Shown: one piece after another, positions 1 through 64,000 of the stretch
How the letters are laid out: the number at the start of each line of letters is the position of its first letter
Numbering within the stretch: position 1 is the first letter of the stretch
NCBI GenBank assembly: GCA_963575745.1
Contig: CAUYUJ010016713.1
Location: forward strand, 197,001 to 261,000
From: Prorocentrum cordatum
Taxonomy: Eukaryota > Sar > Dinophyceae > Prorocentrales > Prorocentraceae
DNA: 64,000 bases
Reading direction: 5' to 3'
The notes under the pieces: model-generated
The model's input: the letters and a program-made list of their open reading frames with translations, nothing else
Database searches by the model: none
Told to the model about the DNA's origin: nothing
Translations under genes and position numbers: made by a program

Positions 1-686
1 AATCCAGCCGTCTTGCACCACAATGCTTCTGCGTGTATGCGCTGGCTTGTCGCCACCAGTGATGTCAGCACCAGTTTGAGGCATCCGGAATCGAAGGGAC
101 CCCCACATCCGAGGTTTCTGGCCATTTTCGGCTTTAAGGGGCCCTCATTGGGCCTTGGACTGTTAAGAAACGACCCGGGATGAGAGGCCTGTCCTGGGGA
201 AGGGGTCCAGACACCTGGGGGCCCTTGGCGCAAGGGTGAGGGTCCAGCATCTTGGGGATCAGAGGAGGGTCGGAGGAGGAACAGGTATCGATACCGCTTC
301 CCTTCCCTCGTTCTGGACTTCTTGAGCCTCTCGGGGGGAAATCGTCGCCATGGCTGAAGTCCCGTTGAAATTTCGGTCAGAGCGCGCTTGGAGGTCTGGG
401 GAGAATCGGTACCTTTTTGATTCCCCCCGAGGGTTATGGCAAGTTCTCGTCGTGTCCATGCGGCGACGACCCCGCCGCAGGCGTTCAAGGTTGAACGTCG
501 CCGTGAGCGCAGAAGCGGCAAACCTGGAAAGATTTTGCGATCGAGAAAGCACCCATCGTTCAATGTTATACGATCCACGCGGTTTCAGGAACCAACGCCG
601 AAGCTTTCACGACAAGAACTTGCCTTACGAAATCTGCTGCGTGCAGCTGGATTCGGTCCCGCCGCCAGGCGTTTTTCTCGATACAC
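1..686. other. Unassigned 5' stretch
   Basis: No gene is recognised. Overlapping frames are open at about 350-860, but their translations are Arg-rich and show no domain. The sequence is not obviously repetitive. Confidence 0.4.
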
Positions 687-956
687 ATGGCCGCCTCGGG
701 CGCCAGGAGGCGCCAGGAAAACCAAATGCTCAAGGTCGAAGATGTCGAGGGACGTTGCGCGACGATGACAACGACGACGACGACAATGGCGAAAGGAGTG
801 AAAAAAGTTTGCGCAGATTGCAAGGACCGTGGGTTCACGGCGCGCAGGTGGCAGGCGTATGAGTGCACAGGCTTGTGCGGGAGGAGGTTCCCGAAGTCTG
901 CGTTTGCCGAAGGGGCCCTTTTCGCACGTTCCGCCAAAAACGGCACCGTGAAGTGA
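687..956 (+). CDS. Short ORF with zinc-ribbon-like cysteine pairs
   Basis: This is an 89-codon frame with an ATG start. After a Thr run (residues 28-33) it carries C42-x2-C45 and C60-x3-C64 in the context VCADCKDRGFTARRWQAYEC and then PKSAF. The spacing and the Tyr before the second pair recall small Stc1-like or treble-clef zinc fingers that are frequent in dinoflagellate proteins. The second half of a complete finger is missing because the frame stops 25 residues after C64. It may be one exon, or a fragment of a transposon-encoded protein. No partner gene lies nearby. The domain name is inference; the cysteines are visible. Confidence 0.35.
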   Translation: MAASGARRRQENQMLKVEDVEGRCATMTTTTTTMAKGVKKVCADCKDRGFTARRWQAYECTGLCGRRFPKSAFAEGALFARSAKNGTVK

Positions 957-1139
957 AACGTTCGGATGACGCCTGTTCGGAGGACGTCTGGGAGGGGCAC
1001 CTGCAGATGCCGTCGAACGGGCCGAACGTAAACTATGATTGGGGGAGAAGGACGACGACGAGGAGGAATAGGCAGAGGAAGGTGAGGCAGAGGAGGTGGA
1101 AGCCTTCGGTTGAATTCGCCACCGTAGCGGGGCTGTGGG

Positions 1140-1870
1140 TCAGGACCCTCTTGGCTGCATGTGAGAGCCTCTCGGGATGCCTCCCAGGGGCCTTCGGGAG
1201 GGAGGGCATTTGGGGGGGGGGCCTCTTGGGGCCGATGGTGGGGCGTGGGAGCCTTTTGGGGCCTGCTTGGGATGAGTAGGCGCCTCTGGCGGTCTCTTGG
1301 GGCGATTTTTTTGTTGAAAAGCTTGGATTTCTAGGTCGTATTCACCTTCCTGGGACCCCCTTGGGGCTTTCTTGGCTCTCTTGAGCCGTCTTTGAGGCCC
1401 ATAGGGCAGTCTTTGTGCCCTGTGGTGACGTTCCCGGCCTTCTGCAGGGCCTAAGGAGTCATTTGGGGAGAATATGTGGGGCCCCTTTGGCCGTCGAGGG
1501 CGCTGTCATGACGCAAGATGCGAGAACGGTAGAAGTGTTACGTCTTTCTGCGGGAGTGTGGCGAGTTTCGCCTCTCGGGGCCCCGTCGGTGATCTTCTGG
1601 GATCAGGCTTGGGCCGTCTCTTTTGGGGGCGTCCTGGGCCGTCTGGAAGCCATCTGGGATTGTCGTGGGGCGACCACGGGCCGCACCGACGGTCTCTTCG
1701 ACCATCTCGGCGGTTTGTTTGGGCATTTGGGGCAGTGTTGGGGCTCTCCAGAACCGTCTTGGCGTCCAAAGGGGAGCCCCGGAGAGGCGGACCCCCCGCC
1801 CACCCGGGGGTCGTTCAGGACGAAGGGGGGGTGTCTCAAACGCGCAGTGTTGGACCCGTGGGGGGGGGGG
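1140..1870. repeat. G-rich degenerate repeat family, forward orientation
   Basis: Short phrases such as GGGGCCGTCTTGG, GGCCTTCGGGAGG and TCTTGGGGC recur every 10-22 bases without an exact unit. The same phrases fill 25360-26560, 34840-34900, 49000-49260, 51870-51960 and 54740-55280. The reverse complement fills 27300-27370, 28230-28720 and 53640-53830. Confidence 0.5.
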
Positions 1871-2879
1871 GAATCTAGGGGGGGAGCAATTTCACACGCC
1901 TGAAGGCACGCAAGGGGTCGACGGATTAATGAACCACGACGTTGCGAAGTCCACAGGAGCAGGAGAAGGAGAGAAGAGTGGGAGTGAGGGAGGAGCAAGA
2001 GGAGGGGGGCAGAGCGAGATGAGGGAGGAGGGAGGAGCATGAGGAACAGGGATTGCGAGTGTCAGCGTGCTCACGACGACCAACGAGATGCTCCCGCACC
2101 GCACGGCCTCCGGAGCGCTCAAAAACACGGCCGCCAGACGAAACAGTCCAAACATGAAGCCACGATGGCGGCCAAGACGCACCACGGGTTGCTTCTGGGA
2201 GACCCCCAGGAGGGTCAAGTTGGACTCAACGTCCCGAAGATGACCCCCAACAGAAACTCCCGAGAAAAATCAAACGACTCCCAGACTGAACTTACGATAT
2301 CAAAAGCAATATCAATGTTTGCCCTAGGTGTCTCATCGTCGTGTCCACGTCTCCTATTACCATCAGCAGCATCATACTCATCATGACCACCTTCATCACC
2401 CTACTGTCTGCATGCGCATATAAAAGCTTTTAATAGTTGCTTATCTGGTGTTCGTTCTCCAGGGTGTTCAAGTTTCTTTCATAAGCGTTTCTGGCAGGAA
2501 TTGCCGACACAGCTGAAAGCACAAATTAGCTATATCACCTGAGGATCATGGCCTGAATATTAGGTGACGGTCATTATCTTCGTCTCGTTCATGGCCCTCT
2601 TGCCGATGCTACGACGTATTGGCACATGCTGCAGGTTGCTAGAGCCTAAACGCGCGAAGAGCGCGCGTGTGGGTCTTGATGTCTGTATACGCGTACACGG
2701 GAAATCCGAATGGTAGCATGTGGAAGATTCGTCGTATCTGCCAAATGTGAAGACGATGCGTTCTTCATGGTGCATGTGAGTTCTTTCCCTCCTATAATCA
2801 TGTTCCTCGTGCTTCTGTTATGTCCCTTACCTCTTTGTTTGTTTGTGTGTTTACTCTGCCTCCTTATTTCCATCCGCTT

Positions 2880-3420
2880 GGCGGAGGAGGAACGGAAAGA
2901 GGGAGAGGACGCGGGCAGGGCTGGGAGAGAGGACGCAGGGAGAAAGTTGAGGGTGGGGGTAGAAGAGAAGAAAGAGGAAACGTATGTGCTCCTCCTCCTT
3001 TCCCCCCCCCTCCTCATTAAACCCCCTTTCCCCTTTTCCCGACGAATGTTCTGGCCCCGCGGCGAGATACCCCGCCCAGCCAGCCTACTCCTTCGCCAGC
3101 AAGACGAATCGCGGGGCGCCCCCTCCCCCCGCGAGGAGGATGAGGAAGTCGACGACGACGACGAAGAGCGGAGGGTGGGTGAGGGAGAGGGAGAAGAGGA
3201 AGGAGGTAGGTGGTGGGAAGTAGAAGGGCGGGGGGGGAGAGGAGGACGAAGAAGGGAGCAGGGAACAGGATCGAGGAAGGAACCATGAGGAGGGAGGAGG
3301 AGGAGGAGGAAGGAGTAGGGAAGAGGGAGGAGGGAGTTGGAGGGAGATGCCGAGAAGGAGGAGGAGGAGGAGGACGACGACGAGAAGAGGCAAGGCAGGA
3401 GGCTTGAGAGAGCTGGAGGA
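2880..3420. repeat. Purine-rich (GGA/GAA)n microsatellite tract
   Basis: Imperfect GGA, GAGG and GACGAC runs cover most of this interval. Long Ser/Pro/Leu-rich frames on the minus strand and Glu/Arg/Gly-rich frames on the plus strand follow from the triplets and are not called as genes. Confidence 0.7.
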
Positions 3421-4085
3421 ACAGAACCAGGATCTCCGCTCTTGGCCACCGAAGCTGCACATATTTGGTCCCAGGGTTTGCAGGTTGGGAGTGGTGATCT
3501 GCACAGGTGGACAAAAGGTCGGAGACCCCCAGGTTCTTCCTTCTGTTGCCCCGAGCGTAGTCCGGGGGAGAGGGAAGTTGCTTGTTGACCCGTAGGACAC
3601 CGTGGCTGTGAAGGCTCGGATTTGGTTGAGTTTGTGGCGCCCTGGAAGCGAGTGCTGGGGACCTCCTGGGTTCGAGTTGTCGCTTCCCCCGCCAACAAGT
3701 GCCAGCGTAATCTCCCAAGCCTATCATTATATTTGCTCCCATCTGCCTAATATCATCTCCGCCGCCAGTTGCTTCAGGCACTGCATGGCGTTTGGGCGCC
3801 GGTGCTGCGGAACCTGTGTTAGATAAGTCTCATTGCTGGCGACCTCCTCACATGTATGAGGCAGCCCATACAACATACATCAATTTTGTTGTTGACACCA
3901 CATGTGTTTCGACGTATGAGTTGTAGCACGAGACATCGCAAGGCTATGAAGAAACAGTCTAGATGCCTTGCTATCAGCCGACAGGATGGATGCTCACGTG
4001 TGGCATCAGCAGCCGGCCACGTCGGGGATGGATCAGTACTTGATCTTACGCGTCTCATGAAGTTTGGTACTTGCTATTCTACCTA

Positions 4086-4652
4086 TTAGGACAACGGCAG
4101 CAAGGGATCCTCACGCCGAGAGCCAAGTTCCCAGAGGCGTAGAAGTTTGCCTCCCCCCCTTCGGTCCAGGCGCAGGCAGCGCATCGCCGATGACCAGGAA
4201 TTGGAATCCTTGGGCAGCAAAATTGCGTGCAGCGGTGACCGCATCAACCCATCACAGGTGCATCGCAGATGGGCACTGCGTGCACTGCAACGCATGTTGA
4301 AACCATTTCCTGGAAGCGTAAAGAACTGGAATTGTTTGCCCACGGTGAAACGATCAGGAATAGCTGGGCGGGGGAAGCAATCGGGGCCACCCAAGCGCCG
4401 ATGAATAGGAATAGCGACCGCATGACCCTCGAAAGGGGTCCAAGACGAGTCTGTCAGTTGAACGCGCGGAGTCTCAGGTGCGAAATCGAACGTCCACGTT
4501 AGATCTGATTGAAAGCAGCGGCCTTTCTTACCATGCCCCAAAAACGCCAACTGAATTACGGCAGGCTCACAATGTTTTCCGCCCATCAAAGAAGTACGCA
4601 CCATAGTTTGACGACACAGTGCGCGCGCTGGATCAGGTATTAGGATGTGCAT
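4086..4652 (-). CDS. Hypothetical minus-strand frame
   Basis: This open frame of about 188 codons is not built from simple repeats and has a mixed, protein-like composition (for example LTWTFDFAPETPRVQL and KQFQFFTLPGNGFNM). I do not recognise a domain. It could be an exon of a host gene, a transposon fragment or chance. No neighbouring frame extends it convincingly. Confidence 0.2.
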   Translation of the reverse strand: MHILIPDPARALCRQTMVRTSLMGGKHCEPAVIQLAFLGHGKKGRCFQSDLTWTFDFAPETPRVQLTDSSWTPFEGHAVAIPIHRRLGGPDCFPRPAIPDRFTVGKQFQFFTLPGNGFNMRCSARSAHLRCTCDGLMRSPLHAILLPKDSNSWSSAMRCLRLDRRGGGKLLRLWELGSRREDPLLPLS

Positions 4653-5400
4653 CCGCCAATTGCAAAGTGCTCCTTCTCTTCGCTCGCGGGAGGACTCCAG
4701 AGAGATCGCTAGCGTGGCGGCCCCCAGCCGGAAAAGCGAGTGGCCCTCGAGCCCCCAGGTCTTCCATCGGATCGGTGTCTCGGATGTCCAGGCCGGCAGC
4801 TCGCGCCATCCAGGGCGCCAAATGCTTGGCCACTTCGGTTAGGCAGTATCCGCGCTGCGCGAAGGCATGTGATTTCAACTGTCAGGTCGCTGTCCTAGAC
4901 AGCCGGCCACCCCCTGGGGGGCCCGCTCTCTTTGCGGGGCGGCGGAGCTGTCTGCCAGCCCCCCATCACCGAGCTCCAGGCGCGCGGGACAGACATCGCG
5001 GCGGGAGGAGGAGGACAGGAGGAGGGGAAGGAGGAGGAAGAGGAGGAGGAGGAAATCGGATGAGATGGAGGGAGGGGTGCAAGGAGGAGGAGGAGGAGGA
5101 GGAAAGGCATAGGAGGGATGGGGACAGGTAAGGAGGAAAAGCAGGATGAGGAGGACGGCCACGACGGCGCTGCCACGACCACCCTGCTGCCCGCAGCACC
5201 AGGTGCGGCTCTTCCGCGACCTGCGGGGCAGCCTGCCCCTCGAGGCGCGCGCCCTCCCCCCCTTTGCTTAGCGGGGGCTCGGAATATCCAATAGTTCCAG
5301 TTGCTCCTCCCACTCCTCCTCCGCCTCCTTTTTCCTCCTCCCCTGCTCCTCCTCCTCCTCCGCCTGGCAGGCTGTTCAGTCTCACGCCGAGCCTGAAGAG

Positions 5401-8354
5401 TTGAATCTCGCCGGAGTCAGCGACCATTCCCCCGTCTCCCTCGTCTTCTCTGTTCGTTCGCCTCCCCGTTCGGATCGGCCTCGCCCCCTCCCTCTTCACC
5501 TCTACTCGGACCCTGTGTATGCAAATCTGGTCAAAGCCTACGAGGCTCAGATCGATGTTGAGCTCTGCGACCCGCCTGAGCGATTGCGACGTGCCGTCCT
5601 TTGTCGACAGCTGGCGGGAGTGGCGACTCGTGATTTGCAGCTCGAGCGGCATTGAGTCACGCGCGATGGTGGCTCGTTCGATTGCCCGTGTAGTGTATAG
5701 GCAGGGTGCACGGATGGCGCACGCTCTTCGCGCGCACCACCCTTGGACTAGAGTTGTGATGTTGGTCTCGGCTAGCGGGGAGGTTTCACTAGCGGACCCC
5801 GCCAAATTCAATGCGCTGCACGCGGGGCTCCAGCAGCAGGAAGCACGCCGTCGGAGTGAGCGTCTTGAGCAGGAAGCCGCCCGCTCCGACGGCGCAAGTT
5901 TTTGGCATGCATCACCTTTGCGATCGAGGGCTCGGGCGCTACAGAGCTGCCCAAGACGGAACAACATATAAGATCGACATGCGGTGCGCGGAGGGCCCCA
6001 GAGGTAACCTCGAGGCTCTCGCGCAATACTGGCGCCCAGTTTTCGAGGAATGCTCGCCTGTGCCACAGACTGCTGCCAAATATACGGCGCGGTCCCAGTC
6101 CAGCAGGGATTTCTCTTCCCTCCCTCCCCCGACTCTGCGGCTCCTCCGCTCCCTCCTCGCTCGCTCCTCCGATTAGTGCCCCTGGGCCCCATGGTCTTCA
6201 TTTCCAGGCCTGGCGCGTGGGGCAGGAAGCCCAGATTCTTGACGATTGTCTGCTCTGGATCATGAATGGTTGCCCGATGCCCCTGTGGTTCTCAGAATCA
6301 CTTGCAGTGATCCTCCCGAAACCAGTTGCAGGCGAAGCCGACGAGCGCGAGGCTCTCACCAGGTCTGCTGGGCACACTCGCCCGCTAGGTCTGCAGAACA
6401 CGGCCAACAAAGTTTTAGGGGTACGTTCAATCGTGCAATCTCCCCAGCTTCGCGCGGGTTGCCAGCGCACTGCCAGGGGGGGGGTTATCCCTGGGCGCAA
6501 CTTTGTTGACAATATTGTCGACATCGACACAGTAGCACGCATGGCTAGCATCAATTCGTGCGCTTTTCGCCCGCGGCCGGGAGACGCGCACGGATCCGGA
6601 CGTTCCAGCGGGCGTTCTCAGAACGTTCCGGCGGACCGTTCCCAGAACGTTTTGGCGGCGCAGAAGAGTTGTGCTGTGCCGTCTGAGGGGAAAGCCGTTG
6701 ATCCTGGGGCTGTTATGTCGCCGTCGTCGTTTCTGTCGTTCGATTTTGCGCAAGCGTTCCCCTCGGTGCGGTAAGAAGGGATGCTCATGAGTCTCACGTG
6801 CCTTAGGCTGCCGTCTGGTTTCCTTCTCTCCGTTTGTGAGCAATACCACTTCAATCCTTGCTACTTTGACGACGCGTGCATGCGGAAAGTCATTGATTGG
6901 ATGCATTCAAGGGATTCTGTAGGGCCGCCCTCTTAGCGGCACGCTTTTCATCTTTGCGATCAACCCGTTTCTCGAAGATATCACCAAGCACGCTGATGCC
7001 AAGGAACGTGGTTGCACTCGAGCCTGCGCTGATGATGCGGGGGTTGTGGTGCGGAGGCGGGTGGGATATTTCGATTCAGCCCGTATCTTCGCTCTTGCCA
7101 GGAAGCTGGCGAAATTAAGACTCGAAGCCTCGAAGTGCAATGCTTTCACCTTCGGTGGCCCTCTTGAGTCGGCGTCGGCCCCCCTCCGCGCCATTCTCTC
7201 TGAAGCCGACGTTGGTTGGGTGGCCTTTAGCATCGTCGGCAAGCTGGTCTATTTAGGAGTCTGGCTTGGTCCCGCGGCGACTTCTCTGGATCAGTGGGAG
7301 GGGCCCGCCCAGAAGCTGCTATCTAGAGCCATCGAGACTGCCGGCACAGGAGCCCACTTTGAAAGATGCGTAGAGCTCTATGCGCAGCGTGACTTATCCG
7401 TGCTTCCATAAAAAGCCCAATGGTTCTTTATGCCCGGGGCCATGGCTGTGCGTGAGAGAGGATGCTATTTGCTCGTTTTTTTTTTGTGCGCGCCCCGTGC
7501 ACGATCGTCTCGCACCCCGAGTGGTTCGAACTCCAGTCTTGGGGGTACCCCGTCTGCCCAGTACTCTCTCCATGAATGCGGCCACAATTATGCGGTGCTC
7601 TTTGGCGACGCTCTCGACATGGCAGGCTCAGATCGCCCGCCTGCGGACAGCCGCGGTCTCATACGGGCCCGTGGCATGGTGGGGCCCCCCACGGCACGCA
7701 CCCGAGTTTTGGCTGTCCGAGGCGATCGCTAGCACCCTTGAGTGGGCCTCCCTGGGCTTTCCCCCTCGTTTTCGCTCCCTCGATTTTCCCGCCTGCCCCA
7801 CTTTTCGCCTCCTCCAGCGCGCTCTGACCCAGGACGGAACGGCTGCCGCGCACATGTTTCGGGACCTGGCGATCCGAGAAGCGAGAGAGAGAGACCGCGG
7901 TGGGAGGGGAAGTTTAAGCTCTGCTTCCAGGCTGCCCTGTACCCGACCCCTTCCCTCCCCGCTCGCATCCTCGTCCTTGTCCGTCGTCACTTGGATCTCT
8001 CCTTCGACTGGGAAGGGTCAGAGGCTGCCACAATGGAGCTGCTGCAGTTGCCCCCCCCCCGCGCGGGCCCGGATTGCTCTCAGATCTTGGCCGGGATCGC
8101 GGGTCACGAGTCGCAGGATGGTCCTGCTTGATGCTCAGTGCGTTTTCGGGTGCGATGCTCCCGACCACGTCAAGCATTGTAAATGTAGCTGCCGTAGATT
8201 GCAGAATGTCGCCTCCATGGCTCTGCGTTCATTTCTCCACGGGGGCGCCCTCTTCCTCCTTGGACTTCGAGGTGGTTCTCTGGCCTTTGTAGTTGCGCGT
8301 TACCACGCGCATCGTCTAGCGTCCCATCAGAGTGCGTTTCCGCTCTGCAATTAA
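5401..8354 (+). pseudogene. Broken LINE ORF2 (endonuclease tail, RT, C-terminal Cys/His motif)
   Basis: A non-LTR retrotransposon protein is spread over several frames. At 5413-5436 the SDHSPV motif marks the end of an AP-endonuclease-like domain. RT follows: LPKPVAGEADE near 6315, GHTRPLGLQNTANKVL near 6370, and motif A FDFAQAFPSV (Asp at 6742), all in one frame that stops at 6774. Motif B (GRPLSGTLF, from 6923) and motif C (ACADDAGVVV, Asp codons 7031 and 7034) lie in a different frame that stops at 7411. The C-terminal part (7380-8354) holds a Cys/His cluster at about 8139-8192. At least two frameshifts and a stop break it, so it is a dead copy. The endonuclease N-terminus is not recognisable upstream. 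Confidence 0.75.
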
Positions 8355-8727
8355 TCGACGCCGTGAGGTTGGCCACTCGTCTCCCAACGCTGACGCGAGC
8401 CTTCCTCGAGTCCATCGTGGAGCCGGCGCGGCTGGGAAGGGAGGATGGGTAGAGTGGTTGGGATCGTGACTTTTTCTTTCACGCTGCGCCCCCTCCTCCT
8501 CCTCCTCCTCCTCCTCCTCCTCCTCCTCCTCCTCCTCCTCCTGTTCCTCCTCCTCCACCTCCACCTCCTCCTCCTCGTCCTGCTCCTCCTCCTCCTCCTC
8601 CTCCTCCTCCTCCTCCTCCTCCTCCTCCGGAGCGCACCAGTCCTCTTCCTCCTCCTCCTCCTCCTCCTCCTCCTCATCCTCCTCATCCTCCTCCTCCTCC
8701 TCCTCCTCCTCCTCCTCCTCCTGTTCC

Positions 8728-8762
<35 letters not shown>

Positions 8763-9488
8763 CTCGTTTTCGCTCCCTCGATTTTCCCGCCTGCCCCACT
8801 TCTCGCCTCCTCCAGCGCGCTCTGACCCAGGACGGAACGGCTGCCGCGCACATGTTTCGGGACCTGGCGATCCGAGAAGCGAGAGAGAGAGACCGCGGTG
8901 GGAGGGGAAGTTTAAGCTCTGCTTCCAGGCTGCCCTGTACCCGACCCCTTCCCTCCCCGCTCGCATCCTCGTCCTTGTCCGTCGTCACTTGGATCTCTCC
9001 TTCGACTGGGAAGGGTCAGAGGCTGCCACAATGGAGCTGCTGCAGTTGCCCCCCCCCCGCGCGGGCCCGGATTGCTCTCAGATCTTGGCCGGGATCGCGG
9101 GTCACGAGTCGCAGGATGGTCCTGCTTGATGCTCAGTGCGTTTTCGGGTGCGATGCTCCCGACCACGTCAAGCATTGTAAATGTAGCTGCCGTAGATTGC
9201 AGAATGTCGCCTCCATGGCTCTGCGTTCATTTCTCCACGGGGGCGCCCTCTTCCTCCTTGGACTTCGAGGTGGTTCTCTGGCCTTTGTAGTTGCGCGTTA
9301 CCACGCGCATCGTCTAGCGTCCCATCAGAGTGCGTTTCCGCTCTGCAATTAATCGACGCCGTGAGGTTGGCCACTCGTCTCCCAACGCTGACGCGAGCCT
9401 TCCTCGAGTCCATCGTGGAGCCGGCGCGGCTGGGAAGGGAGGACGGGTAGAGTGGTTGGGATCGTGACTTTTTCTTTCACGCTGCGCC
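7764..9488. repeat. Tandem duplication of LINE 3' end, period 998 bp
   Basis: The sequence from 7764 recurs from 8762 with only scattered substitutions (for example T/C at 8445/9443). The unit contains the LINE C-terminal frame (HMFRDLAIREARERD onward), about 135 bases after its stop, and the CCT array at 8491-8766. The second copy ends in its own CCT array at 9489. The near-identity points to a recent event. Confidence 0.9.
8491..8766. repeat. (CCT)n array with marker interruptions
   Basis: The CCT run is punctuated by CCACCTCCACC, CGTCCTGC, GCACCAGTCCTCTT, two CTCATC sites (near 8676 and 8685), and CTGTTCC/CTCTTCC variants. The same interruptions occur, split in two, on either side of the DIRS element (10994-11253 and 21752-21830), which makes this an unoccupied version of that insertion site. 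Confidence 0.8.
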
Positions 9489-9616
9489 CCCTCCTCCTCC
9501 TCCTCCTCCTCCTCCTCCTCCTCCTCCTCCTCCTCCTCCTCCTCCTCCTCCTCCTCCTCTTCCTCTTCCCTCCTCATCATCTCGTCGTCGTCCTCCTCCT
9601 CCTCTTCCTCCTCCTG
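9489..9616. repeat. (CCT)n array
   Basis: Nearly pure CCT follows the second copy of the duplicated LINE tail and ends with CTCTTCC variants and CATCATCTCGTCGTCG. Confidence 0.85.
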
Positions 9617-10180
9617 CGGCGGCCGCGTGTCTGCCGCGCGGCGGAAGCACTTTGATCGGGGGCCAGCGCATGCAACCCCCCAGCCCCAGGACACGCACGC
9701 CGCTCGGCGGCAAGCGAGCCCCTGAGCCGAGGGTGTGCGCCGACCGGGGCCCCCACCTCGCATACTCGGTAGCGCGGCGACGACGTGCAGCATGGAGTTG
9801 ACGAGCGCAAGCGCCGGCCGCCCGCCCTTGGCGCCGTCCGCAGCTTTGCGCCCGCCAGCCGCCGTCGGGCCCCGGCGGCCCGGCGCCATGGGCCCCGCGG
9901 CCGCAGCGCGCCCAGCCCCGTTCGCCCCAGCCGCGGCGGCGCGCCCGCCCAGCCTCCCCAGCGCCGCACCCCGCTGGAACAGCAGCGGAAGCAGCGCCGC
10001 GCCCGCCAGCGCCCGTCCGAGCCGCGCAGGCGGCGCCGCGCCGCGCCGCGCCCGGCCGCCCAGCGCCAACGCCGCTGGCGCCGCCGCTGCGCCGCCGTCG
10101 CCCAGCCGCTTCGGCGCGCGCCCAGCGCCCGCGGCGCGGCGCCCGAGCCCCAGCTGCAGCGGCGCCCCCTCCATCCGCTC
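9617..10180. other. Very GC-rich stretch, unassigned
   Basis: Ala/Gly/Arg-rich frames are open on both strands because stop codons are rare at this GC content. It may belong to the minus-strand LINE fragment just to the right, but I see no decisive motif. Confidence 0.35.
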
Positions 10181-10980
10181 AGCGCGCGCCCCCGGCGCTA
10201 GCCGCCCAGTTCAGCTGGGGCCGCGCCCCCGCGCTCACCTCGCGCGCGCGCGGCGAGGCGCCGGCTCGGCGCCGCCTGTCCCGCGGCGCATCGCCCCGCG
10301 CGCGGCATGGCAGGCGGAGCGGAAAGCGTCCGCGCTGCAACGTCGCCGCGAGGCTCTGGCGAGCCGCCGCCAGCACGGCGGCGTCGCCGCGCGCCCAAGT
10401 GCGGAGGAGCGCCCGCGCCTCCGCCCCAGCGCGCCCCAGAGCCTCCAGCGCGAAGGCCGCGAGAGCAGGGCCGCATCGCCCAATGTGTGCGCTCCTCCCC
10501 GGCTGCCGCGGCCGCGCCGTTCCGGACGGCGCGGCCTTGGCCCGCCGGCGCGTCTGCGCCCAGGGCGGCGCCTGTGACCACCGCGTCGACGTGGGGCGCG
10601 CCGGCCGCGGGGTCGGTGAAAACCGCGTCAAGGCGGGCTGTCTCGACAGAGCCTTCCGCCTGAGCCCGGCCCCGGGCGGGCGCGAACTGCTCCGCGCCCA
10701 CGCCCGCCAGGCAGCTGTAGTCGCAGCGCCAAGGCTGGGAGGAAGCGCGCGTCCACCATGACGTGGTCCTCCTCCGCCGGCAGCAGGAGCCAGTTGCCCG
10801 CGCCCTTCCCGCTGGCCGAGGGGAGTTGCGCTGCGCGGTTCGGCGGCAGGGCGCCGGGGATCCGCTGCCGGCGCGCGCGCGCTGCTCCGGCGCCGCGAGG
10901 GCCCGCTGCGCATTGGCCCTCGGCTCCGCGGCGGCGCAAATCCAGTCCGCGCCGCGCACCTGGAGCGCGCGGCCCGCGCC
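10180..10980 (-). pseudogene. LINE C-terminal fragment, minus strand
   Basis: Three minus-strand frames carry pieces that fit the region after RT in dinoflagellate LINEs. In order these are GAGNWLLLPAEEDHVMVDAR (near 10830-10760), then LDAVFTDPAAGAPHVDAVVT (near 10645-10580), then an Ala/Leu-rich part LAAFALEALGRAGAEARALL (near 10465-10405). The order is that expected for one protein, with frameshifts between the pieces. No RT core is present, so this is a 5'-truncated, decayed copy. The assignment rests on remembered family consensus and would need a profile search. Confidence 0.5.
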
Positions 10981-10993
10981 TCCAGGTGCGCGA

Positions 10994-11253
10994 CCTCCTC
11001 CTCCTCCTCCTCCTCCTCCTCCTCCTCCTCCTCCTCCCCTCCTCCTCCTCCTCCCCCTCCTCCTCCTCCTCCTCCTCCTCCTCCTCCTCCTCCTCCTCCT
11101 CCTCCTCCTCCTCCTCCTCCTCCTCCTCCTCCTCCTCCTCCTCCTCCACCTCCACCTCCTCTCCTCGTCCTGCTCCTCCTCCTCCTCCTCCTCCTCCTCC
11201 TCCTCCTCCTCCTCCTCGCACCAGTCCTCTTCCTCCTCCTCCTCCTCCTCCTC
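10994..11253. repeat. (CCT)n array, left flank of the DIRS element
   Basis: A CCT run with CCACCTCCACC, CGTCCTGC and GCACCAGTCCTCTT interruptions ends in CTCCTC directly before the element. It continues as CCT on the other side of the element at 21752. Confidence 0.85.
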
Positions 11254-11309
11254 ATGCCTCTTCTATTCTCTGTGAGCAAGCTCCTGCTGTCTCCGCAGCT
11301 TCTCTGCCC
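11254..11309 (+). repeat. Split direct repeat A1 (left end)
   Basis: The 56 bases beginning ATGCCTCTTCTATTC and ending TCTCTGCCC are identical to A2 at 21504-21559. This is the left edge of the element; the sequence before it is CCT array. Confidence 0.92.
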
Positions 11310-11344
11310 AAGTGCCCCCCGTCGGCCGCGCGCGCGGGCGCCTT

Positions 11345-11869
11345 ATGCAGGCGGTCGCACAAGCGGCTCTCCAGGGCGCTGGGGAGATTTTGTTCAGGGG
11401 GCTGCGGGCCGCGCTCTACGAGCGGCTCGTGGCTGCCCCCCTCTCTGTGCTTCAGGACCAGGGGCCTCCATCGCCTGCCTGGTCCATCCAGCAGGCGGAC
11501 TCGTCCGAGGGTGAGGGGGCCTCCTGCCCTCTCCCTTCGGCGGGTTCCACCTGCCCCACCGTCTGCCTCGGGCTGGCGGTGGACCTGAGCGGCGGGGTCT
11601 CTCCCTGGCTGCTCAGCACGGTCGCCGCCCTCCTCTGGGTGACGGCCGCCTGCAGCGCCTGCGCGGGCTGCTGCCTCGGGCTGCTGGGCCCGTACGTGTG
11701 GCGGAGGCTCTGGCCCTCCGCCTGGCCGCGCGGCGCGGTTTCTGCTTCACCTGAGCAGGACCGCCGTGCGGCGCGAGCGCTGGCCTACGGGGCTCCGCCT
11801 CGACCTCAAGCGCTCGAGCGGGCAGACGCCCAGCGTGCGGGCGGCGGCGTCCACGGCGGCGCCCACTGA
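11345..11869 (+). CDS. ORF0: small single-pass membrane protein of the DIRS-like element
   Basis: The frame has 174 codons from the ATG at 11345 and is also open upstream of that ATG. The N-terminus MQAVAQAALQGAGEILFRGL looks like an amphipathic helix. A Ser/Pro/Cys-rich middle is followed by a hydrophobic segment, about residues 80-112 (WLLSTVAALLWVTAACSACA, then CCLGLLGPYVW), and a basic tail, so one transmembrane helix is likely. Its TGA (11867-11869) overlaps the gag ATG as TGATG. The second element has an ORF in the same place with the same plan (MQTALAEAVV..., Cys/Pro-rich part, membrane helix, Arg tail). No family name is known to me. An Env-like, capsid-anchoring or RNP-targeting role is only speculation. 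Confidence 0.65.
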   Translation: MQAVAQAALQGAGEILFRGLRAALYERLVAAPLSVLQDQGPPSPAWSIQQADSSEGEGASCPLPSAGSTCPTVCLGLAVDLSGGVSPWLLSTVAALLWVTAACSACAGCCLGLLGPYVWRRLWPSAWPRGAVSASPEQDRRAARALAYGAPPRPQALERADAQRAGGGVHGGAH

Positions 11870-13809
11870 TGGCGGAGCTGCCACCAGTTGGCGGAGGGCC
11901 CCTTTGGCCCGAGCTCTACCCTTTCGCTGCGCCCACGGCGCGCGACTACGCACGATGGCGCCTAGACGACGGCGACACCAGCTGGGCGGCTATCCCCCTC
12001 GCCTCTCGAGAAGGGGGCATCCTGCTGGCCCTGCCTGGTGCCTTTCGCTCTACAGCGGAGCTCGAGGCTGCCGAGGCGGATGGCTTTGCTGGGATGATAG
12101 GCCCCTTCCAGCTAGTGGACGTCCAGCTCCAGGGGGCCGCTTCACGGCCGCTCGCCACTACCGCATCCGTCCTCGTTATAGATATCGAGGTTGCCGAGCT
12201 CGAGCTCGAGTCGCTGTACCCTCTAGAGGTCGGCGACGACGCAGGCATCGTTCCCTTCGCCGAGGTGCGCAGCCGCGTCTATTGGCCGCATCCTTCGGGG
12301 GTTCGGGTGCTTCGCGAGGGCTACGCTCGTTTGCACGGCGCCCCGCCTACCGCAGGGGAAGAGCCTCTCCCAGGGGCCGATCGGGCTACCCCCTACCACT
12401 CTGCCGACGAGATGGAGGAGCCCGAGGGGTTCGCGGCCGACGGGGAAGCCGACCGCGCGGCCCCAAGTGCGCGAGCCCCCGCGGTCGCTGGAGCGCCGCG
12501 CGGCCCGCCCGCCAAGCGCGCTGGCGCCGCCGCGCCGCCACGGGTCGCGGGTCCTGCTCCGATTGCTCCTGGTGCTCCTGCGGCGTCTCTGGACGACGGG
12601 GCTCCCATGACCCGCGCCGAGGTAGCTGCCGAAATGCGCGCCTTGCTTGCAGCCCACGCGGCCTCCACGATGGTCGGCGGACCCGAACCGCTGGGCCCCG
12701 CTCCGGCTGCCCGGAGCGCTCGGCCCGAGGTGCCTCAGCTTTTCAGCGACGAGGCGGCGCGCCTCGGGCTGGATCCTGCGGGGATCGAGGCCGTCTTGTC
12801 CCACGCGCCCGTGGCCCCACATCGGGTCTCCGCGCGCCCCAAGGGACCCACCTCCGCGCTGGTCTCGGCGTGGGAGAAGGCGCGCTCTCTTGCTGTCCCT
12901 CGGGCCCCTTCGTCCGCTTCCGGACCGATGGGCCCCCCGCCGCCGCCTGGGCTAGCCCATCCCGCTGCGGTCGACGGCTTTGCCGAGGCGGGCGGCGCCG
13001 ACGGGTTAGAGCCGCCCCTTGCGGCCAATCCGACGGACTTCAGCCTCATGCTTCAGTGCCTGCACCAGTCCCTTTCCTTGCAGCAGGGGCGGGGCCATCG
13101 CCCAGCCTTCCACCCGCTTCTGGGGACCCTGAGCGACCAAGCTCAAACTCCGCCCGCGACCTCGGGCGACCCCGCGCACGCATCGGCTCAGATGGGGGGA
13201 ATCGCTCGGAGGCGCGAGTGGCAGCAAGCGCTGATGCAGCACGGCCCCGACGTGCGAGGACTGATGAAGGAGAATTTGGCCCGCGTTCTGGGCGTGGAAG
13301 TCAGCGCCGTGACCCCCATGGCCATGCATCAGTACTTTCGCGAGCACAGCCCCCTCGGGGCTCAGCCGTCGACGCACGAGTTGTTGACGCATTTTGCCTT
13401 CCTCAGCGCCGAGCTGTGGCGGGCCTGCGAGGAGGGCAACCCCGAGAGGGTCCAGACCTTGCTGACTTGCCAGTGCATGTTCATCGACCAGTTGGCGGGG
13501 GACCGCGGCTACCTCGAGGCCGCTTGGTTCCTCACGGGGCTGGAGCCTCCCCCGTGTCGCGTGACCAGTCGTCACACGGAGCGCGAGGCCCAGACCCCGT
13601 TTTCACCCCTAGTGGATCCTCGCTGGCTGTCGGCGCAGGGCGAATACATGAAGGAGCTGCAAGCATTTCGGGCGCGCCTCGACGCCGAGCGCGCCGTCGC
13701 GCTCCCCAAGCATCCACCTCATCAGCCCAAGCAGCCCAAGGTCTCAAAGCCCCCCTTCAAGTCTCAGGGTGCTCCCAAGGCCCCGAAGGCGGTGCCCAAG
13801 AAGGACTGA
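11869..13809 (+). CDS. gag: Gag-like protein of the DIRS-like element
   Basis: The 646-codon frame starts at the ATG that shares its A with the ORF0 stop and ends two bases before the ORF2 ATG. The N-terminal ~165 residues look folded (PLWPELYPFAAPTARDYARW). A Pro/Ala-rich, probably disordered part runs to about residue 260 and is followed by helical segments. A conserved-looking block lies at about 445-590 (MHQYFREHSPLGAQ, HELLTHFAFLSAELWRACEE). The tail is Lys/Pro-rich (KQPKVSKPPFKSQG) and could bind nucleic acid. I see no CCHC knuckle and no protease. Position and organisation, not similarity, support the Gag label; packaging of element RNA is the expected role. Confidence 0.65.
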   Translation: MAELPPVGGGPLWPELYPFAAPTARDYARWRLDDGDTSWAAIPLASREGGILLALPGAFRSTAELEAAEADGFAGMIGPFQLVDVQLQGAASRPLATTASVLVIDIEVAELELESLYPLEVGDDAGIVPFAEVRSRVYWPHPSGVRVLREGYARLHGAPPTAGEEPLPGADRATPYHSADEMEEPEGFAADGEADRAAPSARAPAVAGAPRGPPAKRAGAAAPPRVAGPAPIAPGAPAASLDDGAPMTRAEVAAEMRALLAAHAASTMVGGPEPLGPAPAARSARPEVPQLFSDEAARLGLDPAGIEAVLSHAPVAPHRVSARPKGPTSALVSAWEKARSLAVPRAPSSASGPMGPPPPPGLAHPAAVDGFAEAGGADGLEPPLAANPTDFSLMLQCLHQSLSLQQGRGHRPAFHPLLGTLSDQAQTPPATSGDPAHASAQMGGIARRREWQQALMQHGPDVRGLMKENLARVLGVEVSAVTPMAMHQYFREHSPLGAQPSTHELLTHFAFLSAELWRACEEGNPERVQTLLTCQCMFIDQLAGDRGYLEAAWFLTGLEPPPCRVTSRHTEREAQTPFSPLVDPRWLSAQGEYMKELQAFRARLDAERAVALPKHPPHQPKQPKVSKPPFKSQGAPKAPKAVPKKD

Positions 13810-13811
13810 AG

Positions 13812-16800
13812 ATGCCCTTGGCGCCCGCCTTCTTGGAGGGGGGGCCTTCGCGTGGCCGGGGTACGCCGCCGCAGACAGTCTGCACCGACGCTGCTACGGC
13901 TGCTAGGCGTGTTTGGGCGCAGCGAGGGCGTGAGGGTAGGAATGCGCTCCTCCAGCGATGCTGTTGCGGCCCCGCAGGGAGGAGTACGTTCCGCCACCAC
14001 GCCCCTCGCTCTGCTCCGAACCGCCCCTCGGATCCATTCGGCCATTTTGGCCGTCACCTGCCTCAGTCGAGCGCTCCCCCCATGGGGCCTGCAGCCCCTG
14101 AGGTTGGTGTTCTTGCTGGTGCTTGTTCTCCTTCAAGCACCCCTGCTGCTCTTGCCAACGTCGCGCCATTTGTCGCTGACTTGTCTGCCTTGCTGCGCCT
14201 GTTTCCAGGCGCGAACATTGATATCACCCACTGGGCGGCAGCGCTGTCCCAGGTTGGGATGGGTGCTCGATGTTCTCTTGGATCTTTCTCCCGCTCATCA
14301 ATGCGTGCAATGGACAGGGACGACCCGTGCCTTTTGGGGCCGCCTCCCCGCGATCCTTGGCCGTGCCCGCCTGCTCCACCTCTTGGTCCCCCGCCTGACG
14401 GCTTGTCGGCGAGGCGCAGGGAGCGCTGGAGATTGCGGCGCGCGGCGCGGACGCTCGCGCAGTATTCTGTTATTGCGTTGAACTGGCTCACTTTGGGTCA
14501 TCCTAGCCTCGCTCCCGCCGAGGCTCGTGTCCGCGCCACGGTCTCGCCCTGCCAGGAGGGCGTCCGCACCCGTATCGAACGGTTGTGTCGGATCGCAGTT
14601 CGCCTTGCCCGTGGTGGCAAGAGCGACTTAGGTCGAGCCTTCGCCAAGTTCGACTCTACTGAGGTCTCGCTCCATGGCCTGGCCACCCATGTTGCAGCTT
14701 TGGAGGCCTCCTTCACCTCCTCTTCTTCCGTGCCCGCCCCCATGCGGCACTGCCCGACCAGCGCTCCTTCCGTGCCTGGTTCGCTGGCGTCTGCGGCGGC
14801 TTGGGACTCCACCCAGGTCGAGCCCTTCGATTTAAAAGTCAGGGCGTCTCGCATTAAGTGGGATTACTCGCCAGTGTTTGATCCCATTCCATTTCTCTCT
14901 GACGCTCGAGTCCGCGAAGCGTTCATCAATCCAGAGGAGATGCGGCTCCCGGCGTCAGAGTGGCCTGCTGGCCAAAAGGGGGCGCGTGTCCATATGGACC
15001 GCGCCGAGCTGTGGGCCCTGCTCCAGAAGTGGGATGCCTGCGGCGCCCTGTACCTGACTCCTGCTTCGGACCTCGCCTGGGATGAAGCCTGCGGAGCTTT
15101 CAGGGTACCGAAGGACAGCGACTTCGACAGGCTGATCCTGAACCCAACGGTCGTGAACAGCCGCTGTGCCTCAATCTCGTCCAGCACCCAGCGCCTTGGC
15201 CAGGGTTTCCTGCTGTGCCGTTTGGGTCTGGCGCCTGGGGAGTGGCTGGCAGTTTCTTGCGACGACCTACGGGAGTTTTACTACACTTTCCGCGTTCCTC
15301 CCGCGCGCGCCAGGCGTAACGCCCTTCGCGTTCGTCTGCCATCATCCCGCTTCAAGGCCTTTCGAGCCTGGCGCCCCGAGCTCGAAGGTGTGGACGTCGC
15401 GCCTTGCCTCAATGCTCTAGCGATGGGCGACAACATGGCGGTGGAGATTGCCAACTCTGCACATGAAGGCGTCTTGCACAGCTTCGGGGCCTTGCGGCCT
15501 CACGAGCAGGTTGTCCACCGCTCGCCCTTCCCGCGGGGACCGTTTGTCGAGATGCTGAATATTGATGACCATACAGGTTTTCAGAAGCTCTCGTGGCATG
15601 GCTCCGCTCCTCGCCCCGACGACCCCTGTCGTCGTGATCGTGAGGTCTTCGCCGCCTGCGATGCAGGCTACCCGCGCGTGGGCCTGATTCAGCATCCAGG
15701 CAAGCGCGCGCGCGGCGAAACGCACAAGGTGGTGGTGGGCGCCGAGGTGGAAGGGCGCATAGGCATCGTCTGCGCTCCCTTAGTGCGGACGGTGGCCTTG
15801 CGCAGGCTGACCCTGATCCAAATCTACCTCGGCATCACCACACGCTCCCTGTTAGCCTCTCTTGTGGGCTGCTGGGTCCAGGTGTTCCTCTATCGCCGTC
15901 CGATGCTCGCCATTTTCACGCACGTCTACAACTTCCTGTCGCGCCTGGCGACCGAGGAGGGCATTGAATACGACTTGCCTCCTTATGTTCGCGACGAGCT
16001 TTTGGCCTGCACCTTTTTAGCCTTTACGGCTATAACCGACCTTCGGGCGCAGCCTTGCCCCGAGGTGTTCGGTACGGACGCGTCTCTCGGCTGGGGGGGC
16101 GTTGTCCGCGCCCCTATCAGCCCGCAGCTCTCCGCCGAGCTGTGGCGCAGATCGGAGCACGGGGGGTGGCACACGATCCTGCACAATCGGAGCCTCCTCG
16201 CCGTACTCAGCCGCGGCGTGCCCTTGGGCCCTGAGCTCACCCAACTGCATCGCGACCTGGGGCTCCCGTCTATTGAGCCCCCCGTCGCGCCGCGTTGGGT
16301 CACCGAGCTATCAGAGGCGCTGCGCTTTCGGCTCGCGTACAAATGGGAGTTTCGCATGCCCCGTCACATCAATATCCTTGAGACAACGGTGTATAAGAGC
16401 TTGTGCAAGTACTGCTGTATTCGCCTCCCTGACTCTCGTATCCCCGTTCTCTTGGATTCAAAAGTGGCTTTGGGCGCGACCGCTCACGGGCGCAGTAGCT
16501 CTCCTGGTCTATCTCACGTTCTTTCGACCACTTTGCCCTATGTGATAGGAGGAGGTTTATATATGGGAGGCATGTACGTGCCTACGGACGTGCACAGGGC
16601 CGACGACCCCACGCGGAACCGTGCGGTGAGGCCCCCGTCCCGTGACCCTCCCGCCTGGTTAGTTGAAGCAGAGAGAGGAGAATTTACTCGCTTTGATTGC
16701 ATTGCGTACGCCGACTCCCGCTCGTCATTCCCTACTTGTCTCTGGGGCCGATTTGTTGCGCAGCTTGTGGCTCGAGGCCCCGAGGGGCTGCTCAGCCACC

Positions 16801-18593
16801 GCTGGGCGGCCGCCCCCCCCCCCTCGGAGGGCGCGGGGATGGCCGCCGACGCCGCCAGCGACGGCGCCCAGGGGGAGGCACCTGACCCCTCGGGCGCCGC
16901 CGAGAGCAGCAGTGAAGCTGCTCTCGCCAGCGGAGAGCGTCGCGGGCCTCGCAACGCGCTCTTCGCTGACAGCGAACGGCCTCTCGCGTCCTCGGCAGAC
17001 GCCACGCCAAAAGCGTCTGCCTCCGCGGAGGGCGGCTCGCCCGGCCCCGACCCTGGCGCCGCCAGCGCAGGATCGGCTCCCCAGGCCGCCAAGCGTGCTC
17101 CGCCACTGGCCCTCCGCTCCAAGGCCGCGGCGGCCCCTCCGCCTGCTATCGGGGTGGGCTCGTCGCGCGTCGGCTCGCGGGAAGCGCCAAAGGGGGCCTC
17201 AGCAGCTACCCCCCGCACCTTCCAGCGAGCGGCCAGGGTGAGCGCCTCTCGCCAACTGCTTGGCGTAGTGGACGGGGCCTCGCGCGGCACAATTGAGGCC
17301 GCCTTCAGGCGCCAGTCCCTAGTCTACCATCCAGACAGGACTCCCGCGCACCTGGGCGCCGACGAGCGAGCAGCCCGCGCGCTGAAGTGGAAGCAGCTCT
17401 GTGACGCCAAGTCAGTGTTGCTCCAGGCCGTCTCGCAGGCCGCCGCGCCGCCCGATGTTCCCAGCACGGGCGGCGACGGTCCTGCCGCCCGCGCCTACGC
17501 CCGGGCCAAGGCGGCAGGAAAGGGCGCCCGCAAGGGCAAGCTGGCTCCAGGGTCGACCATGGCCCTTCAGGCGCTCGAAGAGGCGGTCTCCTCGCGGGTC
17601 GCCCTTGCGAGCGCCGAGCTGGCCCCTCGGGCTGCCCTCCCCGCCTCGGGCGCGCCTCTCCCGAGGGGCGGGGTTTCGTCTGCCCTCGCGACGCGGGCGG
17701 CTGAGTCGGATGCCACCCTCGTCTCCGCCGTGTCGCGCGGCCGCGTGGAGCTCGACGCACTCCGCACCGCGCGTGCCGACGCCACCAGGCGCACGGTGCA
17801 GGCTCCTGCACGCGGCGAAGGAGAGCGTGCCGTCGCTCGTGCCGAGCTCGCGGAAGGGATGGCCGATCGCGCCTACTTCCGACGCGTGCGCGAGGCCGCC
17901 AGTCGAGAGGCCGCGGGCTTGCCGCGCACCGCTCCCGTCCAGCTGGGTCGGGATTGGCGCAAAACCTTGCGCGCCGTCCTGCGCAGCGCTGAGGTCTCGA
18001 CGGGCCTCGCCATCGCAGAACGTGCCGCTCGTGCTGGGGACGCACCCGCGTCGTCCACTGGCCGCTCCTTGGCCGAGGTGGAGGCTGAGGACCCGCGCGC
18101 CTTGGCAAGGCCCGCCGACGACCCTGCGTCCAGCTTCAGCCGTCGTGAGCGGCGCGCGGTCCGCGCCCGCCTGGGCCCGCGGGATGAAGCGGTCGAGGAC
18201 CAGCCCAACCGCGGTGGTCACGCGCCGCACTCCGCCTCGCGCACGGGCGCCGCGCGCACCAGGCGCGCCGCCAGGCAGCGGCGGGCTTCGATGGCGGCGC
18301 TCCCCGCCCCTGAGGGGGGGGGCCGCCACGGCGCCTGGCCGCAGGGCGCGTCGCACTGCCAATGCGCGCCGCTGGGCAGGCGCGGCACGCCCCAGCTCCG
18401 CCGCGGGAGTGGGCTCCCCACCGCGGAGCCGCAGCCCTGCCCGCAGCCGTACGCGGTCTCCAAACCCGTACGGGACCGACCGCACCTCTCCCTCGGGGGG
18501 CTGCTCGTCGCCTCCCGTCGACGGCCCGATCTCGCCCGAGGAGCCGTCGGAGCCGCCTGCGGGGGAGGCATCGGAGGGCCCGCACACTCCTGA
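13812..18593 (+). CDS. ORF2: reverse transcriptase-RNase H with J-domain
   Basis: The 1593-codon frame starts at the ATG two bases after the gag stop. Residues 1-330 are a Pro/Ala-rich linker and an Arg-rich helical part. RT follows, with motif A CDDLREFYYTF (D484/D485) and motif C NIDDHTG (D585, D586; NIDD in place of the usual YxDD). RNase H shows the D-E-D-D set: GTDASLGWGG (D756), NILETTV (E857), LLDSKVALG (D882) and HRADDPTR (D931). An Ala/Ser/Pro linker (945-1140) leads to a J-domain at 1144-1207 with Y-H1173-P-D1175-R. The last ~380 residues are Ala/Arg-rich and helical with no known fold. Motif order is that of DIRS-type proteins; the J-domain is not part of that family as I know it. 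The last ~1.2 kb overlaps an open +1 frame that leads into the recombinase. Confidence 0.88.
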   Translation: MPLAPAFLEGGPSRGRGTPPQTVCTDAATAARRVWAQRGREGRNALLQRCCCGPAGRSTFRHHAPRSAPNRPSDPFGHFGRHLPQSSAPPMGPAAPEVGVLAGACSPSSTPAALANVAPFVADLSALLRLFPGANIDITHWAAALSQVGMGARCSLGSFSRSSMRAMDRDDPCLLGPPPRDPWPCPPAPPLGPPPDGLSARRRERWRLRRAARTLAQYSVIALNWLTLGHPSLAPAEARVRATVSPCQEGVRTRIERLCRIAVRLARGGKSDLGRAFAKFDSTEVSLHGLATHVAALEASFTSSSSVPAPMRHCPTSAPSVPGSLASAAAWDSTQVEPFDLKVRASRIKWDYSPVFDPIPFLSDARVREAFINPEEMRLPASEWPAGQKGARVHMDRAELWALLQKWDACGALYLTPASDLAWDEACGAFRVPKDSDFDRLILNPTVVNSRCASISSSTQRLGQGFLLCRLGLAPGEWLAVSCDDLREFYYTFRVPPARARRNALRVRLPSSRFKAFRAWRPELEGVDVAPCLNALAMGDNMAVEIANSAHEGVLHSFGALRPHEQVVHRSPFPRGPFVEMLNIDDHTGFQKLSWHGSAPRPDDPCRRDREVFAACDAGYPRVGLIQHPGKRARGETHKVVVGAEVEGRIGIVCAPLVRTVALRRLTLIQIYLGITTRSLLASLVGCWVQVFLYRRPMLAIFTHVYNFLSRLATEEGIEYDLPPYVRDELLACTFLAFTAITDLRAQPCPEVFGTDASLGWGGVVRAPISPQLSAELWRRSEHGGWHTILHNRSLLAVLSRGVPLGPELTQLHRDLGLPSIEPPVAPRWVTELSEALRFRLAYKWEFRMPRHINILETTVYKSLCKYCCIRLPDSRIPVLLDSKVALGATAHGRSSSPGLSHVLSTTLPYVIGGGLYMGGMYVPTDVHRADDPTRNRAVRPPSRDPPAWLVEAERGEFTRFDCIAYADSRSSFPTCLWGRFVAQLVARGPEGLLSHRWAAAPPPSEGAGMAADAASDGAQGEAPDPSGAAESSSEAALASGERRGPRNALFADSERPLASSADATPKASASAEGGSPGPDPGAASAGSAPQAAKRAPPLALRSKAAAAPPPAIGVGSSRVGSREAPKGASAATPRTFQRAARVSASRQLLGVVDGASRGTIEAAFRRQSLVYHPDRTPAHLGADERAARALKWKQLCDAKSVLLQAVSQAAAPPDVPSTGGDGPAARAYARAKAAGKGARKGKLAPGSTMALQALEEAVSSRVALASAELAPRAALPASGAPLPRGGVSSALATRAAESDATLVSAVSRGRVELDALRTARADATRRTVQAPARGEGERAVARAELAEGMADRAYFRRVREAASREAAGLPRTAPVQLGRDWRKTLRAVLRSAEVSTGLAIAERAARAGDAPASSTGRSLAEVEAEDPRALARPADDPASSFSRRERRAVRARLGPRDEAVEDQPNRGGHAPHSASRTGAARTRRAARQRRASMAALPAPEGGGRHGAWPQGASHCQCAPLGRRGTPQLRRGSGLPTAEPQPCPQPYAVSKPVRDRPHLSLGGLLVASRRRPDLARGAVGAACGGGIGGPAHS
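13944..13979 (+). repeat. 36-bp internal direct repeat, copy 1
   Basis: GCGCTCCTCCAGCGATGC and the bases after it, to GCAGGG, are identical to 19182-19217. Copy 1 lies in the linker part of ORF2, copy 2 in ORF3, and they are read in different protein frames, so the likeness is at DNA level. Confidence 0.85.
17241..17435 (+). other. J-domain (DnaJ-type, HPD) inside ORF2
   Basis: The 65 codons fit a complete J-domain. Helix I/loop is ASRQLLGVVDGASRGTIEAA, helix II is FRRQSLVYHPDRTP with HPD at 17328-17336, and a charged loop is followed by helix III ARALKWKQLCDAKSVLL. Length, the LGV...AS phrase and HPD all match the family, whose members stimulate Hsp70 ATPase. The domain is in frame with RT/RNase H and is flanked by low-complexity linkers. 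The second DIRS-like element (60.1 kb on) has nothing like it between its RNase H end and its recombinase. Confidence 0.82.
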
Positions 18594-18705
18594 CGGGTCC
18601 CCGCCCGCGAGCGTTCGCAGCCGCTCGAGAGCGGAGCCCGCGTGCGACGAGGACTCTCCGACGGAGCTCGAGGACGTCGTGCTGAGTGCCCTCGCAGACT
18701 CCTCG

Positions 18706-21336
18706 ATGGACCTCGAGCGCGTCGTGGCGGGCCTGAACCCCGAGGTCCTCCGCCGCCTGCAGGCGGCCTTCCCTCGCCGCTCGGGGGCCTCTCCGCCCGC
18801 CGCTCGCGCCTCGGTTCGCAGTCGCTCTCGGGGCCGCGGCACGCGTGTAGGCTCCGAGACTCCGCGGCCCGTGCCCCCGCCGCCGCCGCCGCCCCCTCAC
18901 CACTCTGGTGGGCGTGCGGCGTCGCGATCCCGCGCGTCGACCGCAGGCCAGGGGCTTAGTCGGGCCGTCGCGCGCGGCTCCTCTCGCGCGCCTTCGCGTC
19001 AGGCGACGTCGCCTCGGCGTCGCGAGGTGCGCTCCCCTCGAGTCGCTCCGAAGCGGCGCCCGAGCCCCGCTACTGCGCAGCGGCCAGCCACGTCCCGCCA
19101 TGGTGCGAGCTCGGGCGACGCCCACGCAGGCAGCTCCCGCGCGGACTCCGCTGCTCAGGCCCCTCAGTCTTCGGTAGGCACGCGCTCCTCCAGCGATGCT
19201 GTTGCGGCCCCGCAGGGCGGAGGGCGTGCCGCCGAGGAAAGGGGGTCTTCGAGCGGCCCCGCGCCTGGCCGAGATTCAGGGCACGAGCTGCATCCCAGCG
19301 GCTCCCACAGCGGCGACGCTGGGAGCGCCGCGGCTGCAGCCTTCGCAGCGCGGCGCACGGCCTCCGCGGCCGTTGAGCAGCCCTTGCCTCCAGGGGCCGC
19401 CACCGCCCTAGCGTGGCGTCTCAACCTCGGCGGTGAGAAGGTCACAGTGGTGAGGTGGGGACCCGCCTGGCAAGCTGCCTTCCAGAGCGCGGCGTCGTGG
19501 CTGAGGTCTTTCGCACCCGCAGGGGCCGCCGAGCCCGAGGGCAGAGATGACCTGCACTGCCTCCTGCAGGCCTTGCACGCCTATAAGCGCCTGTTTCAGA
19601 CAGGCGGCGCCGAGCCGATCGACGAAGCCTCGTGGTTGCATCCTTACGTGGCCGCCGTCGAGCCCGAGGCTATCCCCGCGGGCGCTGACCTCCAAGCCAT
19701 GGGGGCGGGCGCCATCCGTGGCATCGGGCTCGGCTCAAAGATCGAGCACAGGAGGCGCGCGGGCAAGTTGGCCTGCCTTTTCGACCTTCTGTACCACGTG
19801 CAGGACGGTCACGGCGCCATCCCAGCAGCGCTGTGGGGATCTCATTCCCCTCCGTCCGAGATCCTCGACGCGTTCGCGGAGGTGGTGCCCGTTCCACATC
19901 ATTCGGGCCTCACGTCCTCGGCAGCTCGTTCCGAGCTCGCCGAATCGGCCGCAGCTGCGCGCGCCGAGCCGCGCCCGCCCTTTGACTGGGCGACCCTCGA
20001 GGGAGGGGGCGCTCTGCCCGCCGAGATCGAAGCAGGGGCTCGCCGTGCTCACCGTAACATGGGCGGATCCTTCACCTCGGCGCGGGCGATGCTGGCGGAG
20101 GCGTCGGGGTTCGAGACCGACGGGCGGGACACCCTCGTTCCGCCCTTCTACGCGTCCAGGAGCAGGAGGGCCGCCACGCTGATCAGCTCTCCCAGCCCTG
20201 GCCGCCCTGCGCTCATCCTGTGGTGCGTCTGCGGCCTCTGCATCTCTCTGGGAGCCGCGGCGCCGACCGCAGGCCAAGGGCTTAGTCGGGCTGCGCCTTC
20301 CGCGCCCGCTCGCCCTCCGCGCACTCCCTTCGTGCGCGATTCTCACCTCACCTCCGCGTATCTCGATCGTCGCTCGAGATCGATTGATGCGTTCGAACTG
20401 TGGTTAGCAGAACACACTGGCGTGCCGCCCGCCACTCTTTACCGTAGCGGGCTACTTCTCGCCCGCTTCCTCGCGACCTTCGGCGCGTGGCTTCATGATG
20501 CAGGTTTCCCTCATTATATTCTGGTTCATGCCATCTTGGGAATCCAGAGCGCTCATCCGCATTGGAAGGCCTTTCTAACAGAAGCTTGGGACGTAGCGAA
20601 ACAATGGAAGCTCGCGGAGCCGCCAAAGCTCCGCCCGCCCTTACCTCGCGCTCTGCTGCGCGCTATGGTCGGTCTCTGTTTCGCCTGGGACTGGCCTGTG
20701 ATGGCGGCCTTGCTGCTCATGGGCTTTACGATGTTCCTCAGGCCTGGCGAGCTGCTGGCGTCACGCCGCTGTGACTTGTCGCTTCCTTGCGACCGCCTCG
20801 AAGTTGAAGGGGATGCTTTTCTTTCGATTCTTGTTCCAAAGACCAGGAGAACGTACCCGACGCAGCATGCTCGCTGCTCCGATCGGGGCACGGTGAAGAT
20901 TCTGAATCAAGTGTTTGGGCGGTTGGCTTCCACCGATCCTCTCGCCCCTTTCGGTGCGAGCGGCTTCCGTACTCGGTGGAATCATTTGCTTTCGGCCCTG
21001 GGCGTCCCTCTTGCCAAAGCGGGTCAGGGGCTCAACCTGACGCCCGCATGTCTGCGGGGCTCTGGCGCAACAGACTTCTATATCGCTACGGAAGACGTCC
21101 CTCGCGTCTTCTGGCGGGGGCGTTGGCGTCAGGCTTCCAGTGCTGAGCGCTACCTGCAAGCCGCCGCCGCTTCCACAGTTCTTGCTGCGCTGCCCGTGCC
21201 CGCACGGGCGCGGATCCTGTTCTTCGCCACCGCCAGCGACCGCCTTGTCGCTTCCTTTCTCCAAGTCGGCCCCGCCGCTTGGCCTGCCCTACTTGCGGCC
21301 GCCCGCCGAAACCTTGTCACTTCGCAAGGTCCTTGA
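18706..21336 (+). CDS. ORF3: tyrosine recombinase of the DIRS-like element
   Basis: The start shown is the ATG of MDLERVVAGLNPEVLRRL. The frame is open back to about 17401 in +1 relation to ORF2, so frameshifting or a start further upstream is possible. Residues to about 540 are Ser/Arg-rich linker, a tubulin-unrelated globular part of unknown fold, and a hydrophobic stretch near 20202-20260. The recombinase occupies about 20330-21170. Catalytic residues in order are R (LRPGELL, codon 20740), K (VPKTRRTY, codon 20839), R (ACLRGSGATD, codon 21055), W (FWRGRW, codon 21124) and nucleophile Y (AERYLQ, codon 21151). The His expected three residues before the second Arg is Ala. It should integrate circular element DNA at the AT-core site. 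Confidence 0.85.
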   Translation: MDLERVVAGLNPEVLRRLQAAFPRRSGASPPAARASVRSRSRGRGTRVGSETPRPVPPPPPPPPHHSGGRAASRSRASTAGQGLSRAVARGSSRAPSRQATSPRRREVRSPRVAPKRRPSPATAQRPATSRHGASSGDAHAGSSRADSAAQAPQSSVGTRSSSDAVAAPQGGGRAAEERGSSSGPAPGRDSGHELHPSGSHSGDAGSAAAAAFAARRTASAAVEQPLPPGAATALAWRLNLGGEKVTVVRWGPAWQAAFQSAASWLRSFAPAGAAEPEGRDDLHCLLQALHAYKRLFQTGGAEPIDEASWLHPYVAAVEPEAIPAGADLQAMGAGAIRGIGLGSKIEHRRRAGKLACLFDLLYHVQDGHGAIPAALWGSHSPPSEILDAFAEVVPVPHHSGLTSSAARSELAESAAAARAEPRPPFDWATLEGGGALPAEIEAGARRAHRNMGGSFTSARAMLAEASGFETDGRDTLVPPFYASRSRRAATLISSPSPGRPALILWCVCGLCISLGAAAPTAGQGLSRAAPSAPARPPRTPFVRDSHLTSAYLDRRSRSIDAFELWLAEHTGVPPATLYRSGLLLARFLATFGAWLHDAGFPHYILVHAILGIQSAHPHWKAFLTEAWDVAKQWKLAEPPKLRPPLPRALLRAMVGLCFAWDWPVMAALLLMGFTMFLRPGELLASRRCDLSLPCDRLEVEGDAFLSILVPKTRRTYPTQHARCSDRGTVKILNQVFGRLASTDPLAPFGASGFRTRWNHLLSALGVPLAKAGQGLNLTPACLRGSGATDFYIATEDVPRVFWRGRWRQASSAERYLQAAAASTVLAALPVPARARILFFATASDRLVASFLQVGPAAWPALLAAARRNLVTSQGP
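18939..18965 (+). repeat. 27-bp internal repeat, copy 1
   Basis: GACCGCAGGCCAGGGGCTTA followed by GTCGGGC recurs at 20265-20291 with one substitution. Both copies are in the same frame of ORF3 (TAGQGLSRA). Confidence 0.85.
19182..19217 (+). repeat. 36-bp internal direct repeat, copy 2
   Basis: This is the partner of 13944-13979, 5238 bases downstream. Recombination between the two would remove ORF2 and the first part of ORF3. Confidence 0.85.
20265..20291 (+). repeat. 27-bp internal repeat, copy 2
   Basis: This is the second copy of the 18939-18965 sequence (26 of 27 identical), just upstream of the recombinase domain. Confidence 0.85.
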
Positions 21337-21347
21337 GCACGGGTATG

Positions 21348-21505
21348 GCTGCCTCGCCGTCGTCGGCGAGCAGGCGGTCTCCCCCGCCTGACGCGCGGCG
21401 CCCCGGCACGAGCGCGCGGGACGGGCCTGCCCATTTTGGGCCGCCCCGCGCGCGCGAGCCGCGGCCGCGCTCGGAGACAGCTCGCTAGCGCGCGAGCGGG
21501 AGAAT
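21348..21505 (+). repeat. Split direct repeat B1
   Basis: The 158 bases begin eleven bases after the recombinase stop and are repeated at 21594-21751 with one visible substitution (CCATTTTGG / CCATTCTGG). Their end GGGAGAAT abuts A2, so B1-A2 preserves the junction expected in the circular intermediate. Confidence 0.92.
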
Positions 21506-21559
21506 GCCTCTTCTATTCTCTGTGAGCAAGCTCCTGCTGTCTCCGCAGCTTCTCTGCCC
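21504..21559 (+). repeat. Split direct repeat A2
   Basis: This is identical to A1 at the left end of the element. It lies between B1 and B2, as in PAT/Ngaro-type elements. Confidence 0.92.
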
Positions 21560-21593
21560 CCCTCCCTCCTCTCCCAATCTAAGGCTGATGGGC

Positions 21594-21751
21594 GCTGCCT
21601 CGCCGTCGTCGGCGAGCAGGCGGTCTCCCCCGCCTGACGCGCGGCGCCCCGGCACGAGCGCGCGGGACGGGCCTGCCCATTCTGGGCCGCCCCGCGCGCG
21701 CGAGCCGCGGCCGCGCTCGGAGACAGCTCGCTAGCGCGCGAGCGGGAGAAT
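21594..21751 (+). repeat. Split direct repeat B2 (right end)
   Basis: This is the second copy of B, ending GGGAGAAT directly against the CCT array. It marks the right edge of the element. Confidence 0.92.
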
Positions 21752-21789
21752 CCTCCTCCTCCTCCTCCTCCTCCTCCTCCTCCTGTTCC

Positions 21790-21821
<32 letters not shown>

Positions 21822-21937
21822 TTCCCCCTCGTCCTCCTCGCCCTTTTCTTCCTCGTTATCCTCCTCCTCCTCCTCCTCGTCCTGCTCCTCCTCGTCCTTC
21901 TCCTTCTCCACCTCCTCCTCCTCCGCCTCCTCCTCCG
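21752..21937. repeat. (CCT)n array, right flank of the DIRS element
   Basis: CCT repeats with CTGTTCC, CTCTTCC, CGTCCTGC and CTTCTCC variants. The first ~75 bases match the second half of the unbroken array at 8491-8766. Confidence 0.85.
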
Positions 21938-22141
21938 CGGGAACCCCGTGGCAACCTACATGAGGTTGAGTCGGGCATGTCCCTCTGCAGGAGGAATGCT
22001 CAAGAATAGTACAGAATACTCTGGGGACTAGTGTTCGTTCTATTTTGGTTACTTCCCCACCATCCTGTGGTGTTGGGTCCTCGTTCTGGAGAGAGCCCTC
22101 CGTGTCTCACTCCTTCCTCCTCCCCCTCCCCCCTCCTCCAT

Positions 22142-22577
22142 CATCATCATCAGCATCATCATCAGCATCATCATCGTCGTCATCATCATCATCGGCGTCA
22201 TCATCACCTTCTTCGCCATCATCATCATCATCATCATCAGCATCAGGATCATCATCATCATCATCATCTTCATCAGCATCAGCATCATCAGCAGCAACAT
22301 CATCATCACCATCGTCATCACCATCATCAGCATCATCATCATCATCAACATCATCATCATCGCCATCGCCATCGTCATCATCATGGCCGTCTTCATCGCC
22401 ACCATCATCATCATCACCACCATCACCATCATATCCATCTTCATCATCATCAACATCATCATCATCATCATCATCGTCGTCATCATCATCATCATTATCA
22501 TTATTATCATCATCATCATCATCATCATCGTCATCATCATCACTGTCGCCGTCATCATCACCATCATCGCCATCAGC
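22142..22577. repeat. (CAT)n array
   Basis: About 435 bases of CAT with AGC, GTC, ACC, TTC and TTAT variants. The poly-His, poly-Ser, poly-Met and poly-Asp frames here are products of the triplet. Confidence 0.9.
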
Positions 22578-22840
22578 TTCGGCACACCCCTCACACGCTT
22601 CGTGGCCACACACCCCTCACACGTTCCGTGGCCCTATAGGGAACCCCACCGAAGGCAGCAGTGGAAGCGTTCGCATGGCAGCCCCGCGCCCATTTCAGCG
22701 CACCCCTCACACGTTACGTAGCCCCATAGGGAGCTCCACCGCAGGCCCCAGTGGTTGCGTTCGCATGGCGGCCCTGCGCTCAGTTCGGCACACCATCACA
22801 AGCTTCGTGGCCCCATAAGGAAATCCACCGAAGGCGATAC
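22576..22840. repeat. Satellite units of the 'CTTCGTGGCCCCAT' family
   Basis: Three to four units have the form CACCCCTCACACGCTTCGTG, GCCCCATAGGGAGCTCCACC, GAAGGC...GTTCGCATGGC. They belong to the large array at 42703-43998. A related leader (about 22042-22110) precedes the array here and there. Confidence 0.75.
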
Positions 22841-23353
22841 CCACAACGGCGACACTGAGAGCTGCATATGGTTGGGCCCTTCGCCAGGATCATTTTGATT
22901 AATTGCTGATTATCGGATGGTTTCCAACATCCGCCTGTAGGAGGAGATGCCCGGCCAAAACCTCGAGTGAGCAGAAGGCTGAGGAGTACCCCGATGGGCG
23001 GTTGGGGGCACCATTAGTATTGCAGTCAAGCCGCATTGCAAGGATGAGCATTTTTCCCAAGGTACCCTTACATCCTTGCCACCTTCGGCCTATCCTTGGC
23101 GACGTTTGCTGGCCAACCCCGTTCGAAAACGCCAACATGGTCCTCCAAGGCCCTTGCGTCCTTACTGCGCATCCTTATCAGTGAAATGGAGACACGGCTA
23201 GAGAAATAATAGAGAAACAATAGAAGACAACACAAACAAAACACGATATCAGACCAGTTGCATCTTTCACGGCCCTGCGCCCCCAAGAGGGCCAGCGGAT
23301 CTTTTGACTGGGCAGAAGCGTGTGTCTTGAACCATGTGTGTGAGTCGAGGCGG

Positions 23354-25186
23354 ATGAGGCCGAGGGTTCGGGCTCACGGATTCCTCCGCAGTCTCCGGTG
23401 TCAGAGTTGCCAGGGATGGTCGTCCAGAGGGCATGGGATTGCTAGGCCAACCCGGACATCCTGCCTGCAATTGCCGCATACGGCCACTTTGAGTTCTTGC
23501 CGCAGTCTATGCAATTATTGTGCACCCTCCTCCCCCTCATGCCTCCAGCCTCAGGCGGGCCAGGTGGCTCGCGTTCTCGTTCCTCGTATCCCTTCCCCTT
23601 CCCCCCTGGTCCCTCTCCTACCCGCGCCTCCTTCTCCTCGGGACTCCAGCCTCCAGCGGGGCCGGGGGGCAAGCCAGCGTGCGATGTGCGCTCAGCAGCT
23701 GTTGAAGGAGCGGACCACTGCCATCGGCGCTCAGGGGAGGCAGCAGTTGTGGTCCAGCGCGCTCGACACCTTCAGGGAGCTGCAGCGCTCGCGGGCGGCG
23801 CCAGACCTCGCCGCCTACACCGCGTGCATCGGCGCCTGCGCCAGGGGCTCAGAGTGGCAGCTGGCTCTGCACCTATTCGCCTCGCTGCGCCAGCAGGGGC
23901 TCCGGCCCGACCTGCGCGCGTACACGAGCGTGGCCGGCGCCTGCGCGAGGAGCCACGAGTGGCGCCGCAGCGTCGGCGTCCTGGATGCGATGCGGCAGGA
24001 GCGGCTGGAGCCAGACGCAAGACTGAGCGGGAGCGTGGTGCGCGCTTGCGCTGACGGTCGGCAGTGGATGCTGGCGGCGCTCTTGGCCGGCGAGGCCACC
24101 AGGCGCAGCCGCGCGCGGGGGTACGCGGACGCATTGGCGGCTTGCGAGGCGGGCCAGCAGTGGAGGCGCGCCTTGGAGCTGCTCGGTGCGGCGCGCTGGT
24201 GTAGCGTGCGGGTCGGCGTGCAGCTGCTCAACGCGGCGATGCGCGCCTGTGAGCGTGGGTCTGCCTGGGAGCTGGCGCTCGGGTTGCTGGGCTCGATGGG
24301 GCGCGACGCGCTGCGGCCCGACGGGACCGCCTACACTGTGGCTAGCATGGCATGCGGCCGCGGGTGGCTGTGGCGACAGGCTCTCGGCAACCTCTCCCGG
24401 ATGCAGGAGGTATCCCTCGAGCTGGGCCTGGCGAGCTTCAACGCGGCGGCGCGGGCGGTGGCCAACGCGGCGGAGTGGTCCCAGGCGCTCTCCCTGCTCT
24501 CCAAGCTGCGGTCACGCAAGCTCTCCCCAGACGAGGTGACCTGCGGTGCATTAGTGAAAGCCTGCGCAGGGTCGCCGGTGGCCTGGGTGGCGGCCGTGGG
24601 CTTCATCGCCGAGATGAGAAGGAGCGCCATGAGAGTCGGTGAACTGGCGCTCGCCCGGGCACTGGCGGGTTCCTCCTCGGCGGGCTCGCTGGGGGAGCCG
24701 CAGCTCGACGGCGACGGAGGTGCCCGTGGCAGCGCTCCCTGCGGGCGGCTCCTCGGAGAGCTCGAGCAGCGGTCGCTGGCCTCGCGCGAGGCGGAGCTCA
24801 TCATGCGGGTCGCGGTCACGGCAGGCGCAGCAGCAGCGCCCGCTGTCCTCGATTGCGCGGCTCCGCTGGGCAGTGCCCTGGCGAGCAGCTGTCCCGCCGC
24901 TCGCGCCGCCGCCAGACGGCCCGAGGTGTCGTGTGCGTCAGGGGCGGCGGGCGGTGCCGCCCTGGGCGGCCCAGCGGCGGCGGCGGCGGCGCTGCGGCTC
25001 CTCGAGGCGGGCCTTCCCTCCGCGGCGCTGGCGGCGCTGGAGGCCTGCCCGCTCGAGGCCGCGGCGGCGCCTGGGCACCTCCTCTCGCGGGCGCGGGCCG
25101 CGTGCGGGCCGCAGCCCGGCACACAGAGGTCCTCCTCCCGGGAACCCGCGCGCCGCGCTCAGGGCGGTCGGGGGCTCACTTGTTGA
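23354..25186 (+). CDS. Pentatricopeptide-repeat (PPR) protein
   Basis: This intact frame has 610 codons from the ATG at 23354; a second ATG at 23684 begins just before the repeats. The first ~110 residues are rich in Arg, Ser, Cys and Pro and lack acidic residues, as in an organelle-targeting leader. From about 23720 to 24640 eight to nine PPR units of about 35 residues follow, ending in PD or similar (AYTACIGACARGSEWQLALH, AYTSVAGACARSHEWRRSVG, LNAAMRACERGSAWELALGL, SFNAAARAVANAAEWSQALS). The Trp after the first helix is typical of dinoflagellate PPR proteins. The last ~180 residues are Ala-rich. PPR proteins bind organellar RNA sequence-specifically; the target is unknown. No intron is evident, so it may be a retrogene. 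It is the only intact non-transposon gene I recognise. Confidence 0.85.
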   Translation: MRPRVRAHGFLRSLRCQSCQGWSSRGHGIARPTRTSCLQLPHTATLSSCRSLCNYCAPSSPSCLQPQAGQVARVLVPRIPSPSPLVPLLPAPPSPRDSSLQRGRGASQRAMCAQQLLKERTTAIGAQGRQQLWSSALDTFRELQRSRAAPDLAAYTACIGACARGSEWQLALHLFASLRQQGLRPDLRAYTSVAGACARSHEWRRSVGVLDAMRQERLEPDARLSGSVVRACADGRQWMLAALLAGEATRRSRARGYADALAACEAGQQWRRALELLGAARWCSVRVGVQLLNAAMRACERGSAWELALGLLGSMGRDALRPDGTAYTVASMACGRGWLWRQALGNLSRMQEVSLELGLASFNAAARAVANAAEWSQALSLLSKLRSRKLSPDEVTCGALVKACAGSPVAWVAAVGFIAEMRRSAMRVGELALARALAGSSSAGSLGEPQLDGDGGARGSAPCGRLLGELEQRSLASREAELIMRVAVTAGAAAAPAVLDCAAPLGSALASSCPAARAAARRPEVSCASGAAGGAALGGPAAAAAALRLLEAGLPSAALAALEACPLEAAAAPGHLLSRARAACGPQPGTQRSSSREPARRAQGGRGLTC

Positions 25187-28100
25187 CGCTTCGGGTGTTC
25201 ACCTCCACTGGGCCTGTCCAGTAGTGACCCCCAGGCGGTCTTGCTTTGATCAGGGGAGCGTAGGAGCATACAGCGGAACAAAGTAGGGGGCCACCGTCAA
25301 CCCGAAGCTCGAGATCAGCCTGAGCAGACCCAGGAGTCAACCATACACGCCGTCGCGGATCCCTTGATCTTTGAGCCGCTTGAATGCAGCTTGGGGCGAT
25401 ATTTAGGCATTGTCGGGGCCGTTTGGGATGCCTTTGGGACTCTGCCGGGCCCCCCTCAGAGGCATTGGGGCCCCTTTGGAGGCCATATTGGAGGAATATG
25501 GAAAGGGGCGGCACCGATTAGCTCTGTCATTCTGGAGCCCGAAGCATAGTTCATCGGAGCATCTTGTGACATGTCAGACCCTTGGCTGCGGGAGCGGTAA
25601 AGACCGCAGCAGGATGCGCCACGGGAAGCACCCAGAGCTAAGCGTTCGATCGCACGTGGGCAAAGTTTCACGCACCTCGAGACGCATTGAGCCTGCCTTG
25701 AGAAGAGAAGGGACGCTCTTGGGCGCTTCGGGGGCCGCATTGGAGCCTTGGGTTCCTGTTGGCTTGGGGCTCTATCGGGCGATCTTGGAGCCATTTCGAG
25801 ACCGCAGAAGCTTAACATAAGCCAAAAGGCAATGTTTGAGGCGAGCATCATTGACACCCTTCTGGCTGTTCATGTTCCATGAGTTTGGCCGCTCGGGGGC
25901 GTCTTTGGGAGGCGCCGTGACCACCTGGAGCCGTTTTGGGGACGATCGGAGGCATGTTGGGGGCCATCTTGAGCAAACGTTGAACACACTGTGCCGTCTT
26001 GACAATTGGAGCAATGTTTGAGCCATATTGGCCCAAAGACTCCAAGATATGCACAGAAACGCCAGCATTACTCAAATACCTAAGGTGCTCCATCTTGTTG
26101 TGCGTGTGCCAAGAAGGCGGCGTGAATTAGCCCTGCCCCTCTGGAGCACGATAGTTCAACTTTTGGAGACCTGATCGTGCGATCTTGGAGCGTTCTGGGA
26201 GGCCTTCGAGGCTGTCTTCGACCGTTCATGTGCCCCTCTTGGGGCTTTCTTAGGCGATCATGGAGCTACCTTAAGGCCTCGGATGCCCATCGGAAGCGAG
26301 AAGGCAAGAATGCAGCAATCATTTCGACAACCCGAGGTCTCATCTCAACGCCATTTTGTGCCAAAAGCCTCTTACGGATGCCCCCGAGAGGCCTACGCAC
26401 ATTCGAACACTTTTATGTTGCTCAGTTATTTTGTCTTCGACAGGGGCACCCCCCGCCAGAGCCTGCAATATCGCCTCTTGGAGCCCTCTTGGGATGCTGT
26501 TTTGGCGCTCTTGGGGCAGTCTTGGACCTCTTCTGGCCCCCTCTTGGGAATCTCTTAGGCTTGTTTGAAGCCACCAAGAAGCTTCAGATGTCCAGTGGAA
26601 ACGAGATGGCGGGAAGGTGAACGTTTCAGAAACCTTTTTTGTGCGAATTGCGTTTGCATGTCTTCTCGATTGTTGACGATGGCGGCCCTTACCTACGCAA
26701 GGTGCGCCGTACGCGCCAGGGCACCCCATCACCCTTGCCGGATAACAAAGCGAGGCGATCGTGGGGTGCCCGATCATGACCCAAGATGCGGAATGTGTTT
26801 TGGGCAGGCATTTTGCGCCTGCGCACACCAGACAATGCAATGGCACCCCCGCCGCCTCTGCCAAACAACACATGTTAAGTGATCGCAGGGCGCCCAAACA
26901 TAGTCCATGTGTTACCGCATTGTGCAGTGTATACACTTTCTGACAGGAATGATGGGGGGAGGCCCTGGTTAGGCGCTGGTTAAGTGGGGAGGGAGTGATA
27001 AATTTGTCGCCCAAGAGGACACGCGAGTCAAATGACTCCGCCAAATGCACAGGGGAGCCACGAGACACCGCTGCCGCAGGGGAAGAAGAGGGCTGGAAGA
27101 GAGAAGTCCTTGAACCATTTTCGGCCAGAGGGTTGTGCATGGGACCAGGGGGGCACTTGCACAGTGCGGCTGCAAGAGAGGGCGCCGTTATATGGTTCGT
27201 TTGCCGTGGGGACCTCATCAATCGTCTTGGACGCTCTGAAGACCAGAAAATCGAATATGTGAAAACCATTCCCGACTGTTCATGTTTCATAGATTCAGAT
27301 GTCTCGGGATGGCCTCCAAGACTGCCAAGATTGCCGAAAGACGACCAAGAGGGCTCCAGGACGGCCCTGGTACCATCTGAGGCAATGTTGGAAGTGTGGA
27401 TTCCAATCCTCGCGTCCAGCGCCTTCGGGAAAGTCATGCCAGGATCCCTGGGAGCGCCCGGTCGCGCTCGGATATTCCGGCAATTGGGAGCCTGAGGCCA
27501 TTGCAGGGCATCGAAGGCGTCAATAGCGAACCACCGCCGTCTTTTGTTTTTCCCCACCCAGCAACAGAGCACAAACACACCAGCGGGAGAATATTGCACT
27601 CTTTGCGAAATGTTGTCATCCCGTCTTGGCCTCGTCTTCGCTTCTTCCCGCGAGAACTGGAATTGGCGGGCGGTGAACGCGAAGCGTCTTGAATCAATAG
27701 CTCTTCCTTGTCGCACCTCCCAGATGCGTCGGTAGGGCGGGCCGGGCGTTTCTCCTGATACCTCCTCGCCAATGAAGCTTGAAATTTGCAGCAGTTTCAA
27801 GTCATGGATGGAGGGCGTGGCGCTTTCAAAATGGAGCTCTCGCCTTAGCGCCGCGCGTACTCGTCTTAACACATTGAAGCCCCCCAAGTGGCCTCCTTTT
27901 CCTCCTCCTCCTTCTCCACCCTCTCCTCCATTCTCTCATCCCCCAAATGTTCCCTGATGGAATTCCACAACGGGTGTGGGAACACATAGTCCAATAGCTC
28001 GGCAAGTCTTCGGCCCAACGTTGGGCAACATAAGCGTTTCCCAAAGGCACGGAGCGGTAGTGGTTCACCGCGGGCGTCTTCGACCCAACGCACCCGTAGC

Positions 28101-28230
28101 CTGACGGTGGCATACCGAACATTCGAATATTAGGTTCCCATCGAGGTCTCGGCCCAAACCGCCAGCCACCCAGAAGCCACCGCAACATATCTTCATGCCC
28201 AGGCCAGAAAGTTCTTCTCCACGACGGCCC
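25187..28230. other. Gene-poor stretch with dispersed repeats
   Basis: G-rich repeats fill 25360-26560. A 515-codon minus-strand frame (26340-27887) is open but runs through these repeats and shows no domain, so I do not call it. A short phrase at 27636-27695 is shared with 53257-53315, and one unit of a repeat tandemly arrayed at 31930-32690 lies at 27780-27880. Confidence 0.5.
25360..26560. repeat. G-rich degenerate repeats, forward orientation
   Basis: Recurrent GGGGCCGTTTGGG, GGGGCCCCTTTGGAGGCC, TCTTGGAGCC and GCCATCTTGAGC phrases, spaced about 10-22 bases, with no exact unit. Confidence 0.5.
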
Positions 28231-28720
28231 AGATGACCCTCATGACGGCCCCCGACGGCTCATGATGGCCTCCAAGACGGCCAAGATGGACCAAGCCTCC
28301 AAGACGGCTTCAAAGTGGTCCCGGATCGCCTCGAGACGGCCCGACAGGCCCCCAAGACGCCTCAAGAAGGCTCCCCGATGCCCTCGAGGAGGGCGCGAAG
28401 CGGCCATAATCATGGATCGTCTTACAGTTGAAACAAAGTTTCGCGGTCTCGCTTTCTCGGGCTCTAGACATTCAAGAAGGCCACAGAGGCCTCAAAGATA
28501 GCCCAGAGACGGGCCAAAAAGCCCCCAAGAGGGCCCCGACGAGAGCCCCGAAGACGGTCCGAGAGGCCCCGAAGACGGCCCCCAAAAGGCCACACGACGC
28601 GCCAAGAGACTTCCCAGACGGCCTGAAGCGCTTCAAGAGACACGAAGACGGCCCCCACGACGGCCGTCGAAGGCGTTATACGGGCGAAGACGGCCCCGAA
28701 CGGCACCCAACAGGGCCCTA
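28230..28720. repeat. G-rich repeat family, reverse orientation
   Basis: AAGACGGCC, CAAGACGGCT, CCCCAAGAGGGCCCCGAC and related phrases recur about every 10-20 bases. This is the reverse complement of the TCTTGGGGCC family. Other reverse blocks are 27300-27370 and 53640-53830. Confidence 0.5.
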
Positions 28721-28738
28721 AGAGGCCGCTTCCGTTTT

Positions 28739-28842
28739 CTCCTCCTCCAAACGACATCCCTCTCCTCCTCGCTCCCCCTCCTCGCTCCCCCTCCTCCTCC
28801 TCCTCCTCCTCCTCCTCCTCCTCCTCCTCCTCCTCCTCCTCC
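28739..28842. repeat. (CCT)n array
   Basis: CCT run with an imperfect left half (CGCTCCCCCTCC twice) and a pure right half. Confidence 0.85.
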
Positions 28843-29052
28843 GTCCACCCCGTGCCAATGACCCCCCAGATTTCTTGGTTCTCGATGTGGTTGGGGACGC
28901 ACGGGGCAGCCTTTAAGGATCCCTGCTGGGGTCCGACGAGCACCCCGACCACGAGGGCCAGGGAGTGGGGGTCGGGGCGACAAAGGCTTAATTCGGCCAG
29001 CGCGTGCACGAAAGGAGCCTGCCATGGCTCGAGGCTGGGCCCGGGGATCCAG

Positions 29053-30170
29053 ATTTTTCTTCCGATGATCGGGATCAGAGTTTGGGTTATGGAGGCAAAG
29101 AGCTACGGACTCACGAAGTTCTCATGTAACACAGCCGGTCGTTTCGACAGGAGCGACCAGGCCACACGTAGTTGAGCAGCTCACTGCAGCAACCACCACG
29201 CAGGTGGCCAGTCTGTGTACCATGCTCACTGCTTGCCGCTGCTTAGCCTACGGGTCGGGGACTACGGACCACTGCACAGCAAGTTCGCGGTAGCCCCTGG
29301 CCCGCTGATTCGCCCGGATCAGCTTCCCATTCAGTATGCTGCCACCTCACGCACATTGCCTAAAGGGTCGGGGACTAAGGACCACTGCGTAGCAAGTTCA
29401 CAGTAGCCCCCGACCCGCTGATTCGACTGGATCAGCCTGCCAGCTGCCGCGCGCGCAGCCATCCTCCTGCACATCGCTATATCCGCCTGCCGCTGTTGCA
29501 GCTCTCGAGTCAGTGCGCGAGTATGTGAAGCACGATCGGGCATAGCAGAGCCTAAAACCACGGATGGGCCGGTACACCGACAATGGGGATGTCAATCTTA
29601 TGTTGTTCCCGGATTTTTCTTCCGATGATCGGGATCAGAGTTTGGGTTATGGAGGCAAAGAGCTACGGACTCACGAAGTTCGCATGTAACGCAGCCGGTC
29701 GTTTCGACAGGAGCGACCAGGTCACACGTAGTTGAGCAGCTCACTGCAGCAACCACCACGCAGGTGGCCAGTCTGTGTACCATGCTCACTGCTTGCCGCT
29801 GCTTAGCCTACGGGTCGGGGACTACGGACCACTGCACAGCAAGTTCGCGGTAGCCCCTGGCCCGCTGATTCGCCCGGATCAGCTTCCCATTCAGTATGCT
29901 GCCACCTCACGCACATTGCCTAAAGGGTCGGGGACTAAGGACCACGGCATAGCAAGTTCACAGTAGCCCCCGACCCGCTGATTCGACTGGATCAGCCTGC
30001 CAGCTGCCGCGCGCGCAGCCATCCTCCTGCACATCGCTATATCCGCCTGCCGCTGTTGCAGCTCTCGAGTCAGTGCGCGAGTATGTGAAGCACGATCGGG
30101 CATAGCAGAGCCTAAAACCACGGATAGGCCGGTTCACCGAAAATGGGGATGTCAATATTATGTTGTTCCC
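29053..30170. repeat. 560-bp tandem duplication
   Basis: 29053-29612 is repeated at 29613-30170 with few substitutions. Each copy contains a ~112-bp internal subrepeat (from 29247 and 29359: GGTCGGGGACTACGGACCAC and variants) and three hairpins with a TCGACAGG-like loop. A relative of the subrepeat lies at 31524-31597. Confidence 0.92.
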
Positions 30171-30177
30171 GTTTGCC

Positions 30178-30745
30178 CGCCATGCTCGACAACACACATG
30201 TCACGGAGTCGGTGCGCGGGCGATTTCCCGCCACTGCACACTCTCCTGAGCTCCCTGAGCGTGTCGTTCTTCTGACACGGCACTGGAGTGCGAGCGTGAG
30301 GTGAGGAATGAAACCCGTCTCAAATGCAACCGCTTGCCGTTGAGGTTGCGGTTGCTTGTAGGTCAGAGCCCATCGAAAGCCGACGGGCTGGCATCCCCCA
30401 AAAACGGGGGATCTGGCTGTCGCGGACCGCTGGCGGTCCCTAGTCGAAGCACGGGGTGTAAAGATAATTGCGCTTCCTGCCCGTTTTCGGGCTCCGGGGC
30501 AAGGCCTTGCTAGGCCGTGTCTAACGCCATTCAGCCATGCACGACAACACAAATGTCACGGAGTCGGTGCGCGGGCGATTTCCCGCCACTGCTTAGGAGA
30601 ACACTCTCCTGAGCTCCCTGAGCGTGTCGTTCTTCTGACCCGGCACTGGAGTGCGAGCGTGAGGTGAGGAATAAATCCCGTCTCAAATGCAACCGCTTGC
30701 TGTTGAGGTTGCGGTTGCTTGCTAGGCCGTGTCTAACGCCATTCG
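30178..30745. repeat. Tandem repeat, ~355-bp step, one copy with an insertion
   Basis: Copy 1 (about 30180-30358) and copy 2 (about 30536-30721) share GTCACGGAGTCGGTGCGCGG onward to GCAACCGCTTG...GCGGTTGC, itself an inverted repeat. Copy 2 carries an extra TTAGGAGA-type segment that makes an AGGAGA/TCTCCT hairpin. Copy 1 carries the 147-bp insertion at 30359-30505. Confidence 0.85.
30359..30505. mobile_element. 147-bp insertion flanked by CTTG
   Basis: Copy 1 reads CTTG-[147 bases]-CTTG-CTAGGCC, whereas the paralogue at 30718-30730 reads CTTG-CTAGGCC with one CTTG. The insert contains three perfect hairpins: ATCCCCC/GGGGGAT near 30393, GGACCGC/GCGGTCC near 30424, and GCCCG-TTTT-CGGGC near 30479. 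A small non-autonomous element with a 4-bp target duplication fits. A deletion in copy 2 between CTTG repeats is the alternative. Confidence 0.55.
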
Positions 30746-31930
30746 TTGTGCGTTTTATCTGTGCTGTGGCATTTCTGGGGTGGGCACTTGGTGCGGACAG
30801 TAAGCCTCGGCTCGGTCCCTCGACGTTGGAGTTTCCGCTTCGCTGAATAACCGCTCGAACATCCTCCTCCGCAGCTCGTTCCCTCTGTGAGGGAAGCCTC
30901 TATGTCGGAAGCCCTCTGCCTTGGGTTTCCTAAACAATGCTCGCAAGACGCTAACTCTACCATGCTTCTGCTGCCACTCGTCCTGCTGCCCTGACCAAGC
31001 AGAGGAAAAATAGCCACACTTTGTTGTGGCATCCTGGGGCCATCGCCAAGCGGGGATGGCAACCCAGAAAGCCGGTTTCATGTCGCTTTCGCGGTCTTGC
31101 TAAAAACTACGGCCGTCCAGACCTTTACGCGGGCCACTGGCATCAACATGCGACTGGAATGCTCACGGCATCCAACCTCGCAGGGGGAAGTCACCCTGAT
31201 GGAGCGACGCCCCGTTTGTGCCGCTATCGCGCGGCACAGGTGCTAGTATGTGCAGAGAGGCAGCCATCTTCACAAGGGGGTCCCCCCCGAAGTGGCACTC
31301 AGCACGCAAGCATCGCAGGCTGCCTGCATGGGCTGGGGCCCCTGCCGCTTTGCCACACCTACGCTGGGGCTACAGCTCCCAGCGTCTACCCGACCTGCCA
31401 GGGTCCCTGCGCTAAGTGCAAGAGCCCCTGAATTCAGCGGCGGGAAGCAATCGGGCCCACCTTGGGATCCGCTTCCTCCCCGGAGGGGAACCGGTGGGCA
31501 GTGCGCGCCAGGAGTCAAATTGCGGACCACTGCTGCGGCAAGTTCGCCCCCCCAATATGGGATGCCACCCCGTAGGAGCCCCGATTCGACAGGATCACTT
31601 TAAGGCATGGGGTGAAGAGGGGGTGGCGGCCAGCGAAATCGATAAAGAGGTGGAACATCGACGGGTGTTCCTCACTAAGCACCTCAGTATCGTGGCTATC
31701 CGTCATCCCCCAGCTTTAGTCTGCGCGGCGGACACCCGCATCGGCCAGACCCCGCCCCCCCTAGGGGCTGAGGTGCGAGTGCACGACCCGCTGACTAAGG
31801 ATACATCCGAGACAATCCTCCTCCGTCCATGTTCCCTATACATAATTATCTCCGTGTCGCACCCCCAAGCGTGTCGACAAGGCGGGCCGGGTGTTTTGCC
31901 TGAGACATCCCCACCGCTTATGATCCTGAA
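30746..31930. other. Unassigned stretch
   Basis: No gene or clear repeat is seen except a relative of the 29-kb subrepeat at 31524-31597 and the phrase GGCGGGCCGGGTGTTTTGCC near 31881. That phrase has a counterpart near 27737, upstream of the same kind of repeat unit. Confidence 0.4.
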
Positions 31931-32690
31931 TATGTTACTTCCAACAGCTTCACAAGTGCATGTGTCTCGCTTTAGCGCCGCTTCGCCCGAAAAGTTTGCA
32001 ACAATTTCACGGATGAGGGGGGGGCTCTTTACAAGATGTGGTTCCCGTTTTGATTCCTCGCACGTTCGCTTGAAGCGTAAGCAGCAGTTTCATTGATGGA
32101 AGGCGGCTTCTCTGCTACATGTGGCTCCTGCCTCGGCGCCGCGAGGATTCGTTTTAGAATTTTGAAACAGTTTCTCCAATTGATGTCGGTTCCATTTCCA
32201 AGTATGGCGCTTGCCTTCGCGCAGCGCACATGTGTCTCAAACTTTGCAGCAGCTTCGCGGATTGAGGCGGGGCTCATTTTAAAGATGCGGTTCTTGCCTT
32301 AGCGCCGCGCGCCGCGCATTCGTCTTAAACGTTTGCATCAATTTCACAGATGGCGGGGCGGGGGGGGGCGTTTTCAAAATGAGGCCCTCGCCCCATCGCC
32401 ACACACACTCGTCACATTCGTTTTATTCGTTTCAGTATTTTCACTAAGGGAAAAGGGAGAGCGTTTTCAAAATGGTGCCCTCGCATGAGCGACGCGCACA
32501 TCCGTCTTTAGAATTGCTTCACGACTTGAGGGCGGCTCATTTTCAACGTGGAGTTTTCGCCTCAGCGCCGCGCGCATTCGTTTCTGCGAAGCTTAGCAGG
32601 ACGGAGGACGGATCATTGCTCAAACATGGAATTATCGCTTGGGGCTTCGATGAGTTTGAAGACCTGGAACTTTCAGACATGTAGGGCTGC
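31930..32690. repeat. Tandem degenerate repeat, ~100-115 bp
   Basis: About seven units have the plan CAGCAATTTCACGGATGRGGGCGGGGCT, TTTCAAAATG, CTCGCCTCAGCGCCGCGC and GCATTCGTCTT (degenerate). One isolated unit is at 27780-27880. Confidence 0.65.
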
Positions 32691-32739
32691 AAGGATCCAT
32701 GCGGATCCATGGCGGCTCTTTTCCTAAGCCGGAGGGCGG

Positions 32740-32850
32740 GCCCGTGCCAGCAGACCCCGGTGCCAGCGCCCCCCAGCAACGGCGCCCCCCAGTACCGGCC
32801 CCCTTGTGCCGGCACCCCCCGCTGCCGGCGCCCCCTCTGCATCGGGCGTT
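32740..32850. repeat. Short CCCCC/GCCGGC minisatellite
   Basis: About six irregular units of the type GTGCCGGCACCCCC, 17-19 bases each. Confidence 0.7.
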
Positions 32851-33169
32851 CCCGACCCCAGCACAGGGAGGTTCTGGCACCAGGGGCTGCCGGCCAGCAC
32901 CAAGGCGTGCCGTGGAATTTGGCGAAAACCCCAGTTATCGGGCTCGCCCCCCCCCCCAAAGGATACCTAGTTTTGTCGGTTGTGCAGGTTTGGTGGGGAG
33001 CGCAGCGACCTCGAAGGTAGCGTTGTGTTCAACGGCGCGGCGGTATGCGCAACAGCGTGCTGGTTTGGATGCGCGTTGGTGACACGCGGGGGCTTGGAGT
33101 GGCAGGGGGAGACGACGAGGACGACGACAACGACGACGGCAACTTTCTGGACTTCGGTCCCGCTGGGGC

Positions 33170-34110
33170 TTTGGAAGTGTACACAAGCATTTTGGTGCAC
33201 CAGAGTTGTGGTCCACACGTATGCTGCTGAAGCAGTGACCGTGGTGCACAAAAGCGTCGCAGTGTGCACAGGCAGTGTGGTGTACACGGGCACGTGGCAT
33301 ACACGGCTGCTGTAGTGTACACAGGCATTGTGGTATACGCAAGTGCTGCTGTGCAAACGTGCGCTGCGGTGTACACCAACAGCTATAATATGCAAGATTG
33401 TCGTGGTGTTTACTAGACAGGCACTGTGGAGACATGGTCGGCCCCAAACGGGAGGATCGCACCCGAGGCCAGAAAAATCAATCATCACAAATAGCTCACA
33501 TATTGAATTTGATATGTTCGGGGCCTCGGCGATTTCCTGCAGGTGTACGGAAGCGCTGTGCCGCAAATGTTCGCCATGCTTTGTGGTGCACGCGACTCCG
33601 GTGATGTGCACAGGTATCGGCGTGTACACAGGCACTGTGGTGCACGCGGCTGGTGTAGTGTACACAGGCATGGTGGTGTACACAGGCACTGTTGTGTAGA
33701 CAGGCAGTGCGTTGTAAACAAGCAGCTGTGGTATGCGGTGTACACAGAAATGGTCCATGGTTGGCCCCAAACGGGGGGACCGATTACCCCGGGCCAGGAA
33801 AATCATTCACCACAAATATCTTACACGTTGAATTTGATACATTCGGGCCACCTGCGATTTTTCTGATTTGGGTCCCGTCGGGACCTTGGAGGTGCACGGA
33901 AGCGCTGTTGCGTAAATGTTCGCCATGCGTGGTTGTGCACGCGGCTCGTGTGGTATGCCCAAGCATCAGGGTGTACACTTGGTGCAAGCAGAAGCTGCTG
34001 CTGCAGCAGTCAATTGTGATGTACAAGAGCTTTGTGGCGCACGCATTTTTGGCAGTTTCCACAGGCATGGCGGTGCTGCACACTAGTGTGTTCATGATTC
34101 CGTGGCTACT
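33170..34110. repeat. GTGTACAC-rich higher-order repeat, ~330 bp
   Basis: The palindrome GTGTACAC with ACAGGCAYTGTGGT recurs every 18-24 bases. These runs alternate with a longer conserved block (from about 33440 and 33768: CCCAAACGGG, CCAGAAAAATCA, TTGAATTTGATA, GGAAGCGCTGT, ATGTTCGCCATGC), giving a ~330-bp higher-order period. Confidence 0.75.
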
Positions 34111-34398
34111 CTCAGCAATCCCATCCCGAGTATCCCAATGTTAGTTGCATGGACATATCCTTAGGCATTCTCAGACGGCGCCCGCATCGTCGCAGCACCA
34201 CTAACAGCATCGTCGCAGCATCGTTGGCAGCTGTAGTGGCCGCAGCACCTGTGCGCGCGGACATATGCAGGGCTGCCCACAGCGCGAAGGTTTGGTTATC
34301 GGCCAGCCCCCCCCCCCCAGGTCATCCTGGGTTATCGCCGATTGAATAACACCTGTTTTGGTCGTCGTCGCCTACTCCTCGTCCTCGTCTTCCTCACC

Positions 34399-34479
34399 TC
34401 CTCCGCTCCTCCTCCTCCTCCTCCTCCTCCTCCTCCTCCTCCTCCTCCTCCTCCTCCTCCTCCTCCTCCTCCTCCTCCT
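34399..34479. repeat. (CCT)n array
   Basis: Almost pure CCT. It is followed at 34575-34720 by a stretch rich in GAACCGAACC phrases. Confidence 0.85.
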
Positions 34480-34719
34480 ACCTCGCCTTCCTCCCCGTCC
34501 CCGTCGGGGCCGCCGAACCAGCTTGCCTGGAATCGAAACGAGTCGAAATGGGGTTGACCGAGATCGTCTCTGCATCGGTTCGAACCAGCCGAACCGGTCG
34601 GGAAAACAGCACCGAATCGTGCCGAACCGAACCAGTCTGTGACGTGAACCGAGCTGGTCTGCGACGCGAGCCGAAGCGGCCGAGTTTTACAGTGGGCACA
34701 TCGAGCGGAACCGAACCGC

Positions 34720-37200
34720 GGTTTTCTGCGATTCAAAAAGAGAGCCCAACAGAGGAGGGTTCCGAAGAAGTGGATCTGACAAGAACGCACGTGTTCTCAA
34801 AGGATGAGTGGCAATGCTTATTTCGGGGGGTTCTTTAGGGTGGTCTCGGAGCTCGCTTGGGGCGTCTTGGAAGCTCCTTGGGCCGTCTTGAGGCTAGCCT
34901 ATGTTTCTGAGGCCTCCTCGGCGGGCTGAAGCCCAGCGTGATCAAGCTTAGGCGGCATCCTGAACATGTTGGATGCGGAGATTCCTGTGGTCCTGGGGGT
35001 GCGTTGATGAAATCGTACCCCGTCGTAGCCCCACACTCCCACCCATCCCTCCCGGCTGAAACACGATGTTGGACCTTGGAGGAGGGGGACATGGGGAGGG
35101 AGACAGCCCATGGCAGCCAAATATCTCACACGCCTGATCACCCCCGACAAGAGGGGGTCGGCGGATAAGGACAAGGGATTCCTGAGGAAGAATGAAGGAG
35201 GAAGGCGAGGAGGAGGATGGAGAGGTGGGGGACTGCAGGGCAGCGACGTCAAATCAGCCATTTACGTAAGAGACAAGGGTCGAATGGTACTTGCCATCCT
35301 AGCAGTGACAGCCACTGCGTTGGCACCAGCGGCTCTTCACAGTCGTTGGTTGCCTCACAACATGCACTTGTTTGAAGAGCATGTCGCTGGTATCTACGTC
35401 TGGTGTCGATTCGCCATATTCGCCATGGCAGCATCAGATCATGCTTTCTTAAACGTGCTGACAGTACCACACCATATTCCAATGGTATCAGGACACGGGC
35501 CACCTTTGGCAGCTCAGCGGCTGAGAAGTAGCCTGCTCACTGGGGAGCCAGGGCCATAACGTCAGTTTCAGGGTGACGGGGCAGGAGGAGGGCGGGCGAG
35601 GGAGGAGGAAAAGGCAAGCTAGGTGCGTTCGCGTCATATCTGACGTCCAACCCCTCCCCCCCATCCCTTACCATGGCGTCGATATCCTTTCTACTCACAC
35701 AGTCGGATGTCGAGCGGGGCAATGATCGCGAGAGGATACGCGATGCATGGTAGACACGACATGGCATGGCGCAGAGGAGCACGGCAGAGCGTAGCATGCC
35801 ATAGCATGGCGTGGCATTGCGCAGTGAGGCATTGCATCACAAAGCTTTGCAACGCAAAGCATGGCATCGCACAGCGGCGCAGAACGCAGCACCGCACAGC
35901 ATGTCATGGCATGGCGCCGGGTTCCTTAGAGGGTAAGTGGATCGACGTCGAGAGGTCTGGGCCGGTCTGGAGTCGTGGCTCCATGCCTAGCTTCTTGGAC
36001 TCCCCGAAAAGTTCCACAGAAGGTGGGGCCGATGGAGAGTACCTGCTGGCTCTGCTTCCAACATCGCCTTCTCAAAGCAGAAACGGGGCTCCCGCTTGAT
36101 ACTTCCTGAAAACGACGACGCCCCTGCTTCCGCGGCCCAAAAATTCAACGAATCGACGCCGAATGTGTAATCTTTTCCTATGGTTTTTTCGGGGTGGCAT
36201 TTTCTAAATTTTTGGGCCTATCTGGAAGGACCGAAAACGCCCGCGCTGCAGCGGGATCACGATTTGGAACAACTAGAGGCGCAGAAATGGCGCCAGCGCT
36301 TCAGTGGGAGCAGCAATTTGAAAAGCAAACCCAAGCGAAAACCCATTTCCCGGGAACCCTGTGTGTAAAAAACAGTTCGCGGAGAGGGACCATATATCTT
36401 CCGGACGTCATCAGGGCAGAGAGGAGAGTAGCATTCATGTTGTGTAATTGTGGACGGGCGGGGGAGGGAAGGCGGAGGGAGGAGGGAGGATTTACAGAGG
36501 GAGGAGTAGGAGGGAGGAGGAGGGAGGGAGGAGGGGAGAGCAAGGAGGGAGGGAGGATGGAGGAGGAGAAGGGAGGAGGTGAAGAGGAGCGGATCGGATC
36601 GGCTGTCCGCGGAAGGACCGACAGGGCTGACGGCCGGGGGGTGCAGCACGAACTAGCACTACAGCCCATGGTGAGGGGGGGGGAGGAGGGAAAACGGGAG
36701 GAGGGAGGAGGAGAGTGCAGACAGCAGAGAAGGAGACAGGAGGAGACAGGGTGGGTATGAGGGGAGACGACCAGCTGGCGTGATTTCACACGCGGCAGTA
36801 CAATGTCCGACCTTCATTCCCGAAGGAGGTCCAAACGAATCCAGTCCCCAGAGCCTCTTTCGAGACTGGGCTCTGGAGTCTTTCTGGCACGGTAGCGCTG
36901 GCGAGGCAACGAACGAGCGAGGAGGGGGCCGAGGGGAAGCAGGAGGAAAAGCGGGGAGGAAGGAGTGGGACAGAGGGGGACGCTGCGCACGCCAGGGCTG
37001 GCCTCGACAGAGGGCCGACGTCGCCAAGCAGTCCCTCTGAGGATTGCGCCGGGGCCGTCGGCGCCGAGCAGCCGCATGGCGCGCCCTCAGATCAAGAGGA
37101 GGAGGAGGGGCGATGAGGGAGAGCAAGGAAAAGGAAGAGGAGGAGGAGGAGGAGGAGGACCAGCGCATTTGACTGAATGATGTCTTCGTCTGATTGCCCT
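34720..37200. other. Unassigned stretch with simple repeats
   Basis: Contains G-rich repeats at 34840-34900, a GGGGTCGGCGGAT box near 35153, a GCATG-rich tract at 35700-35910 and GGGAGGA purine tracts at 36440-36760 and 37090-37160. A 149-codon frame at 35110-35559 has no recognisable domain. No gene is called. Confidence 0.45.
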
Positions 37201-38000
37201 GGGCAGAGCTTGAATCACCTGACGCGTCTTTCGCATCTCGGACAAGCATATCGACAGTGATGGAGTTGGCCAAGCAGGGCTTGCTGCGCATACCGTTCTT
37301 GGGGTGGCGGCAAGTCTTGAAGCAGTGAGGGTTGCTGTCTTACCATTGCTGGGAGGGTGGCCAGGGCCTTCTGCTTTGAAAGCCTTGGCGAAGAATTCAC
37401 TGTAAGCACCGCACTGCGAACAAACGACGGCACAGCTTTCATTATCGAGTCGATCAAAAACGTATGTGTTGTGCCCTTTCCTGTTCTCGGAAAGTTGCGA
37501 GAGGGTGGCACAAACACCAGGCCACTTCAGTTTGTCTCTCTGGGCCTTGATGGCCTCTGTGCGGAATCCAGTTCGGCAGAGCTCGCACATCTAAATACGT
37601 ACCGTCGAACTCAACCCACAAATGGGACCCTCTGCTTTGTTGGTCGTCCTGAGGAGGAACGCCAAGCTCGGTCCAAGGACCCCCAGGAGGGGAAGAGGAG
37701 GAGGTGGGCAGCAGAAGACGGGCGAGCAAAGCGGCGCCCACCACAGGCTTGACAACTGGCTTGGAAGTAGACCTGCCGCAGGCCTCTCCTCCAGGCTTCG
37801 GTGCAATTGCTGGCCACGACGGTAGGCCATGCGCTAAAGCAACTAACAGTGAACGTGCCATTTTTGGCGTATTCCCGGAGTTCGTCTCCCGAGGGACCCC
37901 CACGCTTGAATGCAGCAGTTTTGGCGATTCTGTTGGCAACGTCATTTCCCATAGCTAGGAATTCTTCTTTGGACACTTTCGGGGATGGCTTCTAGTTTAT
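37200..38000 (-). pseudogene. LINE C-terminal fragment (RNase H end plus Cys motifs), minus strand
   Basis: Minus-strand pieces in two frames look like the end of a LINE ORF2. KEEFLAMGNDVANRIAKTAA (near 37970-37910) fits the last RNase H helix, where GNDxAD..AK is usual. CELCRTGFRTEAIKAQRDKL (near 37590) and CAVVCSQCGAYSEFFAK (near 37435) give paired cysteines like the terminal zinc motif. A frame change separates them. The RT part is absent. An unrelated LINE begins immediately to the right on the other strand. Confidence 0.5.
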
Positions 38001-38049
38001 GGCGCGCTCTAACTTTACAAGTGGTTGGAAGGGTATCCCGTGAGCATTA

Positions 38050-41000
38050 CCTTTAGCGAGCAGCTCAAATCGAACATGCCAACAACATCGTGTGGACTCG
38101 CGCCGGTCAGCCCATAGAGAAACGCATGCCGCAGAGTTTCTCATTTGGGTTCCGTAAGCAGTTCATGGATAGGGGCTATTGCCAAGGGGAGGTACACGTG
38201 GACACGGACAACAACACGCTGAAGGTGGCAAAAGAACTAGTCGTAACAGTACGAGTCGTGGGCAGCACCATCCAGATTAGTGGGCGGTCCCTTGGGCAAA
38301 CTGGGAGGAGCGTGCCAAGAGTCCAGACATGCAGCACCTCACCAGCAAGGCGAATCAGGCGCTGGGCCGGCTTTCGAAGGGAAGTGAAAAGGGCAAGAGA
38401 GGGGGGGCAGGACATTTTGAGTAGAAACTCGGACGGCACATTGGCATTGCGAGCGCAAGTAATTAGAACAGGCAGACGGGTAACATTCCCCTGTGCGTTA
38501 ATGTACTGCGGCGGAGTCGCCACCTGGAATGCCGGAAGCATCAACGTGGATTTGCCGTGTAAGCTCGATGAATTTATTCAGCACATATGCGTCATCGATT
38601 CTAGATATCGCAGCCTTTTGTTTCTAAGAAACGCACAGCCGTGGATCGTCATCAATATTTGATGTCCAAGGCGTCCTTGTCATTCTCCTCGGACACGAAC
38701 CAGATTCCAGAGAATACTCTGGAGTTGGGGTTGATCGGCGCACCGTGGACAAACATGCGGTAAAAGGGATACATTCAAGAAGACAATCGGATGTCAAGCT
38801 TAAGGATATGTGTTCACGGATGGATATTTAATCTTGGTAACAGCGTATGCCTGGACAAGCGAGCACGCCTATGAGGCCCGGCGCGACTACTGCACAGCAT
38901 TCGTGATTCAATGCCGTTCGCAAGGTCCAACCTTTGTGCTGGGATGTTGTAATGCGAGATTGCTGGGATCACACGCCCTGGAGGAAAACATCATCGGAGA
39001 GAACGTTTTCAATAACACTAGATAAGCATGGATCCCACTATCCCTATCCAATAGAGAGCTCTTATTGGAACTATGTGGCTCCCTGAAAGCGTGCATAGCG
39101 AAAGCGTTCCTCACCCCAGGCTATGACCATGCGATCGGTTACCACAGTATTGGAATCAAGCCCTCTGCTGGTATTGTGCTGGGAGGTTGTTCACCCATTG
39201 GATCACGTCGTCGTTGGCGAAGAACGACTATCCGCCATGTCTGAAACAGGAAGTGACTGGCAGCGCCCACTTCAATCAATCAGTTTGTTCAGGTTGTCGA
39301 CATGTAGATCGCAATCCCCAATAAGGACCGCGCACATCGCGACCCCGAGTTGGATGTCAACATGACGCGGGCGTTTGGGAATAAAGACAGATTGTGCACT
39401 GCCATCATTGGAAGAGCGGGGGAGAGCCTTGTCGTGAATCTATCTCTGGCCAAACTTCAGCAGCAGCACGCTGCATGCTGCAATCCTCAATCTCCCCCCC
39501 CCCCCCCCCTCCGCGCTGGGGTGGTCGGCGAAATCATATCGCACTGTCCACTTCATCGACGAGTGGCGCATAATGCGTCAGAACGGCACCGAAGACGACA
39601 ACGCGAACAAGTATATCAAGCAGCACGCGATGGCCGACAGGAAGAGCTGGCGCACGCAAAGTATCAAAGCAGACGAATGGGGCGCCAGAGTGCGATCGCG
39701 CCAACGCGCTTCGCGCAAGTGTGGACGCCCACGAGATACGGGGGGCAGTCTGGCTGCATCAGCTGGCTGCGCAGACGCAGTGGCAACTTACTTGGGCACT
39801 GCGCTGGCGACCACCTGAAGAAGAAGGTAGACCGCCGCAGCCAATCGATGGGGGAGTTTCTCCGAACGTCGGCGCGGGCCCGATCGGGGCGGAAGAAATC
39901 AAGCAGGCAATCAACCACTTCCGGGCCCGACGAGCTGCAGGAGTCGACGACGCTTTCGGCGCGTCGACTATTCGACGCCATGTTGGACGACAAAGATGGC
40001 GAATTATGATTGATGCTCCTAGACTGGAGTAGGGCGCTTGACCGCGCTAGCCCAGCAAGACTTGCACGCGCGCTGGAACGAATCGGCGAACCTTGCGCGA
40101 TGGCGACATGATCAGGGACTGCCCACAATGCGCCCAGTGGTTTTGAACAACGGGATCGCCACATTCTCGGCGAGGACGCCATCCGCTGGATTTGCCCCGG
40201 GATGCCCGTTAACGTCTGATGTGTTTCTCGTCGCCATGCCAACGCATGTCGGGGGCAGCCGGTCTTTATTCGCTCGGCCGCAGAGAGGCCGGACAGGTCG
40301 GCCGCGCCATATTTCACCACAGCCATTTTTCATTGTAAGCCGACGACGCCATGCTTGCCGCCGCGGGCCCGGGCGCGCCGCAGACGCGCTTGGACGCGGC
40401 GGTTGAATTTGGAAGAGCAAGTGGTCTGGGGCTCAACGCAGACAAAACAGCACTACTAAAAGTGCGAGTTGATGGAGATACGCTCGGCCCCGATGGGGCG
40501 ACCACTAAGACGAAACATAGCGCCGCCTACTTGGGCGATCTGATCAGCGCAGACGGGGGCGAGCAGAGCTCGCGCGGCGCCTGGGAGAGGCCGACAATAA
40601 ATTGTTAAAGATTGCGCCCGGCATGGGGCCGCGCCAACTTGGCCGGGGCGCGGAGAACGCAGATTTTGGAATCGCGCGCGTTCCCCAGACTATGGCGCGG
40701 GCTGGAGTCGCGCACGTTGCCCAGCAAGGGCTGGGCAGATGGGTTCCCAGCAAGATGCCGAATGGGGGCCTTCAACACTCAGCCGGCGCAGTTATCTCGC
40801 GCGAGCAACGCCGAAGCACGCGAGCGCGCACGGGTCTCCCCGCTGACTGCGATCTCATTGGGGGGACAGCTGAAGTCGCGCAGCAAGCTCGCCCGGGACA
40901 GCGCCAGAAGCGCACCCCGGACAGCGGCGTTCGACGAGGGCCGCGCGCGCAAGATTTCGCTTCGAAATTGGACCCCCCCGCGATCTAGAGGGCGCCCTCG

Positions 41001-41160
41001 GATGCAGTGGACAACGCATCTTCGCGCCGAGGCCTTAGCAGCGGCTGCCAATGACCCGGGCTCTTTCCACGCCGCTCTGCTGATTTCTCCAGGATGGCGC
41101 GCGGCAGTCGAAAAGCTTTACTTGCCGTTGCCAGACGCCCTTCGCCCCCCCCCCCCCCCC
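38050..41160 (+). pseudogene. Decayed LINE with endonuclease and RT
   Basis: Pieces are in the expected order but in all three frames. A leader protein part includes FGFRKQFMDRGYCQGEVHVD (38130 on). The endonuclease start is VATWNAGSINVDLPCKLDEF (38517 on), its middle is LVTAYAWTSEHAYEARRDYC (38834 on) and FVLGCCNARLLG (38934 on). The RT fingers include IGAEEIKQAINHFRARRAAG (39889 on). Motif A is MLLDWSRALDRASPARLARA (40013 on), the motif B-like part is APGCPLTSDVFLV (40194 on), and motif C is ADDAMLAAA with the ATG at 40351. The thumb includes GLGLNADKTALLKV, and the C-terminus RGRPRMQWTTHLRAEALAA (40989 on). A poly-C run follows at 41146. The copy is long but dead. Confidence 0.75.
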
Positions 41161-41164
41161 GCCG

Positions 41165-42700
41165 CAAGTTTCGCTTGCAGGTCGGCGAACAGCGGGTCAC
41201 CGAGCGCGCGGACAGCCGCCGATCTCGCCCCTTTTTCCCCCATGCAGGGCGCATTCGCAATCTGCGTTCCCCCGCGTTTGCGCGCTCGCTGAATGTCTGC
41301 GCGGATGCGCCGTCTAGGCGCGGCTTCTTCCGAAGCAGCTCTAGCCCCGCTTGTACGGTCTTCCTCCCGCAGCTGGCCGAGCACAAATATATGTTGCCCC
41401 TGGGTGGTCCGAGCGAATGCACTTTCGCTTCGGGCAGGGGCGGGCTGCCGCCGCGCGCGCGAAACTACGGGCTGGTCGTCGCGCGGAAGGGGGGGCGAAG
41501 CTGAAAGCCATGGGTCGGGGTATTTGTCAGGGAACACCTTGCAATTCAATCGCGCATGCCATCCTTTCATGTCTGATGTTGCGCATGTGGAGGGCGGTTG
41601 AACCCAGGCGTCGCGCTGTCTGTCGGGCTCCCATGCGTTCGCTGGGCGTCGAGGGCGCAACCAGCGACTGCGCGAGACCTGCGACTGCTGGCTTAGTTTT
41701 GGCGCGGAGGCATGGGGCGCGGTAAGGTGCCAGGCAGCTGGCGAGCAGCCGCGACATCGAGTTGCCCGTTCACCTGCCCCATATTGGGCGGCGGCTCTCT
41801 TCTCGAGGCTCGCTTTCACGGCCTCCTCGAGGCGGCGCTCAAATAGAGTCGGCGACGCACCTGTTACCTGAAATGTCTGGCCTTCCGAGGTCTCGATCTC
41901 GACGGGGCCCCTCGGGCCCCCGACGCGACGGGGCAGGCGATTTAAAAGCGCCTTCCCCCCCTAACTAGTGGAGCCCAGCCGCCGGAAATTGACATTTCAA
42001 TCGTCTGCCCCCCCCGACACCCCCCTGCGGTCGCGCGCGGAATTCCCCGCCCGCGCAGGGCTGGCTGTCGAGATCGTCGCGCAAAGGCGGCGCGGCGGAT
42101 CCGAATTTGCGTCGTCCACGCAGGACAGGCCGCAGGCAGCCCCGCGGCCTCGAAGCGCCCGCCTCCGTGGCTTCGAATTGTCAGCCAGCGGGGCCCTTCC
42201 CAGACAGCCAGAGATCGTCCGCCCTCCGTCGGTCAGGCTGCTTTGGCTTGTCCGTCTCGGAGTTGTCGCCCCGCCTTGGATTGTGGATCAGATTTTTTGT
42301 CTTCCATGCATGGCTGGCCGCGGGCGGCCCCGCGGCCTCGAATTGCCCGCCTTAGCGGCTTCGGGTGTCAGCTCGCGGGGTTCTTCACAGACAGCCAGAG
42401 ATTGCCCGCCCTCCGTCGGCCGGGCTGCATTGGCCTGCCCTGCCGGACCCCCCCCTGCCCCTCGCCTTGAATTGTCAGCCCGCGCCCCTCCCTGGGCGTC
42501 AGACAACCCGGGGCTGTCCGCCCTCTGCCCGCCTGCCCCGCCCCCCCGCTACTGCGGGGGCCCGAAGGCCAGCGAAATTAATTGTTGAATCGTCTGTCCC
42601 AATTTTAGTTCCCAACCACCCTGTGGCCTTGGGTCCTCGTCTTGAAGAAACAGTCCCCGCGTCTCCTCGCCCCCCCATCCACCCCTTCCCTCCTCCCGCC
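41165..42700. other. Unassigned GC-rich stretch
   Basis: Open frames occur on both strands through high GC content; no domain is recognised. 42125-42530 contains a ~188-bp tandem duplication (CCCCGCGGCCTCGAA at about 42140 and 42328; ACAGCCAGAGAT in both). About 42601-42660 resembles the leader before the 22-kb satellite. Confidence 0.45.
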
Positions 42701-42702
42701 AC

Positions 42703-43998
42703 CCCCTGTCGCTGCGGCGCACCCCTCACGCGTTTCGTGTAGGGGGGCCTCACCGAAGGCCCCAGTGGCTGCGTTCACACGCCGCCCCCCTCAACTTTGG
42801 CACACCCCTCGCACGCGTCGTGGCCCCATCGGGAGCTCCACGCAAGGCTCCAATGGGTGCGTTCACATGCCGCTCCCCTCCAGTCTGGCACACCCCTCAC
42901 ACGCTTCGTGGCCCCATAGGCAGCTCCACCGAAGGCCCCGGTGGCTGCGTTCACATGCCGCCCCATCTCTGCTTTTGCAAGCCCCGCGCACGCTTTGTGG
43001 CCACAGAGAGTTCCACCGAAGGCCCCAGCGGCTGCGTTCACATGCCGCTCCCCCTCCACGTTGGCACATTCACGCGCTTCGTGGCCCCATCGGGAGCTCC
43101 ACCGAAGGCCCACGCGGCATGTTTCGCATGCGCTTCCCCCACCCAATACAGCGCTTCGCGGCCCCATAAAAAAGGCGGCCCACCGAAAACGCCACTGACG
43201 GTGTCCGCATGCGCTTCCCCATCCCAGTAATGCGCTTCGTGGCCTCATAAGGAGCCCCACCGAACACTCGTGGCGGTGTCCGCATGCATCTCCCCCCCCC
43301 CCCCCCGTCGATTTCAACGTTTCGTGGCCCCAGAGGGAACACCACCGAATGCCCCAGTTGCGGTGCCCGCGTGCGTTTCGCCCACCCAGTACACCATTTT
43401 CGCGGGTCCATTGTGAGCTCCATCAAAGGCCCCAATGGCGGCGTCCGCATGCGTCGCCCCCACCCAGGGCAACGCGTCGTGGCCCCACAGGGAACTCCAC
43501 TGAAGGTTCCAGTGGCGGTGTCCACATGTATTTCCCCCCACCCTGTATAGCGTTCCGTGGCCACATAGGGAGTTCCACCGAAGGCACCAGTGGCGGTGTT
43601 CGCGTGCGTCTCACCCACCCAGTACTTCGCTATGTGACCCCATATGGAGCTCCACCGAAACCCCTACTGGCGGTGTTCGCATGCTGTTTCCCCTACCCAA
43701 TGCACGGCGTCGTGGTTCCATAGGGAGCTCCACCGAAGGCCCCAGTGGCGATGTCCGCATGCGTTTCCCCCGCCGAGCACTTCGTTTCGTGGCCCGATTG
43801 GGGGCCCCACCGAAGGCCTTAGTGGCGGTATTCGCATGCGTTTCCCCAACGGAATATAGCGTTTCGTGGCCCCACAGGGAGCTTCACCGAATGCCCCAGT
43901 GGCGGTGTCCGAATGCGTCGCCCCCATCCACTACAACGTTTCGTGGCCCCATACGGAGCTCCATGGGAGGTTCCAGTGGCGGTGTTCGCATACGTCGC
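42703..43998. repeat. Satellite array, mostly 77-bp units
   Basis: About 16 units. The phrase TTTCGTGGCCCCAT and variants occur near 42821, 42909, 42998, 43082, 43159, 43240, 43325, 43403, 43480, 43559, 43635, 43712, 43790, 43867 and 43944. Steps are 85-89 bases at first and then 76-85. Each unit also has GGGAGCTCCACCGAAGGC, CCCAGTGGCGGTGT and CGCATGCGTTTCCCCCACCC. Since 77 is not a multiple of three, long frames are fortuitous. Confidence 0.9.
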
Positions 43999-45610
43999 GA
44001 GCATGTTCAGGCAAAGTTCATCGGGGCCGACCGTGTCGGCGAGGTAAATTGGGCACGAGAGGAACGGAGCGTGACCTGGCACCTCCAAATCTACAGCGAT
44101 AACTCTTCCCACCGGCGCGTTCGTAGGATTAGCAAGGTTCGCAGTGCCAGAATCTAAACCTTTACGAACGAAGATGGCAGTTCCTTGCATTGGCACCCCA
44201 CGATCGTTCCTGATTCCCTCCGTGACACATACCACACACGCTTCGAGCACCATTGGGCGGCACCCAGAGTTGATGCCCCCAGGAGTTCGGATTCTCGGCG
44301 ACGCACGACATGGAAGTGCAGTGCGTCCAAATCGGACCCGGCAAAAGTTTGAACGTTCCCCCAGCAACTCCTGTTGACATTGGCAAGGCGAAAGTTACCC
44401 TCCTGGCCGCGCAGACTCCGCGCTTGCCGACGAGGGCAGACGAGGGCAGGAACGGCGCCGCGGCTGCGCTTGCAGCTGCACGTTGGCGAAGGGAGCGCTG
44501 AGCATTTGCTGCTGCCGCTGCTGCTCCAACGGTCCCTTCTGCACTGAGGTTGGCGGCGTGATCGAGGGCCTGGACGATGCGCTCGCCGCTCTTGGCGGCC
44601 GTTCTGTCCTGCTCGTCCTCCATGCCGTTCTCGAGATCCTTCTCCATATCAGGGCCTGCCAGCTGCAGGTGGCATCCAATTGCAGCGGTTGATTGGGATG
44701 GCAGCGGCGGCATTGGCATTGTTGGAGGCGGTTCGCAGCAACCGCCTCCAACAATGAGCTCGCTATACTCGTTTTGGCGATGAGCTCGCTGTACTCGTCG
44801 TTGAGTTGCTCAGCCACGGCGTAAACCCCAGCCTTGAATTGGGGGCTGATTTGGACGCCCTCGGGAAGCTCTTGCTTGATGAATACGTCAAGTGCGTCGG
44901 TAGACTCGATGCATTCGTCTTGCCCCGCTGGCTGGATGGCCGCAGCCTTGACGGCGACCTTGAGTTGGGTCTCCAGTTGCTGGACCTACTTCTGGATCTC
45001 TTCGCACTCCTTGGCCACCGCGTCATAATTGGCGGTGGTTTCCTTGTTGCGCTCGAGGTACCAGAGCGCGTCTTTCTTCTTGCCAGCGCGACGGTCCCGT
45101 TGGACGTTCAGCTTGTCCAAGAGGCGCTGCGATCGTTGGTCTGATGACTTGGTGGTAAGGGCGGCGGCCTTCGCCGCCGTGAGTTCCTCCTGGACCTGCT
45201 TGTAGTGGCCCCCCAGACCCCCTCGAGCTTCCGCCAGAGGTTGACGGCTTGAACGCAGATCTTGACGGGATCGGTGGCATGGTTGTTTTTGCCGTCGCCA
45301 TGGCCGTTCTGGTTGGTGGTAGCTTGATCGTCGAACTGGACCCCATCACGGTTCCATCGGCTGGCTCGTTTTTTGTTATGTCCGAAGGTGGTGTGTAGTG
45401 TTGGTTGGGGCAGACGCGTGGTTTGATTTGAAAGAAGCACAACATGTACCACAATGTTTGTGTTTTAGGTCTGTCCATGGCCATCCCTCTCACGATGGAG
45501 TAGAACAGACTGGGTATGTCTTTGCCCATGCTGCACTTCGACTCGTCATGCGTTCTCGACCAGGCTGATGCTGCTGCTGCTGGTTCCACGCCATTGCTTC
45601 CACCCACCCC
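43990..45610 (-). pseudogene. LINE 5' part (coiled-coil ORF1-like, endonuclease), minus strand
   Basis: Reading right to left, a coiled-coil protein runs in one frame from about 45240 to 44720: GGHYKQVQEELTAAKAAALT, RRAGKKKDALWYLERNKETT, then an in-frame TAG at 44988-44986, QQLETQLKVAVKA, and LDVFIKQELPEGVQISPQFK. After a frameshift, MEKDLENGMEDEQDRTAAKS continues. Endonuclease-like pieces follow (VTFALPMSTGVAGGTFKLLP near 44400; GTAIFVRKGLDSGTANLANP near 44185). Similarity ends where the satellite array starts at 43998, so RT is lost. The family label is inference from order and composition; decay is visible. Confidence 0.6.
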
Positions 45611-45805
45611 ACAGCAGAGCGGCGATCAGCACGAGCTGAGCGCCTCGGCTATGGCGGCGGCGGCGGCCGCGGGGAATCTGAGGCAGGAGCATGGCCGAAA
45701 ATTTGGCCGAGGGTGAAGCTTGGGGAAGGGGCTGCCCCTCCCCTCTTCCTCGAACCTCGGGAGTCTCGGCTGGAGGTTACTCCGCCTTGAGCCAACATGA
45801 CTACG

Positions 45806-46005
45806 GGGGAGGAGGAGGAGGAGGATGAGGAGGAGGAGGAGGAGGACGAGGGAGGAGGGAGGAGGGAGGAGAGGGAGTGAGGAGGAGGAGGGGGAGGGGG
45901 GAGGGGGAGGGAGGAGGGGGAGGGGGGGGAGGGGGAGGGGGGGGAGAGGGGGAGGGGGAGGGGGGGGGATGGGGAGGGGGAGGGGGGGGGGGGGAGGGGT
46001 AAGGT
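45806..46005. repeat. (GGA/GGGGA)n tract
   Basis: A 200-base G/A-only run, GAGGAG at the left becoming GGGGGAGGGG at the right. On the minus strand it would read poly-Pro/Ser. Confidence 0.85.
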
Positions 46006-46429
46006 AAGACACGACTATGGGCCCGCATCCCTTTGTCTTTCCAGCACTGCCGCGGCGGAGCGAACGGAGCCACGGGCAAAGCCTGCATGTGAATCGGGAC
46101 TTCAACCTCGTTATTCGTGAACTTCCGGAGGATGCGCCCCTCTCGGGCGACTGGTTAAAGTCATGTAGTTCGAGGTAGGCCCCGCGGGCCCCGACGGGCC
46201 TGGTCCGCGCACCGACGCAGAAGGTACGCACAGACCCCAGAAGACGGATAGCTCGGGGCCCCAAGGCCCAGAATGCAAATCCCGAGGCAGACCAGCAGGG
46301 AGGCGGACCTCGCGGGAGCGTAGCTAACAAAAACAATAATGAGTGAGGCAGGGCAGCGAGCGACCGCACGCTGCGGACGAGGCCTCACGGGAAGAGAAGC
46401 CGTCCACGACAACGGCGTGCAGCGCCAGC

Positions 46430-47000
46430 AACACATCAAGGTGCATGAGCGTGTCGTAGTGCACGCCACATTGCCGTCCCAGCAGCACGATATGTAAGCC
46501 AAGCCCAGCGTGGTAGCCACCAAGCGTCCGGCCAATATGTAGTCAACGTGAGCCCTACGGCCAAGCACGCACTGTGCGACGCCACGCCACGGGGCGGACG
46601 GGCCCCCAGTTCAGACACTTCGAGGCGCAGAGACAGCCTCCCAGCTAGCCAATAGAAAGCCCCACCAGCAAGGCAGCAGAACGTATGCGACGCACCTTCC
46701 CCTTAGTGGCACGGTTACCACAGGAACGCGGGCCTTGCGGCCGAACACGCAGTTTGCGGCGCCGCGCCACGGTACGGAAGGGCCCCCCCGTTCTGACATT
46801 TCGAGGCATTGAGATGCCTCACAGCCACCAACGGCCAGTCGACAATATGAACCCCCGCAAGGGTGCAGCAAAACGTGTGCAACGTACCTTCCAGCTAGTG
46901 TCTCGGTTACCACAGGAACACGGACCCTACGGCCAAGCACGCATTGTGCGACGCCGAGGCACGGGGCGGGAGGACCCCCCTCTCTGACACTTCGAGGCAT
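46430..47000. repeat. Tandem repeat, ~190-bp units (three)
   Basis: The phrases CGGTTACCACAGGAAC (near 46712 and 46904), GGCCGAACACGCAGTTTGCG and variants, and TTCGAGGCATTGAGA recur at steps of about 192 bases. The step is a multiple of three, so the minus-strand frame 46611-47126 reads two similar ~64-residue blocks (CVLGRRVRVPVVT and CVFGRKARVPVVT). Whether this is ever translated is unknown. Confidence 0.75.
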
Positions 47001-47026
47001 TGGGAATCTGCCATCACTTTGAAAAT

Positions 47027-47372
47027 TTAGCGTACCTCCTCCATTGCGCTTGGTGGCGCCGCGCCCAGGGCCCTGCGAGCGCCGTTCTCCTCGAGCGCCT
47101 TGTGCAGGAGGCCGCGGATCACCCATGGCGAAGGCAGTTGCTGCTCGTTAGACTCTGGCGGTACGGCTGGCGTCGGCACTTCCCGTAGCTTTATGTGCAG
47201 TTTCCTATTCGTCATGTCGAAGCACTTGGTAATCTTGAAGAGGCGCAGGATGTCGTACAGGTCTGTGGCCTGCAGCTCGCACCATGTTTTGCCGTGCCAC
47301 AGCTTGATCATCGCGTGCTTCCTCTGGCCCAGCGCCTGCCCACGCTCGAGCAATTTGCTCACGAACCCATCG
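47027..47372 (-). CDS. Hypothetical protein fragment (open at its 5' end)
   Basis: A minus-strand frame with strongly protein-like composition: DGFVSKLLERGQALGQRKHA, IKLWHGKTWCELQATDLYDI, LRLFKITKCFDMTNRKLHIK. No ATG lies in frame upstream; the start region borders a pyrimidine-rich (minus strand) tract, so this could be an exon or a truncated gene. The pattern of hydrophobic and basic residues recalls small RNA-binding or LINE ORF1-type folds, but I cannot name a family. Confidence 0.35.
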
Positions 47373-48990
47373 AAGATATGTAGGTGAGGAGGACGGAGGG
47401 GGATGGGGGGAAGGGGAGGAGAGGGAGGAGGGGAAGGAAGGGCAGGAGGAGGTAGGGAAGGGGGAGAGTGATGAGGTAAAGAGGGACGGAGCGGTGGTGC
47501 AGATCAACGCGCTCTGAGCAGCAAAGTCCAAGCCCTCGGCTGGGCGGTGCCCGCGCGCTGCGCGCGATGGAGCGGCGCGGGCGCAAAGCAGGCCGTATCC
47601 CCGCCCCCGTGCCCTTCCGCGGCGTCGGAATTCAGCCGCCCCCCCACGCGGCCGAGGCCTCGCTGCGAGGCGAGCTGGGCGAAGGGTGGGGTCCAGGAGG
47701 CACGCTCCGTGTCCTCAGCTAGGCGGTGCTGGCCGCGCGTGTGCAGCTGTTTTTCCACGAGTCCAGGTCCACGAGTACAGGCCTAAAGTGTTGCCAGACG
47801 TGGCTCTGGCTTTCCCAGGGAGTCACAGATGACCCGTAAATAGCACCCCTCACGAGACCCAGAGAGCCCCAGGGTTCCAACATGGTGCCAAAGCTAGGGC
47901 CACCTCTGGCAACATCCGATTGATGGAGCCAGAGCAGATGGGGCCCAAAGATCTTAGGTCACCCGCATGGGCGCGACGATCGTCGCGCTTCGCGCCTGCG
48001 CCGTGCGGGCTGAGAGTGTCTCCATTTCGAGGGGGTCGCGCAAGAGCGCGAGGTGGCGACCTTGAAGAAAGATCGCACCGCATCGCCCGTATCGCCGGTG
48101 CATCGGCGATGCGGCGTCGTCTTGAACCAGACCTTTTCCAGCCTCGCGTCGCCGAACCATCAGCGATGAAGCGCAATCTTCGGACCCACTCGCTCCGGCC
48201 ACATCTAGGAGGCCTCGAGCCAGGCGCCCGCATTCTTCTGAGTCCTGCGCGCGGGGCGCGACCTGAACGTCTGCCCCGTGCTTCCACGGCTGGATGTTTG
48301 CCAGTTTCTACGCGCGCAGGCCCTGCCATCAAGCGCTGCCCCTCCAAAATCGTCTCGTCGTCGCATTCGTTTCCCCCGCGAGAGCGAGGCGGGTGAGAGT
48401 TAGACATTTGACTCGCGAGGCAGTTTTTGTTGCGTAGGCCATGCGCCAGGGGCTTGAGGTGCTGGCCGCACACCGCGGCCAATCAGGGCCTCTGCCCAGA
48501 TGCCCCACGTCCTCTACCTCCTCCTTCCCTTCTCCTCCACCTCCGTCCTCCTACGCTCCCATTCCTGCTTCTCCTCTTTCTCCCGCTTCTCATCCCCCTT
48601 CCCGTCCTTTCTCTCCCTCCTTCCTCTCATCTCCCCTGCCTCCTTTTTCCCCCCGAGCGCCCAGGCCAGGTCGATGCTTGGGCATCTCCCCGCCCTGCTG
48701 GCGGCGGGGGAGGGGGGAGGGAAGAAGGGAGGGAGTGCGCCTCGTCGCCGGCCATCCAAGTGGTCGTTCGCACGTCCGTCGCGTAATGATTTACAATTCG
48801 GGGTCCATGCTGGCACACGTTCTTCATTCGATCGTCGTCAGCGCATGGCAGCGCAGGGGGAGGTGGGCGGAACACATGATGTTATTGACGCTTCGCGTAT
48901 ATCTATCAGCCCATCCAAAGGTAATCGCCAGACGTTTTCCCTTGATCAGAAAGAATAGCAGCATGCAGCCACGCTCTGGGAGCCTCTTGC
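47373..48990. other. Unassigned stretch
   Basis: G-rich tract at 47390-47480, then GC-rich sequence with open frames on both strands (47850-48480) but no domain. A CATGGCAGCGCAGGGGG box lies near 48844. A pyrimidine-rich tract covers 48500-48660. Confidence 0.4.
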
Positions 48991-49260
48991 AGGCATCTCG
49001 GGGTCATCTTGGGGCCCTCTGGTAGCAAGTTTGCGTGCATTGGGGGCTCTGCTGAGGCCCTCTTGGGGGCCTCTTGGGGGCTTTGAGCAGCCTCTTGGGG
49101 CCATGTTGGGGGCCTTTTATCAAAGACGGGGTTCTACTCGATCGCACTCCCCTTTTTCCTGGGAGGCCGAAGCATGGCCTCTCGGGGCGCTCTTGGGGCC
49201 GCCTTGGGTCCCTCTTGAAACTTTATCAGGCCATCGCGGTGCCCTCTCTAGGCTTCTAGA
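48990..49260. repeat. G-rich degenerate repeats, forward orientation
   Basis: GAGGCCCTCTTGGGGGCCTC and related phrases at steps of about 10-11 and 21 bases. Confidence 0.55.
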
Positions 49261-49691
49261 GCTCATCAGAGGCGAAAGGGCGAGAATCCAATTACTCCGA
49301 CGGAAAGACCCCACATGAAAATCTGTTCGGCAAATTTGGAAATAACCTTCACTGTCGTCCTCGCGATTAGTGAGGCGCCCTTATTGTCTTCTCTGCGTCT
49401 TTCTCAGTCTCGCCCTGGCGCAGGGCCCTCACCCGCTCCCCGCGTTGCCCTTTGCCTCGCCGTCCTGCTGTTTGTTTCGTCACCCACCACCTCCTCTCCT
49501 GTCTATTGCAAGAGCGCGCGCGTCGATTTTCCTCGCCGCCGTCGCAGCCTCAGCCAGCGCGGGCGCATTCTCGAATGGCCGCGTCGCGCGGCCGTTAGGA
49601 CAACCCCACGGCCCAGGCCGTTGGGGCAACCGCGCGAGCCGCTGGGGCGCGGGAGCAAGCCGTTGGGACAACCCCGCAGGCACCGAGCTAG

Positions 49692-50598
49692 TCACGGCCG
49701 CGCTCTGGCGGGTGACAACACGAAGCCAAGCTCTGCGGTGAGCTGCTCGGCCGCATCCCTGGAGACCTCCGCTCTCTCATCGAGCTTCCCGAGCGCCTTC
49801 CGCAAGGACGCCGGCGGCCCGCGCTCCAGAAACTTCCGCGCGGGCGGCCGCAGGATCAGCATGTTCCGCACGCGCGTGGCGCGGGAGAGCATGACGTAGA
49901 GGTGAAGCCACCGGTGGTCGTCCGACATACCCGTGCGGCCAGCGTCTTCGTCCCTCGCGCGGTTGACGGTGACGCCCTTGCGGAGCGTCTGGCCCTGCGA
50001 AAGCGTGGAGGCGAGGTAGGGTTCGTGAACCAGAGTGAATCCCGAGCGGCGCACGGTGCGCGGCCCCGACCTACGCCGCGTGAGGTCTTGCTTGCTGGTC
50101 CTGAACATCAGCAAGCTCCGAGCCCGTGCCTCGGCCTGGCCGTCGTCGTCAGCGTATTCGGCGCCCTGTCGCAGTACTTCGGCGATTTCCTGGTAGATCG
50201 GAGACTCCTCGAAGCCGCGCACATGCAGCCAGATTCCCTGCGGTAGGAAACGGGGGCGAAAGAGCTGCCCTGCCGAGCATTCCTCGTGCCGCCGCTCGTC
50301 CTCGCAGTGGAACCCGAAGGACACGACTGTGGCCCGTTGCTCCTGCACGAGGCCCAACTTCATCTTCAGCCATTACTGCGCTGCCGTGAATCGCGTTTCC
50401 ATGCCGACGTGGGCAGGCAAAACGCCGCGTACGCACGTTCGGGACGTTCAGGAGGCGCCGACCCGCGTCGGGATCGCCCCGAATCGTGCTGTACTCGTCC
50501 ACGGCCTGCAAGAAAACGAGGGGCACGCCCAGGCGCCGTGCGTCGCGACGAGCGCGCGTGTTGATCCACTTCGCCAGGGTCTCCCAGTATATGCCCAC
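49692..50598 (-). pseudogene. PIF1-like helicase C-terminal fragment
   Basis: The minus-strand frame 50363-49692 carries the C-terminal helicase motifs: LVHEPYLASTLSQGQTLRKG (motif V-like, SQGQTL) and LHLYVMLSRATRVRNMLILR (motif VI-like, YVMLSRA), followed by a Leu/Arg-rich tail and a normal stop. Upstream, YWETLAKWINTRARRDARRL and DEYSTIRGDPDAGRRLLNVP (50590-50440) belong to the same protein but in another frame, with a stop codon at 50375-50373. The N-terminal ATPase motifs are not in the window. PIF1-family proteins are 5'-3' DNA helicases and similar genes are multi-copy in dinoflagellates. The frameshift and stop mark this as a pseudogene. Confidence 0.65.
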
Positions 50599-50680
50599 CG
50601 GCCGCCGTCGTCGTCTTCGCGTCCTGTTCCTCTTCTCTTCACCTCATGGGTCGGGCGAGTCGTTTTCTTAAAAGCGCATA

Positions 50681-51380
50681 GGGAGGGGGCTCCCGCCTGA
50701 AACTTCCTCACAGTTCACTCACAGACGAGGCTCCCCACCTGATACTTCCTCCATATTCAGGCACCGGGAGCCGGGTTGAGGATAACCCGCTTCGATTAAA
50801 CACATGAAGCGCGGGCCCCATGGGGAGGGGGCTCCCGCCTGAGCCCTTCTCACAGTTCATTCACAGACGAGGCTCCAGCCTGATACTTCCCCCATATTCA
50901 GGCTTCAGGAACCCAGAAGTGATGACAGTTACAGGTTCGAGGATGACCCGCTCGGATTATAAACGTGAAGTGCGGGCCCCATAAGGAGGGGGTGCCCGCC
51001 TGAGACCTCATCACAGTTCACTCATCGACGATGTTCCCGCTTGATACTTTCCCAATATTCAGGCCTCAGGGGCTCAAAAGTGACGACCGTTACAGGTTCG
51101 AAAATGACCCGCTCGGATTCAAAACATGAAGTGCGGGCCCCACAGGGAAGGGGTTCCCGCCTGAGACTTCCTCGCAATTCACTCACAGACGAAGTTCCCG
51201 TCTGATGCTTCCCCCATATTCAGGCCTCAGGAGCCCAGAAGTGAAGACAGTTACAAGTTCGAGGATGACATTTTCGGATCAAAAACGTGATGTGCGGGTT
51301 CCATAGGGAGAAGGCTCCCGCTTGACATTTTCCGTAATTCACACAGACGAGCTTCCCGCCTGATACTTCCCCCATATTCA
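50681..51380. repeat. Tandem repeat, ~161-bp units (about five)
   Basis: Units start GGGAGGGGGCTCCCGCCTGA (near 50681, 50823, 50984, 51144 and 51305). They contain CACAGTTCACTCACAGACGA, CGCCTGATACTTCCCCCATA and GAGGATGACCCGCTCGGATT. The first is shorter. An isolated GGCTCCCGCTTGATACTTCC occurs near 36088. Confidence 0.88.
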
Positions 51381-51780
51381 AGTTAGCGAATGAGTGGGTG
51401 AAGGAGTGAGTGGGTGAATGGCTGGATGAGTGATAATGATGGGGATGATGCAGATGATGAGTGAATGGGTGAGTGGGTGTGTGATCGAGTGATGGTCAAT
51501 GTGGTCAAGACGGCTTGTGCGTGAGCGAATGTCAGTGTGAGTGAGTGTGTGAGTCATGACGTCTAGGATTGTGATGATGAGTGAAGGAGTGAGTGCGAGT
51601 GAATGGGTGAGTGAGTGGGTGAGCGAGTGATGGTAATGATGCTACTGATGTTGATGATGCTGTGGTGCTGATGCTATTAATGTTAATGGTGATAAGTGTG
51701 TTCGAATGATGGTTGGGTGAATGAGTGATGATGATGAGTGGGCGAATGAGTGAGTAGGTGAGTGGATGATGATGTAGTGT
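51380..51780. repeat. GAGT/GATG-rich simple repeat
   Basis: Irregular GTGAGTGGGTGAATG and GATGATGATG runs over 400 bases. No gene. Confidence 0.8.
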
Positions 51781-52099
51781 GTGTTATGGTTTCTGCGTGG
51801 GTTGTCCAGAGGAAACAAGAACCCCACTTTAGAGAGGAAAACACATCGATGACCATTCTGTCATGGTATTATTTGGGCCTCTCAGGGGAGACCCCCTCTT
51901 GGAGGCATCTTGGGCCAACTTGCGATCTTGGAGGCGAGCATGGGCTATAAGAGGCCAGGTTGGGTCATCTTGGACGCTCCAACTCCTCGCGAAAGGCCCC
52001 CTCCAGATCCAGAGAGAGGGGTGGGGGGGGAGAGGTAAACGTCTCCCCCAGGGAAACATGTGGTTGGAGCAACTAACTCCCCCAACCATCTACGCCCAA

Positions 52100-53170
52100 A
52101 AAACTCGCGGAATTCTACTCGGCGTGTGGCAAGCTAGGGGTGCAGATGCTATTCTTATCTACTCGCCACGTGGCAGCGCAGGGGGAATGGACAAGAGTAT
52201 TATGACGCAGAGAACCACTCTGGCAGGCATGGAGGTGTAAACAGCTTTCTCTTGGACCCCGTTCCCCCCCCCCCCTCCTGCTCTGAGGTGCCAGTCCTGG
52301 ACCCGACAATCGCACGCAGGCCGCGGGCGTTAGATGGCTGGTTAATTGGTTGGTTGGTTGGATGCTGGGCCGTCCCACTGGTCGACTGGTAGGCTTGAAA
52401 GTCTGCTGGCCTGCTGGCCAGTTGGGCGGCCGTTGGACGGTTAGTTGGTCGGCTTGCTTGTTTGTGGGCCAGTTGGTTGGTCGATTGGTTCGTTGGTTGA
52501 TTTGGAGTTCGGTTGGTCGGTTGGTTGGTTCGCGGCGCAGGATTGTGTTTTTAAGTTATGTTCGTCACGTGCCATAGCAGAGGGGCGGAAGGAATTCGAT
52601 TCTACTCGATTTGCCCCGTGGCAGCGCAAGACGGGGCAGGAGAAGTACGACTCCTCTATTCCAACTCGTCGCGTAGGCAATGATAGAGAGGCTGAATACA
52701 TACCACTGTGCCCTTCTCGCCACAAGGCGACGCAGAGGTGTCGGAAGAAATACTACTCGACACGTTACATAAGTGGCAGCGCAAGGGTCTGAAACAATGA
52801 GTAATACATTTCTTCCCCACATGGCAAGGCCAGGGTAGGACAGAAACAGTACGAATCTGCACCACTCGCCAAATGGTAATAGAATGAGAGCTTGAGGATT
52901 TCGCTACAGGTAAGACTCTGTAATCAGGACCGCTTTGGGCTCAGAAGGGGCTCGCTGTTCCTTAGGTCATTCCGAAGTTGTGTCTCTAGCTCTCCTGCAC
53001 TCAGGCTCGTTCCTCATTTAGCCTTCCTCATTTAGCCTTCCTTGTTCCAGCAGCTTGACTGCACTCCTCTCGCCACGTAGCAACGCACGCAAGGGGTGCG
53101 GAAGGAACGCTGATCGATTCCATTCGCCGCGTGGCATCGCAGGTGGGACGTGCAAAAATCATAGTTCACT
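52100..53170. repeat. Dispersed 'CGTGGCAGCGCA' box repeats
   Basis: A degenerate box, ACTCGCCACGTGGCAGCGCA followed by GGG and a ~35-base spacer, occurs near 52169, 52617, 52722, 52770, 52820, 53077 and 53129. Related boxes lie near 48844, 55490, 55585 and 55630. A GGTTGGTT-rich tract at 52335-52545 interrupts the series. Confidence 0.6.
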
Positions 53171-56100
53171 CTGCTCGTCACAAATCAAAGCAGAGCGGCG
53201 GGACTGCTAGTCTACGCCTCCTCGTCAGCCTGACGAGGAGGCGAATAACATGTTTTATTCAAGACGCTTCGCGTTCACCGCCCGCCCATTCTTGCTCTCG
53301 CCGGATGAGGCGAGGCAGCTGCAAGACTGGATAAACATAGACGGAAAATAGCACAAGACCCCGCAGGTGCAGTTAGTTACCTTTTCGTGAGTGTCATTCC
53401 TTTTGCATCCCATCACTTATTGGGCTCAGGTATGCCGCGCGGCCCATCGATGGTGACTTTGTCATTTCGTCTGCGGTCCGCCGCCATTATCAACGGATCA
53501 GTGATCTGGAGGTCGGCTTTTCCGCATCCTTGCGCCCCATCCACGTCAGGGTGCCCGAAATAGCCGAGCACTGCTCAAGGTCAACCGAAACGGGCCGAAG
53601 GCATTGGAAAAAACACCAATAGCGTTTGACGGGTGCCTACCAGGGTGTAGAAAGAGTCCACGAAGGGCCCCAGGCGGCCCAGAGATAGCCAGAGCGGCGC
53701 CGAAGACCAGCCAAAGACGCCTCGGAAACGGCCCCAATGGCGCCAAGGAGGGCCGAAGAGGGCCCGGAGAAGGGCCTAAAAGGGGCCCAAGACGAACCCG
53801 AGGCGGCCCAGGCGGGCTTCTTGACGACCCAAGCGCGAGCATCCCCGCATGGGACCGTAGCCCCGTCCGTCTTCCAGTAAAAAGTTGGCCCGTTCTCTGG
53901 GCCGTTTTGGGCCCCGCTTGGGGGCCTAAGTTGAGCCCGGGATCGTCCAAAATTGTCTCCTGAGCGTGTCCGAAGACGGTGTCGAAGTGTACACGCTGAA
54001 AGATGCCCCAGGCGAGCCCGGAAGTCAGCCAGAAGAGGCGTCCGGGCGATCCCTGGCGAGGCGAAACTCATCAAAAATTGATGTGTTTTACTATATTTTG
54101 CAGGTTTCCAGTCTGTGCGCGTGGTTGAGCCCAAGAGGCGTTCTTGAGGGCCCCAGGAGTTGATTTTGGAGCCCAAGAGGGGCCCCGAAGGAGCCAAAAT
54201 AGAGCCCAACTGTGCCCGAAAAGTGCGTTGGAGGCGGTGTGAAAATCGAACTCGTCTTGGACGCCGTTTGGAAGCCGTCTTGGGGCCGGAAAAGGGGATT
54301 GAGCGCAGCCCCGCGGCGGAATGGCGGAGGCGTCCGGGGGGGGGAAAGGGGGGGAGGGGGGGGCAAAGCTCTGGAAGGAGCCCTCGTAGTTAAATCTCTC
54401 ACGCCCCTCTGCCCGGTGGGCGGGCGGACTACAGAGGCTCGCGCCATTACGCCGACCTCCAGAGAATGAGGGCGAAGGAGGAGGATGAAATGGACGACGA
54501 CGACGGAGGGAGTGAGAACGAGGAGGAGGAGGAGGAGGAGGAGGACCACGATGGTAATGTTTTTCATGTTCTGGGGGCCTTGTCGAGGTCCTCCGCGTTG
54601 AGCTTATGTGGGTCAAGTGAGTCCGTCGGAGGTCGTCGCTGGGCCCTTCTTGATTCCAAGTTGGTCGGGGCGGGTTCCTGATGCAGGGGGTGCGGCAGGG
54701 AGCCATCTCACGACCCGAAAACCCAGTAGGGGTCGACGGATGTTTAGTGGCGTCCTCTTGGAGGTTGTTTTGCGGTGTCTTGGGGGCCTCTCAGAGGCAT
54801 CTCAGGGCTTCATTTGGGCCTTGGGGGGGGCCTCCTGGGGCGCCTGGGGGCCTCTCGGGTGCCTGGTGGCGGTCTCGGAGTCATCTTGCGGTTGAGGGCT
54901 CGAAATGTCGGTTCGCGTCCCCCTCTTTGGGCTCTTTTGAAGCCCTCTCAGGGTCGTCTCGGGCTACCTTGGGGGCCTTTGGGGTATACAGTCTTGGGCC
55001 GTCTGGGGGGGCCCTCTTGGGGGCCTGCTGGGCCGTCTTGGGGCGATCTTGAAGGCGTGTGGGCCGTCGTGGAGCGTTGGAAGTCCGAGAAGGCGATGGT
55101 CGGCGATGGTGCCCAAATCCGTCAGAAGCCAAGGAAAATCCACGATGATGGCATCTTGACGGGCCTTTTGAAGCGCTCTTGGGGTGTCGTTGGGGCCTCT
55201 TGGGCCGACTCGGAGCCCTCTTGGCCCGTCATTGGGGCTCTCGTGGGGCTCTCTTGGCCTGTCCTCGGGCCTTCCTCCCTCTCCGAGGGCACCCGAAGGG
55301 CGTCGGCGCGCTAGTGCCCCCTCTCCCCAAACGCGACTTGGCACCCCAGGGAAGGGGAAAAGGGAGGGGAGGGGGTCAGCCAATTATCTCGCGCGCCTTG
55401 TCACCCCTGGCAAGCGGGGGTTGGCGGATTTCATTCGTCACATGGCCTCACAGGGAGGGCGGATCAGGTATCATTATACTCGTCCCATCGCATGGCAGCG
55501 CAGAGGGACGGAACACACATCATTCGAATCAGCACGTTGCAATGCAAAGGGGTGCAGGAACAAATATTACTCTGTTCTACTCTCCGCGTGGCGGCGCAAG
55601 GTAATGACAAACATACTACTCATGTTCCTCGTCACGAGGTGACGCAGACAACCCCTCTGGCAGGCAGGGAGAAATAAACACATTGACTTCAGAATGTGTT
55701 CCCGCCCCCTGCCCCCTCCTTCTGTTCCGAGACACCAGGCAGGGACCCGAAACCGTGGAACAGCCGCCACGCAGAGTCTGCCGAGGCCTTTCGTGCACCG
55801 GCCCGTTTCGGCGCACGCCTCACATGCAGCGCTCCCTTCCTAAGCTCAGGAGGGTGAACGATGGGGGGGGGACCAGCTCAGGGGGGAAGGATCGAGCGAT
55901 ACATCGCCGAGAGATTGGCGATAGGCCCTCGATAGCGGAAGCGCACGCTCTATGGGAGCAATCAGGCCCCCATCGGCGATGATTGGGAGAATGGGCGCCG
56001 GTGAGTTGTTGGTGAGCTTGTCCCAGCCTGATGTTTTAAACCATATACCCGCGCGTCCAATTTTGCAGGCCACCGAGGAAATGCCATTGCCGTTAAGTGA

Positions 56101-56730
56101 AGATATGTGTAAACACGGGAGTTTGGGCGGTGTCTTCTGGCTTCTTTAGCTAGGACGGATTTCGGGAGCGATGCCCGTGGACATGTCGTGAGCGGATCTT
56201 CTCCGGGGGGGGGGGGGGGGCGAGGGGCGAGGCTCTCTGGGAGGTCCCATCCTCGCCGCCCGCCTCTTGGAAGGCGCGGGGCGCAGGTTATTTGGATTGG
56301 GAGGGGCCTGGTTCTTTTGAGACGCCCCCTTCTCCTCCCGAGGAGCGCGCGAGGGTTTGGCCCCCCCGCAGCCCCCTGAAGCCGCGCACTAAAGATCACT
56401 CTTGCTTAGAATCAGGGCCGCTGTTGCGTGTCGCCGTTGGAAGGGCCCAGACCTCCAAGCGTCGTGGCAGGAGGCACGACGGTTGGCCTCCACTTGGGTC
56501 TCGGCCTCGTGGGGGGGCGCCTTGCGAGCCCAGGGACCAACAGCGGATGACCCGCGGCGACAACATGTCCGGCCGAGGGGTGTAGTCGCCAGCTCCAGAG
56601 GCGGAGGAGTGAGGGAGGGGATCAGGGAGGGAGCAAGGAGAAAGGGGGGAACGGGAGGGATGATAAATGAGATGGAGGATTCCTTCAAAGATGTTCGGAG
56701 GGAAGTTTCGCAGGCTCTCCGCGTTGGGTG
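53171..56730. other. Gene-poor stretch
   Basis: Contains the 59-base phrase shared with 27.6 kb (53257-53315), G-rich repeats in reverse (53640-53830) and forward (54740-55280) orientation, GGGGTCGACGGAT boxes near 54729 and 55415, and more CGTGGCAGCGCA boxes (55440-55680). No gene is recognised. Confidence 0.45.
54740..55280. repeat. G-rich degenerate repeats, forward orientation
   Basis: This is the clearest block of the family. Near 55010-55080 CCCTCTTGGG, GGCCTGCTGG, GCCGTCTTGG and GGCGATCTTG follow each other at 10-11-base steps. Confidence 0.55.
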
Positions 56731-56732
56731 GA

Positions 56733-56775
56733 GGGAGGAGGAGGAGGAGGAGGAGGAGGAGGAGGAGGAGGAGGG
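56733..56775. repeat. (GGA)n run
   Basis: About 14 GGA triplets just before the CAT array. Confidence 0.85.
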
Positions 56776-56812
56776 GTGGAGGGACGGACCTCTTGCTCCT
56801 CCTCCTCAGCAG

Positions 56813-56979
56813 CAGCATCAGCATCAGCATCAGCATCATCATCAGCATCATCATCAGCATCATCAGCATCATCATCAGCATCATCAGCATCATCTATCAA
56901 CATCATCAGCCTCATCATCATCATCAGCATCATCATCAGCATCATCAGCATCATCGTCATCTTCATCTCCATCTCCATA

Positions 56980-57047
<68 letters not shown>

Positions 57048-57168
57048 AATCATCACCATCACCATCAGCATCATCATCATCATCAGCATCAACATCAATA
57101 TCATCATCATCAGCATCATCATCAATATCATCATCATCATCATCATCATCATCAGCATCATCATCAGT

Positions 57169-57206
<38 letters not shown>

Positions 57207-57237
57207 CAGCACCATCATCAGCACCATCATCATTATT

Positions 57238-57309
<72 letters not shown>
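56813..57309. repeat. (CAT)n array
   Basis: About 500 bases of CAT with AGC, ACC, AAT and TTAT variants; the right half is nearly pure. Poly-His, poly-Ile, poly-Met and poly-Asp frames are fortuitous. Confidence 0.9.
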
Positions 57310-57619
57310 TCTCTTCCTAGTCCTCTCTTCTTCTCGTCCTCGTCCTCCTCCTTTATCCCTTCCTTTTCTCCTCCAGATGAAGAGGAGTAGGGGAGTCGTC
57401 GCTTCAGTTGCTCGGTTTCCATCGGTTTTTCGCTGCTCTGGAGCGCTTTCGGGGGGGGGGGGGTCAAAGTACTCCGGATGGTGGGTCCCCGTCTTGTTTG
57501 TTTCCTCGTCTTCATATTTTGTTCTCGTCTTTCTACTACTTTCCATCGGGAGTGGAATAAATCAGAGGAGGATGATATTGTCGGATTACACAGCTTGTGA
57601 GGGTGGCTGGCGCCTGTAT

Positions 57620-57770
57620 TTGAGTTGGGCACGTCCCTCTACAGGATGAATATTCAGGTATAGTCAAACACATAGTCTGGCGACGATTTGTCTAGCATTC
57701 TTGAACTATTTTTGGATACTTTTATTTTTCGACCAGAATCCGCCTATAGGAGGACACGCCCGACCTAACC
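57620..57770. mobile_element. Possible short inverted-repeat element (MITE-like), 151 bp
   Basis: TTGAGTTGGGCACGTCCCTC, continuing TACAGGATGAAT, at the left end pairs imperfectly with the right end, whose reverse complement is GGTTAGGTCGGGCGTGTCCT, continuing CCTATAGGCGGATT. About 20 of 32 positions agree and most differences are transitions. Both ends match those of the ~1-kb element at 21962-22964 better than chance. Confidence 0.45.
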
Positions 57771-57779
57771 CCATATCTA

Positions 57780-58795
57780 CGCATGTGAGGGCGCAGCCCA
57801 ATCTGAAGGGGTCAATGCGTGCTGGGTCCAAACCCAGACATGAAGGGGGTCAATTTATGACGGGTCGTAGTCCCCGCATCAAAGATCAACGCATGGGGGC
57901 CCGCGTCACGGCAGGAGGGATCGACGCATGAGGGGTCAACACCTCAGCGATGGGGTGAGCGCGTGGCGGGTCATAGACCTAGAATGACAGGTCAACGCGT
58001 GAGATGTTCTAGACGATCGGGGTGGGCCCCAGAGCGAGAGGTCAACAAACGAGGGGTCGGACCCTAGCGGAGGTGCATTCCGCGTACTTTGTGGGCGTGG
58101 CATGTTTCAACAGTTAGTATCAAGATGCGCATGACGAGGTAGAAATGGTGGCCATATTTTTGTTTGCGGGACAGCAGGATGAGCTAGAAAGAACAAGTAC
58201 ACCAGGGTAGCAATGTGGCGAAGGAGGATGGGGCAGCAGACGGTGGAGGCAAGAAGCGAACCATCATAACATCCGAAGACCAATTTCATCCCATGAGTGG
58301 ACGACGTCGAGAGGGAGTGGTCAACACATCAACTAACATTGCAAATCCACGGCGCGGGAGAGCAACGTCCGAGGGGGCGGCCCCAGCGTGACGGGTCAAC
58401 AACTGAAGAGCCAAACCCCCGGCATGAGGGGGCAGCGCATGGGGTCGAATGATGAGAGGCGCGCCCTATATGAGGGGTCAACGCATGTGGACCCAAATCT
58501 CCAGCGATGGCGTCAACGCCTGGAGAGTCGTAGACCCAGGGTGAAGGTCACTGCGTGAGGAGCCAAATCTTGAGTCTACAACTGGAGGGACCAGAACCCC
58601 AGCATGAGGGGTCAACTGATGAGGGGCGAAAGCTCAGCATGAGGGGTCAACGCATGTGGGTCCAAAGCTCCAGCGATCGGGTCAACGCATGGAGGTTCGC
58701 AAACCCAGAGCAAAGGATAAAGGCGAATGGGATCAAATCCACAGAGTTATGGATCAATACCCGAGGGGGCGGCCCCAGCGTGAAAGGTCAATGAT
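57780..58795. repeat. Degenerate 'GGGGTCAACGCATG' repeats
   Basis: The phrase ATGAGGGGTCAACGCATG, often followed by GGGTCCAAANCCCCAGC, recurs every 30-60 bases (57780-58090 and 58330-58795). The order of the sub-phrases varies. A non-repeated piece lies at 58090-58290. Confidence 0.7.
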
Positions 58796-58800
58796 GCAAA

Positions 58801-59411
58801 TCAGATGAGGAGGAGGATGAGGAGGAGGATGAGGAGGAGGATGTGTGTCTGTGGAGCGATGGCGATCCGCTCACGAACCTGCTTGCCTGGAGCACCTATA
58901 CTGGCGCCATCAATGTCATTGCGAGCACGCGTGGGCAAACATTGACCTAGGTGCTCGAGCAAAGCAGGATACGTACCAAGGGACGTGAGGAACGCGAACA
59001 TGTACCGCTGGAACTTCTTATATATTTCGTCCTAACCGAACAGGAGGAGGTGGAGGAGGAGGAGGAAAGCCCCAAGGATAGCCACCAAAAGCGGTGGTCA
59101 AAAACTTAGGTAAAGAAATCTGGGTCTTCACGCTGCAGAAGCGGCACCAACACTCACAGCATCTGTTGGAGGTGTAGTCACCTGGAGCACCACCGAGACT
59201 GCAGGAGGTTACGACCCAATGGCACTCGGGCGGCTCTACGCGAAGCCAACCACGAGGTTGAAGGTGCTGCAAGACCAACTCCATAGTTGTGTTGCTGATC
59301 CCACTGAAGTAAGATCCACACCCATGAGTGACTGTAGCCAAAATCTCTGACAGCCTGGAGACGTTTAAAGACATTGGCGTGGGACTCCCGTGGGCCACTC
59401 TTTTGGCCCAT
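58801..59411 (-). other. Unassigned frames, minus strand
   Basis: Minus-strand frames at 58801-59001 (TSLGTYPALLEHLGQCLPTR) and 59018-59411 (ATVTHGCGSYFSGISNTTME) have protein-like composition and are separated by a short GGAGGA run. No domain is recognised. They could be exons or remnants. Confidence 0.25.
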
Positions 59412-59454
59412 TTAGATGGCGACTACCTTGTCTTCGTCATCGTCCTCTTCTTCG

Positions 59455-60070
59455 TGGCGGGTTAGACATTAATTGCTGTTATGGCGGAGTGCAGATATTT
59501 TGTGGCGGGTAACACAGGGAATCCTTTTGTGGCGAACTATACATTGATTCCTTTTGTTGCGGATTACACATTGATTCCTTGGTGGCGGATTACATCTTGA
59601 TTCCTTTTGTGGCGGATTGCAAAAGGAGCCCTTCTGTGGCGGATTACACATGGAATCCTTTCGTAGAGGATTACAAATTGATTCCTTTGTGGCGGATTAC
59701 AAATGTAATCCTTTTCTGGCGGATTACAAAGGGAATCGTTTTGTGGCGGGTTAAAAATTGATTCCTTTTGTGGCGGATTGCAAAAGGGATCCTTTTGTGG
59801 CGAATTACAGAGGGAATCCTTTTGTGGCGGATTACATATTGATTCCTTTTGTGGCGGATTACAGAGGGAATCCTGTTGCGGCGGATTATAATTTGGTTTC
59901 GTTTTGTGGCGGATTACAAAGGCAACCCTTTTGTTGCGGATTACAGAGGGAATCCTTTTGTGGAGAATTACAAAGGGGATCCTTTTGTGGCGGATTACAA
60001 ACTTATCCCTTTTGTGGCGGATTACAAAGGAAACCCTTTGGTGGCGAATTGCAAAGGGAATCCTTTTCGT
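59455..60070. repeat. 27-bp minisatellite, ~22 units
   Basis: The unit is TTTGTGGCGGATTACAAAGG followed by GAATCCT, with variants such as ACATTGATTCCT. Because 27 is a multiple of three, peptide repeats run through: FVADYKGNP in one plus-strand frame, NPPQKESIC and FVIRHKRIP in minus-strand frames. The array ends where the second DIRS-like element's leader begins. Confidence 0.92.
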
Positions 60071-60239
60071 GGGGACCTTGAGCGGTCTGGACCTGTGTGA
60101 GGTTTCCAGAGCAGCGTCAGAGAGTGGCCGCAGGTTTGAATGAGTTTCCGTGACAACAACACTATTGAAACTTTTTCCGTATCCGTTTAAGCTCGAGAGC
60201 TTGTGCTGGAAAGTGCTACACGGGCGGTGCCAGCGGGGA

Positions 60240-60710
60240 ATGCAGACGGCGCTGGCCGAGGCGGTGGTGCGGGAGACGCTCCACTGGGTCGGCCTGTCGC
60301 AGGTGCTGGCAGCGAGCAGGTGCCCAGAGGTGCCTGCCTGCCCCGCGGTGCCGGCCTGTCCGCCGCTGCCGGAGATCCCCAGCTGCCCGGCCTGCCCCGG
60401 CGCTCCGCCAGCGCCGCCGCGGGCCACCTCGTCGCACGGCCCCGCCTGGCCTGTGCTCTTGGGGGCTTTCGTCGTCGGGGGGCTGGTGGTCGCCGCCGTC
60501 TTCGGCGTGGCGGGGAGCCGGGCCTGCTCGCGACGGGCGAGCCCGCCGCCCACGACGCCAGCCGCGGAGGATGGCCGCGGCTGCGCCGCCGGCCCTGCCG
60601 CCCCCAGCCCTGGACGAGTGGGCCTTCGTGCTGTACACTGTGGCGGGGGCCCCAGTCTACCACCAGCGCCGGGTAGTGGGCTGCCGGCGCGGGGTACGCT
60701 CGGCGACTGA
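60240..60710 (+). CDS. ORF0: small membrane protein of the second element
   Basis: 156 codons from ATG; the frame is also open upstream. The N-terminal helix MQTALAEAVVRETLHWVGLS is followed by a Cys/Pro-rich repeat (CPEVPACPAVPACPPLPEIP), then a hydrophobic helix (WPVLLGAFVVGGLVVAAVFG, about residues 77-96) and a Cys/Arg tail. The plan equals ORF0 of the first element. The last ~47 codons overlap gag and may be read-through caused by decay of the stop. Confidence 0.6.
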   Translation: MQTALAEAVVRETLHWVGLSQVLAASRCPEVPACPAVPACPPLPEIPSCPACPGAPPAPPRATSSHGPAWPVLLGAFVVGGLVVAAVFGVAGSRACSRRASPPPTTPAAEDGRGCAAGPAAPSPGRVGLRAVHCGGGPSLPPAPGSGLPARGTLGD

Positions 60711-62083
60711 GCTGGGCCGAGTGCTGATCGCGACGCCCGATCTCGACGTGTACGAGGAGGACTATCGAGCAGGATCGATGGGCGTGGATATTGCGCGAGT
60801 GGTTTTCAGTCCTGCGAGGTGGCCGCCCCCAGCAACAGTGCCACGCGCCCAGGTGCACAGGTTCCGAGATTCGAGCCCACTGGCCAGGAGTATGCAGCTA
60901 TGCGGGCAGCCGCCCGCTCCGAGGCCGAGAGGCTTTGGGTTGCCGACGACAGAGCGGGCGGCGGCCCAGGAGCGCCGATCCCAGACAACGAGTTCGTGCC
61001 GTTCGAGTCGATCGCCGGCGTGATGGCTGGGGTCGGCGGGGCTGCCGGGCCAGGGGCCGCGGCTGCGGGGGCCGCGCCTGCGGGGGCGGTGGTGCCGCTT
61101 GCGGCCTGGCCCGCAGCGCCGGCGCCCATCGCGGGCGGCCCCGCGCCAGGCCTTGCGCTGGCGCCAGCCCCGCCCGCGGCAGCGGCACCCGCTGTGCCCG
61201 AGCCCCCGCCGCCGGCTCGGGTGCGGCCGCAGGCGCGGCGCCCCAGGGGCGGCCGCCGGCCATCCCCGATGGCCTGCCGATCGCCGTCCCGGCGAACGGC
61301 CTGGCCCCCCTGGGGTGGAGCTGGCGCGCGCTGGAGGACCTGACGGGGCTCGTGGCGCACGGTGACGCGGTGGACATCGGCGCGGCGGGGGGCCCCACCC
61401 TCGCCGGCGGCGCCGGTCGCCGCCAGGTGGCCCTCCTGCCCAGCGGGCACTCGGTCTTTGTCGCCCTGGTGGCGGACACGGAGATCGAGCGCCTCAAGCG
61501 GGAGTTCAGGGGCTCGGATGCACGGACGCTGCCTGTGGCGAGGACCGCGATCGGCAGAGAGCGGTCGCGGGCCTCGGTCGTCACCGACTGCCGCGAAGAG
61601 GATGTCCAGGACTTCGGCGTGAAGGCCCCAAGGTCCGTGAAGTGGTGCGCGGCCTACCAGCAGCGTGACGGCGGGCCTGTGCTCCACTGGGAGATGTGGA
61701 AGAGCCGGCGCCGACTGCAGGACAGCGACTTCGGGGTGGCCGAGCACGAGACGCTGAGCAAGGTGGTCGAGCTGCTTGGCACCACCGACCAGGTGGACAT
61801 ATACAACCTGGCGGGAGTAGAGGTCGCGCGCCGGAAGCTCCAGCTGATCGAGCACTACTGGGACGAACGACGGCAGGAGCAGCAGCAGGCCAACTCCAAG
61901 CTGCCGCTGGACGAGGTGCAGGCCTTCATGGGAGGAGGCCGAGCCGCCAGCATGGCGCGTCCTGAAGTGCTGGACTAGGTGGCGAAGGAGCTGGAGAGGA
62001 TCGCAGGCATCAAGAAGAACGCGAGGAAGTTGCGGGAGGAGCAGGCCGCTTTGGCCAAAAAGGCTCCTCCCGCGAAGCGATGA
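60571..62083 (+). pseudogene. gag: Gag-like protein of the second element, broken
   Basis: The start MAAAAPPALPPPALDEWAFV is in one frame to about 60810. The frame then changes (SNSATRPGAQVPRFEPTGQE, ERLWVADDRAGGGPGAPIPD) until about 61230 and changes again (GHSVFVALVADTEIERLKRE, CAAYQQRDGGPVLHWEMWKS, TTDQVDIYNLAGVEVARRKL). A TAG at 61976-61978 interrupts it; beyond it the frame continues KELERIAGIKKNARKLREEQ to a TGA at 62081-62083. That TGA overlaps the ORF2 ATG. The C-terminal third is a conserved, recurrent dinoflagellate retroelement Gag-like sequence in my recollection. Two frameshifts and one stop make it non-functional. Confidence 0.7.
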
Positions 62084-63225
62084 TGCAGCAGCCGCCGCCG
62101 GGGCTCCCCGACCCGTGCGGCGTGACCGAGGGGATCGTGGCGGCTGGCGGGGACCGCAACCGGTCGCTGCTGCCGCTGCCGCTGCCAGCCTGGTGCTCGA
62201 CGGCGGCTGGGCGCACTGGCGGGCGTCGCAGCCGAGGCCGTGCTGCTGGGCGGGCGCGCCAGGCGGGGCTGCTCCGTGACCTGGTTCAGACCTTGAACCA
62301 GATGGGCGCTGGCGAGGATCAACTTCGTCGACGGCCCTTGGCGACACCGTGTCGCATCCAGGAGCTGGCGCTCGAGCACCTCGCCAGCTGCTGCGCAGAG
62401 CTGGGTAGCCCGCCGCCTGACCTCGCGGCCGACGCGGCCCTAAGGGAGCTGCAGGTCAGTCCAGCTTATGGCGCTGAAGAGCCCCAGACGCTGGCCCCTT
62501 TGGCATTCGACCTCGTCTCGCTGCTGAAGGCGGGTGCGATCGCGCGCCCTCTGGAGGATTCGCTCGGGCGGAACGGCCCCGGTGTTGTCGAGGCTTTTCT
62601 CGACGGCAAGGTTTTGCCAAGTCGGCTTGCTGCGGAGCGGAAGGCTGAAGCAAAGTTTCCCTAGCCCCACCTCGATCCCTGCCTGCGTGACCCAGCCCGT
62701 CGGGCGGCATTTGCTCGACGTTTGCTGGACGCTGGCATGCTCGACCTCGTTCCCGATTCGTTCGAAGTGCGAGAGGAAGTGGGCTTGTTTGCGGCGTGGA
62801 AAATGAATGGTTCGCAGAGGCTAGTCGTTGACTGTCGAGGCAGCAACTTTCATTTTGAAGATCCCGAGCACGTATCTTTGGCATCGGGTGCTAGTCTATC
62901 TTCCATTGAGATTCCTGAAGGGAAAATATGTGGATGTCAGGCGTTGATATTTGTGACGCATTCTATCACATGGGTTTTCCCTCCGCCCTCCGCCCCTTCT
63001 TCGTCCTCCCTCGCGCCCGGGCTGGAGACCTCGGGATCACTGAGCTGGAGGGACAGCCACAGCCTGTCATCGGTGTTGGCTCTTACCAAGGGTCGGCCCT
63101 CGTCTCCTGGCCTGATGCGGGTCGCCCGGAAATGGGCGGCACGGCGCCTCGCGGCGGCGCTCGTGCCGACGCTGCGCTGGCTGCCCTCGGAGCGCAACCC
63201 TGCTGATGCTCCCTCGCGGCGGCGC
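62080..63225 (+). pseudogene. RT/RNase H of the second element, broken and internally deleted
   Basis: The frame starts at the ATG overlapping the gag stop and is closed by TAG at 62662-62664. Past it the same frame reads the RT N-terminal part (DPARRAAFARRLLDAGMLDL, EEVGLFAAWKMNGSQRLVVD). After a frameshift near 62925, motif A appears as VDICDAFYHMGF (Asp codons 62946 and 62955). From 63070, in yet another frame, the text jumps to the end of RNase H (ALTKGRPSSPGLMRVARKWA, LPSERNPADAPSR). In the first element these two points are ~1190 bases apart, here ~125, so about 1.1 kb with RT motifs B and C and most of RNase H is missing. No J-domain follows. Confidence 0.75.
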
Positions 63226-64000
63226 GTGCCCATCGGCGTCCGCCTCCCGTTCGTCTGTGGCGCCGACTCTGTCGAGGGGAGCCGCTGGCCTGTTCGCGGC
63301 GGAGCCGAGGGCAGTCACCGCCGTGACTGCCAAGCCGTTGCTGCGGAGCTCCGCGAGCTGGACGCCGACGGCCCCGCCAGAGGCGGCCTTGCCGCGCGGC
63401 GACGGCGGCAGCCCGTGGCCCCCGTCAGGAGCGGGGACCAAGCGGCGCCTGCCTGCAGCTCGCCGGCCGCGGGCTGCCGCGCCGAAGGCCGCGCGGCCGC
63501 CGCCTCAGTTCGGCGCGCGCCGGGCGCGAGCTCAGCGGCGCCAGAAGCAGGAGGCCTCGCGGGGGGCTCCCCCGGCGGGGCGGACTCGCCTGCAGCAGCG
63601 CTCGGTGACTGCGCTGACTCTGGCCAAGTACGAGCTGGCCTGGCGCCGCTTCCTCGAGTGGCGGCGTCTGGCGCGCGGGCCCGAGGCAGTGCAGCTTCGG
63701 GGGCGCGAGGCTCGAGGGGCGACGTTCGAGGACCACCTCGACGACTGGCTGGCGCCCTGGATGGACGAGGAGTTCCTGAACGGCGAGCAGGCGTACGTCG
63801 GGTCGCAGATGATGGCCGTGGCGAAGTTCCACCTGCCTGCCTTCGGCAAGGCCGGGGGTCGCAACCTGCCGCGAGCGGGGCAGTCGCTCCGCGGGTGGCG
63901 CCGGCCCGCGCCGGGCCGCGCGCGCCTTCCGCTACCGTGGGAGGCGGTGGCGCTGCTCTCGGAGCAGCTGGCGCAGGACGGGTACTGGACGACAGCCGCG
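63206..64000 (+). CDS. Tyrosine recombinase of the second element (3' end outside window)
   Basis: The frame is open from the ATG at 63206, which lies inside the RNase H motif NPADAPSR in +1 relation, to the window end. An Ala/Arg/Pro-rich linker is followed by the core-binding (SAM-like) domain, TALTLAKYELAWRRFLEWRR (63605 on), DWLAPWMDEEFLNGEQAYVG and QMMAVAKFHLPAF, and the start of the catalytic domain (LPLPWEAVALLSEQLAQDGY). The catalytic Arg, Lys and Tyr lie beyond 64000. No stop is seen, in contrast to its gag and RT. Confidence 0.7.
   Translation, partial: MLPRGGACPSASASRSSVAPTLSRGAAGLFAAEPRAVTAVTAKPLLRSSASWTPTAPPEAALPRGDGGSPWPPSGAGTKRRLPAARRPRAAAPKAARPPPQFGARRARAQRRQKQEASRGAPPAGRTRLQQRSVTALTLAKYELAWRRFLEWRRLARGPEAVQLRGREARGATFEDHLDDWLAPWMDEEFLNGEQAYVGSQMMAVAKFHLPAFGKAGGRNLPRAGQSLRGWRRPAPGRARLPLPWEAVALLSEQLAQDGYWTTAA

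Follow-up and report, generated by a model that had tools for sequence, protein, structure and literature searches.

Does a retroelement of the dinoflagellate Prorocentrum cordatum encode a J-domain of its own, and what could a mobile element gain from one? The question is raised by a 64,000-nucleotide stretch of contig CAUYUJ010016713.1 (hereafter the window), in which a first-pass annotation had placed a J-domain at 17241-17435, fused to the reverse transcriptase (RT) and RNase H of a DIRS-like element. Here, the identity of this domain, its reading frame, its occurrence in other copies and its possible role were examined.

A complete DIRS-type retroelement harbors the domain

The element that contains the domain measures about 10.5 kb, and its split direct repeats follow the order A1...B1-A2...B2 (Table 1), in agreement with the A-coding-B-A-B plan that is typical of DIRS retrotransposons (PMC5890265, excerpt). 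Repeats A1 and A2 are identical (56/56), B1 and B2 agree at 155 of 156 positions, and B1 abuts A2. The near-identity of these repeats points to a recent insertion of the element. On their outer sides A1 and B2 border on tracts of (TCC)n, which constitute both flanks and in which a target-site duplication could not show.

Table 1. Features of the DIRS-type element, with window positions and the evidence for each.
Feature	Position	Strand	Evidence
Complete DIRS-type element, with its split direct repeats, between (TCC)n tracts	11254-21749	+	Repeat identity, flanks
Repeat A1, left end	11254-11309	+	Repeat comparison
ORF1 (646 aa) in gag-like position; its TGA and the ORF2 ATG are separated by AG	11869-13809	+	Codon usage in frame
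ORF2, N-terminal part; starts at the first ATG beyond the stop of ORF1	13812-14798	+	Frame from 13797
RT and RNase H region	14799-16739	+	Homology to P0004-P0007, motifs, low-confidence model
Ala/Pro-rich linker; C11 run 16813-16823; in-frame ATG 16839	16740-17240	+	Weak in-frame codon signal; pieces aligned to P0008, P0009
J-domain; YHPDR at 17325-17339	17241-17435	+	Pfam DnaJ, PDB sequences, model and fold search, codon usage
Conserved, mostly helical tail, ending near G9 run	17436-18332	+	P0008 alignment, codon usage
ORF3 frame, open over 17386-21336, with an Arg/Ser-rich stretch followed by a coding domain from ~19234	18333-20325	+	Codon log-odds
Tyrosine-recombinase-like region and stop	20326-21336	+	tblastn of P0004, P0005, P0007 C-termini
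Repeat B1, abutting A2	21348-21503	+	Repeat comparison
Repeat A2	21504-21559	+	Repeat comparison
Repeat B2, right end	21594-21749	+	Repeat comparison

Assignment of the coding regions relied little on domain profiles. No Pfam family was matched by ORF1 at E-values up to 1. The RT/RNase H region likewise gave no Pfam match, and an RT-RNase H alignment searched against PDB sequences returned none; support for RT and RNase H comes from motifs located in the region and from a low-confidence model, the listed matches of which were RT and RNase H entries. RTs of Symbiodinium DIRS elements have been reported to align poorly with Pfam seeds (PMC5890265, excerpt). The segment 20326-21264 is homologous by tblastn to the C-termini of the related proteins P0004 and P0005, and partly to that of P0007; in this recombinase-like region Arg and Tyr motif positions were read by eye, and no Pfam match was obtained up to E 10.

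Several other sequence features were recorded. At 13807-13814 two bases separate the TGA of ORF1 from an ATG that lies in frame with ORF2, a possible stop-restart arrangement. A 61-bp direct repeat (90% identity) occurs inside the element at 13935-13995, before the RT region, and at 19173-19233, before the domain that precedes the recombinase; both copies start with GGTAGG and contain GCAGGG, and may serve as a signal for splicing, trans-splicing or expression. Another direct repeat inside the element (75%) occupies 18934-18992 and 20260-20318, the later copy lying just before the recombinase region. Elsewhere in the window, direct repeat pairs with 98% identity span 859 bp (7760-8617 and 8758-9615) and 563 bp (29049-29611 and 29609-30171), and tandem arrays with units of 77-161 bp are found at 22609-22835, 42716-43998 and 50677-51380, the printed units of which contain CCCATAGGGAG or a near form. 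The arrays at 22609-22835 and 42716-43998 match each other by blastn.

The window encodes a true J-domain

The frame read from 13797 was translated up to 18593, and the resulting 1598 residues were searched with hmmscan against 24,736 Pfam models, the check that the first-pass annotation had proposed. PF00226 (DnaJ) was the sole family matched by the whole translation up to E 1, with an E-value of 1.1e-5 over residues 1154-1210. The position given for the J-domain was thereby borne out; expressed in residues of this frame it covers 1149-1213, with the HPD at residue 1178. The score of the match was 25.8 bits, 2 bits short of the gathering cut-off of 27.8, and since it falls below this curated threshold other evidence is needed for the J-domain call.

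Searches of PDB sequences were carried out with an 86-aa stretch, which gave 42 matches up to E 1 by phmmer (best 8.1e-5), and with a profile of the J-domain from three copies, which gave 32 matches at E ≤ 0.01 (best 1.7e-6). The proteins matched in both searches are J-domain proteins, by entry name or as generally known. Top matches of the profile were RabJ, a type II Hsp40 and SEC63, and no clear orthologue of the element's domain was found among the PDB sequence matches.

The J-domain plus tail (390 aa) was modelled with AlphaFold2, with one homolog in the alignment. For the whole model the mean pLDDT was 61.1 and the pTM 0.27, while block means of 88-94 were obtained in the J region (model residues 21-90). 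Helices were predicted at model residues 18-33, 41-55 and 66-93, with the HPD (56-58) between the second and the third. The first ten Foldseek matches of the model were all J-domains, with E-values of 0.0096-0.038, none at or below 0.001, and target-normalised TM scores among the J-domain matches reached 0.75. Features of PF00226 present in the window are therefore the HPD between helices II and III and the J fold itself. Combined, these results confirm that 17241-17435 encodes a true J-domain. Cellular J-domain proteins that lack G/F and zinc-finger regions constitute class C; the element's domain is similar to these in having a J-domain with HPD in an ORF2 without any other Pfam domain, and differs from them in being encoded by a retroelement.

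Linker, J-domain and tail are coding in the frame of RT and RNase H

The proposal that ORF2 continues in frame past RNase H into the J-domain was upheld, since 617 codons (16740-18590) are free of stops. An open frame arising by chance in DNA of 75% GC was considered and rejected: only 8 of 2000 first-order Markov controls stayed open over 617 codons, and forward-strand codon usage singles out the pol frame. With the RT-RNase H and recombinase cores as training set, codon log-odds were positive among forward frames in the pol frame only, over the linker (0.075), the J-domain (0.194) and the tail (0.193 and 0.148). The J-domain is thus about as strong as RT-RNase H itself (0.215), and minus-strand frames over J-domain and tail scored lower (≤ 0.074). 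GC content by codon position agreed with the pol frame from 17250 to 18209 and was flat from 16770 to 17249, in the Ala-rich linker. At the start of ORF2 (13812-14600) the codon signal was not clear in any frame. By codon usage, the coding stretch that follows RNase H in the same frame takes in the linker, the J-domain and a tail of about 300 residues, and reaches to about 18332.

Past ~18332 the pol-frame log-odds turned negative (-0.124), and those of the ORF3 frame were near zero as far as 19172 (-0.010, then 0.013) and 0.143 from 19234. The coding frame switches at or near a G9 run (18314-18322). The predicted RNA fold at this run was ordinary (z -0.40), and nothing beyond the frame change itself backs a programmed frameshift.

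The J-domain recurs in near relatives of the element

Three homolog searches, each scoring only the 7993 or 7994 candidates that shared most words and bound to miss copies in short pieces or outside the length limits, yielded eight distinct proteins. P0008 comprises J-domain plus tail; its DnaJ score of 27.9 bits lies above the cut-off, and it is 51.9% identical to the window over 389 aligned residues, the alignment ending at the G run. P0011 has a DnaJ score of 25.7 bits, under the cut-off. Its pieces match 17202 to ~17430, 18126-18317 and then the ORF3 frame up to 18375, and its last piece matches 20916-21026 in the pol frame, thus outside the recombinase frame; we read P0011 as a broken copy of this element that has lost internal parts. 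P0009 contains the end of RT, RNase H, the linker and the first residues of the J-domain, where the protein ends, and no J-domain was found in it by Pfam. P0010 contains RNase H. The source contigs of P0010 and P0008 have 4205 bases each, and the same bases, read in two frames, can give the end of P0010 and the start of P0008; we infer that both proteins lie on one contig whose frame is broken close to the C run. Runs of C (C11) and G (G9) flank the J module on both sides: near the former the frames differ on the inferred P0010/P0008 contig, and near the latter the coding frame of the window changes.

The remaining proteins tell a different story. None of P0004-P0007 matched a Pfam family, DnaJ included, at E-values up to 1. 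In P0004, P0005 and P0007 RNase H passes to the recombinase without a J-domain, and P0006 ends earlier. RNase H of the window element is 85-87% identical to that of P0010 and P0009, versus 47-51% for P0004 and P0005, which are also related to it in RT (38-39%) and recombinase (35-36%). Besides the missing DnaJ match, P0004 and P0005 differ from the window element in some hundred extra residues inside the RNase H region and in a single frame that runs through to the recombinase, with DIERNPGP between RNase H and recombinase (residue 1217 in P0004 and 1227 in P0005), a 2A-like motif. In this small sample, the J-domain appears to accompany the near relatives of the element. DNA searches for other copies, among viral contigs with P0008 and two further queries and among genome contigs with one of the latter, found no relative.

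A host exon captured in one copy, which the first-pass annotation had offered as an alternative, is untenable with a full J-domain in P0008 and P0011 and the start of one in P0009. A host gene beside the element was rejected as well, the domain lying between A1 and B2. Neither of the two outcomes named beforehand as speaking against the proposal, absence of a significant DnaJ match and confinement of the domain to a single copy, occurred.

Conservation was compared along the module. Between the window and P0008, 29 of 67 residues are identical in the J-domain and 42/98, 59/110 and 61/90 in successive tail segments, the end of the tail being better conserved than the J-domain or the first tail segment. 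HPD and the AFRR of helix II are kept in all three full J-domains (window, P0008 and P0011). When the J-plus-tail DNA was evolved neutrally in simulation to the observed identity, 12 of 1500 runs were stop-free, a count biased towards a reading of constraint because the protein database contains open frames only, and HPD was kept in 158 of 1500. Constraint is known at the protein level only, from a database of open frames.

A second, distant DIRS-like element occupies 62665-64000 and is cut by the end of the window. It shows an RNase H-like match at 63019-63219 (E 6.7e-4). Some 0.4 kb past this match begins a stretch that, judged by eye alone, resembles a recombinase N-terminus. That this element lacks the domain, as the annotation had stated, holds in that no J-like reading was found between the two stretches; the conclusion drawn from it, gain or loss of the domain within the group, is not shown by this element itself, which is different, distant and truncated and thus alone no proof of either.

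A captured domain apparently new to DIRS-type elements

In line with the statement that no retroelement is known to carry a J-domain, none was found in the open-licence PMC literature, which does not by itself show absence from all print. The words 'DnaJ' and 'J-domain' are absent from the excerpts of PMC6338049, on retrotransposon accessory domains, and of PMC5890265, and DnaJ in the excerpts of PMC9998398 and PMC7159879 refers to host or bacterial proteins. Accessory domains in DIRS-type elements are already known; what appears to be new is a DIRS-type element with a captured J-domain. The closest parallel in layout among the systems compared, by description only, was SymbioDIRS-Dnmt3 (PMC5890265, excerpt), which shares with the window element the A-coding-B-A-B repeats, RT and RNase H in the Pol frame, a recombinase downstream and an extra domain in Pol. 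By contrast, the domain added there is a Dnmt3-type methyltransferase and that of the window element a J-domain; no methyltransferase was found in ORF2 by Pfam up to E 1, DnaJ being the only match.

Proposed role of the J-domain

The explanation that we favour, with a probability of about one half, is that a DIRS-type lineage captured the J-domain and its helical tail between RNase H and recombinase and kept both, and that the domain acts in cis by bringing host Hsp70 to the RT complex. The J-domain would bind host Hsp70 and stimulate its ATPase, and Hsp70 would be loaded in cis onto the Pol protein or the Pol RNA complex. No separate host Hsp40 would then be required for RT to fold or to open for binding of its template, and the conserved tail may provide the contact to the client. 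Counted in favour of this explanation were the DnaJ profile matches in three copies, the J fold, the retention of HPD and AFRR, the pol-frame codon usage over linker, J-domain and tail, the passage of P0009 from RNase H into linker and J-domain, and the identity of 52% with P0008 over 389 residues. Counted against it were the window score below the Pfam cut-off and the lower conservation of the J-domain and first tail segment. Moreover, P0004, P0005 and P0007 do without the domain, so it is not generally needed by an RT of this kind, and since the frames of RNase H and J-domain differ on the inferred P0010/P0008 contig, the fusion may not be universal.

Priming by the full-length RT of duck hepatitis B virus needs cellular chaperones, notably Hsc70 and Hsp40 (PMC5541001, excerpt). 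If recruitment of Hsp70 by the element is true, both would have an RT activated by the Hsp70 system, with the difference that the virus uses a host Hsp40 in trans and the element carries its J-domain in the RT frame; the parallel is mechanistic and does not imply kinship. A bolder version of the Hsp70-recruitment proposal, tentative and on the unlikely side, would have an RT with its own Hsp40, the J-domain being an essential cis-acting co-chaperone cassette, and frame switching at the C and G runs yielding RT-RNase H with or without J-domain and with or without recombinase.

The domain could instead work late, carried with Pol in a gag-like particle and recruiting Hsp70 for disassembly of the particle or for hand-over of the DNA circle to the recombinase. 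Particle take-down by J-recruited Hsp70 is auxilin-like. The location of the domain between RNase H and recombinase in coding order fits such a step, as does P0011, whose sequence passes from pol to ORF3 frame, though P0011 is a deleted copy; nothing is specific to this step, particle formation is putative, and a late role is considered improbable.

Less probable again is an action on the host, in which the domain would divert or remodel complexes that contain Hsp70 and serve silencing or DNA handling, much as T antigens do, or act as a decoy for J-protein-based silencing. Polyomavirus T antigens bind Hsc70 through their DnaJ domain and disrupt pRb/E2F complexes (PMC8894888, excerpt); they are likewise products of a selfish genome that encodes its own J-domain with HPD, which is N-terminal in a DNA-virus protein and not, as in the element, placed behind RT/RNase H. 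Transposable elements of Arabidopsis are repressed by SILENZIO, a J-domain protein acting together with MBD5/6 and Hsp70 partners (PMC8616336, excerpt). That the domain is fused to RT/RNase H, both in the window and in P0009, favours action on the element's own complex, and no host target is known for the element's domain.

Still lower we rank the possibility that the stretch between the ATG at 16839 and ~18330, the J module, is made as a separate protein and that its in-frame continuity with RT in the window is incidental. P0008 begins with a Met aligned to this in-frame ATG, and P0010, which probably shares its contig, stops there in a different frame. Yet P0009 has Val instead of Met at this position and shows no break between RNase H, linker and J-domain, and the codon signal of the linker is positive in the pol frame. 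Finally, a passenger role, with a host J-domain exon captured once and drifting functionless, is very improbable given the HPD and AFRR of all three copies, the outcome of the neutral simulation and the RT-like codon usage of the J-domain, even if constraint is known at the protein level only and relatives live without the domain.

With the element described here, a putative co-chaperone joins the kinds of domain captured by DIRS-type elements. If Hsp70 is recruited, the chaperone dependence of reverse transcription would be an encoded trait of a mobile element, directly mutable at the HPD, and the activity of the element would be tied to host chaperones, a dependence known in trans from hepadnaviruses.
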